A stretch of 64,000 nucleotides of DNA from assembly GCF_035917975.1 (NCBI RefSeq), contig NZ_CP109130.1:8122001-8186000 (forward strand), in the 5' to 3' direction. The position numbers and the translations under genes were made by a program. Below are positions 1 to 64,000 of the stretch, piece after piece; position 1 is the stretch's first letter, and each line of letters begins with the position of its first letter. A model generated the notes under the pieces. It did no database searches, was not told where the DNA came from, and saw only the letters and a program-made list of their open reading frames with translations. This DNA is from Streptosporangium sp. NBC_01756. GTDB taxonomy: Bacteria; Actinomycetota; Actinomycetes; Streptosporangiales; Streptosporangiaceae.

Positions 1-332
1 GGGTCTCCGACGACTTTCTGCACGAGGTCGGCGCCCTTCTCGGCACGCGGGCGCACGCCGTGGCGGACGTCGTGACCGAGGTGCTGCGTCCGCTCGGGGA
101 GGGACTGTCCGGAGCGCTCACCGCGATCCTCGACAGTCCTCCCGTCCGGCAGTTGATCGAGCCGGCCGAGCGAACCGAGCCGACCGGGCCAGCCGAGCCG
201 ACCGGGCGGGCCGAGCGAACCGAGCCGGCCAGCCGGGCCGGGCCGGCTGAGGACCGCCCGGTTCCCGGCCTCGCCGAGCGTGACGTCCTCCATCCCGAGC
301 CGCCGCCACCACGATTGCCCGGACATCCCTGA
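1..332 (+). CDS. 3' part of a gene entering from the left edge; unknown product
   Basis: An open frame runs from the window edge (codons begin at base 3) to a TGA at 330-332, so the start lies outside. The first 55 or so visible residues look like a normal globular segment (VSDDFLHEVGALLGTRA, then a stretch ending SPPVRQLIEPAE). The rest is a low-complexity tail built from repeated GAGCCGACCGGG-like units giving EPTGPAEPTGRAERTEP. I recognise no family. It converges on the next gene. Only the 3' end is visible, so a chance open frame in repetitive GC-rich DNA cannot be excluded. Confidence 0.4.
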   Translation, partial: VSDDFLHEVGALLGTRAHAVADVVTEVLRPLGEGLSGALTAILDSPPVRQLIEPAERTEPTGPAEPTGRAERTEPASRAGPAEDRPVPGLAERDVLHPEPPPPRLPGHP

Positions 333-390
333 CCCGTGACCGGCGCGTGGGTGCCGATCCGCCCACGGGTACGCCCGATGTCGTGAGGTG

Positions 391-405
391 CCCGCCCCAG
401 GCGGG
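391..405. terminator. possible hairpin between convergent genes
   Basis: CCCGCC, three bases, GGCGGG forms a perfect six-pair hairpin between the ends of two converging genes. There is no U-tract, so this is only a weak terminator candidate. Confidence 0.3.
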
Positions 406-419
406 GAACCCGTATCCGG

Positions 420-1475
420 TCAGGCGCTTCCCGGCAGGCCGTAGGCCTGGGCGATCAGCTCGTAGGAGCGGATCCGCGCCGAGGGGCTGTGGACCAGCGT
501 AGTGATCATCAGCTCGTCGGCCTCGGTGCGCTTGCGCAACTCCTCCAGGCCCGCCCGTACCTGCGCGGCGTCCCCGTGCACCACCTTGGACAGGTAGTCG
601 TCGAGGAAGTCCTTCTCCACCGGGCTGTAGGCGTGGGTCTCGGCCTCCTCGGGCGTGGGGACCGGCTGCGGTGCGCCGCGGCGCAGGCGCAGCATGGACA
701 GCCCGCCCGAACGGGCCATGCGCAGAGCCTCCTCGGAGGTCTCCGCGGCGACGGCCGAGACGCCGATCATCGCGTACGGCCGGTCGAGCACGGCCGACGG
801 CTGGAAGGACGACCGGTACAGGTCCAGGGCGGGGATGGTGTTGGCCGCGCTGAAATGGTGGGCGAACGCGAACGGCAGGCCGAGCAGGCCCGCGAGCTGG
901 GCGCTGAAGCCGCTGGAACCCAGCAGCCAGATCGGCGGCCGGCCCGTCTCGGGCGACCGGGGAATGGCGACGACCCTCTCCAGCGGATGGCCGGCCGGGA
1001 ACGCGCCGTCCAGGAAGGCGGTCAGCTCGGCGAGCTGCTCGGGGAAGTCGTCGGCGTCCAGGCCGTGGCGGCGCAGCGCACGGGCTGTCGCGGGGTCGGT
1101 GCCCGGTGCCCGGCCGAGCCCGAGATCGATACGGCCCGGATGGAGCGCGTGCAGGGTGCCGAACTGCTCGGCGACGATCAGTGGGGCGTGGTTGGGCAGC
1201 ATCACGCCGCCGGATCCCAGCCGGATGGTCGTGGTCGCCGCGGCCAGGTGGGCGATCAGCACGGCGGGGGAGGAACTGGCCACGGACGGCATTCCATGAT
1301 GCTCGGCGACCCAGATCCGGTGGTAGCCCAGGCTCTCCGCACGCCTCGCCAGTTCGGCGCTCGCCCGCAGGGTCTCGGTGGGGGTCACGCCCGAACCGAC
1401 CGTGGCCAGTTCGAGGATCGACAGGGGGACCTCGGAGGTGCCACGTGCCACACCGCGGATGTTGTCTTCAGCCAT
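420..1475 (-). CDS. luciferase-like monooxygenase (LLM class flavin enzyme)
   Basis: A protein of about 351 residues in the bacterial luciferase / LLM flavin-dependent oxidoreductase superfamily. It most resembles the MsnO8-type subgroup, single-subunit proteins of about 340 residues whose physiological substrates are mostly unknown. Family features are the N-terminal strand PLSILELATVGSG, the helix ASELARRAESLGYHRIWVAEHHGMP, and the core LGSGGVMLPNHAPLIVAEQFGTLHALHPGRIDLGLGRAPG. I chose the ATG at 1475 (MAEDNIRG); a GTG shortly after it would also fit, because relatives start close to the PLSILEL strand. An upstream extension of the frame is arginine-rich and looks untranslated. Substrate is not assignable. 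Confidence 0.85.
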   Translation of the reverse strand: MAEDNIRGVARGTSEVPLSILELATVGSGVTPTETLRASAELARRAESLGYHRIWVAEHHGMPSVASSSPAVLIAHLAAATTTIRLGSGGVMLPNHAPLIVAEQFGTLHALHPGRIDLGLGRAPGTDPATARALRRHGLDADDFPEQLAELTAFLDGAFPAGHPLERVVAIPRSPETGRPPIWLLGSSGFSAQLAGLLGLPFAFAHHFSAANTIPALDLYRSSFQPSAVLDRPYAMIGVSAVAAETSEEALRMARSGGLSMLRLRRGAPQPVPTPEEAETHAYSPVEKDFLDDYLSKVVHGDAAQVRAGLEELRKRTEADELMITTLVHSPSARIRSYELIAQAYGLPGSA

Positions 1476-1484
1476 GAGGGCGGC

Positions 1485-1505
1485 AACCCCGGCTGAGCGG
1501 GGGTT
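1485..1505 (-). terminator. possible hairpin after the ROK gene
   Basis: AACCCC and GGGGTT pair around a nine-base loop just after the ROK stop on the minus strand and just before the monooxygenase start. No run of T follows, so it could attenuate rather than terminate. Confidence 0.35.
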
Positions 1506-1512
1506 ATTCCGG

Positions 1513-2706
1513 TCAGACCGCGGCCGGCCGCTGCTCCGGCGAGACGGCCTTGGCGAGCAGGAAGTCCTCCACGACAAGGGTGGCGGCTCCCAGGGCGACC
1601 GCGTCGGGCCCGAGGCGGCCCAGCACGATGGAGGCCGTCCCGTACGGCTGGGTGAGGGAGTTGTCGGCGGCCGATCTCTTGATCCTCGTCAGGTGGTGCC
1701 GGCCCAGCATGAGCCCGGCCCAGCCGCCGATGACGATCCGCTCGGGGTTGAACAGGTTGATCAGGTTGGCCAGGCCCGCCCCGAGATAGTCGGCCGTCTC
1801 CTCGATGACGGGGCCCCCCGCGCGGACCAGGTCGGCCAGGGCGGCCTGTTCGTCGGGGATCTCGATGGACAGCCCGGCACGTTCCAGGATGCTCTCGGCT
1901 CCGATGTAGGCCTCCAGGCAGCCGCGGCCGCCGCACCGGCAGGGCCGGCCCCCTACCGCGATCTTGGTGTGGCCCCACTCTCCGGCGCTGCTGTTGGCGC
2001 CGCGGTAGGTGATCCCGTCGGTGATGATGCTGGCCCCGGCCCCCGAACCGATCAGCGCGACGATGGTGTGCCGTGTCCCGCGACCGGCGCCGAACCACAG
2101 CTCGGCCTGCCCCATCGTCTTGGCGCCGTTGTCGATGTACAGCGGAAGCGAGGTCCCCGCGCGCAGGAGCGTGCCAAGGGGGACCGCGTCCCAGCCGAAG
2201 GTCTGGGCGTGGATGAGCGACTCCGGTCCGCTCTCGACGATGCCGGGGACGCCGATGCCCACACCGAGCACCCGGGCGGGGTCCACGTCGCCGGCGGCCA
2301 GCACGGCCTCGATGCCGGCGAGGATGTGCCGCACGACCAGGTCGACGTCGTGCCGGGCCGGGCGGAGGGGATACTCGGCCTTGGCCCGCTCGTTCATGTC
2401 CAGGTCGAAAAGCTCGACGCGCACGTGGGTCTCGCCGACGTCCACCCCGATCGCGTAGCCGAACTCCGGGTTCACCCGCAGCAGCACCCGGGGGCGCCCG
2501 CCGTCGGACTCCACCAGGCCCGCCTCGACGACGACGTTGTCGGTGATGAGGTCGCCGGTCACGTTGCTGACCGAGGCGGCGCTCAGTCCGGTCAGCCCGC
2601 TGAGTTCGTGACGGCTGGTCGGGCCCTCGAAGTAGAGAGTCCGCAGCAGCACCGCCCGGTTCCCCCGTCGGAGATCGCGTACCGTCCTGCGTTCGGGCCT
2701 GACCAT
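1513..2706 (-). CDS. ROK-family transcriptional regulator
   Basis: A 397-residue ROK (repressor, ORF, kinase) protein with an N-terminal winged-helix domain (about residues 14-65, GNRAVLLRTLYFEGPTS then LSAASVSNVTGDL) followed by a sugar-kinase-like fold. The ROK zinc site is intact: GEWGHTKI at 242-249 supplies His246, and CRCGGRGC at 256-263 supplies the cysteines. The kinase loop reads YIDNGAKTMGQ rather than the usual NDAN, which suggests a sugar-sensing repressor more than an active kinase. It probably controls carbohydrate genes. Nothing adjacent is clearly its target; the monooxygenase follows it by about 37 bases in the same direction. Confidence 0.88.
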   Translation of the reverse strand: MVRPERRTVRDLRRGNRAVLLRTLYFEGPTSRHELSGLTGLSAASVSNVTGDLITDNVVVEAGLVESDGGRPRVLLRVNPEFGYAIGVDVGETHVRVELFDLDMNERAKAEYPLRPARHDVDLVVRHILAGIEAVLAAGDVDPARVLGVGIGVPGIVESGPESLIHAQTFGWDAVPLGTLLRAGTSLPLYIDNGAKTMGQAELWFGAGRGTRHTIVALIGSGAGASIITDGITYRGANSSAGEWGHTKIAVGGRPCRCGGRGCLEAYIGAESILERAGLSIEIPDEQAALADLVRAGGPVIEETADYLGAGLANLINLFNPERIVIGGWAGLMLGRHHLTRIKRSAADNSLTQPYGTASIVLGRLGPDAVALGAATLVVEDFLLAKAVSPEQRPAAV

Positions 2707-2881
2707 GATCTTCCTCCCCCGCTTCTTGGGCCATGTTAGATCAGGGCGTGAAGTAAGTCATCCGGAGGTCGTCGCGGGGCCGGCCGCCGGGGGCGCCGAG
2801 GTCGGGTCCGGCCGGAAACTCGCCGATGTTTTGTCCTGAACGAGGTGATTATCACAGCCGGATCCGGGCAGGACCCGCAGC

Positions 2882-5800
2882 ATGGCACTCGGAGGCCGGA
2901 TCTTCCGCTGGCCGGTGATCCGGCAGCTCAGGGGAGAGGACGGCAGGAGCGACGCCGCGCGGTCGGCGCGGACCGACGCGCTGCGGCCGCGCACCGAGGA
3001 GGCGGACACGGTCGCCAGGTCGATCTGTCCCTACTGCGCGGTCGGCTGCGGCCAGCTCGTCTACGTCAAGGACGGCGAGGTCACCCAGATCGAAGGCGAC
3101 CCCGACTCGCCGATCTCGCGCGGCCGCCTCTGTCCCAAGGGATCGGCGAGCAAGCAGCTCGTCACCCACCCCAACCGGCAGACGCAGGTGCTCTACCGGC
3201 GCCCCCACGGCACCGAGTGGGAGCCGCTGGACCTCGAGACCGCGATGGACATGATCGCCGACCGGGTGGTGCGCACCCGGCGGGAGAGCTGGCAGCAGGA
3301 GGTCGAGGGCGAGGTCGTCCGGCGCACCATGGGCATCGCCAGCCTGGGCGGGGCGACGCTGGACAACGAAGAGAACTACCTGATGAAGAAGCTCTACACC
3401 GCCCTCGGTGCGATCCAGGTGGAGAACCAGGCCCGTATTTGACACTCCGCCACCGTCCCCGGTCTGGGGACCAGCTTCGGCCGTGGCGGCGCGACGGACC
3501 ACCAGCAGGACCTGTCGGAGTCCGACTGCATCGTCATCCAGGGCTCCAACATGGCCGAATGCCATCCGGTGGGTTTCCAGTGGGTCATGGAGGCCAAGGC
3601 GCGGGGCGCGAAGGTCTTCCACATCGACCCGCGTTTCACCCGGACCAGCGCGGTCGCCGACCGGTATCTGCCGATCCGGGCCGGGACCGACATCGTGCTG
3701 ACCGGAGCGCTCATCAACCACGTGCTCACGAACGAGCTCGACTTCCGTGAGTACGTCCTGGCCTACACCAACGCCTCGACGATCGTCTCGGAGGAGTTCA
3801 GGGACACCGAGGACCTGGACGGGCTGTTCTCCGGTTTCGACCAGGAGACACGCCGGTACGACCCGTCGAGCTGGGCCTACGAGAGCGCCTCCGAGGAGGC
3901 CGCGGCGGGGCGGCGCAGCGAGCAGCTGGAGGGCGGTCGCCGGCATGCCGAGGCGGCGGGCGCCGAGCAGTACGGCTCGGGCGGCGCCGGGATGCTCGCC
4001 GAGCCGCTCACCGACCCGACGCTGACCCATCCGCGCTGCGTCTACCAGATCCTCAGACGGCACTTCGCCCGCTACACCCCCGAGATGGTGTCCGAGCTGT
4101 GCGGTCTTCCGCGGGAGGACTTCACCGCGCTCGCCGAGGCGGTCACGGCGAACTCCGGCCGGGAGCGCACCACCGCCTGGGTGTACTCGGTCGGCTGGAC
4201 CCAGCACTCCGTGGGCGCGCAGTACATCCGCGCGGCCTCGATCCTGCAGCTGCTGCTCGGCAACATGGGCCGCCCCGGCGGCGGCATCCTGGCGCTGCGC
4301 GGCCATGCCAGCATCCAGGGCTCCACCGACATCCCCACCCTGTTCAACCTCCTGCCGGGCTATCTGCCGATGCCGCACGCCCATCGGCACGAGGGCCTGG
4401 ACGGCTATCTGAGCCACGCGGGACCCGACACCGGTTTCTGGGGGAGAAAACGCTCCTACCTCGTGAGCCTGCTCAAGGCGTGGTGGGGCGACGCGGCCAC
4501 CGAGGAGAACGACTTCTGCTTCGACTACCTGCCGCGCATCACCGGCGATCACGGTCACTACACGACCGTGATGGGGCAGATCGACGGCACCGTGAAGGGC
4601 TATTTCGTGGTGGGGGAGAACCCCGCGGTCGGCTCCTCCGGCGGCAAGGCCCAGCGCCTCGGGCTGGCCAACCTCGACTGGCTGGTGGTGCGCGACCTGA
4701 GGGTGGTGGAGACGGCCACGTTCTGGAAGGACGGCCCGGAGCTGGAGACCGGGGAGATGCGCACCGAGGACATCGCCACCGAGGTGTTCTTCCTGCCCGC
4801 GGCCAGTCACGTGGAGAAGGAGGGCACCTTCACCAACACCCAGCGGCTGCTGCAGTGGCGCCAGAAGGCGCTCGACCCGCGGGACGACTGCCGTAGCGAC
4901 CTGTGGTTCTACCACCACCTCGGCAAGCGGATCAGGCAGCGGCTGTCCGACGACGAGATCGACCGTCCGGTCCGCGAGCTGACCTGGGACTACCCGGAGG
5001 AGGGGGAGCACCGGGAGCCTTCAGCGGAGGCCGTACTGCGCGAGATCAACGGCACCGGCCCCGACGGGCGGGCGCTGTCCGCCTACACCGAGCTCAAGCC
5101 CGACGGCTCCACCCGGTGCGGCTGCTGGATCTACTGCGGCGTCTACGCCGACGAGGTGAACCAGGCGGCGCGGCGCAAGCCCGGCGCCGAGCAGGACCTG
5201 ACCGCGCTCGAATGGGGCTGGGCCTGGCCGGCGAACCGGCGCATCCTCTACAACCGGGCCTCGGCCGACCCCGAGGGCCGCCCGTGGAGCGAGCGCAAGG
5301 CCTATGTCTGGTGGGACGAGGAAAAGGGCGAGTGGACCGGGCACGACGTGCCGGACTTCGAGAGGAACAAGCCGCCGGGCTACGTGCCCCCCAAGGGCGC
5401 CACCGCCGAGGCGGCGATCGCCGGGACCGACGCGTTCATCATGCAGGCCGACGGGAAGGGCTGGCTGTTCGCCCCGGCGGGCCTGGTCGACGGGCCGCTG
5501 CCGGCCCACTACGAGCCGCACGAGTCGCCGACGCCCAACGCGCTGTACGGCCGGCGGGCCAACCCGGCCCGCCGGATCTACCGGCGCCCCGAGACGCCCT
5601 ACAACCCGCCGCAGTCGCCGCTCTTCCCGTACGTTCTCACGACCTACCGGCTCACCGAGCACCATACGGCCGGAGGCATGAGCCGGCCGCTGCCCTATCT
5701 CTCCGAGCTGCAACCCGAGCTGTTCTGCGAGGTGTCGCCCCGCCTCGCCGCCGAGCTCGGCCTGGTCAACGGGGGCTGGGCGACGATCGTGACGGCCCGC

Positions 5801-6073
5801 ACCGCCATCGAGGCCCGCGTCCTGGTGACCGGGCGGATCCGCTCACTGCGCGTCGAGGGACAATGGCTCGAACAGGTCGGCCTGCCGTACCACTGGGCCT
5901 GGGGCAGCGGGGGCCTCTCGACCGGCGACGTCGTCAACGACCTGACGCCCATCGTGCTCGATCCCAACGTCTACATCCAGGAGAGCAAGGCCATGACCTG
6001 TGACGTGCGACCCGGCAGGCGTCCCCGGGGGAGGGCCCTGCTCGACCTGATGGAGGAGTACCGCCATGGCTGA
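2882..6073 (+). CDS. fdhA: formate dehydrogenase catalytic subunit, selenocysteine-containing
   Basis: The molybdenum/tungsten bis-pterin subunit that oxidises formate to CO2. The frame continues through a TGA at 3440-3442 (codon 187), giving 1063 residues with selenocysteine at the active site. The context is ENQARI-Sec-HSATV, the signature of formate dehydrogenase N-type enzymes, with the conserved His after Sec. An N-terminal [4Fe-4S] site uses Cys49, Cys52, Cys56 and Cys84. The chosen ATG lies about ten bases after AGGA. Unlike E. coli FdnG, I see no twin-arginine signal, so the enzyme is probably cytoplasmic. The frame overlaps fdhB by eight bases, so the two are surely cotranscribed. 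The TGA is not a pseudogene stop: conservation resumes in frame immediately and selA, selB and selC are all nearby. Confidence 0.95.
3440..3489 (+). other. UGA selenocysteine codon with bacterial SECIS hairpin
   Basis: TGA at 3440-3442 is followed after 12 bases by a perfect six-pair hairpin, GTCCCC (3455-3460), loop GGTCT, GGGGAC (3466-3471). The E. coli fdhF SECIS has an 11-base gap and a GGUCU apical motif, so spacing and loop match closely. Seven further pairs, CCGCCAC (3447-3453) with GTGGCGG (3483-3489), could close an outer helix. SelB would bind this hairpin to deliver Sec-tRNA. Confidence 0.92.
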
Positions 6074-6881
6074 GCGGATGGGGTTCTTCACCGACACGAG
6101 CGTCTGCATCGGGTGCAAGGCGTGTGAGGTCGCCTGCAAGGAGTGGAACGACATCCCCGACGACGGTTTCGTCTTCCGGGCCACCTCCTACGACAACACC
6201 GGCAGCCTGGGCGCGAGCACCTGGCGCCACGTGGCCTTCATCGAGCAGCCGGGCCGGGCGCCGGCCGCCCCGCGCCAGGGCGACGGCGACGGCGACGGCG
6301 ACGGCGGGCCCGAGGACATCGAGGGCTGGCTGATGTCCTCGGACGTGTGCAAACACTGCACACACGCCGCATGCCTGGACGTCTGCCCGACCGGGGCGCT
6401 GTTCCGCACCGAGTTCGACACCGTGGTGGTCCAGGCGGACGTCTGCAACGGCTGCGGGTACTGCGTGCCCGCCTGTCCCTACGGGGTGATCGAGCGCAGG
6501 GAGCGCGACGGCAGGGCGTTCAAGTGCACGATGTGCTACGACCGGCAGCTCGGCGGGCTGGAACCGGCCTGCGCCAAGGCCTGTCCGACCGACTCCATCC
6601 AGTTCGGGCCCCTGGACGAGCTGCACGCCCGCGCCGGGGAACGGCTGGAGCGGCTGCACTCCGAGGGCAGGCAGGAGGCACGGCTGTACGGTGCGAGCCC
6701 CGACGACGGCGTGGGCGGCGCCGGCGCGTTCTTCCTGCTGCTGGCCGACCCCGAGGTGTACGGCCTGCCACCCGATCCGGTGGTCACCACCCGTGACCTG
6801 CCCGCGATGTGGCGATGGGCCGGTGGGGCGGCCCTCTCCCTCGTCGGAGCCGTCGCCGTGTCCTTCTTGAGTAACCGGTGA
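6066..6881 (+). CDS. fdhB: formate dehydrogenase iron-sulfur subunit
   Basis: The electron-transfer subunit that carries electrons from the formate site toward the membrane; 271 residues. Ferredoxin-like cysteine groups are visible: CIGCKACEVACKEW near the N-terminus, CKHCTHAACLDVCPTG, CNGCGYCVPACPYG, and the pair CTMC / CAKACPTD, enough for four [4Fe-4S] clusters as in FdnH/HybA-type proteins. An aspartate-glycine run (GDGDGDGDGG, from a GGCGAC microsatellite at 6279-6306) is inserted between clusters. The last 25 residues form one hydrophobic helix, probably a membrane anchor. The start overlaps fdhA by eight bases, and its stop overlaps the next possible start in GTGA. Confidence 0.92.
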   Translation: MAERMGFFTDTSVCIGCKACEVACKEWNDIPDDGFVFRATSYDNTGSLGASTWRHVAFIEQPGRAPAAPRQGDGDGDGDGGPEDIEGWLMSSDVCKHCTHAACLDVCPTGALFRTEFDTVVVQADVCNGCGYCVPACPYGVIERRERDGRAFKCTMCYDRQLGGLEPACAKACPTDSIQFGPLDELHARAGERLERLHSEGRQEARLYGASPDDGVGGAGAFFLLLADPEVYGLPPDPVVTTRDLPAMWRWAGGAALSLVGAVAVSFLSNR

Positions 6882-7099
6882 CACCCGGCGGGGTTCCCGG
6901 GGTTCCCGGGGCTCTCGGGACTCCCAGGGTTCTCGGGACTCCCAGGGTTCTCGGGATTTTTAGGACTTTCGAGACTTTCGAGGTTCTCAAGGCTCCCCGG
7001 GCTGCTAGGACTTCCCGGATTTTCGGGGTTTCCGGGGTTCCCGGGAAGACGGTGGCAGACTGGTCGGAGGCCCACACGTCCCACCGGAGGCGGCGGTGA
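6878..7099 (+). CDS. possible 73-residue repeat protein between fdhB and the NrfD gene
   Basis: A frame from GTG at 6878, overlapping the fdhB stop in GTGA, to TGA at 7097-7099, which in turn overlaps the GTG start of the NrfD gene in another GTGA. The nine-base DNA repeat keeps the frame open and encodes three-residue periodic text such as GVPGVPGALGTPRVLG. Coupling at both ends is what a real operon gene would show. However, no Shine-Dalgarno is visible for it, the content is low-complexity, and the actinobacterial fdh operons I know lack such a gene. It may simply be translated spacer. Confidence 0.3.
   Translation: MTPGGVPGVPGALGTPRVLGTPRVLGIFRTFETFEVLKAPRAARTSRIFGVSGVPGKTVADWSEAHTSHRRRR
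6890..7042 (+). repeat. degenerate 9-base tandem repeat, about 17 units
   Basis: Units read GGGGTTCCC, GGGGTTCCC, GGGGCTCTC, GGGACTCCC, AGGGTTCTC and so on through a more T-rich middle back to GGGGTTTCC, GGGGTTCCC. The consensus is about GGGRYTYYC. Because GGGGTTCCC and its neighbours are nearly self-complementary, the transcript could fold on itself. The tract fills almost the whole spacer between fdhB and the NrfD gene. Confidence 0.85.
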
Positions 7100-8040
7100 A
7101 GCAGGAGCAGGCGATGGTTCCCGAGGCCGAGTTCCGTTCCTACTACGGACAGCCGGTGATCAAGGCCCCGGTCTGGCACGAGCCCCACATGCCGGTCTAC
7201 CTCTACCTGGGCGGCCTGTCCGGAGCTGCATCGGTGATGGGAGCCATGGCCGGCCTCACCGGGTACGACCGGCTCGCGCTCACCGCGAGGGTCACCGCGG
7301 CTCTCGGGGCGGCCGCCGGCGCCGGCTTCCTGGTCGCCGAACTCGGCCGGCCCGAACGGTTCCTCAACATGTTGCGCATCTTCAAACCCAGCTCGCCGAT
7401 GAGCATGGGCTCCTGGACCCTGGCCGCACACAGCACGCTGACGGCGGCCGCCGCCGCGTCCGCGCTCGCCACCGTCCTGCGTCCGGCGGGTGACGCCGCG
7501 ATTCTGGTCGCCGGGCTGACCACCGGCCCGGTGATGGCCACCTACACCGCGGTCCTGCTCGCCGACACCGCCGTGCCGGCCTGGCACGACGCCCACCGGG
7601 AACTGCCGTTCATGTTCGCCGGAAGCGCGCTGGCCAGTGCGGGGGCGGCGGGCATGCTGGCCACGCCCCGCGCGCAGGCGGGTCCGGCCCGAGCCGTGGC
7701 CGCGCTGGGGGCCGTCGCGGAGACGGTCGCCGGCATCGTCATGGAACGCCGGCTCGGGCTGGTCGGCGAGCCGTACCGCCAGGGCAGAGGGGGCCGGTTG
7801 ATGCGTACGGCCCGTGCCCTGACGGTGAGCGGCGGCCTGCTCACCGCGGTCGCCGGCCGCAGCCGAGCCCTCACCGCGCTGTCCGGCCTCGCCCTCACCG
7901 CGGGCTCGCTCTACCTCCGCTTCGGCGCACTGGAGGCGGGCAAGGCCTCGGCCGCCGACCCGAAATACACCGTGGTACCCCAGCGTCGGCGCCTCGAAGC
8001 AGCGGAGCCCGCCTCGGTCCCGCCGCCGTCACCGAGCTGA
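7096..8040 (+). CDS. NrfD/PsrC-like membrane subunit of formate dehydrogenase
   Basis: A 314-residue polytopic membrane protein of the NrfD/polysulfide-reductase membrane-subunit family. It would anchor FdhAB and pass electrons to the quinone pool. Family marks are the opening SYYGQPVIKAPVWHEPHMPVY, then a first membrane helix LYLGGLSGAASVMG, the loop LGRPERFLNMLRIFKPSSPMSMGSW, and several further hydrophobic helices. The GTG start has GGAGG five bases upstream; an ATG at 7114 is an alternative. The gene closes the fdh operon and is followed by a strong hairpin and selC. FdnI-type cytochrome b histidines are not evident, consistent with NrfD. Confidence 0.88.
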   Translation: MKQEQAMVPEAEFRSYYGQPVIKAPVWHEPHMPVYLYLGGLSGAASVMGAMAGLTGYDRLALTARVTAALGAAAGAGFLVAELGRPERFLNMLRIFKPSSPMSMGSWTLAAHSTLTAAAAASALATVLRPAGDAAILVAGLTTGPVMATYTAVLLADTAVPAWHDAHRELPFMFAGSALASAGAAGMLATPRAQAGPARAVAALGAVAETVAGIVMERRLGLVGEPYRQGRGGRLMRTARALTVSGGLLTAVAGRSRALTALSGLALTAGSLYLRFGALEAGKASAADPKYTVVPQRRRLEAAEPASVPPPSPS

Positions 8041-8043
8041 CCG

Positions 8044-8071
8044 CCAGGGCATCCCCTCCGGGATGCCCTGG
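8044..8071 (+). terminator. strong hairpin terminator of the fdh operon
   Basis: CCAGGGCATCCC and GGGATGCCCTGG form a perfect 12-pair stem with a four-base loop, followed by CTTTA, directly after the NrfD gene stop. Confidence 0.8.
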
Positions 8072-8101
8072 CTTTACCCGCTCGCTGGTAGGTTCTCGCG
8101 C

Positions 8102-8194
8102 GGAGGCGTGTGGGCGCCTGGTGGCCCCCGCGGTCTTCAAAACCGACGAGGCCGAGGTTCTCGGCCTGGCGGGTTCGATTCCCGTCCGCCTCCG
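8102..8194 (+). tRNA. selC: selenocysteine tRNA (anticodon TCA)
   Basis: A 93-base tRNA gene with the acceptor arm GGAGGCG / CGCCTCC, anticodon stem-loop CGGTCTTCAAAACCG exposing TCA, a long variable arm (GAGGCCGAG / CTCGGCCT) and T-arm GCGGGTTCGATTCCCGT. The long extra arm and UCA anticodon identify tRNA-Sec, which is charged with serine and converted by SelA. CCA is not encoded. It sits 60 bases after the fdh operon, whose catalytic subunit needs it. Its 3' end is repeated imperfectly at 18204-18241. Confidence 0.95.
8157..8194 (+). other. putative attL: 3' end of selC
   Basis: The last 38 bases of selC recur in the same orientation at 18204-18241 with four substitutions; the 15-base stretch GGCGGGTTCGATTCC is identical. 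Duplicated tRNA 3' ends flanking foreign DNA are the normal footprint of tyrosine-recombinase integration. Confidence 0.6.
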
Positions 8195-8215
8195 CTGTCT
8201 CTGTGATCAGATGCC

Positions 8216-9709
8216 CTACGGTGCGATCGACCAGAGCTGGCAGGTGTTGTTGAGCCACATCCACAGCCGGGCCGGCGTGCCGTTCGCCGTGCCGCAGTTC
8301 TCGTCGTCGAGCACCATGCCGCTGTTCTCGACCACGAGCTCATAGCGGCCGTTGCCCGCGGGGATGACCGCCCACTGCTGGCACGTGTTGCCGAGCGACT
8401 CCCACAGGTTGACGGCCGTGCCAAGGGCCAGCCCGCAGTTGACCGCGTCGAGCACCTTGCCGGCGTTGACGTTGGTGATCGTCCACTTGTTCGCACCGAC
8501 GCTGTTGAAGCGCCACTGCTGGCACGTGTTGCCGAGCGCCTGCCACTGGTCGATCTGCGTGCCGTTGGCCGTGCCGCAGTTGACGGCGTCGAGCACCTTG
8601 CCGCTTGTGAGGTTCGTGAGCCGGTAGGTGGCTCCGTTCACGGGGAAGGTGACGCTCTTGCTGTAGCCGACGGAGACGACGTTGGCCTGCACCGCGTTCT
8701 CCGTGGCGTCACTCGGATAGCCGCTGGTCATGACGCCTTCGAAGAACGATCCGACAGAGCCGTTGCTGTTGTCGCCGCCGATGCCGAGGATGATCGCGCC
8801 TTGCTTGGTCATCGGGCGGTAGCCCGCCTGGGTCGGCAGCGCTCCGTTGTACCGCGTCGCCAGGCTGCCGGATTGCGCGTTGCCGTCCTTGATGGCGTAT
8901 GTCGAGGTGCCGTTGTTCTTCAGCATCGCCGTCACGAACGCGGAACTGCGGCCGGTGTTCGCGGTCCAGGAGCCGTTGCCGCCGGCGAACAATCCGTTCT
9001 CGAGGTCCGCCGCGACGCGCGGCCCGCCCGCGCACGGTGAGAACCAGCACAGCGTGCCGAAGTAGATCGCGTCCATGTCGCCGTTACCGGTGTCCATGTT
9101 GTTGGTCTCGGCGTTGCCGTAGTCGAAGCAGCACCGGTCGTTGACATGAGTGCCCTCGGTCACCATGTACATTCCCTCAGGCTGACTGCCGGTGGCGACG
9201 CCGTTCGTCGCGTTGTTGCGGTAGCCGTTCCCCGCGGAGATGTAGACGCCGTAGACCCTGTGGCCACCTGCTGTCACGGGCAGAGCCGCCGCGTTCGCGC
9301 CTTGGTCGGCTGTGGGATTGGCGCCGCCGCCGGGAGCGATCGTGAGGTCGTTGTGGCGCGACGTCTGGTCGTAGATGCGAACGATCGTGCAGTACGTGCC
9401 CGAGCAGAAAGAGTCCTGGGTCGCGGCGTTCGCGTAACCGCCGGCGCTGAGCACGCCGATGTTGGTCGTCGCGCCGTCGGACCAGCGCCGCACCTGGTAG
9501 AGCGCCCCGTTGTAGGAGCCGAAGAGCGCACGGGTGGTGCTGTGAGCGGCGACGCATGGCGTGCCGCCGCTCGCGTAGATGTCGCAGGACAACGTGCCGG
9601 CCGCCTGTGCCGTGCCTGGCACGGCGACCAGCGCGGTGACGACGAGCGCTGCGAAGGAGGCGACGGTGAGGGCCGTTCGCCGCCGGCGGTGCAGAGACCA
9701 GAAACCCAT
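8216..9709 (-). CDS. secreted GH54 alpha-L-arabinofuranosidase with ricin-type lectin domain
   Basis: A 497-residue secreted enzyme expected to release arabinose from arabinan or arabinoxylan side chains. Residues 1-37 are a signal peptide (RRRR, hydrophobic core, AQA-A). Residues about 38-350 match the GH54 catalytic domain of fungal AbfB: CCFDYGNAETNNMDTGNGDM contains the nucleophile, Glu201 here, and LGIGGDNSNG and EGVMTSGYPSD are family motifs. Instead of the fungal CBM42 arabinose-binding domain, the C-terminal 140 residues form a ricin B beta-trefoil (CBM13) with three repeats of VLDAVNCGTANGT and QQW type. A palindromic operator lies in its promoter, so it is probably repressed without arabinose-type inducers. 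Confidence 0.92.
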   Translation of the reverse strand: MGFWSLHRRRRTALTVASFAALVVTALVAVPGTAQAAGTLSCDIYASGGTPCVAAHSTTRALFGSYNGALYQVRRWSDGATTNIGVLSAGGYANAATQDSFCSGTYCTIVRIYDQTSRHNDLTIAPGGGANPTADQGANAAALPVTAGGHRVYGVYISAGNGYRNNATNGVATGSQPEGMYMVTEGTHVNDRCCFDYGNAETNNMDTGNGDMDAIYFGTLCWFSPCAGGPRVAADLENGLFAGGNGSWTANTGRSSAFVTAMLKNNGTSTYAIKDGNAQSGSLATRYNGALPTQAGYRPMTKQGAIILGIGGDNSNGSVGSFFEGVMTSGYPSDATENAVQANVVSVGYSKSVTFPVNGATYRLTNLTSGKVLDAVNCGTANGTQIDQWQALGNTCQQWRFNSVGANKWTITNVNAGKVLDAVNCGLALGTAVNLWESLGNTCQQWAVIPAGNGRYELVVENSGMVLDDENCGTANGTPARLWMWLNNTCQLWSIAP

Positions 9710-9772
9710 AGTGTGCCTTTCGTGTGCGGCGAGGCAGCGCAGTGCCCGGGGGGACCATTAGGAGAGGATGCT

Positions 9773-9788
9773 ATGTTAGCGCTAACAT
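9773..9788. promoter_or_regulatory. perfect palindromic operator upstream of the GH54 gene
   Basis: ATGTTAGCGCTAACAT is a perfect 16-base palindrome about 64 bases upstream of the GH54 start. The form, with central CG and GTTAGC arms, is typical of LacI-family sugar repressors. No candidate repressor is adjacent. Confidence 0.75.
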
Positions 9789-9809
9789 TCACATCAATTA
9801 AATTGCATT

Positions 9810-9821
9810 GTTAATGCTAAC
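9810..9821. promoter_or_regulatory. second, imperfect operator half-match
   Basis: GTTAATGCTAAC keeps the outer GTTA and TAAC arms of the palindrome 30 bases away. A weaker second site for the same repressor is likely. Confidence 0.5.
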
Positions 9822-10424
9822 CTAGATGTACACACACGCGTTTCGGTTATTAACGATTAATTGCAGGATTCCTTGATTCGGCACCGCCTGTATGGCTCTG
9901 TGCGCGGTGACGTGCGCCACGGGTCAATCGCCAGCGAACGCCCCGATATAACATGCAGGTTTCCGCTGTGTTTCGACCAAAGTGTCATCAACGATGCGAC
10001 GACTGTCAATACCCGGCGAAGATCGGCTTCTATTCCGTGGTGCGGATGGTGCGGCGTTCATCGTGCGCGCTGCGGGTGTTCGGGGTTGCGCTGTGTGGTG
10101 GGGGTGTTCGGGTTCTCGCTGTGCGCGCTGCGGTGGGTGGGTGTTCCGGCCGGCCGTCGCAGTCACCGTCTCGTTTTTCAGGCCTCCGGCCTGGCGGGCG
10201 CGACGGTTGCGCTTTTTTATAAGCCGGCCGGAACACCCACCCACCTCCGCGCCAGGCTGTCTCGCCGTACGGCGTGCGGACCGTAGTCGCTTGCTTTCGG
10301 GCCGCCCATGGGTCTCGCTGACGCTGAAGCGATCCGCTTGGGGCCGTTCAGGGCCGGTCGCCGTAGCTGACGCGTTCCTCTCCGACCAGTGCAGGGCCGA
10401 GCGCCGGGCTCTGCCCCCGAGGTG
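9822..10424. other. gene-poor stretch between the GH54 promoter and the IS element
   Basis: No credible gene. It opens AT-rich, then from about 10050 has GC-rich text with repeats of GTGCGCGCTGCGG and GGTGTTCGGG, followed by the inverted-repeat element at 10132-10245. The remainder before the insertion sequence holds nothing I recognise. Confidence 0.6.
10132..10245. repeat. 114-base element with perfect 23-base terminal inverted repeats
   Basis: Bases 10132-10154 are the exact reverse complement of 10223-10245 (left arm ends GTGTTCCGGCCGGC). Between them are an inner hairpin CAGGCC-TCC-GGCCTG and a GCGC-(7)-GCGC hairpin followed by TTTTTT. The 14-base core GGGTGTTCCGGCCG also forms the terminator stem at 22966-23005, so this may be a small repeat family, a MITE-like insertion or a large terminator. 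Confidence 0.7.
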
Positions 10425-10474
10425 TGGACACCTTGAATACCGGATGATGGAAATCCGGAGGCAAGGAGTTCCAC

Positions 10475-10804
10475 GTGGCGGTGAAGTCGTATCCGCCGGA
10501 GTTCAAGGCGGATGCCGTCGCATTGTACCTGTCCGATCCGGAACGGATGCTGGCCTCGGTGGCCGAGGACCTGGGGATCAGCCGGGAGACGCTGCGCAAC
10601 TGGGTGCGTCAGGCGCAGGTGGACGGCAGCGCGGGCGCGAAGGAGCGGGGCCCGGCGAGGAAGCCGGCGTGTGGCGCGCTTTCGTCCGACGACGTGCTGG
10701 AAGAGGAGAATAAGCAGCTCAAGGCCCGTATCCGGGCGCTGGAGACGGAGCGCGACATCCTGCGCCGGGCGGCCAAGTATTTCGCGGGAGAGACCAACTG
10801 GTGA
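10475..10804 (+). CDS. IS3-family transposase OrfA
   Basis: A 109-residue DNA-binding subunit: helix-turn-helix at about residues 8-50 (FKADAVALYLSDPERMLASVAEDLGISRETLRNW) and a C-terminal leucine-zipper coiled coil (EEENKQLKARIRALETERDILRRAAKYF). AAGGAG lies six bases before the GTG start. The stop overlaps the orfB start in GTGA. In IS3 elements OrfA and OrfB are usually joined by a -1 frameshift; orfB is in the -1 frame here, but I see no A-rich slippery run, so coupling by stop-start overlap is equally possible. Confidence 0.9.
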   Translation: MAVKSYPPEFKADAVALYLSDPERMLASVAEDLGISRETLRNWVRQAQVDGSAGAKERGPARKPACGALSSDDVLEEENKQLKARIRALETERDILRRAAKYFAGETNW

Positions 10805-11691
10805 GCCGCTTCCAGTTCGTCGCCGATCATCGAGGCGCCTTCGGCGTCAAGCGGCTGTGCCGGGTGCTGAAGGTGTCCCGCTCGGGGTTCTACCGGTGGT
10901 GCAAGGCGGCGCCGGCCCGGGCGGAGCGGGCCGCGGCCGATGCCGCGCTCGCCGAGGAGATCAGGCACATCCATGGTGAGTTCGACGGCACCTACGGCAG
11001 TCCGCGCGTCACCGCCGAGCTGCGCGCCCGGGGACGCGGGGTCAACCATAAGCGGGTGGCGCGGGTGATGCGCCGTTGCGGCATCGTCGGGCTGCACCTG
11101 CGCAAGAAGGTGCGCACCACGGTGCCCGAGCCGTCCCGGCAGAAGGTGCCCGACCTGATACGGCGGGACTTCACCGCGCCCGCCCCGAACCGTCGCTACG
11201 TCGGCGACATCACCTACCTGCCCGTCGGCGACGGCCGGTTCCTCTACTTGGCCACCGTGCTGGACCTGGGCTCACGCCGACTGGCGGGCTGGTCGATCGC
11301 CGATCACATGCGCACCGAGCTGGTGAGCGACGCGTTGCGGGCCGCCGCCGCGACGCGGGGCAGCCTGGACGGGGCGATCTTTCACGCCGATCACGGGGCG
11401 CAATACACCTCGGCCGAGTTCGCAGGGGTCTGCGCCGAGCTCGGTGTGCGCCAGTCCATGGGAGCGGTTGGCACCAGCGCCGACAACGCCGCCGCTGAGG
11501 CGTTCAATGCCACTCTCAAACGCGAGACGCTGCAAGGGACCAAGCGCTGGTCCTCGGCACGTGAGGCCCGCCTGGCGGTCTTCACGTGGATCACCCGCTA
11601 CAACACCCGCAGGAGACATTCCACCCTGGGCTACCTCAGCCCGATCGACTACGAACAGCAGACCATCGATAGGGTGCTGCTCGCCGCATAA
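10801..11691 (+). CDS. IS3-family transposase OrfB (DDE integrase core)
   Basis: A 296-residue catalytic subunit. An HTH_21-like region (EEIRHIHGEFDGTYGSPRVTAELRARG) is followed by a retroviral-type integrase core with the DDE triad: D in YVGDITYLP, D in HADHGAQYTS and E in NAAAEAFNATLK. The C-terminal motif YNTRRRHSTLGYLSPIDYE is characteristic of IS3 transposases. Full length and apparently intact. Confidence 0.93.
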   Translation: MSRFQFVADHRGAFGVKRLCRVLKVSRSGFYRWCKAAPARAERAAADAALAEEIRHIHGEFDGTYGSPRVTAELRARGRGVNHKRVARVMRRCGIVGLHLRKKVRTTVPEPSRQKVPDLIRRDFTAPAPNRRYVGDITYLPVGDGRFLYLATVLDLGSRRLAGWSIADHMRTELVSDALRAAAATRGSLDGAIFHADHGAQYTSAEFAGVCAELGVRQSMGAVGTSADNAAAEAFNATLKRETLQGTKRWSSAREARLAVFTWITRYNTRRRHSTLGYLSPIDYEQQTIDRVLLAA

Positions 11692-11704
11692 CGACCGGTG
11701 TCCA

Positions 11705-12402
11705 CCCTCCGGGGCGAGCCCCCATACGTACGAGCACACAGGTCACCCGGTAAACCCTCAATACATCGGCGGATGCGCTCCGGCATGCCTCCAGCGACGT
11801 TGTCCACTGCTCGCCTCCATGATCCGAATTTCCGCCCCGAGCAGCGTTATCGATTCTCAGATGCCGCGTTATATATGTCAACAGGATGCTCGTATGTTCG
11901 CGCAGCGTTACCAATCGGGCGACGTGCACTCCGGTTGGTTTCTTTCTCTCCTCTGCCGCCGGAGGAACACTTCCCGTCGCCAATTCCAGAGCCATGGGAG
12001 ACGAGGAAATCCGACACCTCACGTCAATTTTCTCAACGCGATCCCCATAATGCAGCAACGCAAAAAATATTCATAATGCAACAACGCAAGGAGCGGTATG
12101 CCGAGCGCGCCGGGTCGAGGAGGAACTCCTCAGGAACCAGCGGTCGCACTTGTGCGAAGACCACAGTCGGGTTGGCGCGGCGGTGCGGCTTTTCCGCCGG
12201 ACCTTCATGCCGGGTCGCAGCCATGGCACGAAGGTCCGGCGGGCGGCCGGTCGACAACCGCTGGTGGTGTCGCCCGCGTCCGCCGTGCAGGTGTCGGGGC
12301 CGAGGCCGTCGTGGGGCGGTGTCGCCCCCCTTGGCGGGTGCCTCCTCTAGCGGATTGCGGGCGCGCTCACCATGGCCCGGGGGCGGGGGTGGTGTGTTCG
12401 GT
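11705..12402. other. gene-poor stretch after the IS element
   Basis: No credible gene on either strand. The only structure I see is a direct repeat, CATAATGCARCAACGCAA, at 12046-12063 and 12072-12089, 26 bases apart. These could be paired protein-binding sites or a relic of insertion. Confidence 0.5.
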
Positions 12403-14184
12403 TCAGGGGCAGGTGACCAAGATGATGGAGATGACGGTGCAGCTGGCCGAGGCATTGTCGTTGGCCGGGTTGGGGTCGGCGGGGGCGCTGGTGGTGCGCA
12501 CACCGGCGACGGTTACCTGGCCAAGCGACAGCAGCGACAGCGGTACCCGGAACGTCTTGTCCACCGATGCTCCACTGGCGATGGCGCCGTAGGTGCAGGT
12601 GACCGTCGTCCCGGCGGTGGTGCAGCCGGCCGCCAGGTTGGTCGCACTCGCGCCTGCGGGCAGGGTCGCGGTCAGGGTGGCGGAGGTGACCGGGTCGGGT
12701 CCGGTGTTGTCGGCGGTCAGGGTGTAGCGCAGGTAGGGCACCAGGATGCCGAGCTGGGGCTGGGCGTTCAGGTTCACGTCGATGTCGGCGGCGGGCGGCG
12801 TGTTGATGGTGGTGTTTTCGGCGTCGGTGTTGTTGGTCGGGTTGGGGTCGGTCTCGGTGCCGGTGACGGTCGAGGTGGCGGTCAGGGTGCCGGTCGCGGT
12901 CGGGGTGACGGTGATCGTGATGGTGGCCGACGACGCGGCGGCGAGGTTGCCCAGGGTGCAGTTCACCGTGGGTGCGGTGATCGCGCATGAGCCTTGGGAA
13001 GGTGTTGCGGACACGATGGTGCGGGCGGCGCCGGACAGGGTGGTGGCCGCGCTCACTCCGGTTGCCGGGTCGGGCCCGTTGTTGGTGACGGTCACGGTGT
13101 AGGTGAGGGAGGCGCCCGAGACAACCGGATCAGGCGAGTCGGTGACGGCGACCGACAGGTCAGCGGTGGGCGCTGCCACTGGTGTCGGGATTGCGATACC
13201 GAACGGGAAGCTTCCGACGCCAATGGTGGCGGTGACGGTGTTGGTGGCGGTGTCGATCACCGACACGGTGCCGTCGTCGAGGTTGGCGGTGTAGGCGAAG
13301 GCGGAGTTGACCGCTATTCCGCCGGGGCCGTTTCCGACGCCGACGGTCGCGGTGACGGTGTTGGTGGCGGTGTCGATCACCGACACGCTGGCGCCGTAGC
13401 GGTTGGAGGTGTAAACGCGGGTGCCGGCCGGGTTGAGAGCGATGTCGTAGGGGTCGGTGCCGACGGGAATGGTGGCGGTGACGGTGTTGGTGGCGGTGTC
13501 GATCACCGACACGTTGTCGGAGTTGACGTTGCCGGTGTAAGCGCGGGTGCCCGCCGAGTTGAGCACCACCCCGTAGGGCGCGAGTGCGACGGCGATGGTG
13601 GCGGTGACGGTGTTGGTCGCGGTGTCGATCACCGACACGGTGCTGGAGCCGTCGTTGGCGATGTATGCGAGAGTTCCGGCCGAATTGACCGCGACTCCGC
13701 GGGGCCTGCTGCCGACGCCGATGGTGGCGGTGACGGCGTTGGTGGCCGTGTCGATCACCGACACGCTGCCGCCGGAGAAGTTGGTGACGTAGGCGCGGGT
13801 GCCGGCCGGGTTGAACGCGACCCCGTACGGGCCGCTGCCGGCACCGATGGTGGCGGTGACGGTGTTGGTGGCGGTGTCGATCACTGAGACGTTGTTCGAG
13901 CCGTTGTTGGCGACGTAGACGTGGGTGCCGGCCGGGTTGAACGCCGCCTTGATCGGGCCGGAGCCGACCGCGACGGTGGCGGTGACGGTGTTGGTGGCGG
14001 TGTCGATCACCGAGACGTTGTCCGAGCCGTTGTTGGCGACGTAGGCCAATGGCGCGACAGTCGCGTGCGCGGGCAGCGCGGCGAGGGCGGTGAGGCCGGT
14101 CATGGCCAAGGCGGTCAGCAGCGCGCACAGGGCTGCCATCGTGCGTCGCCATAAGGGCGTGACGACATGCGTGGTGGAGGGCAT
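12403..14184 (-). CDS. secreted seven-repeat YVTN beta-propeller protein with two DUF11 domains
   Basis: A 593-residue exported surface-type protein. The ATG at 14184 is preceded by GAGGA. Residues about 15-40 are a signal peptide (MAALCALLTALAMTGL to LPAHA). Seven repeats of about 42 residues follow, each carrying SVIDTATNTVTATI and an AYVTN-like strand, enough for one closed seven-blade propeller. Then come two DUF11 Ig-like modules (ADLSVAVTDSPDPVVSGASL; ADIDVNLNAQPQLGI) whose NNGPDPATGV and DNTGPDPVTSA motifs are diagnostic. No LPXTG or membrane anchor is seen, and it ends in CTVISIILVTCP. The repeats are very alike even at the DNA level. Function is probably adhesion or scaffolding, unproven. 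Confidence 0.88.
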   Translation of the reverse strand: MPSTTHVVTPLWRRTMAALCALLTALAMTGLTALAALPAHATVAPLAYVANNGSDNVSVIDTATNTVTATVAVGSGPIKAAFNPAGTHVYVANNGSNNVSVIDTATNTVTATIGAGSGPYGVAFNPAGTRAYVTNFSGGSVSVIDTATNAVTATIGVGSRPRGVAVNSAGTLAYIANDGSSTVSVIDTATNTVTATIAVALAPYGVVLNSAGTRAYTGNVNSDNVSVIDTATNTVTATIPVGTDPYDIALNPAGTRVYTSNRYGASVSVIDTATNTVTATVGVGNGPGGIAVNSAFAYTANLDDGTVSVIDTATNTVTATIGVGSFPFGIAIPTPVAAPTADLSVAVTDSPDPVVSGASLTYTVTVTNNGPDPATGVSAATTLSGAARTIVSATPSQGSCAITAPTVNCTLGNLAAASSATITITVTPTATGTLTATSTVTGTETDPNPTNNTDAENTTINTPPAADIDVNLNAQPQLGILVPYLRYTLTADNTGPDPVTSATLTATLPAGASATNLAAGCTTAGTTVTCTYGAIASGASVDKTFRVPLSLLSLGQVTVAGVRTTSAPADPNPANDNASASCTVISIILVTCP

Positions 14185-15272
14185 GAAGTTTCCTCGGGTG
14201 AGTCGAAGGGGGACGCCGCGCGCGATGACGTCTTCACACGCCTGGGTGCCCCGTTCACCCTCGCTCGCGTTGGAACCGGCCCGGATCAGGCGGCGGGACT
14301 GGTTCGCCGCATGTGTCGTGGCCGTTGACGCGTGACCAAACGCTGAATGGCGCGGTATCGGGGAGGGCCTCGCGCTGGCCGCAAGCTCATCTGCTCTCCC
14401 GCCGGTTGCGGCAGGCCCACACATCCGACGCGTGACAGGGCACGTGACGGAGAGCGATACGCGTAGAACCTTCCGTTATTTACCTACATTGCCGCCTCTG
14501 GCCTGACAACCGTCCTGGCCTACACCGGACACTCTCCTTGACTGAATGACCACATACGGTTACTGCCGTGATCGGGACGCCCGCCGATGCCGGCCTGCGG
14601 TGGCCGCGACGGTTGTGCCTGCGTAGGTGCCCGGCCCGCCGGCGGAACGGGTATCGGCGAAGCGGATTACGGCCAGTGAATGATCTCTTATTACGGACCG
14701 GCCGGGTCCTCGTGAAATAAACAGAAAGCATGGATGAAAACGGTTGCCTTTCTCGCGCAGTATTGGCCGTTCTCCATGCGGAAAATAATCAGACCATGTT
14801 CGTAGCGATAGCTGAAATAGCAAGGACCGCGAGTCAATGGCGCGGAGATCTCAGTCGAACCGAAAACCCTGCGCAGCGCACTCAACCTTTCTGTTGTTAT
14901 TTGCCACGCAATGTGATGTCTTGGTTGATAGTTCGTGTTGGGCTGGCGGTATCGGCGGGAAGTGCATCGCCGTCACCCAAGGCGCACATCGGTCCCGCGG
15001 AGAGAGGAGTCAGGCTGGGGGCAGAATCTGCTTAGGTGAAGGGGCAGAAGCTCTACAGCGCCGCCGGGCATGAGTCGCACGCGCCGGCCCACGGCGCCGA
15101 CGTGTGATATTCGAGCCGTTGTTGCGCGCCCGCCCTTGACGGGCGCGCACATCCAACTCTTTCGCGTGAGCGTGTTCACGCATGCATTTAATTCAGCCGC
15201 ATCATCTTGTGGTTTGTGATGCGCGGATGTCTTCGCGCGTTCTTCGGGCGTCAATGGTGAGGAGTTCTCTTC
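14185..15272. other. gene-poor stretch, AT-richer in its second half
   Basis: I see no supportable gene. The first 300 bases are the promoter side of the YVTN gene. From about 14680 to 14960 the composition falls below the window average, as expected of decayed or imported DNA. Short frames here match nothing I know. Confidence 0.5.
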
Positions 15273-15365
15273 GTGCACGATGAAAACCTGGTGAAGGTCT
15301 ACAAGGATCGTGAGTACACCTTTACGACAATGGTCCGCCACGACGGCATGGTCGTCGCCTTCGCA
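15273..15365 (+). pseudogene. 5' fragment of an unknown gene
   Basis: A GTG start with GAGGAG eight bases upstream opens VHDENLVKVYKDREYTFTT followed by MVRHDGMVVAFA, which reads like a normal protein beginning. Past about 15365 the text becomes the reverse complement of the adjacent recombinase fragment and stops looking like protein. I infer that its 3' part was deleted. I do not recognise the family with confidence. Confidence 0.45.
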
Positions 15366-15728
15366 GTGGGGGCTGATCGGCGTATCCAACGCAGCCAGGC
15401 GCATCGCGACGGTGCTCTCCGACCGCACCGACGCAGCCGAGACCAGCTGTGCCACCTGCTGCCCCGGGCGCCCGTCATGCAGCCACGCGATGAAGGCCGA
15501 GACTGCCGGCACGCCGAGCTCACTCCACCGGACGGCGTCTTCTCGCTGCTCCAGGAAGGTCCACCACTGCGCCAAGGAAGTCGCGTAGCCCCTCACCGTG
15601 TTCGGTGACCAGACCAGGCGGTGGGCCTCCAGCCACTCCTCCACCGGCATAACCGTTCGGTGGCTGGCGTCGACAACCGTCCACGTCCGTGGGCCGCCGG
15701 GTGGCCGCACGGTCATACAGCACGCCAT
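15366..15728 (-). pseudogene. 5' fragment of a tyrosine recombinase (phage-type integrase)
   Basis: About 115 residues of an N-terminal SAM-like core-binding domain: PVEEWLEAHRLVWSPNTVRGYATSLAQWWTFLEQREDAVRWSELGVPAVSAFIAWL, written here in part, then STVAMRLAALDTPISPHC. The catalytic domain with its R-H-R-Y residues is absent, and the frame downstream (to about 14973) has no integrase character. The break falls where the opposite-strand fragment also breaks, so a deletion joined two convergent genes. Intact, it could have been the integrase of the island. Confidence 0.7.
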
Positions 15729-15801
15729 GCCCTCGTTCCCTCATGTCGTTGAGGAACCGACGCTAATCGTGCAATGACATACCGTGATTACTTGTATTTA
15801 A

Positions 15802-16188
15802 GTTGTTACGAACGTTGGGGAGGGCGACAGAACGCCCCCAGATAACAAAGGTTTCGTACGGCTCAACCTCGCCCGACGTGACTTATCGCCGTCGACCATC
15901 GCCACCGCGCACCACATCTCGGTGCGCTACCTGCACCACCTCTTTCAATACGAAGGGCAGAGCCTCGGCCAGTACATCCGCCACCAGCGGCTGGAGCGCT
16001 GCCGCGCGGATCTGACCGACCCGCTCCTGAGCAATCAGAGCGTCGCGCAGATCGCAGCACGTTGCGGCTTTGCGGACGCCGCCTCGTTCAACCGCGTGTT
16101 CAAGACCGCCTACAGCGTGCCGCTCGGCGACTACCGGACCTCCCGGTTGCGAGATCGGGTGGACGACCGGCGAGCACTCCAGGGCTGA
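15802..16188 (+). pseudogene. C-terminal fragment of an AraC-family regulator
   Basis: The frame from 15802 to 16188 encodes only the DNA-binding half of an AraC/XylS protein: LARRDLSPSTIATAHHIS, YLHHLFQYEGQSLGQYIR, then SVAQIAARCGFADAASFNRVFKTAYSVPLGDYR, the two helix-turn-helix motifs. A TAA at 15799 cuts it off upstream, no start codon with a ribosome site is present, and the sensor domain is missing. The text closely resembles AraC regulators with a cupin-like N-terminal domain. Confidence 0.75.
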
Positions 16189-16338
16189 TACGCACAGAGT
16201 CCAGGTCACGGCACGAATAGGTCTATGGCCACGCCGGTCAGCCTGAACGTGCGGCTTACGCTCAGTGGGCTCGCCGCGGAGGCCTCCCAGCCGGAAGACG
16301 CTCCAGGCGGCCATGGACAGGAGGGAGCCGAGCGGCGG

Positions 16339-16878
16339 CTACTCCCCGGTGAGCCCGTCCACCGACTCCCGGAGGAGGTCGGCGTGGCCGTTGTGCCGTG
16401 CGTACTCCTCGATCATGTGGCTCAGGATCCATCGCAGGCTCGGTGCCCGGCCGTCGGGCCAGGTGCGCCGGGCCGGCCGCTCCAGGCCGCCGTCGGCCAG
16501 CGCCTCCGCGACCAGGGAACGGGAGCGGGCCACGGCGTCCTGCCAGAGCGCATGAAGCTGCTCGGGGGAGTCCTCGGCGGCCGAGTGCCATTCCCAGTCG
16601 GGGTCGGACTTCCAGTCCACCGCGTCCCATGGTGGCTGCCGGTCTCGCCCGTGCAGCCACCGGGAGAACCAGTCCTCCTCGACGTAGGCCAGGTGCTTGA
16701 GCAACCCGCCCAGGGTCATCGACGAGGCGCCGACGGTCGCCCTCAGGCCGGCCGCGTCCAGCCCCGCGCACTTCCACACCAGGGTCGCGCGCTGGAACTC
16801 CAGGAAGCCCAGCAGGGTGCCGGTCTCGTCGGCCGCGAGGGGAGGTTCCGGACGGCCCTGCTCATCCAGGTCGGTCAT
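16339..16878 (-). CDS. DinB-like / DUF664 family protein
   Basis: A 179-residue member of the DinB/YfiT four-helix-bundle superfamily, DUF664 branch, common in actinomycetes. Related bundles bind a metal with three histidines: LLKHLAYVEEDWF near residue 60 and MIEEYARHNGHADLLRE at the end carry candidate ligands. Some relatives act as mycothiol-dependent enzymes, but no reaction can be assigned here. No clear Shine-Dalgarno precedes the ATG. It stands alone between the AraC fragment and the oxidoreductase. Confidence 0.82.
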   Translation of the reverse strand: MTDLDEQGRPEPPLAADETGTLLGFLEFQRATLVWKCAGLDAAGLRATVGASSMTLGGLLKHLAYVEEDWFSRWLHGRDRQPPWDAVDWKSDPDWEWHSAAEDSPEQLHALWQDAVARSRSLVAEALADGGLERPARRTWPDGRAPSLRWILSHMIEEYARHNGHADLLRESVDGLTGE

Positions 16879-16995
16879 GGCGGAGAAGTCTAGGCCCTGC
16901 AGAGGCCGCGACCCCGGCCGCTGAAGGTGGAGACCGTCGCGTGGCTCCGGCCTCCGCCCGGTCCTGAAGAGGTCGCGATCCTCCAGGAGCGCAGG

Positions 16996-17961
16996 TCAGA
17001 TCATCAGGAGGGTCTTACCCAGGACGCTGCGGGACTCCATCGCCGCGTGGGCTTCGGCGGCGCGCTCCAGCGGGAAGGTCCGCCCGATGACCGGCCGGAG
17101 CCGGCCCTGCGCCGCCTGCGCCAGCGCATGCTCGATCCGTTGCCGTCCGCCCGTGCTCATGCCCATGAGCTGTTCGAGCCCGATCACGGTCACGCCCCGG
17201 CGTTCGGCGTCCTGCGGGGTGATCACGGTGGCCTGGCCGCTGGAGGCTCCGTGCACGGAGAAGCGTCCCCCTCGCGCGGTCACCTGGAAGGCCTCCCAGC
17301 CGATCTGCCCGCCGACCCCGTCGAAGACCACGTCGGGTCCTGCGCCTCCGGTCGCCTCCCGCACGTGTTCCGTCCAGCCGGTCTCCGAGTAGTCGACCAC
17401 GACCTCGGCGCCCAGGTCCCGCGCCAGGTCCAGTTTGCCCGGACCTCTGGCGGCGCCGACGACCCGCGCGCCGGCGGCGCGGGCCAGCTGCACCAGCAGG
17501 CTGCCCAGACCGCCGCCGGCCGCTTCGACCAGTACCCACTCCCCGGCGCGGATCCCGGCGTTCTCGACCAGGCCCACCGCCGTGCTGCCGTCGTGCAGGA
17601 GCGCCGCCGCCTCGGGCAGCCCCAGCCCCTGGGGAACCGCGATGAGATTCGCAGCCGCGGCCACGGCCAGTTCCGCGTTGCCGCCGGTGGTATCGGTGAC
17701 GACGCGTCGGCCCTCCCAGAGGGGGTCGACGCCCTCGCCGACCGAGACCACCCGCCCGGCCACGCCGCCCCCCGGGATGTATGGCGGCTCGGGCAGCGGC
17801 GGTCCCGGGGTGATCCCGCGCCGGAGCTGCGTCTCGACAAAGTTGATCTCGGCGACCTCGACACCGACGAGAACCTGCCCCGGTCCGGCGACGGGATCCG
17901 GCGCCTCTCCGGCCACCAGCACGTCGGGATCGCCGAACCGTGTCACCCGCACCACTCGCAT
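16996..17961 (-). CDS. zinc-type medium-chain oxidoreductase, quinone reductase-like
   Basis: A 321-residue NADPH-dependent quinone oxidoreductase of the MDR superfamily (QOR/zeta-crystallin branch). It has an N-terminal GroES-like domain (VEVAEINFVETQLRRG), nucleotide-binding loop EAAGGGLGSLLVQLARAAGARVVGAARG, and the closing motif LERAAEAHAAMESRSVLGKTLL. Zinc-ligand cysteines are absent, as in QOR. I chose the ATG at 17961 because AGAGGAG lies about eight bases before it; a GTG nine bases earlier is possible. A MerR/SoxR-type promoter precedes it, so induction by redox-cycling compounds is likely. Confidence 0.87.
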   Translation of the reverse strand: MRVVRVTRFGDPDVLVAGEAPDPVAGPGQVLVGVEVAEINFVETQLRRGITPGPPLPEPPYIPGGGVAGRVVSVGEGVDPLWEGRRVVTDTTGGNAELAVAAAANLIAVPQGLGLPEAAALLHDGSTAVGLVENAGIRAGEWVLVEAAGGGLGSLLVQLARAAGARVVGAARGPGKLDLARDLGAEVVVDYSETGWTEHVREATGGAGPDVVFDGVGGQIGWEAFQVTARGGRFSVHGASSGQATVITPQDAERRGVTVIGLEQLMGMSTGGRQRIEHALAQAAQGRLRPVIGRTFPLERAAEAHAAMESRSVLGKTLLMI

Positions 17962-18004
17962 GTAGTTCACTCCTCTGACCTGGACTCGGTAAACGCGCGA
18001 GCCA

Positions 18005-18035
18005 AGCCTGGTACCTCAACTTGGGTTGAGGTCAA
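18005..18035 (-). promoter_or_regulatory. MerR/SoxR-type promoter with 19-base spacer
   Basis: On the minus strand TTGACC (18035-18030) and CAGGCT (18010-18005) are separated by 19 bases, the long spacer diagnostic of MerR-family control. The spacer contains the perfect inverted repeat ACCTCAAC-CCAA-GTTGAGGT, close to the SoxR box CCTCAAGTTAACTTGAGG. It drives the quinone oxidoreductase gene. No MerR gene is adjacent. Confidence 0.75.
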
Positions 18036-18203
18036 CTCGGGACCTGTCCGGGCACGTGACCCGGCCGGGAAGGCAGGCACCCCCTGGACGGCCCCGGCGG
18101 CGGGCCGCGAGCCGTGCCCGCGCGTCTGGACGGTTCCCGGCGGGCTACGCCGAGTCGTCGCCGAAGGCCGAGGACGGTCGCGGTCTCGGAGTGGCTCCGG
18201 CGT

Positions 18204-18241
18204 GTTCCCGGCCCGGCGGGTTCGATTCCTGTCCCCCTCCG
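18204..18241 (+). other. putative attR: imperfect copy of the selC 3' end
   Basis: Thirty-four of 38 bases match the end of selC, in direct orientation, including the T-arm GGCGGGTTCGATTCC. No matching 5' acceptor strand (GGAGGGGG) lies upstream, so it is not a working tRNA. It ends 16 bases before the selA start. Confidence 0.6.
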
Positions 18242-18257
18242 TTCTATTTTCGTGTTC

Positions 18258-19547
18258 ATGGACCCACGGAGGCGTATTCCGCGCACCGACCTGGTGCTCG
18301 CCGATCCACGGTTGGCCGCGACGGCCGAGCGTCTGGGACGGTCGATCGTCAAGGACGCCGTGGCGCAGGCCCAGGAGCGCGTACGGCAGGGCGAGATCGG
18401 GCCCGAGGAGGTCGCGGACGTGGCGGTGGCGGCGCTTCCGCCGTACGCCACGAGCATGCGGCCGGTGATCAACATGACCGGGGTGCTGCTGCACACCAAC
18501 CTCGGCCGCGCGTCCCTGTCTCCGGCGGCGATCGCCGCGACGGCGGCCGTCGCGGGTTCGGCGGACGTGGAGTTCGACCTGGCCACCGGGGCCCGTGCCG
18601 GGCGCGGACGGGGTGCGCTGGAAGCCCTCGTGCGGGCCGTGCCCGCTGCCGAAGACGTGCATGTGGTCAACAACAACGCCGCCGCGCTCGTGCTGGTGGC
18701 CACCGCGCTCGCCGCCGGACGGGAGATCGTGATCAGCCGGGGCGAGCTGGTGGAGATCGGGGACGGGTTCCGCATCCCCGAACTGCTGGTCTCCACCGGC
18801 GCGAGGCTGCGCGAGGTGGGCACGACCAACCGCACCTCCTACGCGGACTACGCGGCGGCCGTGGGACCGGAGACCGGGTTCGTGCTCAAGGTGCACCCGT
18901 CGAACTTCCGGGTCGAGGGCTTCACCGGCTCGGTCGAGGTCGCGGCGCTCGCGGGCCTGGGCGTGCCGGTCGTGGCCGACATCGGTTCCGGCCTGCTCGG
19001 ACACGAGCCGTTGCTGCCTGAGGAGCCCGACGCGGCGGGCATGCTCGGAGCAGGGGCCGACCTGGTCACCGCCAGCGGCGACAAGCTGCTCGGCGGCCCG
19101 CAGGCGGGCCTGCTGCTCGGCCGGCGTGACCTGGTCGAACGGTGCAGGCGCCATCCGCTCGCCCGTGCCCTGCGGGTGGACAAGCTGACCCTGGCCGCGC
19201 TGGAGGCCACGTTGCGCGGGCCCGCCACCCCCCTTCACGAGGCGCTGCACGCCGATCCCGCGATACTGGGCAAGCGCGCCGGGATGCTCGCCGGCAAGCT
19301 GGCCGGGGCCGGAATCGACGCGAGAGCCGTACCGGCCGAGGCGACCGTGGGCGGCGGGGGAGCGCCCGGCGTGACGCTGCCCAGTGCGGCGGTGAGCCTG
19401 CCCGAGCGGTTCACCGTGCCGCTGCGGACCGGCGCGACCCCGGTCGTCGGCCGGGTGGAGGACGGCCGGCTCCTGCTCGACCTGCGGACCCTCCCTGCGG
19501 ACCGGGACGACGACGTGATGCGGGCGATCCTGGAGGCGGACGGCTGA
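18258..19547 (+). CDS. selA: L-seryl-tRNA(Sec) selenium transferase
   Basis: A PLP enzyme that converts seryl-tRNA-Sec to selenocysteyl-tRNA-Sec using selenophosphate; 429 residues. Hallmarks are PVINMTGVLLHTNLGRA (about 69-85), NNNAAALVLVATALA, SRGELVEIGDGFRIPE and the PLP-lysine motif TASGDKLLGGPQAG with Lys276. The ATG at 18258 was chosen because homology begins there; the upstream frame is tRNA-like sequence. The stop overlaps the selB start by one base (TGATG), so the two are translationally coupled. Its partners fdhA and selC are about ten kilobases away across the accessory segment. Confidence 0.95.
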   Translation: MDPRRRIPRTDLVLADPRLAATAERLGRSIVKDAVAQAQERVRQGEIGPEEVADVAVAALPPYATSMRPVINMTGVLLHTNLGRASLSPAAIAATAAVAGSADVEFDLATGARAGRGRGALEALVRAVPAAEDVHVVNNNAAALVLVATALAAGREIVISRGELVEIGDGFRIPELLVSTGARLREVGTTNRTSYADYAAAVGPETGFVLKVHPSNFRVEGFTGSVEVAALAGLGVPVVADIGSGLLGHEPLLPEEPDAAGMLGAGADLVTASGDKLLGGPQAGLLLGRRDLVERCRRHPLARALRVDKLTLAALEATLRGPATPLHEALHADPAILGKRAGMLAGKLAGAGIDARAVPAEATVGGGGAPGVTLPSAAVSLPERFTVPLRTGATPVVGRVEDGRLLLDLRTLPADRDDDVMRAILEADG

Positions 19548-21394
19548 TGCACGTCGTCGCGACGGCGGGCCACGTCGACCACGGCAAGTCCACGCTGGTC
19601 AGGGCGCTCACCGGGATGGAGCCCGACCGGCTGGCCGAGGAGCGGCGGCGGGGGCTGACGATCGAGCTCGGATACGCCTGGACGACGCTGCCCTCGGGCG
19701 AGCGGCTGGCCTTCGTCGACGTGCCCGGACACGAGCGGTTCCTCGGCACGATGCTGGCGGGGGTGGGCTCCGCGCCCGCCGTCATGTTCGTGGTGGCGGC
19801 GGACGAGGGCTGGATGCCGCAGTCGGAGGAGCACCTGGTCGCGCTGGAGGCCCTCGGCGTACGGCATGTCCTGCTCGTGGTGACCCGGGCCGACCTGGCC
19901 GACCCCGTGCCGGCGATCGGGCGGGCACGGGCCAGGATGGCCGCGATCGGCCTGGGCGAGATCGAGGCGCCGGCGGTGAGCGGCCGCACGGGACAGGGGC
20001 TCGACGAACTGCGGGAAGCGTTGGACCGGCTGGTGGCCGCGCTGCCCGTGCCCGACCCGGCGGCGCCGGTGCGGCTCTGGGTCGACCGGGCGTTCAGTAT
20101 GCGGGGCAGCGGCACGGTGGTGACCGGGACCCTGCCCGAGGGGACGATCGCGGTCGGAGACGAGCTGGCGCTCCCCGGCGGGCCGGTCCGGGTCCGGGGG
20201 CTGGAGAGCATGAAGGAACCCAGGGCCTCCGTGACCGGTGTGGCGCGGGTGGCGGTCAACCTGCGCGGGCCGGGCGTCCCCGAACGGGGTCAGGCGCTGG
20301 TCACACCGGGGGCGTGGACCTGCACCGACCTGGTCGACGTGCGGCTCTCCCCGGTCGGAGCCGTTGGAACGGCCGGACCCGTCGACGAGGCCGCAGACGA
20401 CGCGCCGGGAGGGGAGAGGTCCGCGCGGGCGCGGGTGCCGGGAGAACGGGGCGGGGGTGACCTGCCGCGCGGGCTGACGGTGCACATCGGGTCGGCGGCG
20501 GTGGTGTGCGAGGTGCGGCCCCTCGGCGGGCGGATCGCCCGGCTCCGCCTGGCCAGAGCGCTCCCGCTGCACGTGGGCGACGTACTGCTGCTCCGCGATC
20601 CCGGCCGGGACCGCGCCGAGGTGCGGGTGCTGGCCGGGGCGACCGTACTCGACCTGTGCCCTCCGGAGCTGCGCCGCCGGGGTGCGGCCCGGGAACGCGC
20701 GACCCGGCTCGCGCGGGCCCGGCCGGACGCGGCCTCGCTGCTCCGTACGCACCCCCTGCTCCGTGCCGGTGACCTGCTGGCCATGGGGTGTGCCCCGGAG
20801 GGAGAGCCGGTGTGCGGTGACTGGCATGCCGATCCGGCCTACTGGTCGGACCTGGGGGAGCGCCTGCCCCAGATGGTGCGGCGGTATGCCGCAGCGCACC
20901 CGCTGGAACCGGGCATGCCGGTGGAGGCGGCCCGGCACGAGCTCGGCCTGCCCGACCGGCGGCTGGTCACGGCGCTCGTACGGCGCCCGCTCACCGTCGC
21001 CGACGGCCGCCTCGTGAGCGGGCCCGCAGGCCTGCCCGAGCCGGTGGCACGGGCACTCGGACGGCTCGGCGCGGAGCTGTCCGCCCATCCCTTCCGGGCG
21101 CCGGAGGCCGGGCGGCTCGCCGAGCTGGGGCTGGGACCCCGGGAGTTGGCGGCGGCCGTACGGGCGGGGGCCCTGCTCCGGGTGGCCGAGGGGATCGTGC
21201 TGCTGCCCGGCGCGGACGTCCGGGCGGCGGCGTCGCTCGCCCGGCTGCCGCAGCCGTTCACGGTCAGTCAGGCCCGGCAGGCTCTGGACACCAGCCGCAG
21301 GGTCGCGGTGCCGCTGCTGGAACACCTCGATCGCAGAGGGCTCACCGAGCGGATCGACGAGGTCCACCGCCGGTGCCGTACGCCGTCGCCCTGA
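19547..21394 (+). CDS. selB: selenocysteine-specific elongation factor
   Basis: A 615-residue GTPase that delivers Sec-tRNA to UGA codons marked by SECIS hairpins. Residues 8-16 GHVDHGKST are the P-loop, DVPGHERFLGTMLAGV is G3, and VVTRADLAD stands in the G4 position. EF-Tu-like domains 2 and 3 follow, then C-terminal winged helices (for example TVSQARQALDTSRRVAVPLLEHLDRRGLTER), which bind the SECIS loop. An alanine/glycine-rich insertion near residues 270-305 looks actinobacterial. A start further upstream in this frame would only add sequence overlapping selA, so I used the ATG that overlaps the selA stop. Confidence 0.95.
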   Translation: MHVVATAGHVDHGKSTLVRALTGMEPDRLAEERRRGLTIELGYAWTTLPSGERLAFVDVPGHERFLGTMLAGVGSAPAVMFVVAADEGWMPQSEEHLVALEALGVRHVLLVVTRADLADPVPAIGRARARMAAIGLGEIEAPAVSGRTGQGLDELREALDRLVAALPVPDPAAPVRLWVDRAFSMRGSGTVVTGTLPEGTIAVGDELALPGGPVRVRGLESMKEPRASVTGVARVAVNLRGPGVPERGQALVTPGAWTCTDLVDVRLSPVGAVGTAGPVDEAADDAPGGERSARARVPGERGGGDLPRGLTVHIGSAAVVCEVRPLGGRIARLRLARALPLHVGDVLLLRDPGRDRAEVRVLAGATVLDLCPPELRRRGAARERATRLARARPDAASLLRTHPLLRAGDLLAMGCAPEGEPVCGDWHADPAYWSDLGERLPQMVRRYAAAHPLEPGMPVEAARHELGLPDRRLVTALVRRPLTVADGRLVSGPAGLPEPVARALGRLGAELSAHPFRAPEAGRLAELGLGPRELAAAVRAGALLRVAEGIVLLPGADVRAAASLARLPQPFTVSQARQALDTSRRVAVPLLEHLDRRGLTERIDEVHRRCRTPSP

Positions 21395-21636
21395 GGTTCG
21401 CCCGCCGGGTCGCGTGGGGCCGCCCGGTTACTGGACTGATTGGCGGGTACGTACTTTGACCTGGGGAAAAGCCGTCGCACTGGGGGTTGCGATGGTCGGT
21501 TGCCCGCTGGGAGCACCGTTCGGGGACGTCATCGGGACGATGTCGTTCGTCACCACCGGTCCCGGTCCGGTCGTCGCCGTCCTTTCCGCGGGGAAAAGCC
21601 GCTCCATCGCTGCTTTCGGGGAGAAGGGAGAGCGTC

Positions 21637-22860
21637 ATGCCCGATAACAAGGGCGTCACCTACCAGGGGCCGGGCACAGTGGAGGTCGAAGCCATCGCCT
21701 ACCCCGAGTTCGAGCTCAAGGACGGGCCCGGGGTCAACCCGGCCAACGTGGGACGCAAGGTCCGGCACGGCGCGATCGTCAAGGCCGTCGCAACGAACAT
21801 CTGCGGCAGCGACCAGCACATGGTCCGGGGCCGTACCACCGCGCCGCGCGGGCTCATCCTCGGTCACGAGATCACCGGTGAGGTCGTCGAGGTCGGTCCC
21901 GACGTGGAGTTCGTCAAGGTGGGCGACCTGGTCTCGGTCCCCTTCAACATCGCCTGCGGCCGCTGCCGCAACTGCAAGGAGGGCAAGACCGGCGTCTGCG
22001 AGAACGTCAATCCCGACCGGCCCGGTTCGGCCTACGGGTACGTCGACATGGGTGGCTGGCCCGGTGGGCAGGCCGAGTACGTGCTCGTCCCCTACGCCGA
22101 CTGGAATCTGCTGAAATTTCCGGATAAGGATCAGGCGATGGAGAAGATCCTCGACCTGGCCATGCTCGCGGACATCTTCCCGACCGGATTCCACGGTTGC
22201 GTCACCGCCGGGGTGAAACCGGGGGCGACCGTCTACATCGCGGGCGCCGGTCCGGTCGGACTTGCCGCCGCGGTGTCGGCGTTCCTGCTCGGGGCCGCCG
22301 TGGTCATCGTCGGCGACCTGAACAAGGACCGCCTCGCCCAGGCCCGCACCTTCGGCTGCGAGACCGTCGACGTCTCCCAGGGCGAGCCGAGGGACCAGAT
22401 CGAGCAGATCCTCGGCGAGCCCGAGGTGGACTGCGGCGTCGACGCCGTCGGGTTCGAGGCCCACGGCCATGGGGCCCAGGCGGACAAGGAACAGCCCGCC
22501 ACCGTGCTCAACTCGCTCATGGAGCTCACCCGCGCGGGCGGCGCGCTCGGCATCCCGGGCCTGTACGTGACCGGTGACCCGGGCGCCCACGACGAGGCGG
22601 CCAAACAGGGCTCCCTGTCCATCCGCCTCGGCCTCGGCTGGGCCAAGTCGCTGTCTTTCGCCACCGGCCAGTGCCCCGTCATGCGGTACAACCGCCAGTT
22701 GATGATGGCGATCCTGAACGACCGGGTGCAGATCGCGAAGGCGGTCAACGCCACGCCGATCCCGCTCGACCAGGCCCCACAGGGATACGCGGACTTCGAC
22801 CAGGGCGCCGCGCGCAAGTACGTGCTGGACCCGCACGGCATGCTGGCCGGCTCCAGGTAG
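21637..22860 (+). CDS. glutathione-independent formaldehyde dehydrogenase
   Basis: A 407-residue zinc MDR enzyme of the Pseudomonas putida type, which oxidises formaldehyde to formate with tightly bound NAD and without glutathione or mycothiol. The catalytic zinc region reads ATNICGSDQHMVRGRT and LGHEITGEVVEVG, the structural-zinc cysteines are CGRCRNCKEGKTGVC, and the nucleotide loop is IAGAGPVGLAAAVSAFLLGA. The ATG follows AAGGGAG. Its product, formate, is the substrate of the selenoenzyme in the same window, so linked one-carbon detoxification is a reasonable inference. Related proteins can also act on other aldehydes or alcohols. Confidence 0.9.
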   Translation: MPDNKGVTYQGPGTVEVEAIAYPEFELKDGPGVNPANVGRKVRHGAIVKAVATNICGSDQHMVRGRTTAPRGLILGHEITGEVVEVGPDVEFVKVGDLVSVPFNIACGRCRNCKEGKTGVCENVNPDRPGSAYGYVDMGGWPGGQAEYVLVPYADWNLLKFPDKDQAMEKILDLAMLADIFPTGFHGCVTAGVKPGATVYIAGAGPVGLAAAVSAFLLGAAVVIVGDLNKDRLAQARTFGCETVDVSQGEPRDQIEQILGEPEVDCGVDAVGFEAHGHGAQADKEQPATVLNSLMELTRAGGALGIPGLYVTGDPGAHDEAAKQGSLSIRLGLGWAKSLSFATGQCPVMRYNRQLMMAILNDRVQIAKAVNATPIPLDQAPQGYADFDQGAARKYVLDPHGMLAGSR

Positions 22861-22965
22861 ACCGGGAGCGGCCGGCGCCGGCCAAGGGGACACGCCTCCG
22901 GGCGTGAACGCCCCGGGACCGACGTGCCGGGGAGGAGCGGCCGGCGAGAGGCACTGGGCTGTTTT

Positions 22966-23005
22966 GGGGTGTTCCGGCCGCACCGGCGGGCGGCCGGAAC
23001 ACCCC
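22966..23005. terminator. bidirectional hairpin terminator
   Basis: A perfect 16-pair stem (22966-22981 with 22990-23005, eight-base loop) between two converging genes, preceded by TTTT on the plus strand so that A-residues flank it on the other. Its arm shares the core GGGTGTTCCGGCCG with the inverted-repeat element at 10132-10245. Confidence 0.75.
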
Positions 23006-23012
23006 AGGGCCC

Positions 23013-25103
23013 CTACCGCACCAGCTTGTCCAGGCGGATCGGCAGGTCACGGACGCGCACGCCGGTGGCGTGGTGCACCGCGTTGGCGATCGCCGCGGCG
23101 GTGCCGACGATCCCGATCTCACCGATGCCCTTGGACCCCATCGGGTTGAGGTGCGGATCGTCCTCCTCGACCCAGAACGCCGCGATGTCGGGCACGTCCG
23201 CGCAGGTGGCGATGTGATACTGGGCGAAGTCGTGGTTGAGGTAGTCGCCGAACCGGCGGTCCATGACGCTCTCCTCCAGCAGGGCCGTGGACAAGCCCAT
23301 GGTCATCCCGCCGATGAACTGGGAGCGCGCGGTCTTCGGGTTGATGATCCGGCCCGCGGCGAAGACCCCGAGCAGCCGGAGCACCCGGGTCTCCCCGGTG
23401 TCGGCGTCCACGCCCACCTCGGCGAACTGCGCACCGAAGGCGTGCCGGGCGAACCGCTGCTGACCGCGGATCTCCTCTGTCGTGTCGGCGCTCGTCTCGA
23501 TGCCGTCGGGGGGCACGTCGCCGCCCCGCCGGTCGAGCTCGTCCAGCAGCGCCTCGCAGGCCCGCACCGCCGCCGTGCCCCACGAGGCGGTCCCCATCGA
23601 CCCGCCGGCCAGCGAGGCGGTGGGCAGCGCGCTGTCGCCGATCTCCACTCTGACCCGGTCCGGCGAGGTGCGCAGCGCGTCGGCGGCGATCTGGGTCAGC
23701 ACCGTCCGGGCGCCGGTGCCGATGTCGGCCGCGGCGATCCGTACGGTGAACCGGCCGTCCGGCTCGGCCCGGACGCTCGCCTGGGACGGGCGCCGGTAGA
23801 CCGGGTAGGTGGACGACGCCACCCCGGTCCCGACCAGCCACCTGCCCTGACGCCGGACCCCCGGCGTGGGGTCGCGATCGGCCCACCCGAACCGCCGCGC
23901 GCCGTCACGCAGGCAGGCCACCAGGTTGCGGGAGCTGAACGGCAGCCCGCTCTCGGGATCGGCGTCCGGCTCGTTGCGGATCCGCAGCTCGATCGGGTCG
24001 AGCCCGCAGGCGATCGCCAGCTCGTCCATCGCCGACTCCAGCGCGAACATCCCCGGCGCCTCACCGGGTGCGCGCATCCAGGAGGGGGTGGGGACGTCGA
24101 GCCGGACCAGCCGGTGGGTCGTGCGCCGGTCGGGCGCGGCGTACATCATCCGGGTGGGCACGGTGGTCTGTTCGGCGAACTCCCGGATCGTGGAGCTCTG
24201 CTCGAACGCCTCGTGCACGATCGCGCGCAGCCGCCCGTCGGTGTCCGCCCCGAGCCGTACCCGCTGGATCGTCGGGGTGCGGTAGCCGGTCACCGCGAAC
24301 ATCTGCTGCCGGGTCACCGCGAGTTTGACCGGGCGGCTGGTCTGCTTGGCGGCGAGTGCCGCGAGGATCACGTGCGGGTGTGGAGCGCCCTTGGATCCGA
24401 ATCCCCCGCCCACGTGCGGGGAGATCACCCTGACGTTCGCCGGCGGCATGCCGAACAGCGCCGCGACGGTGTCGCGGACCAGGGAGGCCCCCTGGTTGGA
24501 GTCGTAGAGCGTCAGCCCGTCGCCGTCCCATTCGGCGACCGTCGCGTGCGGCTCCATCGGGTTCTGGTGCTCGGCCGGGGTGCTGTAGGTGGCGTCCACC
24601 ACGACCGGGGCGGAGGCCAGGGCGGCGTCCGGATCGCCCTGCTCGACGTCGGCGGGGAAGTTCGGATTGACCCGGTCCGGCCGGTACATGCCCGGATGAT
24701 CGGCGCGCAGTTCGACGTCGTGCCGCTCGGCGGCGTACTCCACCCGCACCGTCCGGGCCGCCTCCCTGGCGTCCTGGAGCGTCTCGGCCACCACGAGCGC
24801 GACGTACTGGCCTCGGTAGGAGACCCGGGGGGACTGCAGCACGGACAGCTCGGGATTGTCGGCGGGGGCCAGCCTGGGGGCGTTGCCGTACCAGATGGTG
24901 GTGATCACGCCGGGGCGCTTGAGGACGGCGTCGACGTCCACGGTGAGGATCTCACCTCGGGCGACGGTGGCCTGTACCGGCACCGCGTAGACCACGTCCC
25001 GCGGTGCGTACTCGTAGGCGTACCGGGCATGGCCGGTGATCTTGTCCGGGCTCTCGACCCGGTCCATCCCCGAGCCGACGGACAACGGAACCGTGGTGGT
25101 CAT
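23013..25103 (-). CDS. paoC: aldehyde oxidoreductase molybdenum-binding subunit
   Basis: The catalytic subunit of a xanthine-oxidase-family enzyme, 696 residues, closest in style to E. coli PaoC. The molybdopterin-cytosine-dinucleotide motifs are HVGGGFGSKG, IGTGARTVLTQIAADAL, GGSMGTASWG and the C-terminal GSKGIGEIGIVG carrying the catalytic glutamate. The expected reaction is oxidation of aldehydes (aromatic ones in E. coli) to acids. The start overlaps the paoB stop in ATGA. It is the last gene of a three-gene operon. A PaoD/XdhC-type maturation factor is not visible here and must be elsewhere. Confidence 0.9.
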   Translation of the reverse strand: MTTTVPLSVGSGMDRVESPDKITGHARYAYEYAPRDVVYAVPVQATVARGEILTVDVDAVLKRPGVITTIWYGNAPRLAPADNPELSVLQSPRVSYRGQYVALVVAETLQDAREAARTVRVEYAAERHDVELRADHPGMYRPDRVNPNFPADVEQGDPDAALASAPVVVDATYSTPAEHQNPMEPHATVAEWDGDGLTLYDSNQGASLVRDTVAALFGMPPANVRVISPHVGGGFGSKGAPHPHVILAALAAKQTSRPVKLAVTRQQMFAVTGYRTPTIQRVRLGADTDGRLRAIVHEAFEQSSTIREFAEQTTVPTRMMYAAPDRRTTHRLVRLDVPTPSWMRAPGEAPGMFALESAMDELAIACGLDPIELRIRNEPDADPESGLPFSSRNLVACLRDGARRFGWADRDPTPGVRRQGRWLVGTGVASSTYPVYRRPSQASVRAEPDGRFTVRIAAADIGTGARTVLTQIAADALRTSPDRVRVEIGDSALPTASLAGGSMGTASWGTAAVRACEALLDELDRRGGDVPPDGIETSADTTEEIRGQQRFARHAFGAQFAEVGVDADTGETRVLRLLGVFAAGRIINPKTARSQFIGGMTMGLSTALLEESVMDRRFGDYLNHDFAQYHIATCADVPDIAAFWVEEDDPHLNPMGSKGIGEIGIVGTAAAIANAVHHATGVRVRDLPIRLDKLVR

Positions 25104-26086
25104 GAGGTCTCCACAAGGTCGGTGAGCGTACGGACCAGGACGTTGCGGGCGAGCGGCACCTTGAATCCGTTCTCCGGCAGCGGGCGGGCCTGGGCCAGCT
25201 CCGCGTCCGCGGCCCGGGTGAACCCGGCCGCGGTGGCGGGAGCCCCGCGCAGCGCCTCCTCGGCGAGCCTCGCCCGCCAGGGCACGTGCGCGATCCCGCC
25301 GAACGCGATCCGGCAGTCCCGGACCACGCCGTCGGCCACGTCCAGCGCCACCGCCACCGACACCACCGCGAAGGCGAAGGAGACCCGATCCCGCACCTTG
25401 CGGTACTTCGACCGGATCGTGGGCGGCAGCGCGGGCAGTTCCACCGCGGTGATCAGATCGCCCGGCTCCAGGACGGTGTCACGGTCCGGCTCGTCGCCGG
25501 GCAGTCGGTGCAGACCGGGCATCGGCACCTGACGCGTCCCGCTCCGCCCCAGCACGTGCACGGTCGCACCGAGCGCGGCCAGCGCCACGGCCATGTCGGA
25601 GGGGTGGGTGGCCACGCAGGCGGCGGACTGGCCGATGATCGCCAAATTGCGGTGGTCGCCTTCGATGGCCGGGCAGCCCGAGCCGGGCTGCCGCTTGTTG
25701 CACGGCTTGGAGACGTCCTGGAAGTAGGAGCAGCGGGTGCGCTGCAGCAGGTTGCCGCCGACCGTGGCCATGTTGCGGATCTGGCCCGACGCCCCCGACA
25801 GCACCGCCTCGGCCAGCATCGGGTACCGCCGCCGCACGGCCGGGTGCGCCGCCAGGTCGCTGTTGCGCACGCCCGTGCCGATCAGCAGGCCGTCGTCCGC
25901 GGTGTCCTCGACCGTGCCGGAGGCGACCCGGGTGACGTCCACCAGGGCGTCGGGTGAGACGACGCCCAGCCGCATCAGATCCACCAGGTTCGTGCCACCG
26001 CCCAGATACATGGCGTTGGGCCGTTCACCCAGCGCGGCCACCGCCGCCTGCGCGTCCGTGGCCCGCTGGTAGGCGAAGGGCCTCAC
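25100..26086 (-). CDS. paoB: aldehyde oxidoreductase FAD subunit with extra iron-sulfur cluster
   Basis: A 328-residue FAD-binding subunit. The FAD motifs are YLGGGTNLVDLMRLG and IRNMATVGGNLLQRTRC. The insertion CSYFQDVSKPCNKRQPGSGC carries the cysteines of the additional [4Fe-4S] cluster typical of PaoB/HcrB-like proteins and absent from ordinary xanthine dehydrogenases. I chose the GTG at 26086 (MRPFAYQRATD), overlapping the paoA stop in GTGA, because homology starts exactly there; the longer upstream frame is out-of-frame paoA text. Confidence 0.9.
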   Translation of the reverse strand: MRPFAYQRATDAQAAVAALGERPNAMYLGGGTNLVDLMRLGVVSPDALVDVTRVASGTVEDTADDGLLIGTGVRNSDLAAHPAVRRRYPMLAEAVLSGASGQIRNMATVGGNLLQRTRCSYFQDVSKPCNKRQPGSGCPAIEGDHRNLAIIGQSAACVATHPSDMAVALAALGATVHVLGRSGTRQVPMPGLHRLPGDEPDRDTVLEPGDLITAVELPALPPTIRSKYRKVRDRVSFAFAVVSVAVALDVADGVVRDCRIAFGGIAHVPWRARLAEEALRGAPATAAGFTRAADAELAQARPLPENGFKVPLARNVLVRTLTDLVETS

Positions 26087-26631
26087 GACGCCACCTCCCC
26101 GATCGCCGCGACGATGTTGACATAGGCTCCGCAGCGGCACAGGTTGCCGCTCATCCGCTCCCGGATCTCCTTTTCGTCGAGACGGGGCGAGGTGCTCACG
26201 TCCTCGGTGACCACGCTCGGCCATCCCGCGGCCGCCTCGGCCAGCATCCCGGCCGCCGAACAGAGCTGTCCCGGGGTGCAGTAACCACATTGGAAGGCGT
26301 CGTACTCGACGAACGCCGTCTGCAGCGGATGCGGCGTCTCGCCGTCGGCGAGCCCCTCGACCGTGGTGACCTCCTGGCCGTCGAGGGTCACCGTCAGGGT
26401 CAGGCAGGACTTCACCCGCCGCCCGTCCACCAGCACCGTGCAGGCCCCGCACTGCCCGTGATCGCAGCCCTTCTTCGCCCCGATCAGGTCAAGCTGCTCG
26501 CGCAGGGTGTCAAGGAGCGTCTCCCGCGTGTCCACGGTGATCGGGTGCTCGGTCCGGTTGACCGACAGCCGGAGGTCCGCCGTGACCGGGGTCGGGGCAT
26601 CCCATCGTGTCGTATCGGATTCGTCATTCAT
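26083..26631 (-). CDS. paoA: aldehyde oxidoreductase [2Fe-2S] subunit
   Basis: A 182-residue electron-transfer subunit with two [2Fe-2S] clusters. The plant-type cluster is at KKGCDHGQCGACTVLVDGRR (plus a later Cys), and the second is at CGYCTPGQLCSA with SGNLCRCGAY. E. coli PaoA carries a twin-arginine signal that takes the complex to the periplasm. Here the N-terminus (MNDESDTTRWDAPTP) has none, so the complex should be cytoplasmic. First gene of the paoABC operon. Confidence 0.9.
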   Translation of the reverse strand: MNDESDTTRWDAPTPVTADLRLSVNRTEHPITVDTRETLLDTLREQLDLIGAKKGCDHGQCGACTVLVDGRRVKSCLTLTVTLDGQEVTTVEGLADGETPHPLQTAFVEYDAFQCGYCTPGQLCSAAGMLAEAAAGWPSVVTEDVSTSPRLDEKEIRERMSGNLCRCGAYVNIVAAIGEVAS

Positions 26632-27147
26632 GGCGCTTCTTTACCCGGTTGCCTGTCATGCATTTCCCCGCTTTCGCCAACAGACGTTTGACCTTTGCCG
26701 AACGTCGGCGCCGGCTCGGTTTGAGAGCCGCGTGGAAGGGGACGAGGGGAAGCTGCGATCGGTGAGGTCCGTCCCAGGTCAGACCTGATCCTCAGAGGTC
26801 CGAGGGCTGGGAGACCGGCCCGACATGGGCGCCGTCGAGCGCCACCGCCCGCCGGTTGGGCACCGCTCCCTGCCAGGCGGGTGAAGCGGCACCTGTCGCT
26901 CCGGCCCCACAGGATGCGACCCGCCTATATGTTGCCGAAACGTTACAGCGGGTGGAACGTTTCGACGCTTGCTCCGCATCGCGAGACGTCTTTTAATGCG
27001 GCAAGCTGCGCAAATTTCAGCACAAAATATGAAATTTGATAGTTGGGCGATGGAATTTCATCGGAAGGAGTGGCTGGGGCGCAGCCGTCGCAGCGGTGGG
27101 AGTCTCGCCCACCGGAAGACCTCATCGATACGAGGAGCGATTCACCC
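26632..27147. other. divergent intergenic region of paoA and the GH99 gene
   Basis: No gene seen. It holds the promoter side of paoA, the GAAACGTT-type operators at 26934-26965, and an inverted repeat ATGAAATT / AATTTCAT (27029-27036, 27054-27061) that falls upstream of the GH99 gene. Confidence 0.55.
26934..26965. promoter_or_regulatory. tandem LacI-type operators upstream of the GH99 gene
   Basis: GCCGAAACGTTAC and GGAACGTTTCGAC lie in tandem. The second, with its flank GACGCTTG, matches 16 consecutive bases of the operator region at 31752-31767, so one regulator probably serves both genes. Confidence 0.65.
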
Positions 27148-28650
27148 ATGCGAAACTGGCGAAGCGCGGCGGCCGTCACCGCCCTGCTCCTGACCGCGGG
27201 CTTGACAGCCCCCGGAACGCAGGCGGCGCTGGCCGCCGGAGCGGCCGTCGCGGAGGAGCACACCGCCTCGGACGTCCATCTGTTCTACTACCCCTGGTAC
27301 GGCAGCCCGGCCGTGTCCGGCGGCTACCGGCACTGGCAGCAGGGCGGCCACACCCCGCCCGGCGACGTGGGCGCGGACCTCTACCCCACGCTCGGCCCCT
27401 ACGACTCCGGGGACTTCGCCGGCGCGGTGACGCAGCACATGCGCTGGATCCAAAGATCGGGCGCCGGGACCATCGTCTTCAGCTGGTGGGGACGGGACTC
27501 CTACGAGGATCGGCTCGCCACCGGAGTCCTCGACGCGGCGGCGCGATTCGGGATCAAGGTCGCCTGGCATCTCGAACCCTACGCCGGCCGTACGGCGGCC
27601 TCGACGGTGGCCGACATCGCCTACATCAACTCCCGCTACGGGAGCAGCCCGGCGTTCTACCGCGACGCCGAGCACGGCGACCGCGGTGCCTTCTACGTCT
27701 TCGAGAGCCTGCGGATCGCCGACTGGTCCGCCCTGGACCAGGTACGCGCGCACAGCATCGTGCTGGCGCAGACCACCGACACCAGCAAGGTCGCGCACTT
27801 CGGCGGGATGTACACCTACGACGCGATCGCCGGCGCGACGGCCCCGGGCTGGAAGCAGGCGAGCGACTTCTGCAGGGCGAACGGCCTCGTCTGGGCGCCG
27901 TCCGTGGGACCCGGCTACGTCGACGACCGGGCGGTTCCCGGCAACACCACACCGACGCTGAGCCGCGACAACGGCGCGACCTACGACCTGGAGTGGCGCA
28001 ACGCGCTGGCTCCGGCCACCGGCGGATCACCGAGCTGGGTCTCCGTCACCTCGTTCAACGAATGGCACGAGGGGTCGGTCATCGAACCGGCGAGTTCCAC
28101 CCCGCCCGCGGGACTCGGCTACCAGACCTTCGCGGGGGCCTACGGCACGACGGGCGCCGCCGCGGAGACCGCCTATCTCGACCGGACGGGGTACTGGGTC
28201 GACCAGTTCGCCGGGGAGGTCACACCACCCGCCCCCGACCTGGCGGCGGGCCGGGCGATCACGGCGAGCAGTGCCACCGGCGGCTACCCCGCGGCCAACG
28301 CCAACGACGGCGACCCCGGCTCCTACTGGGAGAGCCTCAACCACTCCTTCCCGCAGTCCATCACCGTCGACCTGGGCGTGGTGAGCAGCGTCGGCAAGAT
28401 AGTCCTCAGGCTGCCGCCGTCGCCGGCCTGGGGCGCCAGAACCCAGACCCTCTCGGTCCTGGGCAGCCAGAACGGCTCGGCCTACTCGACGCTCTCCCCG
28501 TCCGCCGGCCGTACCTTCGACCCGGCCACCGGTAACACCGTGACGATCACCTTCCCCGCCACCACCCAGCGCTACCTCCGGCTGACCGTCACCGGCAACA
28601 CCGGCTGGCCCGCCGGGCAGGTCGCGGAGTTCCAGGTCTTCCGCGGCTAG
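27148..28650 (+). CDS. secreted GH99 glycosidase with F5/8-type (CBM32-like) domain
   Basis: A 500-residue exported protein. Residues 1-30 are a signal peptide (AAAVTALLLTAGLTAPGTQA). The catalytic domain (about 40-340) is GH99-like, the family of endo-alpha-1,2-mannosidase/mannanase: LFYYPWYGSP at the start, FSWWGRDSYED, and TSFNEWHEGSVIEP near 301-314, whose two glutamates (Glu305, Glu308) match the catalytic pair of the family. The C-terminal 135 residues (ASSATGGYPAANANDGDPGSYWES) are a discoidin-like carbohydrate-binding module. ATG at 27148 is ten bases after GAGGAG. The likely role is attack on extracellular mannan-type glycan; substrate linkage is untested. Confidence 0.88.
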   Translation: MRNWRSAAAVTALLLTAGLTAPGTQAALAAGAAVAEEHTASDVHLFYYPWYGSPAVSGGYRHWQQGGHTPPGDVGADLYPTLGPYDSGDFAGAVTQHMRWIQRSGAGTIVFSWWGRDSYEDRLATGVLDAAARFGIKVAWHLEPYAGRTAASTVADIAYINSRYGSSPAFYRDAEHGDRGAFYVFESLRIADWSALDQVRAHSIVLAQTTDTSKVAHFGGMYTYDAIAGATAPGWKQASDFCRANGLVWAPSVGPGYVDDRAVPGNTTPTLSRDNGATYDLEWRNALAPATGGSPSWVSVTSFNEWHEGSVIEPASSTPPAGLGYQTFAGAYGTTGAAAETAYLDRTGYWVDQFAGEVTPPAPDLAAGRAITASSATGGYPAANANDGDPGSYWESLNHSFPQSITVDLGVVSSVGKIVLRLPPSPAWGARTQTLSVLGSQNGSAYSTLSPSAGRTFDPATGNTVTITFPATTQRYLRLTVTGNTGWPAGQVAEFQVFRG

Positions 28651-28654
28651 AGAG

Positions 28655-28689
28655 GGCCCGTGGCGCGCCGGTGCGGCGCGCCACGGGCC
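28655..28689. terminator. bidirectional hairpin terminator
   Basis: GGCCCGTGGCGCGCC pairs perfectly with GGCGCGCCACGGGCC around a five-base loop, exactly between two convergent genes. Confidence 0.8.
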
Positions 28690-28694
28690 GTGGC

Positions 28695-31520
28695 TCACCT
28701 GGTGAGGGTGAGCGTGTCGACGTCGAAGAGGTAGCCGCCGCCTCCGAGGTAGACGAGGAAGAGAGGGCCGGTGGCCGATCCGGTGAGGGAGGTGGAGACG
28801 TTCTGGAAGGTTTCCCAGCCACCGGTGTTCGGTACGGTGACCGTGCCGAGGAGGGTGCCGGTGGCCGATCCGGAACGGATCTGGATGGTGCCGCCGGACC
28901 CGGCGGAGGAGATACGGGCGCTGAAGGCGGTGGCGCCGGTGGTGGTGACGGTGGAGTAGCCGGTCCAGTCGCCGTTCTCGATGTATCCGGCGGTCTTGCC
29001 GCCGCTGGCGGAGGCGTGGTCGGCGGGCTGGACGCCCGAGGTGGAGGTGTAGGACTCCGCCTCGGCCGTGGTGGCCGTTCCGGTGACGAAGGTGAAGGCG
29101 TCCACGTCGAACAGGTTGCCCGAGCCGGTCGGGCCCTTGAACACCAGGAACAGCGTGGTGGTTGCGGCGGGTGCGCCGGCGACGTTCGTGGTGACGTCGG
29201 TGAAGGTCTCCCAGCTTCCGGTCACCGGTACGGTCGCCGTGCCGAGGAGGGTGCCGGTGGCGGAACCCGCCCGCACCTCGATGGTCCCGCCCGCTCCGGC
29301 CGAGGAGACCCGGAAGGACGCGCTCCTGACGTCGGACAGCAGGTAGGGCTGGAAGGAGATCCAGTCACCGTTGTCGATGAACCCGGCGGTCCGGGCGCCC
29401 TCGGCGGCGGCGTGGTCGGCCAGTTGGACGCCGGACTGCGCGCCGAAGTGCTCGGCCTGCCGGTGCCGGGGCTGCAGCACGCGGATGCTGTGCGTGGTCA
29501 GGCCGCCGGCGTCGGTGTACTCCGCGTCGAAGACGCCGTAGACGTTGGCCGCGACGTCGTGCTCACCGTCGATCGGCACCGCGATGCTCCCGGAGCAGCC
29601 GTTCTTGGAGGTGATCGCGTGGCGGTGGCTGTCGTGGCCCAGCAAGTAGGTGACCTTCACCTTGGCGCAGTCGACGGTGCCGTCCTCCGGGTCGCTGACG
29701 CCGACCTGGAAGGGGACGGTGTCCCCGAAGGAGAACGGCCGGCCGTCGCCGGGGGTGGTGAGCGAGACGGTCGGCGCGCTGTTGCCGACGGTCACCACGA
29801 CGCTCGCGGTCCCGGTCAGCCCGGCCGGGTCGGTGACCGTCAGGGTCGGCGTGTAGGTGCCGTTGACGGTGTAGGTGTGGGCCGGGTTGGCCTGGGTGGA
29901 CGTCCCGCCGTCGCCGAACCTCCACGAGTAGCTGAGGGCACCGCCCTCGGGGTCGGAGCTGCCCGCGGAGGAAAAGGAGACGGCCAGCGGGTTGGGACCG
30001 GAGGTTCTGTCCGCGGCCACCTTGGCGACGGGGTTGCGGTTGGTGCCGCCGATGTACTCGATCCGGTAGAGCGCCTGGTTGTCGCTGCCGGTGCCGTAGT
30101 CCAGCACGTACAGCGCGCCGTCCGGGCCGAAGGCCATGTCCATGACCTGGGTGCCCGTCCACGGGAACGCCGAGATCTCACCGGGGGAGCCGTCGGACTC
30201 GACCTCGATCGCCTTGATCCAGCGCCTGCCGTACTCGCCGGCGAAGTAGCGGCCGTTCAGCGAGGAGGGGAACTTGACGCTGGAGTCGAGGGCCGCGTCG
30301 TAGCGGTAGACCGGTCCGCCCATCGGCGACTCCGAGCCGCCGCCGAACTCCGGTGGTGAGCCCGCGTCGCCGTACTTGATCCAGCTCGACTTGGCCGCGG
30401 GGAGCGTGGCCAGGCCGGTGTTGCGGAAGGAGTTGTTCGCCGGGCCGCCCGCGCAGTCGTACTTCGCACCGGAGGGGCCGCTGGGGAAGGTGTACTCGTT
30501 GTAGGTCTCGGCGGTGGTGTTGGTGCCCGTGCAGTACGGCCAGCCGTAGTTGCCGGGCGCCGTGATCCGGTTGAACTCCACCTGGCCGCCGGGACCGCGG
30601 CCGGCGTCGGCCGCGCCCGCGTCGGGGCCGTAGTCGCCCAGGTAGACGATGCCGGTGGCCTTGTCGACCGACATCCGAAACGGGTTGCGGAGACCCATCG
30701 CGTAGATCTCCGGCCGCGTCTTCGCGGTGCCGGGCGCGAAGAGGTTGCCCGAGGGGATGGTGTAGCCGCCGCCGGGCTGCGGCTTGATCCGCAGGACCTT
30801 GCCGCGCAGGTCGTTGGTGTTGCCCGAGGAGCGCTGGGCGTCGAACTGCGGGTTTCGGTTGGTCTGCTCGTCGAGGGGCGAGTAGGAGTTGGACTCGAAC
30901 GGGTTGGTGTCGTCCCCGGTCGTCAGGTACAGGTTTCCGGCCGCGTCGAAGTCGATGTCGCCGCCGACGTGGCAGCACTGCCCGCGGTCGTTGGGGACCT
31001 CCAGGACGATCTTCTCGCTGGCGAGGTCGAGCGTGCCGTCGGTCTTCAGTACGAACCGGGACAGGTTGAGATGGCCCTTCCACGGGGCGAAGTCGGAGTC
31101 GGTGCCCGTATTGGGGGCATCGCCCGACGGCGTGGTCAGTTTCGGCGAGTAGTACAGGTAGATGTAGCGGTTCGTGGCGAAGCCGGGGTCCGCCGCGACG
31201 CCCTGCAGCCCCTCCTCGTCATGCGTGTAGACGTTGAGTGTGGCGGCGACCTTGGTGGTGCCCGCCGCGTCGGTGATGCGGACCGTGCCGTCCCGGGCGG
31301 TGTGGACCACCGACCGGTCGGGCAGCACCGCCAGGGACATCGCCTCGCCGAGTTTGGCCGCGCCGACGGCCAACTGCACCTGCTGGTAGTCGGACGGAGG
31401 GATGACGATCGCCGCCTGAGCGGTCTGGGCCGCGTGAGCCGTGGGGATCGCCAGGCTGCCGGCGGTGATCAGCAGCATCGTGGCGAGCAACCGGGTCCAG
31501 GATCGAGAACGTGGTGACAT
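28695..31520 (-). CDS. secreted sorbosone/glucose dehydrogenase-like protein with PKD and two CBM6 modules
   Basis: A 941-residue exported protein. After a signal peptide (residues 1-31) comes a GSDH-type six-bladed propeller of PQQ-dependent sugar dehydrogenases: EEGLQGVAADPGF, HVGGDIDFDAAGNLYLTTGDD, YAMGLRNPFRMSVD, GPGGQVEFNRI and NYGWPYC. A PKD domain (YSWRFGDGGTSTQANPAHTYT) follows, then an Ig-like segment, then two CBM6-like lectin modules with GFIDNGDWISF and GYIENGDWTGY. It probably oxidises or binds extracellular sugars. The start has AGGAAAGGA upstream and a long, structured leader that is duplicated elsewhere in the window. Confidence 0.88.
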   Translation of the reverse strand: MSPRSRSWTRLLATMLLITAGSLAIPTAHAAQTAQAAIVIPPSDYQQVQLAVGAAKLGEAMSLAVLPDRSVVHTARDGTVRITDAAGTTKVAATLNVYTHDEEGLQGVAADPGFATNRYIYLYYSPKLTTPSGDAPNTGTDSDFAPWKGHLNLSRFVLKTDGTLDLASEKIVLEVPNDRGQCCHVGGDIDFDAAGNLYLTTGDDTNPFESNSYSPLDEQTNRNPQFDAQRSSGNTNDLRGKVLRIKPQPGGGYTIPSGNLFAPGTAKTRPEIYAMGLRNPFRMSVDKATGIVYLGDYGPDAGAADAGRGPGGQVEFNRITAPGNYGWPYCTGTNTTAETYNEYTFPSGPSGAKYDCAGGPANNSFRNTGLATLPAAKSSWIKYGDAGSPPEFGGGSESPMGGPVYRYDAALDSSVKFPSSLNGRYFAGEYGRRWIKAIEVESDGSPGEISAFPWTGTQVMDMAFGPDGALYVLDYGTGSDNQALYRIEYIGGTNRNPVAKVAADRTSGPNPLAVSFSSAGSSDPEGGALSYSWRFGDGGTSTQANPAHTYTVNGTYTPTLTVTDPAGLTGTASVVVTVGNSAPTVSLTTPGDGRPFSFGDTVPFQVGVSDPEDGTVDCAKVKVTYLLGHDSHRHAITSKNGCSGSIAVPIDGEHDVAANVYGVFDAEYTDAGGLTTHSIRVLQPRHRQAEHFGAQSGVQLADHAAAEGARTAGFIDNGDWISFQPYLLSDVRSASFRVSSAGAGGTIEVRAGSATGTLLGTATVPVTGSWETFTDVTTNVAGAPAATTTLFLVFKGPTGSGNLFDVDAFTFVTGTATTAEAESYTSTSGVQPADHASASGGKTAGYIENGDWTGYSTVTTTGATAFSARISSAGSGGTIQIRSGSATGTLLGTVTVPNTGGWETFQNVSTSLTGSATGPLFLVYLGGGGYLFDVDTLTLTR

Positions 31521-31529
31521 GGGGATCCT

Positions 31530-31792
31530 TTCCTGACCTGGGGGGTTAAGTCAGGCAAGGCGCACGCCGCCGCGCTGGTTGCCGTGGTGCTTCGGTGTCT
31601 TTATTTGTATTTGAGAGCAATTAATTGGGTTTGTAACACGGTGATGTCATACCGCGCACCCCTGAGTCGGGTAACGAATTAGCAACCGGCGGATGCGTTG
31701 CAGGTCAGCGAAAAATCAGAGCAAGGTTGCGAAAATGTTACACAATGCGAAACGTTTCGACGCTTGTGCTGCGGTCTCACCGATGTTTTCAA
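31530..31792 (-). promoter_or_regulatory. promoter/leader module, copy 1 (with gene)
   Basis: About 263 bases upstream of the GSDH-like gene, nearly repeated at 39256-39516. It contains the 12-base palindrome CGAAACGTTTCG (31748-31759), an adjacent half-site GCGAAAATGTTA (31729-31740), and near the start codon a hairpin CCTGAC / GTCAGG just before the ribosome site. LacI-type repression plus a structured leader is inferred. Confidence 0.75.
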
Positions 31793-31861
31793 CAGGGATC
31801 CGCCCGAGACCTCCCGTGCGCTTCGCCGGCCAGGAGCACAGGGGCAGGCGTGGCTCCGACC

Positions 31862-32644
31862 TCACGGCTGCGCGTGCTTCGGCAAGGTGAGGATTTCGGC
31901 TCCGTCGCTGGTGATGGCGATCGTGTGCTCACTGTGTGCGGTCCGGCAGCCTGTCGCGCTTCGGAGTGTCCAGCCATCGGCATCGGTGACGAGCTTGGCG
32001 GTGTCCGCCATGACCCATGGTTCCAGTGCGAGCAGCAGCCCAGGGCGCAGTCTGTATCCACGGCCGGGCTGTCCGGTGTTCGAGACGTGCGGGTCCTGGT
32101 GCATCGTCGATCCGACGCCATGGCCGCCGAACTCGGTGTTGATCCGATACCCCGCTTCGGAGAGGGTCGAGCCGATGGCGTGGGAGATGTCGCCGATGCG
32201 AGCCCCGGGGCCGGCCGCGGCTATCCCCGCGTACAGCGCGCGCTCGGTCGCGCTGATCATCGCGACGCTCTCCGGGGGCCTCGCGTCGCCCACGATGAAG
32301 CTGATGGCGGAGTCTGCGACGACTCCGCCTTTGGAGACGGCGAGGTCGAGTGACAGCAGATCGCCATCGGCAAGCGTGTAGTCGTACGGCAGTCCGTGGA
32401 GCACGGCGTCGTTGACGGACGTGCAGATGTAGTGGCCGAACGGCCCGCGTCCGAAGGACGGCTCGTAGTCGACGTAGCAGGACAGTGCCCCAGCCTCGAC
32501 GATCATGGCCTCGGCCCACCGGTCGATGTCCAGGAGGTTCGTGCCGACCGTGCTACGGCTCTTCAGGGTCTGCAAAATGTCGGCGACCAGGGCACCTGCC
32601 TCCTTTGCCCGGGCCAGTTCGGTGGGGTGCAAGATCTCGATCAT
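31862..32644 (-). CDS. map: methionine aminopeptidase, type I
   Basis: Removes the initiator methionine from nascent proteins; 260 residues from the ATG at 32644 (MIEILHPTEL). Metal ligands of the pita-bread fold are present: two Asp in DLAVSKGGVVADSAISFIVGD, His in GGHGVGSTMH, Glu in LALEPWV and Glu in SEHTIAIT. The substrate-pocket segment SVNDAVLHGLP also fits. It lacks the N-terminal zinc-finger or SH3-binding extension. An actinobacterium normally has a housekeeping map next to secY, so this is probably a second copy. It is divergent from a small XRE regulator. Confidence 0.9.
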   Translation of the reverse strand: MIEILHPTELARAKEAGALVADILQTLKSRSTVGTNLLDIDRWAEAMIVEAGALSCYVDYEPSFGRGPFGHYICTSVNDAVLHGLPYDYTLADGDLLSLDLAVSKGGVVADSAISFIVGDARPPESVAMISATERALYAGIAAAGPGARIGDISHAIGSTLSEAGYRINTEFGGHGVGSTMHQDPHVSNTGQPGRGYRLRPGLLLALEPWVMADTAKLVTDADGWTLRSATGCRTAHSEHTIAITSDGAEILTLPKHAQP

Positions 32645-32670
32645 GCGGCGCCTTTCTCGCGCAACCAATA

Positions 32671-32694
32671 ACTATCCCGGCCATACTATCCCGG
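32671..32694. promoter_or_regulatory. direct-repeat operator between map and the XRE gene
   Basis: ACTATCCCGG occurs twice at a 14-base pitch (32671-32680 and 32685-32694) in the 66-base divergent gap, overlapping where either promoter must lie. The neighbouring XRE protein is the obvious candidate to bind it. Confidence 0.6.
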
Positions 32695-32710
32695 TATTAG
32701 AATCGGAGTC

Positions 32711-33010
32711 ATGGTCAGGTTGCCGCTCACACCCGCAGAGGTCGAGCGCGGACAGCGCCTCGGCGCCTTGTTACGTCGTGCCAGGGGAGAGCGCTCGATG
32801 CTCGAGACCGCGCTCGATGCACGTGTCTCACCGGAGACCCTCCGGAAGATCGAGTCGGGCCGCGTAGCGACCCCTGCCTTTTCGACCATCGCGGCGATCG
32901 CCGATGTCCTCGGCCTCTCCCTCGATGTGGTGTGGGCCGAGATCAACCAGCCCGAACTACGGGGTTGGCCGGTGAGGCGCGGCGAACGCTCCGATACGGG
33001 AATGCGGTGA
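32711..33010 (+). CDS. XRE-family helix-turn-helix regulator
   Basis: A 99-residue Cro/cI-type DNA-binding protein: RGQRLGALLRRARGERSMLETALDARVSPETLRKIESGRVATPAFSTIAAIADVLGLSLDVVW, given here for its five-helix pattern, fills residues 13-77. No sensor domain. It is divergent from map over a direct-repeat operator and is likely to control itself and map. Its stop overlaps the ATG of a tiny frame in TGATG. Confidence 0.85.
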   Translation: MVRLPLTPAEVERGQRLGALLRRARGERSMLETALDARVSPETLRKIESGRVATPAFSTIAAIADVLGLSLDVVWAEINQPELRGWPVRRGERSDTGMR

Positions 33011-33084
33011 TGACGAAGTCGGGCACGCCCCCCACGATGGCGGACCACCGAGCTGACGAAGCGAAGGCGATCGTCGCCGCGTAG
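33010..33084 (+). CDS. possible 24-residue peptide coupled to the XRE gene
   Basis: ATG at 33010 overlaps the XRE stop (TGATG) and opens MTKSGTPPTMADHRADEAKA and four more residues before TAG. Stop-start coupling is suggestive, but at this length a chance frame is likely. Confidence 0.25.
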   Translation: MTKSGTPPTMADHRADEAKAIVAA

Positions 33085-33091
33085 ACCGACG

Positions 33092-33130
33092 GCGAAACGG
33101 GCGCACTCGCACCGAGGGCGCCCGCTTCGC
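33092..33130. terminator. hairpin terminator between convergent genes
   Basis: GCGAAACGGGCGC (33092-33104) pairs with GCGCCCGCTTCGC (33118-33130), 13 positions with one mismatch, between the XRE gene and the FAD oxidoreductase stop. Confidence 0.65.
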
Positions 33131-33138
33131 TTCGGGCG

Positions 33139-34335
33139 CTACGCCGGCGACTTGACGGCCGAGCCCGCCGCGACCCGCTCCCGCGTGACGCGGCGGCGCC
33201 GGGTCGGCAGTCCGAGTGTCGGGTTGGCGACGCCCCAGGCGGCGCCTTTGCAGATCAGCTCCTTGTAGACGGCGGCGAGCCGTCCGGTCAGGACCGCCTG
33301 CACGGCGCGGTCGTCGGCGGTGACGTACTGGATCAAACCCTCCTTGCGGCCCAGCGAGATGCACTGGTTGAAGTAGCGGATCGACGTGTTCGGGAGCTTC
33401 CCGCCGGTCAGGTGCGCCGCGATCGCGTCGGCGGCCTGCCACGCGGTCGGAGTTCCCGAGGCGCACGACATCCGCAGCGGCTTGTCTCCGGGGCCCATCA
33501 CCATGGCTGCGTCGCCGACGGCGTACACGTCCGGGTGCGAGACCGAGCGCATGGTCCCGTCGACCACGATCTGGCCGGTGCCGGTGACCTCCAGGGCGGT
33601 CGCCTTCGCGATCGGGTGGACCGCGAAGCCGGTGGTCCACACGGTGACCGCGGCCGGGATGGCCCTGCCGTCGGCGGTGGCGACGCGGTCGGCTTCGACA
33701 CCGGTGACGGCGGCGTGCTCGTGCACGGTGATCCCGAGCTTGCCGAAGACCTTCCGCAGGTGCCCGCGGCCCTTGGGCGAGAGCCAGTCGCCGAGGCCGC
33801 CGCGGGCGGCGAGGGCGACGTCGAGGTCCGGGCGGGCCTCGGCGATCTCGGTCGCAGCCTCCAGACCGGTGAGGCCGCCGCCGACGACGACCACGGTCTG
33901 CCCGGCGTCGAGGCGGGCCAGGCGCTCACGCAGCCGGAGTGCTCCGGGGCGGCTGGCGATCTCATAGGCGTGCTCGGCGGTCCCGGAGACGCCTTGGCTG
34001 TTCCAGCCGCTGCCGAGGGCGTAGACGAGCGTGTCGTAGGGGAGTTCTCCGGCACCGTTCGCGTCGACGACGGCGACGGTCCTGCGGTCGACGTCGACGC
34101 CGGTGACCTTCGCGAGCCTCGGTTCGACGCCGGTGCCCGCGAACATCTCGTCGAACGGCCGGGGCTTGAGGTCCTGGCCGGCCGCCAGCTGGTGCATGCG
34201 GACGCGTTCCACGAAGTCGGGCTCGGCGTTGACGAGGGTGATGGCGACGTCCTCGCGGCGGAGCCGCTTGGCGAGGCGGCCGGCGGCGATGGCTCCGGTG
34301 TATCCGGCTCCGAGGACGATGATGCGGTGCGGCAT
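33139..34335 (-). CDS. FAD-dependent pyridine nucleotide oxidoreductase (NDH-2-like)
   Basis: A 398-residue flavoprotein with two Rossmann dinucleotide sites: IIVLGAGYTGAIAAGRLA at the N-terminus for FAD and VVVVGGGLTGLEAATEIAE near residue 150 for NAD(P)H. The late motif SHPDVYAVGDAAMV is the usual FAD contact. It resembles type II NADH dehydrogenases and related reductases; no membrane-binding C-terminal helix is obvious. The ATG at 34335 follows AAGGAA; a longer upstream frame lacks homology. It lies directly downstream of an ECF41 sigma gene, where redox enzymes of this kind are typical targets. Confidence 0.86.
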   Translation of the reverse strand: MPHRIIVLGAGYTGAIAAGRLAKRLRREDVAITLVNAEPDFVERVRMHQLAAGQDLKPRPFDEMFAGTGVEPRLAKVTGVDVDRRTVAVVDANGAGELPYDTLVYALGSGWNSQGVSGTAEHAYEIASRPGALRLRERLARLDAGQTVVVVGGGLTGLEAATEIAEARPDLDVALAARGGLGDWLSPKGRGHLRKVFGKLGITVHEHAAVTGVEADRVATADGRAIPAAVTVWTTGFAVHPIAKATALEVTGTGQIVVDGTMRSVSHPDVYAVGDAAMVMGPGDKPLRMSCASGTPTAWQAADAIAAHLTGGKLPNTSIRYFNQCISLGRKEGLIQYVTADDRAVQAVLTGRLAAVYKELICKGAAWGVANPTLGLPTRRRRVTRERVAAGSAVKSPA

Positions 34336-34401
34336 TTCCTTGCTCCTGTCTTGCGCGGATTCGCCACTTGAACCGGATGGCCCGCCGTTTCCTGACAGGA
34401 A

Positions 34402-34427
34402 CGCGATGTGAAGCACCTCACATCGCG
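34402..34427. promoter_or_regulatory. perfect inverted repeat between the ECF41 gene and the oxidoreductase
   Basis: CGCGATGTGA, six bases, TCACATCGCG. It begins just after the sigma-factor stop and sits 67 bases before the oxidoreductase start on the minus strand, so it may be a terminator for the first or an operator for the second. No U-tract follows. Confidence 0.55.
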
Positions 34428-34428
34428 G

Positions 34429-35373
34429 CTAGAAGGCGTGGAACAGGGGCTCCCCGTGGTCGGCGGCCGCCCAGTGCGCGGTCGCGCGTTCGAGCTTGTC
34501 GGGGTTGACCTGGTTGCGGAACGCGGCGATGCCCTCGGCGGTGACCTCCAGGCACATGACGCCGACGACCTGACCGGCCACGACGGCCACGACGGCGGGG
34601 TCGCCGTTGGCGGTCCAGACGTAGACCTCGGGCGCGCCGCCGACCAGGGCGCGCTTGGCCTCGCCGGGTTTGAACAGACCCCGCAGGAACTTCGCGACCG
34701 CGACGGCGCCCTCGAACGCCTTGGCGCGGGCCGGGACCTTCCCGCCGCCGTCGCCGATCGAGACGGCGTCCTTGGTGAGCAGGCGCACCAGCGGCTCGGT
34801 CTGGCCGCTGGTGGCGGCCGCCAGGAACTCCTCGACGATCCGCCGGGCGGCGGCCTCGTCGATCTCGGTGCGGGCCCTGCCGTCCGCGACGTGCTTCTTG
34901 GCGCGGTGGAAGATCTGCTGGCTGGCGGCCTCGGTGATGTCGAGGATCTCGGCGATCTCCCGGTGCGGGTAGTCGAAGGCCTCCCGCAGCATGTACACCG
35001 CCCGCTCGTTGGGGGAGAGGCGCTCCATGAGGGTGAGGACCGCATACGAGACCGAGTCGCGCTGCTCGGCGGTGTCGGCCGGGCCGAGCATCGGGTCGCC
35101 GGCGAGCAGTGGCTCGGGAAGCCATTGGCCCACATAGGTCTCGCGGCGCGCCCGCGCGGAGGTGAGCTGGTTGAGACACAGGTTGGTGAGGACCTTCGTC
35201 AGCCAGGCCTCGGGGACCTCGATGCGGTCGACGTCGGCGGCCTGCCAGCGCAGGAACGTCTCCTGCACGGCGTCCTCGGCCTCCCCGGCGGAGCCGAGGA
35301 GCCGGTAGGCGATGGCCTCCAGGCGCGGCCTGGAGGCTTCGAACCGGTCGACGTCGTTCGCGGTCAAGGGCAT
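34429..35373 (-). CDS. ECF41-type sigma factor with SnoaL-like C-terminal domain
   Basis: A 314-residue extracytoplasmic-function sigma factor. Sigma region 2 is RLEAIAYRLLGSAGEAEDAVQETFLRW (part of 17-43), region 4 is LSPNERAVYMLREAFDYPHREIAEIL. The long C-terminal extension carries all three motifs described for group ECF41: WLPEP (84-88), DGGGK (208-212) and NPDKL (290-294). In this group the extension acts as a built-in regulator in place of an anti-sigma factor. The adjacent FAD oxidoreductase fits the known ECF41 habit of controlling a neighbouring oxidoreductase, epimerase or carboxymuconolactone decarboxylase gene. Confidence 0.92.
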   Translation of the reverse strand: MPLTANDVDRFEASRPRLEAIAYRLLGSAGEAEDAVQETFLRWQAADVDRIEVPEAWLTKVLTNLCLNQLTSARARRETYVGQWLPEPLLAGDPMLGPADTAEQRDSVSYAVLTLMERLSPNERAVYMLREAFDYPHREIAEILDITEAASQQIFHRAKKHVADGRARTEIDEAAARRIVEEFLAAATSGQTEPLVRLLTKDAVSIGDGGGKVPARAKAFEGAVAVAKFLRGLFKPGEAKRALVGGAPEVYVWTANGDPAVVAVVAGQVVGVMCLEVTAEGIAAFRNQVNPDKLERATAHWAAADHGEPLFHAF

Positions 35374-35799
35374 GGCCCGATCCTAGATCGTGTCTCCTGG
35401 ACCAGGAAGGTGAGCCCGGCCCAGGAGGGCGGGTGACCAGATCGTGATGTCGGCGATATGGACGGCGGCGCGGCAGCGGCCGGCCGGCTCGGCGCATGAG
35501 GTCCCCCGCTTCATCCGGCTCCGAAATCGGCGAGATGACGCCGGAGGCGCGGCCGCGGTGGGACGCGAATACCCGGAAATTCCGCGTCTGAGTTGTTGGT
35601 TTATGCCAAGGTTGTCGTGAAAAAACCTATTGGTCTCTTTCGTTCTCGGAACGGGCGACCCACCGAACGGTCCGGCTCCTCGTCGGCAGGTTCCGGGGAC
35701 ATGGTCCATTCCGGGAGCCGGGCCCCAGCATGACGGGGTGCGCTCTCCGCCTGCCGATGACGTCGTCGACCACATCGCCGGATGACTGAACAAGGACCC
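35374..35799. other. divergent intergenic region without a gene
   Basis: Carries the promoters of the sigma factor (left) and the penicillin-binding protein (right). I see no conserved element that I can name. Confidence 0.5.
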
Positions 35800-38505
35800 G
35801 TGAGTAACAGCAGCTATGACCCGGAGCCGACCGGCCGCCCCCAGAAAGCCGAGGGGCGGCCCGGTGCATCGGCTCGTCCGGGGAGGCGTCAGCGCCCGTC
35901 CCAGGGGACCACGCCCGGCCACGCCTCCTCCCCCCACGTCGAGGACCCGCCGCCGAACCGGCCGGCCCGGATTCAGCCGAGCTCTTCGGCTCCGCCGGCG
36001 GAGCGTCAGGACGGACCAGGCCGGAGCGGCGCTCCGGAGAGTCCACGCGGAGGGCGGCGCCGCGCCGCGGCCTTCGAGGACGCCCAGGCGATGGCCCAGC
36101 TCCCGCAGCCAGGTCCCGGCCGGCGCAGGAGCGGCCCCGGTGGCTCAGCAGGTCCGGGCGGTACGGGAGGCCGCTCCAGGTCATGGAGATCCGGCGACCG
36201 GCGACAGAACAACCTCGGTGGCGGCCAAGGCGGTCGCAGGGGGCTGGGCGGGCCCGGCGGACCGGGCGACGGCGGTGGCGACGGCCGGCAAGGGCGGCCG
36301 GACGAGGACGACGGCCGCCCGCGCCGTACCGGCTGGAAGCGCTTCATCCCCAGCTGGAAGATCGTGGTCCTCGGCTTCACGGTCCTGGTGGTGGGTCTCT
36401 TCAGCATGATCATGGTGGCGTACGCCAACACCCCGCTGCCTCTGGGGACCCAGCAGCACGCCGTCGAGCAGGGCAGCATCATCTATTACCGGGACGGCAG
36501 AACCGAGATCGCGCGACTCGGCACCAAGCGCGAGATCGTCCCGATCTCCAAGATCCCGCCGCATGTTCAGGACGCCTTCATCGCCGCGGAGAACCGCACG
36601 TTCCGCACCGACCCGGGCTTCTCGGTGTCGGGCATCATGCGAGCGGTGTGGAGCACGGCGACCGGCCAGCAGGTCCAGGGCGGCTCGACGATCACGCAGG
36701 AGATGGCGCGGGGTTATTACGACGGCCTCAGCCAGGAGCGGACATTCCAGCGGAAGGTCAAAGAGATCTTCGTGGCGATCCGCGCCGGTAAGGAGATGCC
36801 GAAGGATCAGATTCTGGCCAACTATCTCAACACGATCTACTTCGGCCGTGGTGCGAACGGCATCCAGGCCGCCGCTCAGGCGTTCTTCGACAAGGACGTG
36901 GACAAGCTGACCCCTGCCGAGGGGGCCTACCTGGCGGGTCGGATCCAGAGCCCGGACGCGTTCGATCGGGCGGAGGCGGAGAAGGACTGGGCACCGACCC
37001 GGGAGCGGTTCGCCTACGCCATCGACGGCATGGCGGTCGTCGACCCGGCCAAGTACGGGCAACTGCCCAGAACGGCGAAGTTCCCCAAGCTCGCCAGGCT
37101 GGACAAGAAAGAGACCCTCAAAGGCATCAACGGTTACATGGTCGACATCGTCCAGCGCGAGCTGGAGAAGCGGGGGATCACCAAGGAGAGCCTGCGCAGC
37201 GGTGGTTACCGCGTCACGACGACGTTCGACAAGAAGCTGATGCAGGCCGCGAAGAAGGCGGTCGAGACCAACCTCGCCGCCGTCCACGACAAGCACATCC
37301 GCGCGAACATGGCCGCCGTGGACCCGCGCAACGGGCGGGTGATCGCGTTCTACAGCGGCCACGATTACCTGAAGAGCTTCACCAACAACGCCTTCGACGC
37401 CTACAAACAGGCCGCGTCGGCCTTCAAGCCGTACGTGCTGGCCGCCTGGCTCGAGAACGGCTACAGCCTCAAGAGCTACGTGTCCGGCAACGGACCGGTC
37501 ACCCTGCCGGGCACCAAGCCGATCGGCAACTCGCACAACCTGGGCGCGGCCGTGCAGATCGACCGGGCCACCGCCGAGTCGGTGAACACGGCGTTCGCCA
37601 CGATGGCGCAGGAGGTCAGCCTGAAGGAGGTCGAGAGGATCGCCGAGGGCGCCGGGATCGACAAGAAGGATCTGGAGCAGGCCATCAAGGACCACGCCTA
37701 CGGCATGTCCATCGGCGCCGGCCTGGTCACCCCGGTCGGGCAGGCCGCCGGGTACGGCATCTTCGCCAACGGCGGCGTCCACTATGACGCGCACGTGGTC
37801 GTCTCGGTAAAGACGTCCAAGGGGCTGACCGTCATGGAGGAGACCGGCCAGCCCAAAACGGTCATCAGCCCGGACACCGCAGCCGACGCCACGTACGCGA
37901 TGCAGCAGGTGGTCAAGTACGGCACCGCCGCGGGCACCTCGCTGCCCGATGGGCGTCCGATCGCCGGCAAGACCGGCACCAACAACGAGAACAAGGAGGC
38001 CTGGTTCGTCGGCTACGCTCCCCAGCTCTCCGCGGCCGTCGGGATGTACAAGGAGGTCCCGCAGATCGACCCGAAGACCAGGAAGGTCATCAGGGACGCC
38101 AACGGCTACTCCCTGCTCAAGGAGGTCTCCCTCGGGAACATCGAGGGCGCCGGTACGCCCACCAAGATCTGGCGTGACTTCATGACGATCGCCATGGCGG
38201 GCAAGCCGATCGAGCCGTTCCCGGCGCCCGTCTTCGGCGGTCAGGCGCACGACCTGGTGCAGAAACCGGCGCCCAAGCCGACCCGGGACCCGTTCGAGGA
38301 CAACGACGACGACGTCAGCAGCGACCCGGCCTGCTCCGCCGACCCTGCCTGCAGCAGCGGTGATCCGGACGACGGCGACGGCGACCTCGGCACGGACGAC
38401 GACCCGTTCGAGAACGGCGGAGATGAAACGCTGAACGACAACGGCGATCCCAGCGGGACCAACGGCACCACCTCTGACGGCGCCCGGCCCTTCGGGGGCG
38501 GATAG
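35800..38505 (+). CDS. class A penicillin-binding protein (transglycosylase/transpeptidase)
   Basis: A bifunctional peptidoglycan synthase of about 901 residues. A long disordered Arg/Gly/Pro-rich cytoplasmic tail (1-185) precedes one membrane helix (KIVVLGFTVLVVGLFSMIMVA). The GT51 glycosyltransferase has FIAAENRTFRTDPG, GGSTITQEMARGYY and QILANYLNTIYFGRGANGI. The transpeptidase has SAFK (Ser540), SVN and KTGT (Lys724). An acidic Asp/Ser tail ends the protein. I prefer the GTG at 35800 because AAGGA is five bases upstream; an ATG at 35782 would add six residues. No PASTA domains are present. Expected role: wall synthesis during growth or sporulation. Confidence 0.92.
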   Translation: MSNSSYDPEPTGRPQKAEGRPGASARPGRRQRPSQGTTPGHASSPHVEDPPPNRPARIQPSSSAPPAERQDGPGRSGAPESPRGGRRRAAAFEDAQAMAQLPQPGPGRRRSGPGGSAGPGGTGGRSRSWRSGDRRQNNLGGGQGGRRGLGGPGGPGDGGGDGRQGRPDEDDGRPRRTGWKRFIPSWKIVVLGFTVLVVGLFSMIMVAYANTPLPLGTQQHAVEQGSIIYYRDGRTEIARLGTKREIVPISKIPPHVQDAFIAAENRTFRTDPGFSVSGIMRAVWSTATGQQVQGGSTITQEMARGYYDGLSQERTFQRKVKEIFVAIRAGKEMPKDQILANYLNTIYFGRGANGIQAAAQAFFDKDVDKLTPAEGAYLAGRIQSPDAFDRAEAEKDWAPTRERFAYAIDGMAVVDPAKYGQLPRTAKFPKLARLDKKETLKGINGYMVDIVQRELEKRGITKESLRSGGYRVTTTFDKKLMQAAKKAVETNLAAVHDKHIRANMAAVDPRNGRVIAFYSGHDYLKSFTNNAFDAYKQAASAFKPYVLAAWLENGYSLKSYVSGNGPVTLPGTKPIGNSHNLGAAVQIDRATAESVNTAFATMAQEVSLKEVERIAEGAGIDKKDLEQAIKDHAYGMSIGAGLVTPVGQAAGYGIFANGGVHYDAHVVVSVKTSKGLTVMEETGQPKTVISPDTAADATYAMQQVVKYGTAAGTSLPDGRPIAGKTGTNNENKEAWFVGYAPQLSAAVGMYKEVPQIDPKTRKVIRDANGYSLLKEVSLGNIEGAGTPTKIWRDFMTIAMAGKPIEPFPAPVFGGQAHDLVQKPAPKPTRDPFEDNDDDVSSDPACSADPACSSGDPDDGDGDLGTDDDPFENGGDETLNDNGDPSGTNGTTSDGARPFGGG

Positions 38506-38586
38506 GGGCGGTCGCGCCGTCGGGCGTCGAGACCGGTGCCGACGGCGGAGGTCACGCGCCTCTCCGATCCTGGCCGCGCCGGGTGG

Positions 38587-38898
38587 TCACCTCAGTGGAG
38601 CCGGCGCGGTCGGGGAGGGGGACGGCGGGACGGGGGCGGCCGAGCTGGAGAGGGTGGCCGTCAGGATGTAGGCGGCGCCGAAGGCCAGGAGCAGGAGAAC
38701 GACGGCGATCGCCATCTCGACGCTGGGTCTGAAGATCGGTAGGAGCAGAAGGCGCCGTACGCCCGGGACGCGGGTCCGTCGATGCCACCCCCGGGAGCGG
38801 CGGGCGGGCGGCACAGGGCGGCGCTCGACATCCCTTTCGGGGAGGACCGGATCGTTCACGCGGCGGCTCGCACCGGGTTTTTTCCTGGTCTCACGCAA
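38587..38898 (-). CDS. small single-span membrane protein, unknown
   Basis: A 103-residue protein with an arginine-rich N-terminal half (RRSRGWHRRTRVPGVRR), one strongly hydrophobic helix (MAIAVVLLLLAFGAAYILTA) and a short Ser/Pro-rich exterior tail (PPSPSPTAPAP). Positive-inside charge implies a cytoplasmic N-terminus. I recognise no family. It converges on the penicillin-binding protein gene, and the layout is plausible for a real gene although the sequence is simple. Confidence 0.5.
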   Translation of the reverse strand: MRETRKKPGASRRVNDPVLPERDVERRPVPPARRSRGWHRRTRVPGVRRLLLLPIFRPSVEMAIAVVLLLLAFGAAYILTATLSSSAAPVPPSPSPTAPAPLR

Positions 38899-39255
38899 CC
38901 CCGACCGTTCATTGACGCCGCCCTCTGTTCTTTTGCTAATGGTCTCCTTCTACCCCCTGCTCGGACGGCCCTCAAGGGGTGTCGTCAACTCGTAATGAAA
39001 CGCGATGTTCTCGCTAATATCACATATTGCGCAAAATGCTACATAAACTATTAATGGCATCCGGTCTGCTGGATGGTGTTCCTCCGCGTCTCACGGGGTG
39101 CCGTGGAGAGGACGGGATCGGTCGCACGTGACCAGCGATGATGGCCGGGAAGGGATCCCGGACGCCCGGTCGATGTGCCCGGGCGGGTGCGGCGGAGCGG
39201 TAATCGCCGCACCCGAGCGATCCGCCGGATGAGAAGGGGCGCATTTCGCCGGCCG
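38899..39255. other. AT-richer intergenic stretch without a gene
   Basis: Upstream of the small membrane protein, and falling in GC around 38920-39060. No gene, RNA or repeat recognised. The left end of the duplicated promoter module begins at 39256. Confidence 0.5.
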
Positions 39256-39516
39256 TTCCTGACCTGGGGGTTAAGTCAGGAAAGGCGCGCACCGCCGCGC
39301 TGGTTGCCGTGGTGCTTCGGTGTCTTTATTTATATTTGAGAGCATTTAATCTGGTTCGTACCACGGTGATGTCATGCTGCGCACCCCTGATCCGAGTGGC
39401 GAATGAGCAGCCGGTTGATGCGTTTTCCGGTCGGCGAAAAATCAGAGCAAGATTGCGAAAACGTTATATGATGCGAAACGTTTCGACACTTGTGCCGCCG
39501 TCCCACCGGTGTGTTC
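39256..39516 (-). repeat. promoter/leader module, copy 2 (orphan)
   Basis: About 261 bases closely matching 31530-31792 in the same orientation, including the hairpin CCTGAC / GTCAGG, the stretch CGCTGGTTGCCGTGGTGC, the half-site GCGAAAACGTTA and the palindrome CGAAACGTTTCG (39474-39485). To its left, where copy 1 has the ribosome site and start of the GSDH-like gene, the similarity stops and no credible gene begins. It looks like a duplicated promoter that lost its gene, or a decoy or small RNA locus. Confidence 0.75.
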
Positions 39517-39608
39517 AGTTCGATGATCCAGGCAAATGAACCTGCGGACCTTGAACCGGGTGCCGGGCCGGGTGCGGGACCCGCCGGTGGAGTGGGACAG
39601 GGCGGCCG

Positions 39609-40700
39609 TCAGTGGGCGAGCCGGGCCAGGGCGCCGACGTAGATCTCCACGGCATCCTCGATCCGCGGAATCTCGCAGTACTCGTCGGTGACATGTGCCT
39701 GCTCGGGCTCTCCAGGGCCGCAGATCACGATAGGCGGTGTGCCGCAGGCGGCGGTCAGCACCGAGGCGTCGGTGAAGTAACTGGCGGCCGGGCGGTCACC
39801 CGGGGGACGGGCCCCGGCGGCGAGCAGAACCTGCACGAAGGGATCGTCCGGGTCCGTCCACACAGCGGGAAGGTCGGTCAGCACCTCCAGCGACGTCTCC
39901 TCGCCCAGCTCCTTCCGCAGCCGCTCGCGCAGCTCGGCGTGGTCCTGGCCGGTGACCGTGCGCATGTCGACGGTCGCCTCGGCGAGGTCGGGGACGGAGT
40001 TCACGTTGATCCCGCCGTGCACCGTCCCCACATTCACGGACGGCGCGCCGAGCCAGGGGTGTGCGGGACAGCCGGGATCGAAGTGTTCGACGGAGCCGAT
40101 GGCGCGCGCCAGCTTGTAGACGGCGTTGTCGCCCAGGTGGGGCATCGAGCCGTGGGCGGTTCGGCCCTGGGCGGTCACCTTGAGCCAGAGCGCGCCCTTG
40201 TGCCCGAGCAGGGCGCGGTTGGCGGTCGGCTCGGCCACCAGCATCCCCCGGGACCGGCCGACCAGCCCATGGGTGATCATGTCGATCGCGCCCTCGCAGC
40301 CGGTCTCCTCTCCCACGGTGAGAACGATCTCCAGCGCCACCCGGGGGGCGGACCCGCGCGCGTGCCGCTCGGCGGCGACGACCAGCGCGGCGACCCCGGC
40401 CTTCATGTCGCTCGCCCCCCGCCCGTAGAGGCGGTCGCCGTCCACCTCCGCGGCGTGCGGTCCGTACGCCCAGGCCTGACCGCCCAGCGGGACCGTGTCG
40501 AGGTGGCCGGTGAGGGTGACGGGCACGCCCGTTCCCCACCGGGCCACCACCCCGGTGCGGCCGGGTGCGTAGGCGTGTGCCCGCACCTCGAAACCGGCGG
40601 CCTCCAGCCTGCGTACGAGCGGTTGGGCGACCGCGGCCTCGCCGCCGCCCACCGAGTCGATCCTGATCAGCTCGCGGGTCAGTTCCACGACGTCGGTCAT
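39609..40700 (-). CDS. M20-family metallopeptidase/deacylase
   Basis: A 363-residue zinc amidohydrolase of the ArgE/DapE/CPG2 family. Metal-site motifs are present: LTGHLDTVPLGG, YGRGASDMKAGVAALV, GEETGCEGA with the general-base glutamate, VAEPTAN, and a late PEQAHVTDEYCEI histidine. The substrate is probably an N-acyl amino acid or dipeptide-like compound; it cannot be set more exactly. The ATG at 40700 overlaps the stop of the upstream LacI gene in ATGA, so the two are cotranscribed and the enzyme may belong to the same catabolic function as the divergent transporter operon. Confidence 0.87.
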   Translation of the reverse strand: MTDVVELTRELIRIDSVGGGEAAVAQPLVRRLEAAGFEVRAHAYAPGRTGVVARWGTGVPVTLTGHLDTVPLGGQAWAYGPHAAEVDGDRLYGRGASDMKAGVAALVVAAERHARGSAPRVALEIVLTVGEETGCEGAIDMITHGLVGRSRGMLVAEPTANRALLGHKGALWLKVTAQGRTAHGSMPHLGDNAVYKLARAIGSVEHFDPGCPAHPWLGAPSVNVGTVHGGINVNSVPDLAEATVDMRTVTGQDHAELRERLRKELGEETSLEVLTDLPAVWTDPDDPFVQVLLAAGARPPGDRPAASYFTDASVLTAACGTPPIVICGPGEPEQAHVTDEYCEIPRIEDAVEIYVGALARLAH

Positions 40701-41749
40701 GCCACTTCCTCTTCTTCCCGGCCGTCCCCGGCCACGATCCCCATGCCTGCGGTCACCGGCCGGCTGGTCTCCCGCACGACGAGCCGGGGGGCGATCGCCA
40801 AGCGCCGGGCAGGCCGTGGATCGCCCACCCGCGCCTGGCCCAGCAGGCGTACCACCTCGGCCGCCATCTCCTCTACGGGCTGGCGCACGGTGGTGAGCGG
40901 CGGGTCGCACATCGTCGCATGGCCGACGTCATCGAACCCCACCACCGATACTTCCTCGGGGACCTGTACGCCGCCGAGCCGCAACGCCCGCAGCAGGCCG
41001 ACCGCGATCTCGTCGTTTCCGCAGACCACCGCGTCGGGCAGGGCGCCGTCGGCGAGCAGCCGACGACCGGCTTCGAATCCCCAGTCAAGGGTGAACTCGC
41101 CGAGCAGCGGTGTCTCGGAGGCCACCCCGGCGCGGGCGGTGGCGAGCTGAAAGCCGGCCAGCCGCAACCTCGCGGAGGAGTTCATCAGGCGACTGCTGAC
41201 GAAGACGATCGAACGCGCCCCTCCGGCGACCACATGGTCGACCGCCTGGGCCAGTGCCGCGTCGTCGTCCACGCCCACCCAGTCGGCTCCGCCACCCTCG
41301 ATGTATCGGTCCACCTGCACCAGCGGCACCTGCCGAGCGGCGTTCAGGACGGCCGGCGCGCTGGCCTCGAAGTCGCACGGGCTGATGATCAGGCCGTCCA
41401 CCCGCCGCGCCAGCAGCGTGTTCAGCCGCCTGGCCTCGATCTCGGGCGTGTACTGCGAGGCGCACAGCAGCAGGTCCCGCCCGGTCTCCTGGAGCTGATG
41501 CTCCACCGCCTCGACCATCGTGGTGAAGAACGGATTGCCGATGCCGGGGACGACCATGCCGACCGTCCCGGTGGTCTGGTCGCGGAGCGCCTTGGCGACG
41601 GCGTTCGGCTGGTATCCCAGCTCGGCGGCTGCCCGTGTCACCCGCGCGGCCACCTCGGGGGTGACCTTGCGGCGGCCGGACAGGGCACGCGAGGCCGAGG
41701 CTACGGAGACGCCGGCCGCTCTGGCGACGTCGTGGATTGTCACACCCAT
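40697..41749 (-). CDS. LacI-family transcriptional repressor of the adjacent catabolic locus
   Basis: A 350-residue LacI/GalR regulator. The helix-turn-helix is TIHDVARAAGVSVASASRALSG with hinge region LGYQPNAVAKALR, followed by a periplasmic-binding-protein-like sensor domain (GMVVPGIGNPFFTTMVEAVEHQL; NDEIAVGLLRALRLGG; VVGFDDVGHATMCDPPLTTV). The operators GTAATCGATTTCC (just before its own start) and TTGGTAATCGATTACCAA (before the divergent transporter operon) share the core TAATCGATT and are its obvious targets, so it probably represses both units until the imported compound or a breakdown product binds. Confidence 0.9.
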   Translation of the reverse strand: MGVTIHDVARAAGVSVASASRALSGRRKVTPEVAARVTRAAAELGYQPNAVAKALRDQTTGTVGMVVPGIGNPFFTTMVEAVEHQLQETGRDLLLCASQYTPEIEARRLNTLLARRVDGLIISPCDFEASAPAVLNAARQVPLVQVDRYIEGGGADWVGVDDDAALAQAVDHVVAGGARSIVFVSSRLMNSSARLRLAGFQLATARAGVASETPLLGEFTLDWGFEAGRRLLADGALPDAVVCGNDEIAVGLLRALRLGGVQVPEEVSVVGFDDVGHATMCDPPLTTVRQPVEEMAAEVVRLLGQARVGDPRPARRLAIAPRLVVRETSRPVTAGMGIVAGDGREEEEVA

Positions 41750-41754
41750 GTTGT

Positions 41755-41767
41755 GTAATCGATTTCC
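41755..41767. promoter_or_regulatory. autoregulatory operator of the LacI gene
   Basis: GTAATCGATTTCC, five bases upstream of the LacI start codon. It shares TAATCGATT with the perfect operator at 41905-41922. Confidence 0.65.
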
Positions 41768-41904
41768 CTAGTAGCGCTGAGGACAACCAGCCGGTTCCCT
41801 GCCTCAACGGCCGGGCCACGTGCGGGTCCCTAGAACGATAGAGCGTTCGGGGGCCTACGTCACCCTTGACGGACGTTTGTCCTGGTGGCTAGCATCCCCA
41901 GAAA

Positions 41905-41922
41905 TTGGTAATCGATTACCAA
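41905..41922. promoter_or_regulatory. perfect 18-base LacI-type operator
   Basis: TTGGTAATCGATTACCAA is a perfect palindrome with the central CG typical of LacI sites, 35 bases upstream of the transporter operon start, where it would block transcription. Confidence 0.85.
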
Positions 41923-41957
41923 CCCTCCCCGCATCAGCGTCCTGAAAGGCTGATTCG

Positions 41958-42932
41958 ATGGCACGACCGACTCGATTCACCCGCCTGGCAGCCGTCTCAG
42001 CGGTCCTCGCCACCGGCCTGCTGGCTGCGGCGTGCGGCGCGGACGGCGCCGGCACCGCCGCCGACGGCGGCGAAAAACCGCGCATCGGCCTGGTGCAGAT
42101 CAACCAGCAGGCGATCTTCTTCAACGAGATGAACGCCGGTGCCCAGCAGGCCGCGAAGGAGGCGGGCGTCGATCTCACGATCTTCAACGCCAACGACGAC
42201 GCCCTGAAGCAGAACGAGGCCATCGACAACTTCGTCCAGCAGCAGTTCGACGGCATCGTCGTGGTGGCCATCGACGTCGAGGGCATCAAACCCGCCGTCA
42301 AGATCGCCAAGGACGCGGGACTGAAGACCGTGGCCGTCGACGCGATCGTCGACTCCCCGGCGGTCGACACCCAGGTGGGCGTGGACAACGCCGCCGCGGC
42401 CAAGCAGATGGGCACATTCGTCAACGACTGGGCCAAGAAGCAGAATGTGGCCGCACCGAACATCGGCGTGGTCGGCGCGCTCAACTCCTACATCCAGAAC
42501 CTGCGCAAGGACGGCTTCAACTCGACCGTCGAGGCGGCCGGCGCCAAGATCGCGCAGACCGTGGACGGGCAGAACAAGCAGGAGGCCGCCCTGGCCGCCG
42601 CCGAGAACCTGCTGACCTCGCGCTCGGACCTCACCGCCATCTACGCCACCGGGGAGCCCGCGCTGCTCGGCACGGTGGCCGCGGTGAAGTCGCAGAACGC
42701 CGGCGACCGGGTCAAGGTCTTCGGCTGGGACCTCACCAAGGAGGCGATCGGCGGGATCGATGCCGGCTACGTCGCGGGGGTCGTGCAGCAGGACCCCAGG
42801 ACCGAGGGCTACGAGGCGGTCAAGGAGGCCAAGGCGCTGATCGGCGGCGCGCAGGCCAAGAAGACCATAGATGTGCCCGTGACGATCGTGACCAAGGAAA
42901 ACGTCGACAAGTACCGCTCCACCTTCAAGTGA
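41958..42932 (+). CDS. ribose-type ABC transporter substrate-binding lipoprotein
   Basis: A 324-residue periplasmic-binding-fold lipoprotein (RbsB/type I, CUT2 class). The signal peptide ends in lipobox LLAAAC with Cys26 as the lipid site. The mature chain follows RbsB order: IGLVQINQQAIFFNEMNAGAQQAAKEAG, DDALKQNEAIDNFVQQQFDGIVVVA, VGVDNAAAAKQMG, and WDLTKEAIGGIDAGYVAGVVQQDP. It captures a sugar or nucleoside-like ligand outside the cell. First gene of an operon whose downstream enzymes (hydrolase, nucleoside hydrolase) hint at a ribosyl compound. Confidence 0.9.
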   Translation: MARPTRFTRLAAVSAVLATGLLAAACGADGAGTAADGGEKPRIGLVQINQQAIFFNEMNAGAQQAAKEAGVDLTIFNANDDALKQNEAIDNFVQQQFDGIVVVAIDVEGIKPAVKIAKDAGLKTVAVDAIVDSPAVDTQVGVDNAAAAKQMGTFVNDWAKKQNVAAPNIGVVGALNSYIQNLRKDGFNSTVEAAGAKIAQTVDGQNKQEAALAAAENLLTSRSDLTAIYATGEPALLGTVAAVKSQNAGDRVKVFGWDLTKEAIGGIDAGYVAGVVQQDPRTEGYEAVKEAKALIGGAQAKKTIDVPVTIVTKENVDKYRSTFK

Positions 42933-42949
42933 GCGGCGGAGAGATCCAC

Positions 42950-43741
42950 ATGACCGACAACGAGGCGACCGGCGCGGACCGCGTGCTCATGCGCGACATC
43001 CGCAAACGATATGGAATGGTCGACGCGCTGCGCGGGGTGAACCTGCGGGTCGGCGCGGGCGAGGTGGTGGGACTGGTCGGCGACAACGCGGCCGGTAAGT
43101 CCACTCTGATGAAGGTTCTGGCGGGCACCGTCGTACCGGACTCGGGGGAGATCGTGTTCGACGGCCGCCCGGTGTCCTTCGCCGGCCCGCGAGACGCCCG
43201 CGAGCTGGGGATCGAGATGGTCTACCAGGATCTCGCGCTCTGCGACGACATCGACGTGGCGGGCAACCTGTTCCTCGGCCGCGAACCACGTCAGGCCGGC
43301 GGCCTGCTGCTCGACATCAAGCAGATGCACAAGGAGGCGCGCCGGCACCTCGACGCGCTCAATATCCGGATCCCGCTCACCGACATCCCGGTGGGAGGGC
43401 TCTCCGGCGGACAGCGGCAGGCGGTCGCCATCGCCCGCGCCGTCACCTTCGGGCCCAAGCTTCTCATCCTCGACGAGCCCACGGCCGCGCTCGCCGTCGC
43501 CGAGGTCGAGACCGTCCTGGAGCTGATCAAAACGGTCTCGGCGCAGGGCGTCTCGGTGATCTTGATCACCCACCGCCTGCAGGACCTGTTCCGGGTCTGC
43601 GACCGGCTCTGCGTGATGTACGAGGGAACGCTCCGTGCCGACCTCGACGCCCGCGCCACCAGCCTGGAGCGACTCGTTTCGGAGATCGTCGCCCATGACC
43701 AGGCCGAGGCCCACGACGAGACCGAGGGGGTGCGGTCATGA
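42950..43741 (+). CDS. ribose-type ABC transporter ATP-binding protein, single domain
   Basis: A 263-residue ATPase with Walker A GDNAAGKS, signature LSGGQRQ, Walker B LLILDEPTAAL and switch histidine ITHRL. Ribose-type importers usually have a fused double ATPase of about 500 residues; this one has a single domain like FrcA and must act as a homodimer. ATG at 42950 follows GGAGAG. Its stop overlaps the permease start in ATGA. Confidence 0.92.
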   Translation: MTDNEATGADRVLMRDIRKRYGMVDALRGVNLRVGAGEVVGLVGDNAAGKSTLMKVLAGTVVPDSGEIVFDGRPVSFAGPRDARELGIEMVYQDLALCDDIDVAGNLFLGREPRQAGGLLLDIKQMHKEARRHLDALNIRIPLTDIPVGGLSGGQRQAVAIARAVTFGPKLLILDEPTAALAVAEVETVLELIKTVSAQGVSVILITHRLQDLFRVCDRLCVMYEGTLRADLDARATSLERLVSEIVAHDQAEAHDETEGVRS

Positions 43742-44739
43742 CCGTCACCAGCCAGCGGGTGGTGACCACCCGGTCGGCCCGGGCCAGCGCGCACATCGGC
43801 AGGCACGCCCAGACCATCGCCATCGGGGTGGTGCTGGTCGTACTGCTGATCTTCTTCTCGTTCTCCGCCGACCGCTTCGCCACCGTCGGCAACGTGCTCA
43901 ACCTGATCCGGCAGATCTCCCCGACGCTGATCGTCGCAGTCGCGATGACTTTCGTGATCAGCACCGCCGGCATCGACCTGTCGGTCGGCTCGACGGTCGC
44001 GCTGTCCGGCTCGTTGCTGGCGATCACCCTTCAGCAGGGCTGGAATCCCACCCTCGCCCTCATCGCGATCCTCGTGCTCGGCGCGGCGGTCGGGTTCGTC
44101 AACGGGTGGTTCTCCGCCTACCAGAACATCCCGGCATTCATCGTCACCCTGGCCATGTTGTCGATCATGCGGGGCACCGCCCTGCGCGCGACCGAAGGCT
44201 ACTCCACCCCGATCGACGGCGACCTGTGGATCGTCCAGCTCGGTCAGGGCCGGATCGCCGGAGTGCCGGTGCCGGCCATACTCGCCGTGGTGATCGCGCT
44301 GGTCGGCTGGCTGACCCTGACACGTACGCCGTTCGGCCGCTACGTGGTCGGTCTCGGTTCGAACGGCGAGTCGCTGCGCCGTACCGGAGTGAACACCCGC
44401 AGGATCGGGCTCACCGTGTACGTGCTCAGCGGCACGGCCGCCGCCCTGGCGGGGGTGCTGATCGCCACCCGGCTCAGTTCCGGGTCCTCGAACGCGGGCA
44501 GCGGCTTCGAGCTGGAGGTCATCACGGCCGTCGTCCTCGGCGGCACCAGCCTGTTCGGCGGCCGGGGCAGCATGCTCGGCACCATCTTCGGGGCGCTCAC
44601 CCTCGGGGTCATCGCCAACGGTCTGGTGCTGCTGCACGTCTCACCGTTCTACGTGCAGATCGTGCAGGGCGCCATCCTCCTGCTGGCCATCTTCGCCAAC
44701 AACAAGGTGTGGGCGAAGTTCGGCGCGGTACGGAAATGA
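43738..44739 (+). CDS. ribose-type ABC transporter permease
   Basis: A 333-residue membrane protein of the RbsC/BPD_transp_2 family with about eight to ten helices. Diagnostic stretches are MTFVISTAGIDLSVGSTVALSG, GWFSAYQNIPAFIVTLAMLSIMRG and ITAVVLGGTSLFGGRGSMLGTIFGA, the last holding the coupling loop region. Overlaps of four bases on both sides tie it to the ATPase and to the next gene. Confidence 0.92.
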   Translation: MTVTSQRVVTTRSARASAHIGRHAQTIAIGVVLVVLLIFFSFSADRFATVGNVLNLIRQISPTLIVAVAMTFVISTAGIDLSVGSTVALSGSLLAITLQQGWNPTLALIAILVLGAAVGFVNGWFSAYQNIPAFIVTLAMLSIMRGTALRATEGYSTPIDGDLWIVQLGQGRIAGVPVPAILAVVIALVGWLTLTRTPFGRYVVGLGSNGESLRRTGVNTRRIGLTVYVLSGTAAALAGVLIATRLSSGSSNAGSGFELEVITAVVLGGTSLFGGRGSMLGTIFGALTLGVIANGLVLLHVSPFYVQIVQGAILLLAIFANNKVWAKFGAVRK

Positions 44740-45839
44740 CCAGCTCGACCGTCGCGGCCCAGGCGCGCGAGGGGGTGATCGCGACCACGGTGCTCGGTGA
44801 GGTGCCCGTCGCCCAACTCGGGATCACGCTCTGCCATGAGCACCTGCGCAACGACGGCGCCAGCGCCTGGCATCCCGCCGCCGACGGCGACGCGGAGGGC
44901 GAGCTCATCGCCCGCTCACCCGTGCGGATGGAGTTCCTCGGCAGGCTGCGACTGGACCCCTACCTCTCCCGGGACAACGTCTCCCTCGACGACACCGGCG
45001 TGGCGATCGAGGAGGCGGCCAGGTTCGCGGCCAGAGGCGGCCGCACCCTGCTGGAGGTGACCCCGGAGGGCATCGGCCGCGCCCCGGCCGAGCTGGCCCG
45101 GATCGCCCGTGCCACCGGCCTGAACATCGTGATGGGCTGCGGCTTCTACCTGGAGCGCACCCATCCGGCGCGCGTCCGCGGCATGAGCGCCGCCGACGTC
45201 GCCGCCGAGATCGAGCGTGACCTGGCCGAGGGTGCTGGAGGAGTGCGGGCCGGGGTGATCGGCGAGATCGGGATCTCCCCGGACTTCACCCCGGCCGAGG
45301 AGAAGGTGCTCCGCGGTGCCGCCCGGGCTCAGGCCCGCACCGGTGTGCCGCTCTCGGTGCACCTGCCCGGCTGGGTACGGCACGGCCATCGAGTGCTCGA
45401 TGTCGTTGCCGAAGAGGGCGGCATCCTCGCGGCCACGGTGCTCTCGCACATGAACCCCAGCCGGCTCGAGCGCGACTACCAGGTCTCGCTCGCCGTCCGG
45501 GGGGCCTACCTCGGATACGACATGTGCGGCATGGACTACCACTACCCCGGAGAAGGCCAGTCGCCGTGCGATGAGGAGAACGCCGCCGCCGTCGCCTGGC
45601 TGGTCCGTGCCGGCCTGGGCGACCGGCTGCTGCTCTCCCAGGACGTGTTCCTCAAGACCATGCTGGTCCGGTACGGCGGCACCGGTTACGCGCACATCCT
45701 CACGGACTTCGTGCCGCGCCTGCACCGCCACGGGCTGACCCCCGAGGACACCGACCGGCTGCTCGTCGCCAACCCGTTCGAGCTTTTCACCACCGCCCAG
45801 CGGATATCCACTGCGAATACCCACCGAAGGAGACACTGA
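44736..45839 (+). CDS. phosphotriesterase-family metal-dependent hydrolase
   Basis: A 367-residue amidohydrolase-fold protein. The first metal pair is LCHEHLRND (His34, His36); GVIGEIGISP places a glutamate where classical phosphotriesterases have a carboxylated lysine, as in several PHP-type relatives; VHLPGW and LSHMNPS supply the later histidines, and LLLSQDVFLK the final aspartate. Members of this branch are lactonases or esterases of sugar and sugar-acid compounds more often than true phosphotriesterases. The gene overlaps the permease by four bases and the next gene by one. Confidence 0.86.
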   Translation: MTSSTVAAQAREGVIATTVLGEVPVAQLGITLCHEHLRNDGASAWHPAADGDAEGELIARSPVRMEFLGRLRLDPYLSRDNVSLDDTGVAIEEAARFAARGGRTLLEVTPEGIGRAPAELARIARATGLNIVMGCGFYLERTHPARVRGMSAADVAAEIERDLAEGAGGVRAGVIGEIGISPDFTPAEEKVLRGAARAQARTGVPLSVHLPGWVRHGHRVLDVVAEEGGILAATVLSHMNPSRLERDYQVSLAVRGAYLGYDMCGMDYHYPGEGQSPCDEENAAAVAWLVRAGLGDRLLLSQDVFLKTMLVRYGGTGYAHILTDFVPRLHRHGLTPEDTDRLLVANPFELFTTAQRISTANTHRRRH

Positions 45840-46588
45840 TGACCCGCGTGCTGGTCGCCGGCGAGACGTGGGTGAGCGAGTCGACCCACTACAAGGGCTT
45901 CGACTCGTTCACCACGACGACCTACCACACCGGTTTCGAGCCGCTGCGCGACGTACTGGTGGCCGACGGTATCGAGGTCGACCACCTCCCGGCGCACGAC
46001 GTGCCCCGGCTGTTCCCCGGGACCCCCGAGGAACTGGCGGCCTATGACGTCGTCGTGCTCTCCGACATCGGCGCCAACAGCATCCTGCTGCACCCCGACA
46101 CCTGGCTGCACAGCAAGAGATCGGTCAACCGGATCGACCTGCTGGCAAGCTGGGTGGAGCAGGGCGGCGGCCTGGCGATGGCCGGCGGCTACCTCAGCTT
46201 CCAGGGCTTCGAGGCGAAGGCGGCCTTCCGCGGCACCGCTGTGGAACGCGTCCTGCCCGCCCGGATCTCCCCCTATGACGACCGGGTGGAGGTCCCCCAG
46301 GGCGTCCCGGGTGCCGTCGCCGATCCGGCCCACCCCATCGTGGACGGGCTGCCCTCCGACTGGCCCGACCTGCTCGGCTACAACCGCTTCGAGCTCCCCG
46401 AGGACGCCAGGCTGCTCGCCACCGTCGGCCCCGACCCGTTGCTCGCCGTACGGCAGGCCGGGGCCGGCCGTACCCTCGCCTGGGCCTCGGACATCGCTCC
46501 GCACTGGTGCCCCGAGGAGTTCGTCGCCTGGGACGGCTACCGTACGCTCTTCACCCGGGCCGTCCGCTGGCTGGCGAAGGAGATCTGA
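45839..46588 (+). CDS. glutamine amidotransferase-like protein (PF07090-type)
   Basis: A 249-residue protein related to the GATase1-like / ThuA group. It opens RVLVAGETWVSESTHYKGFDSF, then has YDVVVLSDIGANSILLHP, SWVEQGGGLAMAGGYLSFQGF and GAGRTLAWASDIAPHW. The GGY nucleophile-elbow position carries no cysteine, so ordinary glutaminase activity is unlikely. Related proteins are often encoded with sugar ABC transporters; biochemical roles are poorly known. TGATG overlap with the preceding gene. Confidence 0.78.
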   Translation: MTRVLVAGETWVSESTHYKGFDSFTTTTYHTGFEPLRDVLVADGIEVDHLPAHDVPRLFPGTPEELAAYDVVVLSDIGANSILLHPDTWLHSKRSVNRIDLLASWVEQGGGLAMAGGYLSFQGFEAKAAFRGTAVERVLPARISPYDDRVEVPQGVPGAVADPAHPIVDGLPSDWPDLLGYNRFELPEDARLLATVGPDPLLAVRQAGAGRTLAWASDIAPHWCPEEFVAWDGYRTLFTRAVRWLAKEI

Positions 46589-46589
46589 C

Positions 46590-47528
46590 ATGCCGATCCC
46601 GGTGATTCTCGACTGTGACCCGGGGCATGACGACGCCCTGGCGATCCTGCTGGCGGTGGCCGATCCGGCGATCGACCTGCGGGCGGTCGCCACCGTCGCG
46701 GGCAACCAGACCGTGGCGAAGACCGCTCTCAACGCGCGGCGGATGCTCAGCCTCGCGGGGGTGCGCGGGGTGCCGGTCGCGGCCGGCTGCGACCACCCGC
46801 TCGCCGGTCCGCTGGAGATCGGCGACTACGTGCACGGAGAGAGCGGGCTGGACGGCCCGGTCTTCGGCGAGCCGGACGTGCCCCTCGACCCGCGCCACGG
46901 CGTCGAGCTCATCCACGACACGCTCGCCGCCGCCGCCGAGCCCGTGACGATCGTGGCCATCGGCCCGCTGACCAACGTCGCCACGCTGCTGCGGCGCCAC
47001 CCGGCCGACCGCGACCGGATCCGCGAGATCGTGATCATGGGTGGCTCCACCGAGCGCGGCAACCACACGCCCTACGCCGAATTCAACATCCACGCCGACC
47101 CGGAGGCCGCGGCGGAGGTGCTCGGCAGCGGCATCCCGACCACCTGGGTGGGGCTCAACGTCAGCCACCAGGCGCTCGTCACCGCCGACGTGCTCGACCG
47201 CATCGCCGCGCTCGGCACCCCGCTGGCCCACGTCTGCGTGGAACTGCTCACCTTCTTCGGATCCAGCTACCACCAGACCTGGGGATTCGAGGCGCCCCCG
47301 CTGCACGACCCGATCACCGTCGCCTACCTGATCGACCCCGCGGTCCTCACCCACGTCCGGGTGGGCCTGCGGATCGAGGTGGACGGCACGCACACCCGGG
47401 GCGCCACCGTCGCCGACCTGCACGGCCGGATGGACTGGGAGCCCAACGCGAACGTCGGCACCGTGCTCGACCGGGACCGGTTCTGGGACCTCATGATCGG
47501 TGCGATCGACACTCTCGGCCGGTGCTGA
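46590..47528 (+). CDS. inosine-uridine type nucleoside hydrolase
   Basis: A 312-residue enzyme that cleaves the N-glycosidic bond of ribonucleosides to base and ribose. The N-terminal calcium site DCDPGHDDALAI (8-19) is the family hallmark; AGN, IGPLTNVATLLR and MGGSTERGNHTPYAEFNIHADPEAA follow, and the catalytic-region histidine is in LHDPITVAYL. It is the last gene of the transporter operon, two bases after the previous stop. Its presence suggests the imported ligand is a nucleoside or that ribosyl intermediates are cleaved inside. Confidence 0.9.
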   Translation: MPIPVILDCDPGHDDALAILLAVADPAIDLRAVATVAGNQTVAKTALNARRMLSLAGVRGVPVAAGCDHPLAGPLEIGDYVHGESGLDGPVFGEPDVPLDPRHGVELIHDTLAAAAEPVTIVAIGPLTNVATLLRRHPADRDRIREIVIMGGSTERGNHTPYAEFNIHADPEAAAEVLGSGIPTTWVGLNVSHQALVTADVLDRIAALGTPLAHVCVELLTFFGSSYHQTWGFEAPPLHDPITVAYLIDPAVLTHVRVGLRIEVDGTHTRGATVADLHGRMDWEPNANVGTVLDRDRFWDLMIGAIDTLGRC

Positions 47529-47599
47529 GCCGCCTGCCCGGTGGAAAACCGCCTGCGGCCGGCTTCCCGGAGGGCGGCCTCCGGAGAGGTCGCCGGGCG

Positions 47600-47663
47600 G
47601 CCCCGGGACCGCGATGCCGCAACGGTCCCTGGGCAGCCCCGGGACCGCGATGCCGCAGCGGTC
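47600..47663. repeat. two 28-base direct repeats at a 36-base pitch
   Basis: GCCCCGGGACCGCGATGCCG, continuing CARCGGTC, occurs at 47600-47627 and 47636-47663 with one substitution, between convergent genes. GGTCCC and GGGACC parts can pair across the copies, so it may serve as a terminator. Confidence 0.6.
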
Positions 47664-49263
47664 AGTAGGCTCCGCTGCGGCGCATGGCACGGGGCCGTCC
47701 GTCGGGATCGCACACGAGCCGGTAGAACGGCGTGGCCCAGACGGTCGTCAGCGGCGACATGCGCGACGCCTCGTACCGTCGCAGCCGCCCGTCCGGCCGC
47801 CTTCCCCGACGGCCTCCGGCGTGCCACCGGTCCAGGGCGTCGGCGGAGGCGGCGTAGGCGGCGAAGAACGAGACCGGGTCCAGCAGGTCCGCGTCGGGGA
47901 TGTCCGGACGGTCGAGGTGCTCGCGTGCGAGGGCCAGCCGCAGGTCCCGGGGGTAACGGCGCGCGCCGTCACCGTGGCCCGCCGGGTCGAGGGGCTCCCG
48001 GCCGTCCGGGGTCTCGTCGAGCACCGCGCAGGTGAGCTCGGAGTCGTAGGTCCAGGATCTGCGATTGAAGTTGTCCGAGCCGATGGTCGTCCACACGTCG
48101 TCGATGACGCAGACCTTGGCGTGCACATAGATCGGGACGCTTTGCCGGTTCTCGATGCCGTACACCGCGAAGCGGTCCCCGCCCGCGCGCTCAAGGATGG
48201 ACAGGGCCTGGTTGCGGCCCAGCATCTGAGGGGTGCCGCCGAGTGCGCCGTCCTGGTCGGGGTGGAGCGGGAGGACACTGATCATCAGCAGGTCCGGATT
48301 GGCCTCCAGCGCGTCGGCGAAGGACTCGGCGATCTGGGGCGACCACAGATACTGGTCCTCGATGTAGATGAGGGAGCGCGCGCGGCGCAGCGCCTTGAGA
48401 TAGCCGCGGGCGACGCTGCGCTCTCCCCGGGGCGCGAAGGGATAGCGGGCGCGCCGGTGGGCGTAGGTCCGCAGGAGCTGTACGGCGTGCGGGCCGCAGG
48501 CGGGCGGATCGGGCAACTGCGGGGGGAGCGGATCCGGCTCGGTGTCCTCGCGGCGCATCAGGTCGGCGAGCCGGTGCAGGGGGTTGCGGGTCAACGGCTG
48601 GGGATCCTCCCAGCGCTCCCGGAACACCGCCTCGACGTCACCGACGGCGGGCCCCTGGATCGCCGCCTGGACGTCGTGCCAGGGCGGGTGCGCGCCGTAC
48701 ACCTCGGCCATGGGGGCGGCCTGGGTGTCGCCGGCGTGCGAGGCGTCGTCGCGACGGCTCCAGCACAGGTCGATCCCGCCGACGTAGGCGATGTCGCGTT
48801 CGGGTCGCTCGTGGTGCCGCAGCACCACGAGCTTCTGGTGGTGCGAGCCGCCGGGCGGGACGCGCATGTCGCGCAGGCACTCGCCGCCGGCCGCCTCGAT
48901 GGCCTCGCCGAGATGGCGGTTCTCGGCCTCGCTGAAGAGGAGCCGGTCCCAGTGCGAGCGCCACAGGAGCCCCTTCACCACGACCCCGCGCCGAGCGGCC
49001 TCGGCGAACACGTCGGCCACCTCCGTGCCCGGGCCGTCCAGCCTCTCGGTGGGATCGCCGCGCCAGTCGGTGAACAGCAGCAGATCTCCCGCCCGCAGCC
49101 CGCGGACGCGGTCGAGCAGTTCGGTGAAGTACGGTGCGCCGTGCGGGATGGGGCGCACCGTGTTCCCGCTCGCCCAGGCGGTCCCGTCGTCGTGCCGACC
49201 GTCGATCCCGGATGCGGGATTGCCGCGCTCCTCGTTGCTGAGGAACCAGTCGTTTACTTTCAT
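47662..49263 (-). CDS. phospholipase D-like protein
   Basis: A 533-residue HKD-superfamily phosphodiesterase. The two catalytic half-sites are SHHQKLVVLRHHERPERDIAYVGG, of which HxK is the core, and VHAKVCVIDDVWTTIGSDNFNRRSW. No signal peptide is visible at MKVNDWFLSNEERG, so it is probably cytoplasmic, unlike secreted streptomycete PLDs. It resembles cardiolipin-synthase or PLD proteins of actinomycetes acting on phospholipid head groups. It stands alone between the nucleoside hydrolase and the exporter genes. Confidence 0.85.
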   Translation of the reverse strand: MKVNDWFLSNEERGNPASGIDGRHDDGTAWASGNTVRPIPHGAPYFTELLDRVRGLRAGDLLLFTDWRGDPTERLDGPGTEVADVFAEAARRGVVVKGLLWRSHWDRLLFSEAENRHLGEAIEAAGGECLRDMRVPPGGSHHQKLVVLRHHERPERDIAYVGGIDLCWSRRDDASHAGDTQAAPMAEVYGAHPPWHDVQAAIQGPAVGDVEAVFRERWEDPQPLTRNPLHRLADLMRREDTEPDPLPPQLPDPPACGPHAVQLLRTYAHRRARYPFAPRGERSVARGYLKALRRARSLIYIEDQYLWSPQIAESFADALEANPDLLMISVLPLHPDQDGALGGTPQMLGRNQALSILERAGGDRFAVYGIENRQSVPIYVHAKVCVIDDVWTTIGSDNFNRRSWTYDSELTCAVLDETPDGREPLDPAGHGDGARRYPRDLRLALAREHLDRPDIPDADLLDPVSFFAAYAASADALDRWHAGGRRGRRPDGRLRRYEASRMSPLTTVWATPFYRLVCDPDGRPRAMRRSGAY

Positions 49264-49445
49264 TGTGTCGGATCTACCCCGGTTTGACGCTTTCTCACCT
49301 CGGGGAAGTCCCCGCCGGTCGCTCCCGGCCAGGTGGGCCGGGCGCCGCCGCGGCTCTCCGGTGCCCGCCGTCACAGGGCCGTCGGAGAACCGCGACGGAG
49401 CCCTCCGCACGAAGGTCCCGCCTGGGCGGTGTCCGCCCTACCCGG

Positions 49446-51293
49446 TCAGCCGGGCACGTTCGGCAGGTCCGAGATGCTGTCCAGCCAGGCCTGGTGCAGG
49501 CCGGCGAAGCGGCCCGCGTCCGCGATGAGCCGGTCCGGCGGCCCGTCCTCCACGATCCTGCCGCCGTCCATCACGAGCACCCGGTCGGCGATCTCGATGG
49601 TCGACAGCCGGTGGGCGATGATGAGAGCGGTCCGGTCCGCCAGGATCGTCCGCAGCGCCCGCTGCACCAGCCGTTCACTGGGAACGTCCAGGCTGGAGGT
49701 CGCCTCGTCGAGGATCAGCACCGCGGGGTCGGCGAGGAAGGCCCGGGCGAACGCCACGAGCTGCCGCTGCCCGGCCGACAACCGCCCACCGTGTTTGGCG
49801 ACCTGGGTGTCGTAGCCCTCGGGAAGCGCCGAGATGAACTCGTGGGCACCGATGGCCCGGGCGGCCTCGACGACCTCCTCCATGGAGGAGCCGGGCCGGC
49901 CGAACCTGATGTTGTCCGCGACCGACCCGGTGAACAGGAAGTTCTCCTGGGTCACCATGACCACCGCGCCGCGCAGCGCGTCCTCGTTCAGATCACGCAG
50001 GTCGATCCCGTCGAGCAGCACCCGCCCGGCCACCGGGTCGTAGAACCGGGAGACCAGCTTCGCCAACGTGGTCTTCCCCGCTCCGGTGGTGCCGACCAGC
50101 GCCAGGCTCTGCCCCGCCGGGATCGCCAGATCCATCCGGGGCAGCACCGGAGTGCCGTCCAGATAGGAGAATTTCACCTCTTCGAACAGGATCTCCCCGC
50201 GTGGCCGTTCCAGCGCGACGGGGTCGCTCGGCTCGGCCACCGCAGGCTTCTCCTCCAGCACGCCGGAGAGCTTCTCCAGGGCCGCCCCCGCCGACTGGAA
50301 GGTGTTATAGAACTGGCTGATCTCCTGCATCGGCTCGTAGAACTGGCGCAGGTAGAGCAGGAACGCGGCGAGCACGCCGACCGTGACGCCCCCGCCGATG
50401 GCCAGCCAGCCGCCGTAGAACAGGACCGCGGCGATCGTGACGTTCCCGATCAGCTTGACACCCGGCATGAAGAGCGCGATGAGGTGCATGCTCTGCACGT
50501 TGGCGTCCCGGTAGTCGGCGTTGAGCTGGGAGAAGATCTCCTGGTTGCGCGGCTCCCTGCGGAACGCCTGCACCGCCCGGATGCCGGTCATCGACTCCAC
50601 GAAGTGGACGATCACCAGCGCCACGGTCTCCCGGGTCCTGCGGTAGGTGATGCTGGACTGCCGCCGGAACCAGCGGGTGAACAGCAGCAGGACCGGCAGG
50701 GGCAGCAGGGCGACCACGGCGAGGTGCACGTCCAGGACGAGCAGCAGGACCGCCGTGCCGGTCAGCGTCAGCACGGCCGTGACGAGACCGTCGAAACCCG
50801 ACTGCAACATCTCGGAGATGGCGTCGATGTCGGAGGTGAGCCGGGCCACGACCCGGCCCGAGGTGTAGTCGTCGTGGAACGACAGCGACAGCCTCTGGAA
50901 GTGGTTGAAGACACGCCGCCGTAGCTCCAGCAGGATGCTCTGGCCGATGCGGCCCGCCATCCTGAGGAACACCTGCCGGGTCACCGCCTGGATGACGGCG
51001 GCCGCCAGCACCGCCGAGACGACCGTCACCAGCGTCGCCGACCCCTGGCCCGAGGTCATCGGCGGGATGCCCGCGTCGATGCCCACCTTGATCAGGTAGG
51101 GGATGGCGAGAGAGGCGGCGTTGCTCACCACGATGATCGCGACGAGCAGGACGATCTGCCTGCGGTACGGCCTCAGCAGCTCACCGAGCAGCCGCCTGGA
51201 TCGGGCGCGCAGCAGGAACGACACCTGCTCCGACAGATCGTCCTTGTTCTCGGCGGCGACACCGCGCCAGTTCTGCGTCGTGGTCCCGCTCAT
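49446..51293 (-). CDS. ABC exporter half-transporter, catalytic-site subunit
   Basis: A 615-residue type IV ABC exporter half: six-helix membrane domain (about 40-330) then ATPase with Walker A GTTGAGKT, Q-loop VTQENFLFTGS, Walker B LILDEATSSLD with the catalytic glutamate, and switch IIAHRLSTI. The signature is LSAGQRQ instead of LSGGQ. The ATG at 51293 overlaps the stop of the upstream half-transporter gene in ATGA, so the two form a heterodimer. Drug, lipid or peptide export is possible. Confidence 0.9.
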   Translation of the reverse strand: MSGTTTQNWRGVAAENKDDLSEQVSFLLRARSRRLLGELLRPYRRQIVLLVAIIVVSNAASLAIPYLIKVGIDAGIPPMTSGQGSATLVTVVSAVLAAAVIQAVTRQVFLRMAGRIGQSILLELRRRVFNHFQRLSLSFHDDYTSGRVVARLTSDIDAISEMLQSGFDGLVTAVLTLTGTAVLLLVLDVHLAVVALLPLPVLLLFTRWFRRQSSITYRRTRETVALVIVHFVESMTGIRAVQAFRREPRNQEIFSQLNADYRDANVQSMHLIALFMPGVKLIGNVTIAAVLFYGGWLAIGGGVTVGVLAAFLLYLRQFYEPMQEISQFYNTFQSAGAALEKLSGVLEEKPAVAEPSDPVALERPRGEILFEEVKFSYLDGTPVLPRMDLAIPAGQSLALVGTTGAGKTTLAKLVSRFYDPVAGRVLLDGIDLRDLNEDALRGAVVMVTQENFLFTGSVADNIRFGRPGSSMEEVVEAARAIGAHEFISALPEGYDTQVAKHGGRLSAGQRQLVAFARAFLADPAVLILDEATSSLDVPSERLVQRALRTILADRTALIIAHRLSTIEIADRVLVMDGGRIVEDGPPDRLIADAGRFAGLHQAWLDSISDLPNVPG

Positions 51294-53131
51294 CGGAGCG
51301 CCCTCTCGCTGTCCAGGTCGCTGTCCAGATCGTCCGGGTCGGTCTCCAGGTCCGCCGACAGCAGCGCCCGATATTCCGGCACCTCGGCCAGCAGTTCCTG
51401 GTGGCGGCCGACGTGGGCGATCGTGCCGTCCAGCAGCAGGGCCACCTTGTCGGCGAGCAGTACGGTGGAGGCCCGGTGCGCGACGACGATCCCGGTGGCG
51501 TCCCGCAGGACATGCCGCAGCGCCTCCTCCACCAGAGCCTCGGTCTCCACGTCCAGGGCCGACAGGGTGTCGTCCAGCACAAGGACCCTGGGCCGGCTCA
51601 GGACCGCACGGGCCAGGGCCAGACGCTGGCGCTGGCCACCGGACAGGGACATGCCCTGCTCGCCGATCCTGGTGTCCAGCCCCCACGGCAACTGGCGGAC
51701 GAACCCGGCCTGGGCGATCCGCAGGGCCTCCTCGATCTCCTCCTCGGTGGCGTCGTGCCGGCCGAGCGTGAGGTTCTCCCTGACGCTCATGGAGAAGAGG
51801 GTCGGCTCCTCGAAGGCCGTGGCCACCATCGAGCGCAGCGCGGGCAGTGAAAGATCCCGCACGTCGTGCCCGTCGATCGTGACCCGGCCCGCGCTGACGT
51901 CGTACAGCCGGGGGACGAGGGCGGTCAGCGTGGTCTTGCCCGAACCCGTCGCGCCCACGATCGCGACCGTCTCTCCCGGCCGCACATCCAGCCAGACGTC
52001 CCGGAGCACGGGCTCGGCGGCGCCGGGAAAGCGGAACTCCACCCCTTCGAAGCGGAGATGCCCGCGAGGGTTTTCGATCACGTCGACGCCGCCGGTGATC
52101 TCCGGCTCGGTGTCGAGCACCTCCATGACCCGGTCCGCAGAGGTCATCGCCTCCTGGGCCATCACCAGGATGAAGCCGAGGGCCGAGACGGGCCACACCA
52201 GCTGCAGCATCAGCGTGGTGAAGGCCACCAGCGTGCCCAGCGTCAGGGAACCCGAGCCGACCGCGAGCGCGCCGAGCAGCAGCACGATGGCGAGCGTGAG
52301 GTTGGGGATCACCTCCAGGAAGGTGAAGAACCGGGCCGACAGCCGTACCTTCTCCATCGAGGTCCGGTAGACCTTGCGCGCTCCGTCGTCGAAGGTGCCG
52401 AAGACGTGACCGCTGCGGCCGAAGGCCTTGATCGTACGGATGCCGACCGCCGACTCCTCGATCACGGTGGCGAGGTCGCCCTGCTCGTCCTGGACCTGGC
52501 GGGAGACGACGATGTAGCCCCGCTCGAAGCGCAGCGAGGTGACCACGACCGGTAGCGCCGAGGCGGCGACCAGCAGGCCGAGCGGCCAGTACATGTTCAG
52601 CAGCAGGCCCGTCACCGTCACGATCTGGATGGTGATCAGGACGAGGAAGAGCATGCCGAAGCCGAGGAAGCGCCGGATCACCGACAGGTCGGTCGTCGCG
52701 CGGGAGAGCAGCTGGCCGGACTGCCAGGCGCCGTGGAAGCCCATCGGCAGCCGTTGCAGGTGCTGGTAGAGGTCGTCGCGGATCTTGGTCTCCAGGCCGA
52801 GCACTCCCTCGGCCAGGAACCATCTGCGCAGGAAGACGAAGAACGCCTCCAGCACGCCCAGTGCCAAAGCGAGGAGCGCGAGGGGGAGAAGGGCTCGGGT
52901 GTCGCCGCGGGCGACGGGGCCGTCGATGATCTCCTTGCCGATCAACGGGACGACGATCCCGATCACGACCCCGCCCAGGGCGGGTATCCAGATGAGAGTC
53001 AGACGGGTGGCGTAGGGGCGGAGGTAGGGCTTCATCCGCCACAGCGAGTTCGTCTTCAAACTGCGGGAACGGCGGGCCGGGGGCTGGTGGGCTTCGGTAT
53101 CTCGCTCGGGAGCGTTGGTATCAGGGGGCAT
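51290..53131 (-). CDS. ABC exporter half-transporter with degenerate ATPase site
   Basis: The partner half, about 613 residues, with six membrane helices and an ATPase: Walker A GATGSGKT, signature LSGGQRQ, but Walker B reads LVLDDTLSALD, aspartate replacing the catalytic glutamate, and the switch is VVAHRAST. This is the degenerate site of a TM287/288- or BmrCD-like heterodimer. I prefer the ATG at 53131; a GTG at 53146 lies inside the AAGGAG that serves as ribosome site. Confidence 0.9.
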   Translation of the reverse strand: MPPDTNAPERDTEAHQPPARRSRSLKTNSLWRMKPYLRPYATRLTLIWIPALGGVVIGIVVPLIGKEIIDGPVARGDTRALLPLALLALALGVLEAFFVFLRRWFLAEGVLGLETKIRDDLYQHLQRLPMGFHGAWQSGQLLSRATTDLSVIRRFLGFGMLFLVLITIQIVTVTGLLLNMYWPLGLLVAASALPVVVTSLRFERGYIVVSRQVQDEQGDLATVIEESAVGIRTIKAFGRSGHVFGTFDDGARKVYRTSMEKVRLSARFFTFLEVIPNLTLAIVLLLGALAVGSGSLTLGTLVAFTTLMLQLVWPVSALGFILVMAQEAMTSADRVMEVLDTEPEITGGVDVIENPRGHLRFEGVEFRFPGAAEPVLRDVWLDVRPGETVAIVGATGSGKTTLTALVPRLYDVSAGRVTIDGHDVRDLSLPALRSMVATAFEEPTLFSMSVRENLTLGRHDATEEEIEEALRIAQAGFVRQLPWGLDTRIGEQGMSLSGGQRQRLALARAVLSRPRVLVLDDTLSALDVETEALVEEALRHVLRDATGIVVAHRASTVLLADKVALLLDGTIAHVGRHQELLAEVPEYRALLSADLETDPDDLDSDLDSERALR

Positions 53132-53580
53132 CAGCAGGCAGCACACTCCTTACGGGTTTCGCTTGGATTGACCGTCGGTCCGGGCCGAGGGCCCGTTAAG
53201 GCTAAGGCGCCCGTCAACCGGTTTTCCGCGCCGGGGTCCTCGGCGCCGTCCTGCCGGACCGGTGCCACCCGCCCGCCCGTTCGACGCGGGTGCCCCCCAG
53301 AGTCTCCGCGCCCCGGCAGGAGTCGGCAACTGGCCGCGCGGTGGTCGTCTTGTAACTCTGCGTTCCCACCGGTCGGCGGCCGGGGTGCGGTCGGCGGGCC
53401 TCCCCGGGCACGATGGCGCTACGGGCGGGGGGCGCGGAGCGCCGCGCTCCCGGCAGGGGATGATCGAGGCAGGGGAACCACCTGCCGGAACGGGCGGTTC
53501 GCGGGTGATCGACCGGGTGACGGCCGTCGGCATCCACCCCTCCCCGAAGTCCGGGGTGTCCACGCTGGGGGTAATCGTTG
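53132..53580. other. divergent intergenic region without a gene
   Basis: About 450 bases between the exporter operon and kdpD. No gene or clear operator seen, and no trace of kdpFABC, which often adjoins kdpDE. Confidence 0.5.
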
Positions 53581-56145
53581 ATGAACGGGCCACGCGGGCG
53601 GTTGCGGGTCTATCTGGGTGCGGCTCCGGGGGTCGGCAAGACCTTCGCGATGCTCGGTGAGGGGCATCGGAGGCTGGCGCGGGGCACCGATGTGGTGGTG
53701 GGGCTGGTCGAGGCCCATGGCCGTCCCCGGACCGCCGAGCTGATCGAGGGTATGGAGGTCGTCCCTCGCCGGACCCTGGTCCACCGGGGGACGAGCTTCA
53801 CCGAACTGGACGTGGACGCGGTCATCGCGCGGGCGCCGCGGGTGGCGTTGATCGACGAGCTGGCGCACACCAATGTGCCGGGGTCGCGCAATGCCAAGCG
53901 CTGGCAGGACGTCGAGGAGATCTTGGCTGCCGGGATCGATGTGGTCTCCACGGTCAACATCCAGCATCTGGAGTCGTTGAACGACGTGGTCGAGCAGATC
54001 ACCGGGGTGGTGCAGCGGGAGCGGGTGCCCGATGAGGTGGTGCGGCGGGCCGATCAGGTCGAGTTGGTGGACATGTCGCCGGAGACGTTGCGGCGCAGGA
54101 TGGCGCACGGCAACGTGTACGCGCCGGAGAAGGTCGACGCGGCGCTGTCGAACTACTTCCGGGTGGGCAACCTGACCGCGCTGCGGGAGCTGGCACTGCT
54201 CTGGGTCGCCGGGAAGGTCGACGACCAGCTCGACCGTTACCGCGCCGAGCACGGCATCGCGGGGACCTGGGAGGCGCGTGAGCGGGTCGTGGTCGCGCTG
54301 ACCGGCGGCCCGGAGGGGGAGACCCTGGTGCGGCGGGCGGCGCGGATCGCGGACCGTTCCACGGGGGCGGATCTGCTGGCGGTGCACGTCACCCGGGCCG
54401 ATGGGCTGGCCGGGGCCGATCCGGTGGGGCTGGCGCGTCAGCGGGCGCTGGTGGAGGGGGTGGGCGGGACCTATCACCAGGTCGTCGGCGACGACATCCC
54501 GCGGGCGCTGCTGGACTTCGCGCGGGGGGTCAATGCCACCCAGTTGGTGCTGGGTGCTTCCCGGCGCGGCCGGTTCGCGCAGGTCTTCTCCCGGGGTGTC
54601 GGGGTGACGGCGACCGCGCTGTCCGGGTCCATCGACGTCCACATGGTCACCCACGCCCAGGCCGGCAGGAGAGCCCGGCGGGTCGGATCGCGGGCCGCGC
54701 TCACCCGTGCGCGCCGGCTCGCGGGATGGGCCATGGCGCTGCTCGGCCTCCCCGCGCTCATCGCCGTGCTGCTCCCCTTCAGAGAGGCGCTGACGCTGCC
54801 CAGCGTGATCCTGCTGTTCCTGCTCATGGTCGTCGGTGTGGCGCTGGTGGGTGGCATGTGGCCGGCGGTCACCGCGGCGGTGGCCGGGTTCCTCCTGCTC
54901 AACTACTACTTCACGCCGCCGGTCGGCCTGTTCACCGTCTCCGCTCCGCCCAACGTGCTCGCGCTGGTCGTCTTCGTCCTGGTGGCGGTCATGGTGAGTG
55001 CGGTCGTGGACGTGGCGGCGCGCCGGACGAGGGAGGCGGCGCGGGCGGGCGCGGACGCCGAGGTGCTGTCCACGCTGGCCGGGCACGTGCTGCGCGGCGA
55101 GGCGGCGCTGCCGTCCCTGCTGGCCCGGCTGCGCGAGACCTTCGCGCTAACCTCGGTCACCCTGCTGGAGCGGACCGGTCCGCCGGGCCCGGACGATCAG
55201 TGCGACCCGGAGGCGTGGCGGATCGTCGCGACCGCCGGGGCCGCCCCGTGTACCTGCCCGGGCACGGCCGACACCGACGTGGTCATCGACGAGACCCTGG
55301 TGCTGGCCGTGCGGGGCAGGCTGCTGGAGGCCTCCGACCGCCGGGTGCTGGAGGCGTTCGCCGCCGAGGCGGCCGTGGCGCTGCGCCAGGGCCGGCTGGA
55401 GGAGGAAGCCGGGCGGGCCAGGCCGCTGGCCGAGGCCGACAAGATGCGGACCGCGCTGCTGGCCGCGGTCAGCCACGACCTGCGCACCCCGCTCGCCGCG
55501 GCCAAGGCGGCCGTCGACAGCCTGCGCGCCACCGACATCCGGTGGAGCGGCGAAGACCGCGAGGAGTTGCTCGCCACGGCCGACGAGTCCCTGGTCAAGC
55601 TGGACCGGCTGGTGGCCAACCTGCTCGACATGAGCCGCCTGCAGGCCGGGGTGCTCGGGCTCACCCTCCAGCCGCTCGCGCTGGAGGAGATCATCCCACG
55701 CGCGATCGACGACCTCGGGCACCTGTCCGAAAGGATCGACGGCCACGTCTCCATCGACCTGCCCGACATCGTCGCCGATCCGGCGCTGACCGAGCGGATC
55801 CTGGTCAACCTCATGTCCAACGCGATCCGCTACAGCCCGGCCGACCGGAAGGTCATCATCACCGCGAGCCGGTACGGCGAGCACGTCGAGATCCGCGTCG
55901 CCGACCACGGTCCGGGCATCCCGCCCGAGGCCTACGACCGGGTGTTCATGCCGTTCCAGCGGCTCGGCGACCGTGACAACCACACCGGGGTCGGCCTCGG
56001 CCTCGCGCTCTCCCGGGGGCTCGCGGAGGCCATGGGCGGCACCCTGCTACCGGAAGAGACACCAGGGGGAGGTCTCACCATGATCCTGAAACTGCCCGTA
56101 TCCGCAGGGACGCACGCCGTACCCGCCCCTGTGGAGAGCGCGTGA
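53581..56145 (+). CDS. kdpD: KdpD osmosensitive potassium sensor histidine kinase
   Basis: An 854-residue sensor kinase. The N-terminal KdpD domain has the Walker-type GAAPGVGKT (13-21) and ALIDELAHTNVPGSRNAKRW. A universal-stress-protein-like domain (240-365) follows, then four closely spaced membrane helices near 380-485, a GAF-like linker, HisKA with AAVSHDLRTPLAAAKAA, and HATPase with ILVNLMSNAIRYSP, DHGPGIPPE and GLGLALSRGL. It senses potassium limitation and turgor and phosphorylates KdpE. The overlap with kdpE (GTGA) shows coupling. Its usual target operon is absent from the window. Confidence 0.94.
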   Translation: MNGPRGRLRVYLGAAPGVGKTFAMLGEGHRRLARGTDVVVGLVEAHGRPRTAELIEGMEVVPRRTLVHRGTSFTELDVDAVIARAPRVALIDELAHTNVPGSRNAKRWQDVEEILAAGIDVVSTVNIQHLESLNDVVEQITGVVQRERVPDEVVRRADQVELVDMSPETLRRRMAHGNVYAPEKVDAALSNYFRVGNLTALRELALLWVAGKVDDQLDRYRAEHGIAGTWEARERVVVALTGGPEGETLVRRAARIADRSTGADLLAVHVTRADGLAGADPVGLARQRALVEGVGGTYHQVVGDDIPRALLDFARGVNATQLVLGASRRGRFAQVFSRGVGVTATALSGSIDVHMVTHAQAGRRARRVGSRAALTRARRLAGWAMALLGLPALIAVLLPFREALTLPSVILLFLLMVVGVALVGGMWPAVTAAVAGFLLLNYYFTPPVGLFTVSAPPNVLALVVFVLVAVMVSAVVDVAARRTREAARAGADAEVLSTLAGHVLRGEAALPSLLARLRETFALTSVTLLERTGPPGPDDQCDPEAWRIVATAGAAPCTCPGTADTDVVIDETLVLAVRGRLLEASDRRVLEAFAAEAAVALRQGRLEEEAGRARPLAEADKMRTALLAAVSHDLRTPLAAAKAAVDSLRATDIRWSGEDREELLATADESLVKLDRLVANLLDMSRLQAGVLGLTLQPLALEEIIPRAIDDLGHLSERIDGHVSIDLPDIVADPALTERILVNLMSNAIRYSPADRKVIITASRYGEHVEIRVADHGPGIPPEAYDRVFMPFQRLGDRDNHTGVGLGLALSRGLAEAMGGTLLPEETPGGGLTMILKLPVSAGTHAVPAPVESA

Positions 56146-56810
56146 CCCGCATCCTCGTCGTCGACGACGAGCCCCAGATCCTGCGGGCGCTGCGGATCAA
56201 CCTCCTCGCCCGGCACTACGAGGTCGCGGTGGCCGAGGACGGCGCCGCGGCGCTGCGGAAGGCCGCGGACTGGCACCCCGACCTGGTCGTCCTCGACCTC
56301 GGCCTGCCCGACATCGACGGAATCGATGTCATTCACGGGCTGCGCGGCTGGAGCGCAGTGCCGATCATCGTGCTCTCCGGGCGGGAGGGGAACCGGGACA
56401 AGGTGCAGGCCCTGGACGCGGGTGCCGACGACTACGTCACCAAGCCGTTCGAGATCGACGAACTGCTGGCCCGCGTCAGGGCCGTGACCCGCCGTACCGC
56501 CGTCCCGGACTCCGAGCCCGCGCGGTTCCGGATCGGCGACCACACGGTCGACCTGGCGGGCAAGACGGTCTCCGGGGGCGTACGGCTGACCCCCACCGAG
56601 TGGCGCATGATCGAACTCCTGCTGCGCAACCCCGGCAAGCTGGTCAGCCAGCGGCAGATGCTCGCCGAGGTGTGGAGCAGCGGGCACACCAGGGAGACCA
56701 ACTACCTGCGGCAGTACATGGCCCAGCTCCGCCGCAAGCTGGAACCCGACCCGGCCCGCCCGGCCCACCTGCTGACCGAGCCGGGCATGGGCTACCGCTT
56801 CCAGCCCTGA
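56142..56810 (+). CDS. kdpE: KdpE response regulator
   Basis: A 222-residue OmpR-type regulator. The receiver domain has VVDDEP, phospho-acceptor Asp in VVLDLGLPDIDGID, switch residues in IIVLSGRE and Lys in YVTKPFEIDELLAR. The winged-helix domain ends TNYLRQYMAQLRRKLEPD and GMGYRF, the KdpE-style C-terminus. GTG start overlaps the kdpD stop by four bases. It would activate kdpFABC, which must be elsewhere, or other targets. Confidence 0.94.
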   Translation: MTRILVVDDEPQILRALRINLLARHYEVAVAEDGAAALRKAADWHPDLVVLDLGLPDIDGIDVIHGLRGWSAVPIIVLSGREGNRDKVQALDAGADDYVTKPFEIDELLARVRAVTRRTAVPDSEPARFRIGDHTVDLAGKTVSGGVRLTPTEWRMIELLLRNPGKLVSQRQMLAEVWSSGHTRETNYLRQYMAQLRRKLEPDPARPAHLLTEPGMGYRFQP

Positions 56811-56870
56811 CCCCCCGGGTGGCCGGGTTACGGGTGGACTCCGCCGCCGCCCAGGGCCCGGCGGCCTCGT

Positions 56871-57710
56871 TCAGGTTGCGGCGTGCGGCGCCGGCAGGAT
56901 CTCGCGAAGCCGGCCGGGCGGAGTGGCACGGGGCCGCCATTCACGGGGATAGCCCAGGGAGACCTCCTCGAACCGCACGCCGTCGTGCCACGTGGTGCGG
57001 GGGATGTGCAGATGGCCGTAGACGACGGTGTGCGCGTTGAAGCGCACGTGCCAGTCGGCGGTCTGCTCGGTGCCGCACCAGATCGTGAACTCCTGGTGAT
57101 GCATGATCAGGGTCGGCTCGCGGACCAGCGGATAGTGGTTGACGAGCACGGTGGGCAGGTCCGGGGGACAGGCCGCCAGCCGACGTTCGGTCTCGGCCAC
57201 CCTGGCCGAGCACCAGGCGGGACGGGAGGGATAGGGGTCGGGGTGGAGGAACATCTCGTCGGTGCACACCACGCCCTTGTCGTAGGCGAGGGCGAGCGCC
57301 TCCTCCGCCGTCGCGACGCCGGGCATCCGGAAGGTGTAGTCGTACAGTACGAACAGCGGGGCGACGGTGACCGGGCCGCCCGGTCCGTCCCAGACCGGGT
57401 ACGGGTCCTCGGGGGTCACCACGCCGAGGTCGCCGCAGAGCTTCACCAGGTGCCGGTAACGTTCCTCCCCGCGGAACTGGACCGGGTCGCCGGGGTGGGT
57501 CCACAGTTCGTGGTTGCCCGGCACCCACACCACCTTGGCGAAGCGCTCGCTGAGCAGACGGAGCGCCCACTCCACGTCGGCGACCTTCTCGGAGACGTCC
57601 CCCGCGACCAGCAGCCAGTCGGTGCCGGAGGCGGGCCGTAGCTCTTCGACGATCCGCCGGTTCTCCTGATAGCCGATGTGCAGATCACTGATGGCCAGCA
57701 GCGATGTCAT
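56871..57710 (-). CDS. calcineurin-like metallophosphoesterase
   Basis: A 279-residue metallophosphoesterase with the complete dimetal motif series: ISDLHIGY, AGDVSEK, WVPGNHELW, VNHYPL and YGHLHIP. Cytoplasmic, no signal peptide. Its substrate is unknown. It converges on kdpE and is otherwise alone. The interval between it and the next LacI gene (57711-57872) shows nothing notable. Confidence 0.88.
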   Translation of the reverse strand: MTSLLAISDLHIGYQENRRIVEELRPASGTDWLLVAGDVSEKVADVEWALRLLSERFAKVVWVPGNHELWTHPGDPVQFRGEERYRHLVKLCGDLGVVTPEDPYPVWDGPGGPVTVAPLFVLYDYTFRMPGVATAEEALALAYDKGVVCTDEMFLHPDPYPSRPAWCSARVAETERRLAACPPDLPTVLVNHYPLVREPTLIMHHQEFTIWCGTEQTADWHVRFNAHTVVYGHLHIPRTTWHDGVRFEEVSLGYPREWRPRATPPGRLREILPAPHAAT

Positions 57711-57872
57711 GCGCGTGCCGCCCTCGGCCGTTCGAAGGCCGCTCCTGCCGTCAAGGTCCTTCTCCTTCGGTCAAACCAGGGGAACGTCACCGCGCCGCCC
57801 GGTTGCCGGGGGCGGGGCCAGTTTCTTGCTATGAGGCACGTTTGTCCATGATCTGATGGATCATGGTGACGT

Positions 57873-59051
57873 TCAAGCCACAGGAAAGTCGTCTCCGGCG
57901 GGGGGTCGGCCGTCCGCGTCGTCTCCGGTGGCGGACCGGCCGTCCGCGTCGTGCCCGGTGGCGGGCCGGTCGCCTGCGTCGTGCCCGGCGTCGCGGCGAG
58001 GGCTCCGCCGGGTGGAGTCGCGCGAGATCACCTTCCAGTCGACCGGATCGTCGTCGACCTCCTCGCCGAGGGCCAGCCGGGCGCACCGGGCCCCCTGGTC
58101 GCGCAGCGACTGCGCGACGGTCGTCAGCCCGGCGGCGCCCGCCGCGTCGGTGTCGTCCCAGCCGGTGACGGTGAGGTCGCCGGGTACGGCCAGGCCCATG
58201 CGGTCGGCCGCCCGGATCAGTCCCAGTGCGAGCTCGTCGCTCATCGCCGCCACGGCGTCCGGGACGTCCGGTCCGGTGAGCAGCTCGGCGGCGAGCCGTT
58301 CGGCCTCCTGGGCGCTGTTCCGCGAGCACACGGCCACCCGCACCTGCGGCCACCGGCCGCCACCCGCCACCCACGCGTCGCGGAAACCGCGCAGGCGCTG
58401 GCGGGTCACCCGGAAGGACGCCCCGGCCGGGTCCAGCGCGCGGTGCACGCCGGTGGCGCGTGCGCGGTCGAGGGGGAAGCTGAGCACCATGGGCTGCCGG
58501 GCCCCGGTGAAGGCGGCCGTCCCCACCGCGCGGGCCGCCGCGCGGTCGTCGACCGCCACGAACGACAGGTCGTCACGGTGCGGGCCACCGTGCACGACGG
58601 CGGGGAGGCCGGTGGCGGCGACCGCGTCCACCACCGGGTCGTCGTCGGAGGTCGTCCACACCACGAAGCCGTCCACGACCGCCTCGGCCACCCGGTCGGC
58701 GTCCCCCGGGGCACCGGTGACGGGCACGATCGTGAGCCCCAGCCCGTGACCGGCGCAGACCTCGGCGATCCCGGCCAGGAAGCGGGCGGCCTGCGGATCT
58801 TCGAAGGCATAGGTCAGGTGCTCGCCGAGGATCACCCCCAGACTGCCCGCGCGGCCACGCCGGAGCGAGCGCGCACCCGGATGGGGGCCGGGATATCCCA
58901 GCCGTTCGGCGGCCTCGCGGACCCTGGCCCGTGTCTGCTCCGAGACCCGGTCAGGCTGGGCGTAGGTGTAGGAGACGGTCATCACCGACACCTCTGCCGC
59001 CTGTGCCACCTCCGCCATCGTCGGCCGTCGGCGCGATGCAGCTCTTGTCAT
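57873..59051 (-). CDS. LacI-family regulator with repetitive C-terminal tail
   Basis: A 392-residue LacI/GalR protein. The helix-turn-helix is TMAEVAQAAEVSVMTVSYTYAQPDRVS with GYPGPHPGARSLRRG as hinge, then a sugar-binding-type effector domain. After the conserved end (DPVDWKVISRDSTRR) comes an unusual 45-residue tail of near-repeats: DAGDRPATGHDADGRSATGD and on. The tail is encoded by tandem units of about 30 bases (57908-57985). It is divergent from an MFS gene over an inverted-repeat operator, so it probably represses that transporter and itself. I keep the first ATG; one 11 codons later is possible. Confidence 0.87.
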   Translation of the reverse strand: MTRAASRRRPTMAEVAQAAEVSVMTVSYTYAQPDRVSEQTRARVREAAERLGYPGPHPGARSLRRGRAGSLGVILGEHLTYAFEDPQAARFLAGIAEVCAGHGLGLTIVPVTGAPGDADRVAEAVVDGFVVWTTSDDDPVVDAVAATGLPAVVHGGPHRDDLSFVAVDDRAAARAVGTAAFTGARQPMVLSFPLDRARATGVHRALDPAGASFRVTRQRLRGFRDAWVAGGGRWPQVRVAVCSRNSAQEAERLAAELLTGPDVPDAVAAMSDELALGLIRAADRMGLAVPGDLTVTGWDDTDAAGAAGLTTVAQSLRDQGARCARLALGEEVDDDPVDWKVISRDSTRRSPRRDAGHDAGDRPATGHDADGRSATGDDADGRPPAGDDFPVA

Positions 59052-59062
59052 CCCTCACCATA

Positions 59063-59084
59063 ACGTGTGTATCGTTACACACGT
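59063..59084. promoter_or_regulatory. operator between the LacI and MFS genes
   Basis: ACGTGTGTA, four bases (TCGT), TACACACGT: a perfect nine-base inverted repeat lying 12 bases from the LacI start and running into the likely MFS start codon. Confidence 0.8.
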
Positions 59085-60429
59085 GGCTCTCCAATCGGTT
59101 GGAATAAGGTCAAGGACGGCATACTGCGGCTTCGCCGTCTTCGGGGCTTTCTGGGGTGTGTGGGGGGCCTCGGTCCCGGCGATCCGTGACCAGGCCGGCC
59201 TCACGGATGGGGAACTGGGCACCGCGCTGCTGTTCGTCGGGGCCGGGGCGCTGCCCGCGATGCTGGCCACCGGGCGGGCGCTCGACCGGTGGGGGCACCG
59301 CCTGACCGGGGTCCTGCTCGTCCTGCTCGGCGTCGTCGGGACCACGGTGGCCGTCACGGCGGCGGATCTGCTGAGCCTGTCCGCCGGGCTGGCACTGCTC
59401 GGCGCGGCGTCGGGGGCCGCGGACGTGGCCGTCAACGCGGCCGCCGGTTCGGCGGAGAGCGCCGCCGGCCGGCCGGTCATCACCAGGGCACACGGCGTCT
59501 TCTCCTCCTCGGTGGTCGTGGCCAGTCTCGTCACCGGCCTGCTCGGCGGCATATCGGCGCCCGTGGCACTGCCGTTCGCGCTGGTCGCCGCCGGTGCCGT
59601 GGGAGCGGGCCTGCTCATCGCCGCCGACGCCCGCGGTCACGCGGCGCTCACCGGCCACCATGGGCCGCCGGAGCCCGACGCCCGCGGCCGGTCGGTGCTG
59701 CGGGCCTATCTGCCGCTGCTGCTGGTCGCCGGGGCGCTGGGCGCGCTCGCCTTCGCCGTGGAGAACGCCCACCAGAGCTGGAGCGCGGTCTATCTGGCCG
59801 ACATGCTGCGCGCCGACCCGGTGCTCGCCGCCATGGGGCCCGCGGTCTTCGCCGCCGTCGTCGCCCTCACCCGGTTCACCGCGGGGTCCCTGCGATCCGT
59901 CCACGCCATGACCGTCCTGATCGCCGGCGCGGTCGCGGCGGCCGCCGGGACCGTCGTGCTGGCTCTCGCCGGGTCCGTCCTTCCGGCGCTGCTCGGGCTG
60001 GCCCTGGCCGCCGTCGGCACCGCGGTGCTGTTCCCGACCCTGCTCAGTGTGGTCTCCGCCGACATCCGCGACTCCGCCCGCGGCACCGCCACCTCGATCA
60101 TGTCCACCGTGGCCTATCTGGGTTTTCTGGCCGGGCCGGTGTACGTGGGCTACTGGGCGCAGGCGGCCGGCCTGCCGGCCGCCATGCTGGCGGTGGCCGT
60201 GCTCGCCGGCGTGCTGGCCCTGCTGACCTGGCCGGTGCTCCGCACTGTCGCTCCCAGCCGGTCCACCGGACCGTCCCCGGGGCGGCCGGCAGGCTCAGCG
60301 GAGGTCGCGGGCGGCGGCCACCGCGGCCTGGCCGAGGCTGATGCCCCCGTCGTTGGGCGGGACGCGCCGGTGGGTCAGCACCCGGAAACCGTCGCGCCGG
60401 AGCGCTCGGACGAGCCTGTCCAGCAGTAG
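59083..60429 (+). CDS. MFS transporter
   Basis: A protein of about 448 residues with twelve predicted helices of the major facilitator superfamily (FucP/YbjJ-like: AYCGFAVFGAFWGVWGASVPAI, GAASGAADVAVNAAAG, RAHGVFSSSVVVASLVTGLLGG). It is probably an efflux or sugar-type transporter. I take the GTG at 59083; a GTG at 59065 is possible, but no ribosome site precedes either and the operator covers both, so a leaderless transcript is likely. The polar C-terminal 50 residues overlap the end of hypF on the opposite strand by 135 bases. Confidence 0.83.
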   Translation: MALQSVGIRSRTAYCGFAVFGAFWGVWGASVPAIRDQAGLTDGELGTALLFVGAGALPAMLATGRALDRWGHRLTGVLLVLLGVVGTTVAVTAADLLSLSAGLALLGAASGAADVAVNAAAGSAESAAGRPVITRAHGVFSSSVVVASLVTGLLGGISAPVALPFALVAAGAVGAGLLIAADARGHAALTGHHGPPEPDARGRSVLRAYLPLLLVAGALGALAFAVENAHQSWSAVYLADMLRADPVLAAMGPAVFAAVVALTRFTAGSLRSVHAMTVLIAGAVAAAAGTVVLALAGSVLPALLGLALAAVGTAVLFPTLLSVVSADIRDSARGTATSIMSTVAYLGFLAGPVYVGYWAQAAGLPAAMLAVAVLAGVLALLTWPVLRTVAPSRSTGPSPGRPAGSAEVAGGGHRGLAEADAPVVGRDAPVGQHPETVAPERSDEPVQQ

Positions 60430-62589
60430 CCGGTTCTGGAAGACACCGCCGGACAGGGCGACCGTGCCGATGCCGGTCCGTGCGCGGAGCCGCGCGCAGC
60501 CCGCGGCGGTGGTGTCGGCGAGCCCGTTGTGGAAGCGGGCCGAGACGGTCTCCGGTCCGGTCCGCTCGCGCAGGTCCTCGACGACGGCCCGGACGAGATC
60601 GCCGGCCTGGATCACCAGGAGTTCTCCGGCGACGGAGAGGCGGGCCGGGTAGGAGGACCTCTCGGCCGGGTCGGCCCGCTGCTCCAGCGCGCTCGCGGCC
60701 TGCCCCTCGTAGGTGACGGTGTCGCGGAGCCCGAGGATCGCCGCGACGGCGTCGAACAGCCGTCCGGCGCTGGAGGTGAGGGGGGAGCTGATCCCGGATC
60801 TGGCGACGGCCAGCACCTCCTCCCAGCTCCGGTGCCGGGAGATCACCGCGAGATCGCCGGGCGGTGCGCCGTCGTAGGCGGCGTCCAGGTGCGCGACGGC
60901 CATCCGCCATGGCTGCCTGATCGCCGCCGTGCCACCCGGCAGCGGCACCGGCGCCAGGCAGCCGGCCCGGGTGAAGCCGGTCAGGTCCGCCACGAGCAGC
61001 TCGCCACCCCAGAAGGTGCCGTCGGCGCCGTAGCCGAGACCGTCGAAGGCCACCCCGATGACGGGACCGGCCTCCCCGTTGTCCGCCAGGCAGGAGGCGA
61101 TGTGCGCGTGGTGGTGCTGGACCCCTACCAGGTCGACCCCGTCCAGGTCGCGGGCGTACTTGGTGGACAGGTACTCCGGGTGGAGGTCGTGCGCGACGAC
61201 CCTCGGGGTGATGCCGAACAGCCGCCGGAAGTGGTCGATCCCCTCGCTGAAGGAGCGCAACGTCTCGTAGTTCTCCAGATCGCCGATGTGCTGGGAGACG
61301 AAGGCGCGCTCCCCCTCCGCCAGGCAGAAGGTGTTCTTCAGCTCCGCTCCGCACGCGAGCACGGCCCGCCGTACGGGATGGGGCAGCCACAGGGGTTCGG
61401 GGGCGTATCCCCGCGACCTCCGCAGCGGGACCCCGCCTCCCCGGGTCGCGAGGACCACCGAGTCGTCGGTACGGACGTGGATCGGGCGGTCATGGGTGAG
61501 GAAGCCGTCGGCGATGGCCGCGAGCCGGGTGAGCGCTTCCCGGTCGAGGTAGGCGATGGGTTCATCGGAGAGGTTCCCGCTGGTCAGGATGTACGGCCGG
61601 GCGAGCTCCCGGGCGAGCAGGTGGTGCACCGGCGTGTACGGCAGCATGATGCCGAGGCGGCGCTCGCCCGGCGCCGCCGCCTCGGCCAGCGGGGCGTCCG
61701 GGCGGCGGGGCAGCAGCACGATCGGCCGGCGGGGGCCGGCGAGCAGCAGTTCGGCGTCGCGGTCCAGCTCGCACAGCGTGCGCGCGGCGTCGAGGTCGGC
61801 GACCATGACGGCGAACGGCCGGTCCTCGCGGTGCTTGCGTGACCGCAGGGTCCGTACGGCCTCCTCGTTTCCCGCGTCGACCGCCAGGTGGTAGCCGCCG
61901 AGGCCCTTGACGGCCAGGACGCCGCCCGCCCGCATCAGCGTGGCCGCCCGCCCGATCGGATCGCCGTCGCCGCCGTCGTCTCCGCCGTCGCCGGGGCGGA
62001 CCAGCCGTAGCGTCGGACCGCAGGCCGGGCAGCAGGTCGGCTGGGCGTGGAACCTGCGGTCGCGGGGGTCGAGGTACTCGCGCGTGCACTCCTCGCACAT
62101 GGCGAACCCGGCCATCGTCGTGGCCGGCCGGTCGTAGGGGACATCCCGGAGGATGGTGAACCTCGGCCCGCAGTTGGTGCAGTTGACGAAGGCGTGACGG
62201 TAGCGGCGGCCGGCCGGATCGAACAGCTCGGCCAGGCAGTCGGCGCAGGTCGCGACATCGGGGGAGACCAGTGCCGCCCGCTCGCCCCCTTCCTCGCTGC
62301 CGGCGATGTGGAAACCGCGGTCCCCGCGCGCGGGCAGCGCGGTGACGGTGACACGGTGGATCACCGCCAGCGGCGGCGCCTGTCCCCGCAGCTCCTCCTG
62401 GAAGCGCGCGATGTTCTCCCCCGGACCCTCGGCCTCGATGAACACGCCCGCGCCGTCGTTGCCCACCCGGCCCGACAGCGCCAGCCGCCGGGCCAGGGAA
62501 TGGATGTAGGGGCGGAAGCCCACTCCCTGCACGATCCCCTCGACCCGGATCTCGATCCGGGTCGAGGGTTCGGCCGGTCCACTGCTCAT
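60295..62589 (-). CDS. hypF: HypF carbamoyltransferase, [NiFe]-hydrogenase maturation
   Basis: A 764-residue enzyme that makes the cyanide ligands of [NiFe]-hydrogenase by transferring carbamoyl phosphate toward HypE. All domains are seen in order: acylphosphatase (VEGIVQGVGFRPYIH, residues 16-30), two zinc fingers (CADCLAEL with CTNCGPRF, CEECTREY with CPACGPT), a YrdC-like domain (VLAVKGLGGYHLAVDA) and the Kae1/HypF-like ATPase domain (VGVQHHHAHIASCLAD, ALSGGVFQNRLLLDRL). Full length. Its 3' end overlaps the MFS gene. It is divergent from the SIS/hypC genes at the right edge. Confidence 0.95.
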   Translation of the reverse strand: MSSGPAEPSTRIEIRVEGIVQGVGFRPYIHSLARRLALSGRVGNDGAGVFIEAEGPGENIARFQEELRGQAPPLAVIHRVTVTALPARGDRGFHIAGSEEGGERAALVSPDVATCADCLAELFDPAGRRYRHAFVNCTNCGPRFTILRDVPYDRPATTMAGFAMCEECTREYLDPRDRRFHAQPTCCPACGPTLRLVRPGDGGDDGGDGDPIGRAATLMRAGGVLAVKGLGGYHLAVDAGNEEAVRTLRSRKHREDRPFAVMVADLDAARTLCELDRDAELLLAGPRRPIVLLPRRPDAPLAEAAAPGERRLGIMLPYTPVHHLLARELARPYILTSGNLSDEPIAYLDREALTRLAAIADGFLTHDRPIHVRTDDSVVLATRGGGVPLRRSRGYAPEPLWLPHPVRRAVLACGAELKNTFCLAEGERAFVSQHIGDLENYETLRSFSEGIDHFRRLFGITPRVVAHDLHPEYLSTKYARDLDGVDLVGVQHHHAHIASCLADNGEAGPVIGVAFDGLGYGADGTFWGGELLVADLTGFTRAGCLAPVPLPGGTAAIRQPWRMAVAHLDAAYDGAPPGDLAVISRHRSWEEVLAVARSGISSPLTSSAGRLFDAVAAILGLRDTVTYEGQAASALEQRADPAERSSYPARLSVAGELLVIQAGDLVRAVVEDLRERTGPETVSARFHNGLADTTAAGCARLRARTGIGTVALSGGVFQNRLLLDRLVRALRRDGFRVLTHRRVPPNDGGISLGQAAVAAARDLR

Positions 62590-62705
62590 GCGCCCATGCT
62601 TCCCGTGATCACCGGGGAGGGGGCGGCCGGGCGCGCGGCCCCGGCAAGAAGGTTACGTCCATGATCAGACCTTTACTCCGGCCAGCGGTCCGTAAGGTGT
62701 CGGCT

Positions 62706-62732
62706 TTGTCGTTACTCATCGTAATCTGACAA
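62706..62732. promoter_or_regulatory. inverted repeat upstream of the hydrogenase-accessory genes
   Basis: TTGTC (62706-62710), 17 bases, GACAA (62728-62732), enclosing GTTAC-TCATC-GTAAT. It lies 26 bases upstream of the first SIS gene start, in the 168-base hypF divergent gap. A dimeric regulator site is plausible; family unknown. Confidence 0.4.
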
Positions 62733-62757
62733 CTACCGTAAATAACGGAGTGTCAAT

Positions 62758-63390
62758 ATGTCAGTGACATCGATCATGCAACTAGCCGTCGGTGAGGCCT
62801 TCGACCGGCGTGATCGCGCCGGCCGCGCCCTCGCGGACGACTCCGAGCGCATCGCGCGGGCATGCCACGCCATGGCGGCCCGATTTCGTCTCGGCGGAAA
62901 GCTGATCGTCTTCGGCAACGGCGGCGGCGGTGCGGACGCGGCCCACATCGCGGTGGAATTCATGCATCCGGTCATCATGGGCAAGAGGGCCCTGCCCGCA
63001 CTCGCGCTGAGCAACGACTCCGCCACGGTCACCGGGGTGAGCAACCGCGAAGGACTCACCGAGACCTTCGCCCACCAGCTGCACCGCTGGGCGGACCCGG
63101 CGGACATGGCGCTGGGCGTCTCCCGGGACGGCCGCTGCGCGAACGTCCTGCGGGGTCTGGAGATGGCCAAGACACTGGGCCTGTTCACCCTCGCCCTCAC
63201 CGGCGGCGACGGAGGCCCCATCGCGCTGAGCCCGGCGGCCGACCACGTCCTGATCGCCGCCTCCGACGATCCCGCCGTGGTCAAGGAGATCCACGTGACC
63301 ACCTACCACGTGCTGTGGGAACTGGTGCACGTGTTCTTCGAGCTGCCCGGCCCGCTCGGCGGCGAGCCCGCGGCGGGGGTGACCGGATGA
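62758..63390 (+). CDS. SIS-domain protein (GmhA/DiaA-like) in the hydrogenase-accessory cluster
   Basis: A 210-residue sugar-isomerase-fold protein similar to sedoheptulose-7-phosphate isomerase. The phosphosugar loop is IVFGNGGGGADAAHIAVEF and the second loop is SRDGRCANVLRGLEMAKTLG. GGAG lies nine bases before the ATG. It is translationally coupled (ATGA) to the HypC-like gene and divergent from hypF, so a role tied to hydrogenase assembly is more likely than heptose synthesis, but no biochemical role is established to my knowledge. Confidence 0.83.
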   Translation: MSVTSIMQLAVGEAFDRRDRAGRALADDSERIARACHAMAARFRLGGKLIVFGNGGGGADAAHIAVEFMHPVIMGKRALPALALSNDSATVTGVSNREGLTETFAHQLHRWADPADMALGVSRDGRCANVLRGLEMAKTLGLFTLALTGGDGGPIALSPAADHVLIAASDDPAVVKEIHVTTYHVLWELVHVFFELPGPLGGEPAAGVTG

Positions 63391-63620
63391 ACGGGCCCGC
63401 GGACTGTTCCACGGACGGCTGCGTCACCTGCTCCGACGAGGCCGTACCGATGACGGTGATCCGGCTGGTCGATCCGGGGCTGGCGGTCGTCGGCACCGGT
63501 GGCGCCGACGAGGAGGTGAGCGTGGCGCTGGTCGACGCGGCCGTGGGCGACACCGTCCTCGTGCACGCCAAGGAGGCCATCGCCGTGATCGGGAGAGGAG
63601 ACGGTGATGAGCACGCTTGA
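63387..63620 (+). CDS. hypC: HypC-like hydrogenase maturation chaperone
   Basis: A 77-residue protein. The motif CVTCSDEAVPMTVIRLVD followed by EEVSVALVDAAVGDTVLVHAKEAIAVI matches the small beta-barrel HypC/HupF family, whose end VGDYVLVHxGFAI is recognisable. Unusually the Cys is not at position 2: it sits about 12-15 residues in, within CSTDGCVTC. HypC carries the Fe(CN)2CO unit to the large subunit through that cysteine. It overlaps the SIS genes on both sides. Confidence 0.72.
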   Translation: MNGPADCSTDGCVTCSDEAVPMTVIRLVDPGLAVVGTGGADEEVSVALVDAAVGDTVLVHAKEAIAVIGRGDGDEHA

Positions 63621-64000
63621 CGAACCACCCGCCGAGGGTGTGCGGGAGCTGTACCCCTTCCTGTACGAGGGCCGTAACGACATCCAGTCGGTGCTGGCCG
63701 ATGCCCGCCGGTCCACCGAGGACAAGGCGGCCGAGATCGTACGGCTGCGCTGGCAGGTGGCCGAGGCGTCGGCGGACGCGCTCATGGAGTGCGCCGGGGA
63801 GATGGCGCTGCGGTTCGCCTCGGGCGGGCGGCTGTTCGCCTTCGGCAACGGCGGGAGCAGCACCGACGCACAGGAGGTGGCGACCGCCTTCCTCCATCCG
63901 CCCTACGGCCTCTCCCTGCCCGCTCTCTCCCTGACCAGCGACGTCGCCGTGGTCACCGCCCTCTCCAACGACGTGGGATTCGAGGTCGTCTTCGCGCGTC
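63607..64000 (+). CDS. second SIS-domain protein, cut by the right edge
   Basis: 131 residues are visible from the ATG at 63607, overlapping the HypC-like gene by 14 bases. YPFLYEGRNDIQSVLADARRS is followed by a helix and the SIS loop LFAFGNGGSSTDAQEVATAFLHP, then LTSDVAVVTALSNDVGFEVVFAR. It is a paralogue of the upstream SIS gene with a longer N-terminus. It continues past the window, where hypD and hypE might be expected. Confidence 0.82.
   Translation, partial: MSTLDEPPAEGVRELYPFLYEGRNDIQSVLADARRSTEDKAAEIVRLRWQVAEASADALMECAGEMALRFASGGRLFAFGNGGSSTDAQEVATAFLHPPYGLSLPALSLTSDVAVVTALSNDVGFEVVFAR

Follow-up and report, generated by a model that had tools for sequence, protein, structure and literature searches.

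What separates the selenocysteine tRNA gene selC from selA and selB in Streptosporangium sp. NBC_01756, and how did it come to lie there? In the window (the whole stretch analysed, 64,000 nucleotides) the only tRNA gene found by ARAGORN is selC, tRNA-Sec (UCA), at 8102-8195 on the plus strand, also recognised by the Rfam tRNA-Sec model at 8102-8193 (75.6 bits; scanned part 1-24000). Upstream on the same strand lies a gene that we take to be fdhA, coding for the formate dehydrogenase alpha chain (2882-6073), a user of selC whose codon 187 is an in-frame TGA; reading TGA as U keeps the frame open, with only U187 and the final TGA. It is accompanied by fdhB, coding for the 4Fe-4S subunit (6066-6881, plus strand; Fer4_11, 1.6e-22), and by a gene for an NrfD-like membrane subunit (7096-8040, plus strand; PF03916, 3.4e-11). 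The plus-strand genes selA (18258-19547; PF03841, 2.1e-100) and selB (19538-21394; GTP_EFTU, 3.9e-23; SelB-wing_3, 2.2e-16) are found ten kilobases further on. The original prediction interpreted the intervening DNA as an island targeted to selC, and we consider it about 90% probable that this region is the eroded remnant of at least one mobile element integrated into selC by site-specific recombination.

The key feature is a 38-base direct repeat of the selC 3' end. As predicted, positions 8157-8194 recur at 18204-18241 on the plus strand with four differences (34/38 identical, 89%), and 16 bases (18242-18257) separate the second copy from the selA ATG at 18258. This copy is the second-best match to selC in the whole genome (E 2.2e-7), the next two reaching only E 0.0025 over 28-30 bases, and none of 1000 random places in the island scores as high as the stretch before selA. 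An extension of the copy leftward as far as the anticodon arm, by way of a GCGGTCT match, was not supported, as 1351 of 4000 random places were equally good. The 16-base spacer on the plus strand holds the same TCTATTTTCG as the empty site of another member of the genus, G010. Because the spacer after the displaced copies is the same as, or similar to, the one at the empty site, the copy at 18204-18241 can be read as the old 3' end of the host selC (attR). The gene at 8102-8195 is then expected to be attL, with a 3' half derived from the element.

Empty sites, anticipated by the original prediction, are indeed present in relatives, with selC-selA gaps of 14 bases in G010 (same genus), 14 in G018 and 0 in G048 (same family). 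These three sites support the predicted ancestral order fdh-selC-selA-selB. At the sequence level empty sites were read in these genomes and in G016 and G023, and by coordinates selC and selA lie less than 50 bases apart in G059, G076, G078, G091, G094 and G117, the selC matches of G059 and G117 being partial. At the empty sites selC has no second copy, which rules out the explanation of the displaced fragment as a conserved selA leader. Among the 14 genus genomes with selC upstream of selA, 13 have the two genes separated by 2.8-67.7 kb and one by 14 bases. A displaced selC 3' fragment stands just before selA above the local control in ten of the 13 separated genomes, and the G010 spacer TCTATTTTCG recurs before selA in eight of them, the window included, a similar spacer being present in the other five. 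No displaced copy exceeded the control in G001 and G013 (246/1000 and 772/1000 random places equally good), nor directly before selA in G036 and G026 outside the genus (585/1000 and 814/1000); G006 is borderline, with 7/1000.

All the components attributed to the island by the original prediction (a recombinase fragment, an IS3 element, gene fragments and cargo) were found between the selC copies. The first gene, on the minus strand (8216-9709), with its stop codon 20 bases from selC, codes for an alpha-L-arabinofuranosidase B catalytic domain joined to a ricin-type lectin (PF09206, 8.4e-151; PF14200, 6.1e-47), a cargo gene present in only one of 16 genus genomes, its own (E<=1e-90). It is followed by a plus-strand IS3-family element (10423-11706; transpos_IS3, 8.9e-97; HTH_Tnp_1, 4.9e-14) with two ORFs (10475-10804 and 10801-11691) and ends placed by eye from TGTGGACACC and GGTGTCCACC, and by a second cargo gene, for a YVTN beta-propeller/DUF11 protein (12403-14184, minus strand; TIGR02276, 1.7e-98; PF01345, 2.5e-31). 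The N-terminal fragment of a tyrosine recombinase (15384-15728, minus strand) scores just below the Pfam cut-off (PF02899, 1.8e-4; 22.2 bits versus 22.3), and its residues 2-116 are 61% identical to a 411-aa protein that passes PF00589; a plus-strand ORF at 15273-15605 has no Pfam match. Next come the C-terminal HTH fragment of an AraC-family regulator (15832-16188, plus strand; PF12833, 4.3e-19), a DinB-fold protein of the mycothiol-S-transferase family (16339-16878, minus strand; PF04978, 2.1e-42) and a zinc-type quinone oxidoreductase (16996-17970, minus strand; PF00107, 1.4e-26), whose best match outside its own genome (77%) lies at a different genomic place in G002.

The original prediction had proposed base composition and codon bias as checks. 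The island is indeed poorer in G+C than the rest of the window (67.1% vs 71.0%), but its 16.2-18.2 kb part is GC-rich (72.9%), and codon bias gave no separation, the GC3 of five measured cargo genes being 0.88-0.92 vs 0.91-0.94 for selA, selB and fdhA. By composition alone, the 16.2-18.2 kb part would not be called foreign. Intervening genes common to all relatives, named beforehand as evidence against an island, are absent: the island DNA beyond selC has no match in the 30 other compared regions (blastn, E<=1e-5), where its proteins find only distant matches at 30-34% identity, for IS3 in G002, for the DinB-type protein in G005 and for the oxidoreductase in G013.

A recent element is present in G002, the closest relative. 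Beside its selC lies an uninterrupted tyrosine integrase gene (461 aa; PF00589, 1e-21), and it has two selC copies of different decay, the recent one comprising 66 bases, 98% identical, that begin at selC position 29, in the anticodon arm. After this copy comes a second, decayed version of the selA leader and start (local score 25 vs a null maximum of 15 in 3000). Pfam and PHROGs scans of the G002 readings gave no name for the type of element: no Rep/Prim-Pol or FtsK-type transfer gene was found in the 12 readings scanned with Pfam, whose frames were chosen mechanically, and ten proteins compared with PHROGs for phage structural genes (nine of them G002 readings) matched only integrase, endonuclease and transposase. 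In G005 and G009, selC adjoins C-terminal remains of an integrase of this family, 182 and 45 residues long. In G012, selC is followed by three further copies in line, with a C-terminal integrase remnant (30 residues) after the first inner copy and a similar left-end motif, judged by eye, after the second.

These data, together with the displaced copy and the empty sites, support the predicted use of selC as an attachment site. Ancestrally, the fdh genes are taken to have been followed by selC and, after some 14 bases of spacer, by selA and selB. A tyrosine integrase would then have recombined a tRNA-Sec 3' part borne by the element with the chromosomal one, so that selC was made whole again at the left end and the old 3' part was displaced to the right end, where it would now be drifting 16 bases before selA. 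The crossover may be placed at the anticodon arm or just after it, because the stretch shared by the most recent copies begins there. The window island would later have lost its left end and integrase while IS3 and other DNA accumulated. What can be read directly in the DNA is the displaced fragment, the empty site with its spacer, the G002 integrase, the integrase pieces elsewhere and the in-line copies; the recombination itself, and an origin of the window island from the G002-type integrase family, are inferred. Like other tDNA islands, the window island has an intact tRNA gene at one end, a displaced fragment in direct orientation at the other, and a matching empty site. An integrase inside is found in G002, whereas the window holds only the fragment of another recombinase family; we therefore file the window island as a remnant of a tDNA island.

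The full-length integrases nearest to that of G002 (73-75% identical) lie beside tRNA-Ser(UGA) in G009, G191 and G072, and a second integrase clade includes Ser, Sec and Met members. In G009 and G072 the nearest displaced tRNA-Ser fragment begins at position 31, GTCTTGAAAACCG, and about 1400 bases after selC in G002, mostly integrase gene, match the DNA after tRNA-Ser in three genomes at 75% identity. Since the anticodon arms of tRNA-Ser(UGA) and tRNA-Sec differ by one base, the integrase lineage may move between the two genes. The selC insertions were probably brought by enzymes whose close relatives adjoin a tRNA-Ser gene. We lean slightly towards the further view that the family crossed between tRNA-Ser(UGA) and tRNA-Sec(UCA) at least twice, with the shared arm as docking site, and that selC became a hot spot where an element had gained a Sec 3' half. 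If the docking-site reading is true, each integration replaces a portion of the selenocysteine-decoding tRNA.

Could the second copy have arisen without an integrase, by tandem duplication or homologous recombination, with insertion sequences and illegitimate recombination adding DNA later? The window, with its IS3 element and no matching integrase, would fit such an origin, as would the selA duplicate behind the fresh copy of G002, which simple integration does not predict. However, the repeat covers the 3' part of selC alone, in direct orientation and from the anticodon arm in recent copies; an integrase lies uninterrupted beside selC in G002 and in pieces in G005, G009 and G012; and tRNA-Ser(UGA) shows this layout as well in G009 and G072, so that we regard this origin as very improbable. 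There is similarly little chance that the island was inserted by the recombinase of 15384-15728, as a different family also using selC. This is a genuine tyrosine-recombinase fragment inside the island, but it sits mid-island adjoining other gene fragments, no tRNA gene lies in any of 11 short loci (2.0-3.3 kb) containing its relatives, and no relative was found in the fetched selC loci (E<=1e-3). As it belongs to another family than the selC integrases of relatives, it was rejected as the selC integrase.

A variant of integration into selC, a single old insertion in the common ancestor of the genus followed by turnover of its content, appears unlikely, even if the site is occupied in 13 of the 14 genus genomes and the displaced copies of G009 and G011 have changes in common. 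The identity of the copy before selA is 100% over 40 bases in G007, and in G001 and G013 the copy is undetectable, a spread of decay that suggests at least two clearly different ages, and neither the in-line copies of G012 nor the two unequal copies of G002 favour a single event. Moreover, the empty G010 lies inside the group, as sister of the occupied G014 in the selA tree (100/99), where well-supported branches force at least three changes of state, and the window cargo is not common to the other islands. The predicted selC-targeting island is supported with a refinement: rather than having received one island, selC has been used repeatedly by mobile DNA in these related bacteria.

Islands in selC are already known from enterobacteria, including LEE, SHI-2 and phage phiR73, and the landing site is here extended to actinomycetes. 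The enterobacterial islands are likewise integrated by tyrosine integrases at the 3' part of a tRNA-Sec gene that is kept whole, at a hot spot with differing cargo, in a host of another phylum. Unlike them, the island described here splits the sel cluster, because selC lies directly upstream of selA. Passages of a study of Pf filamentous prophages of Pseudomonas aeruginosa also describe tRNA-Sec as attB for the Pf-tRNA-Sec type, but with an attachment sequence of 27 bases at the extreme 3' end and XerC-superfamily integrases, each type tied to one of five sites (PMC7549136). In sections of the Islander database paper, a regenerated tRNA gene and a displaced fragment likewise mark island ends, tandems are listed and crossover at the anticodon loop forms one site class, whereas its main text has no match to 'selenocyst' and no Ser(UGA)/Sec pairing was found in those sections (PMC4383910). 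Actinomycete integrative and conjugative elements, in the sections concerned, resemble the present case in tyrosine integrase, tRNA 3' ends and hosts, and the main text of that paper has no 'selenocyst' match (PMC3218068); they differ in that the 12 Pfam-scanned G002 readings hold no replication or FtsK-type transfer gene. Among the open-access papers found by searching, none is recognisable by title or abstract opening as dealing with selC islands in actinomycetes, and the only hit to 'selC' in the portion of PMC8492726 covered is an author's name. With its empty, recent, in-line and decayed states, this one genus offers a good setting for studying the gain and erosion of tRNA-gene islands, in which an unusual tRNA gene is partly rewritten, repeatedly, by mobile DNA, and the neighbourhood of close integrases with tRNA-Ser(UGA) and tRNA-Sec allows a direct test of change in integrase specificity.

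The integrase family is found here almost only within one actinomycete family, with matches at E<=1e-90 in 14 of 341 family genomes and in one of 394 class genomes, itself a family member. At E<=1e-60, relatives occur in ten of 200 family genomes, so most separated sites have lost their integrase or used another enzyme. Neither an integrase nor a left end of this family is present in the window, and a PF00589 search (E<=1e-5) of G000, G005, G011, G012, G013 and G015 gave one match between selC and selA, the G005 piece. Relatives in the phage and plasmid collections (318 and 50 records) are all below 60% identity, the phage collection has no selC match (E<=1e-4), and a tRNA scan beside six IMG/VR integrase relatives, of 80 fetched, gave no tRNA gene. 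A 58-kb IMG/VR contig carries a 66% relative at its end, and six plasmid-collection records, two of them larger than 5 Mb, contain a whole selC-like gene.

The tRNA-Sec gene selC lies at 8102-8195 in the window, itself bases 8122001-8186000 of a genome consisting of a single 9.0-Mb contig. As the original prediction had claimed, selC bases 56-93 are repeated near selA, at 18204-18241, with four differences and 16 bases before the selA start codon. This repeat ranks second among the selC matches of the whole genome (E 2.2e-7; the match ranked after it has 0.0025). Codon 187 of the upstream gene taken as fdhA is an in-frame TGA, and selC therefore has a client.

We set selC and selA matches side by side in 120 genomes (G-numbers), the window's own (G000) included. 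With limits of E<=1e-4 for selC and E<=1e-20 for selA in the 16 Streptosporangium genomes, neither gene was found in G003, selA precedes selC in G008, and the remaining 14 carry both on the same strand with selC upstream. The gap is 14 bases in G010 and 2.8-67.7 kb in the other 13. The proposed empty site, selC directly followed by selA, was found within the genus in G010 and outside it in G018, G048 and others. Examples of adjacency outside the genus, not intended as a tally, are G048 (0 bases), G018 (14), G016 (24) and G023 (28) at the sequence level, and, by coordinates, gaps below 50 bases in G059, G076, G078, G091, G094 and G117, with selC matched only in part in G059 and G117. Other layouts seen in the same coordinates are gaps of 143 bases (G081), 0.8 kb (G038) and 3.0 kb (G082), and the opposite order, with selA first, in G041 and G045. 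In the selA tree, empty G010 is sister to occupied G014 (100/99) within an otherwise occupied genus, and well-supported branches force at least three changes of state, each of which may be a gain or a clean excision. The sister genomes G001 (loci L038/L059) and G006 (L042/L060) have a divergent selC (83%) about 25 kb from selA, and G023, G016 and G052 each harbor two or three full-length selC-like genes of differing sequence.

At the empty site of G010, TCTATTTTCGAACT stands between the end of selC and selA. Where the two genes lie apart, this spacer comes after the stretch preceding selA, not after selC; TCTATTTTCG is exact in eight of the 13 separated genus genomes (G000, G001, G002, G006, G009, G011, G012 and G014), and the remaining five have a similar spacer. 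Because the spacer adjoins the copy before selA, that copy is, judged by sequence, the original 3' end of the host selC, and an element is the expected source of the 3' part of the present selC. With random places from each genome's own island as the control, the sequence preceding selA scores above it in 10 of these 13 genomes (G000, G002, G004, G005, G007, G009, G011, G012, G014 and G015), the few equal-scoring places in G002 and G012 being other selC copies; it is borderline in G006 and not above the control in G001 and G013. In G015 (L053, L061-L063) the gap reaches 67.7 kb, yet a partial displaced copy remains before selA. Outside the genus, the stretch before selA was not above the control in G036 and G026; in G036 a 39-base copy of selC with 97% identity lies roughly 0.75 kb beyond the gene. 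On contig C29 of G052 (L064), selC (2965-3058) has no selA nearby and a 56-base displaced copy (88%) lies 11 kb further on, at 14122-14177, so the use of selC extends beyond the genus.

Judged by selA (91%), G002 is the nearest relative; there, a 461-residue tyrosine integrase (PF00589, 1e-21) adjoins selC and reads towards it. After a further 12.7 kb comes a 66-base selC copy that is 98% identical and starts in the anticodon stem, at position 29; a second, decayed copy immediately precedes selA. Fragments of integrases from this family adjoin selC in G005 (182 residues) and G009 (45 residues), and an inner selC copy in G012 (30 residues), where selC and three more copies stand in line. G007 and G011 have left-end DNA in common with these elements. 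Counting against this, a PF00589 search of six genomes gave the G005 piece as the sole match between selC and selA. In G002 the selA leader and first codons recur after the recent displaced copy as a decayed duplicate (L039, 15999-16044; local score 25, against a null maximum of 15 in 3000). This duplicate is outside what simple integration predicts, and may derive from an earlier element that carried the selC 3' end together with the selA start.

At 73-75%, the nearest full-length relatives of the G002 integrase are neighbors of tRNA-Ser(UGA) in G009, G191 (a Planobispora rosea contig) and G072 (a Planomonospora venezuelensis contig); the G191 integrase has one TAA in one match and none in another. 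In both G009 and G072, the closest displaced tRNA-Ser fragment starts at the anticodon loop with GTCTTGAAAACCG (position 31); a scan of G191 as far as the end of the contig gave no such fragment. Further fragments match from position 24 in G009 (95.5%) and 37 in G072 (81%). tRNA-Ser(UGA) is itself such a site, with two displaced fragments in line in G009 (L088, L132, L133) and G072 (L090, L136). The anticodon arms are GCGGTCTTCAAAACCG in tRNA-Sec and GCGGTCTTGAAAACCG in tRNA-Ser. A second integrase clade, which shares about 42% identity with the first, neighbors tRNA-Ser(UGA) in G046, tRNA-Sec in G043 and tRNA-Met in G138. An unrooted tree of 10 integrases supports the two clades (99/99 and 100/100), which, counted separately on this small tree, would require two switches between Ser and Sec at the least. 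We regard this pairing as the most interesting part of the finding. Integrase matches at E<=1e-90 occur in 14 of 341 Streptosporangiaceae genomes and in one of 394 genomes drawn from the class, itself a family member; IMG/VR contigs hold relatives at 66% and 53%.

tRNA-Sec is a known attB in enterobacteria, and elements there and in Pseudomonas have the same target gene as those described here. For Pseudomonas this use was already known (PMC7549136), and tDNA islands are recognised by a regenerated tRNA plus a displaced fragment, with the anticodon loop among the standard crossover sites (PMC4383910). No paper recognisable as describing actinomycete selC islands came up in searches of the open-access literature. 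Since both the attB and the displaced-fragment mark are known elsewhere, the actinomycete case adds to a known kind of island.

The window island itself reads as a relic. It harbors no left end or integrase of the G002-type selC family. The tyrosine-recombinase fragment originally predicted in it is present at 15384-15728 and belongs to a family other than the selC integrases of relatives; 11 short loci with relatives of this fragment contained no tRNA gene. Blastn (E<=1e-5) of the island against 30 other regions gave no match beyond the selC copy and spacer, and its proteins have three distant matches there (30-34%, in G002, G005 and G013). Its arabinofuranosidase-lectin gene is absent at E<=1e-90 from the other genus genomes (16 in all, own included). 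The island also carries an IS3 element, fragments of genes, a gene for a beta-propeller protein and a GC-rich gene pair; for the oxidoreductase of this pair, the best relative (77%) is encoded at another place in G002. By eye, a perfect 16-base palindrome, ATGTTAGCGCTAACAT, was seen at 9773-9788 upstream of the arabinofuranosidase gene; it resembles operators of LacI-type sugar regulators. Between this gene and the IS3 element lies an inverted repeat (10125-10252) with 30-base arms, 93% complementary and 68 bases apart. Finally, the first part of a plus-strand reading frame lies at 15273-15395, abutting the inverted recombinase fragment; the frame gave no Pfam match, and the antisense stretch has counterparts in G011 and G004 at 53-59%.
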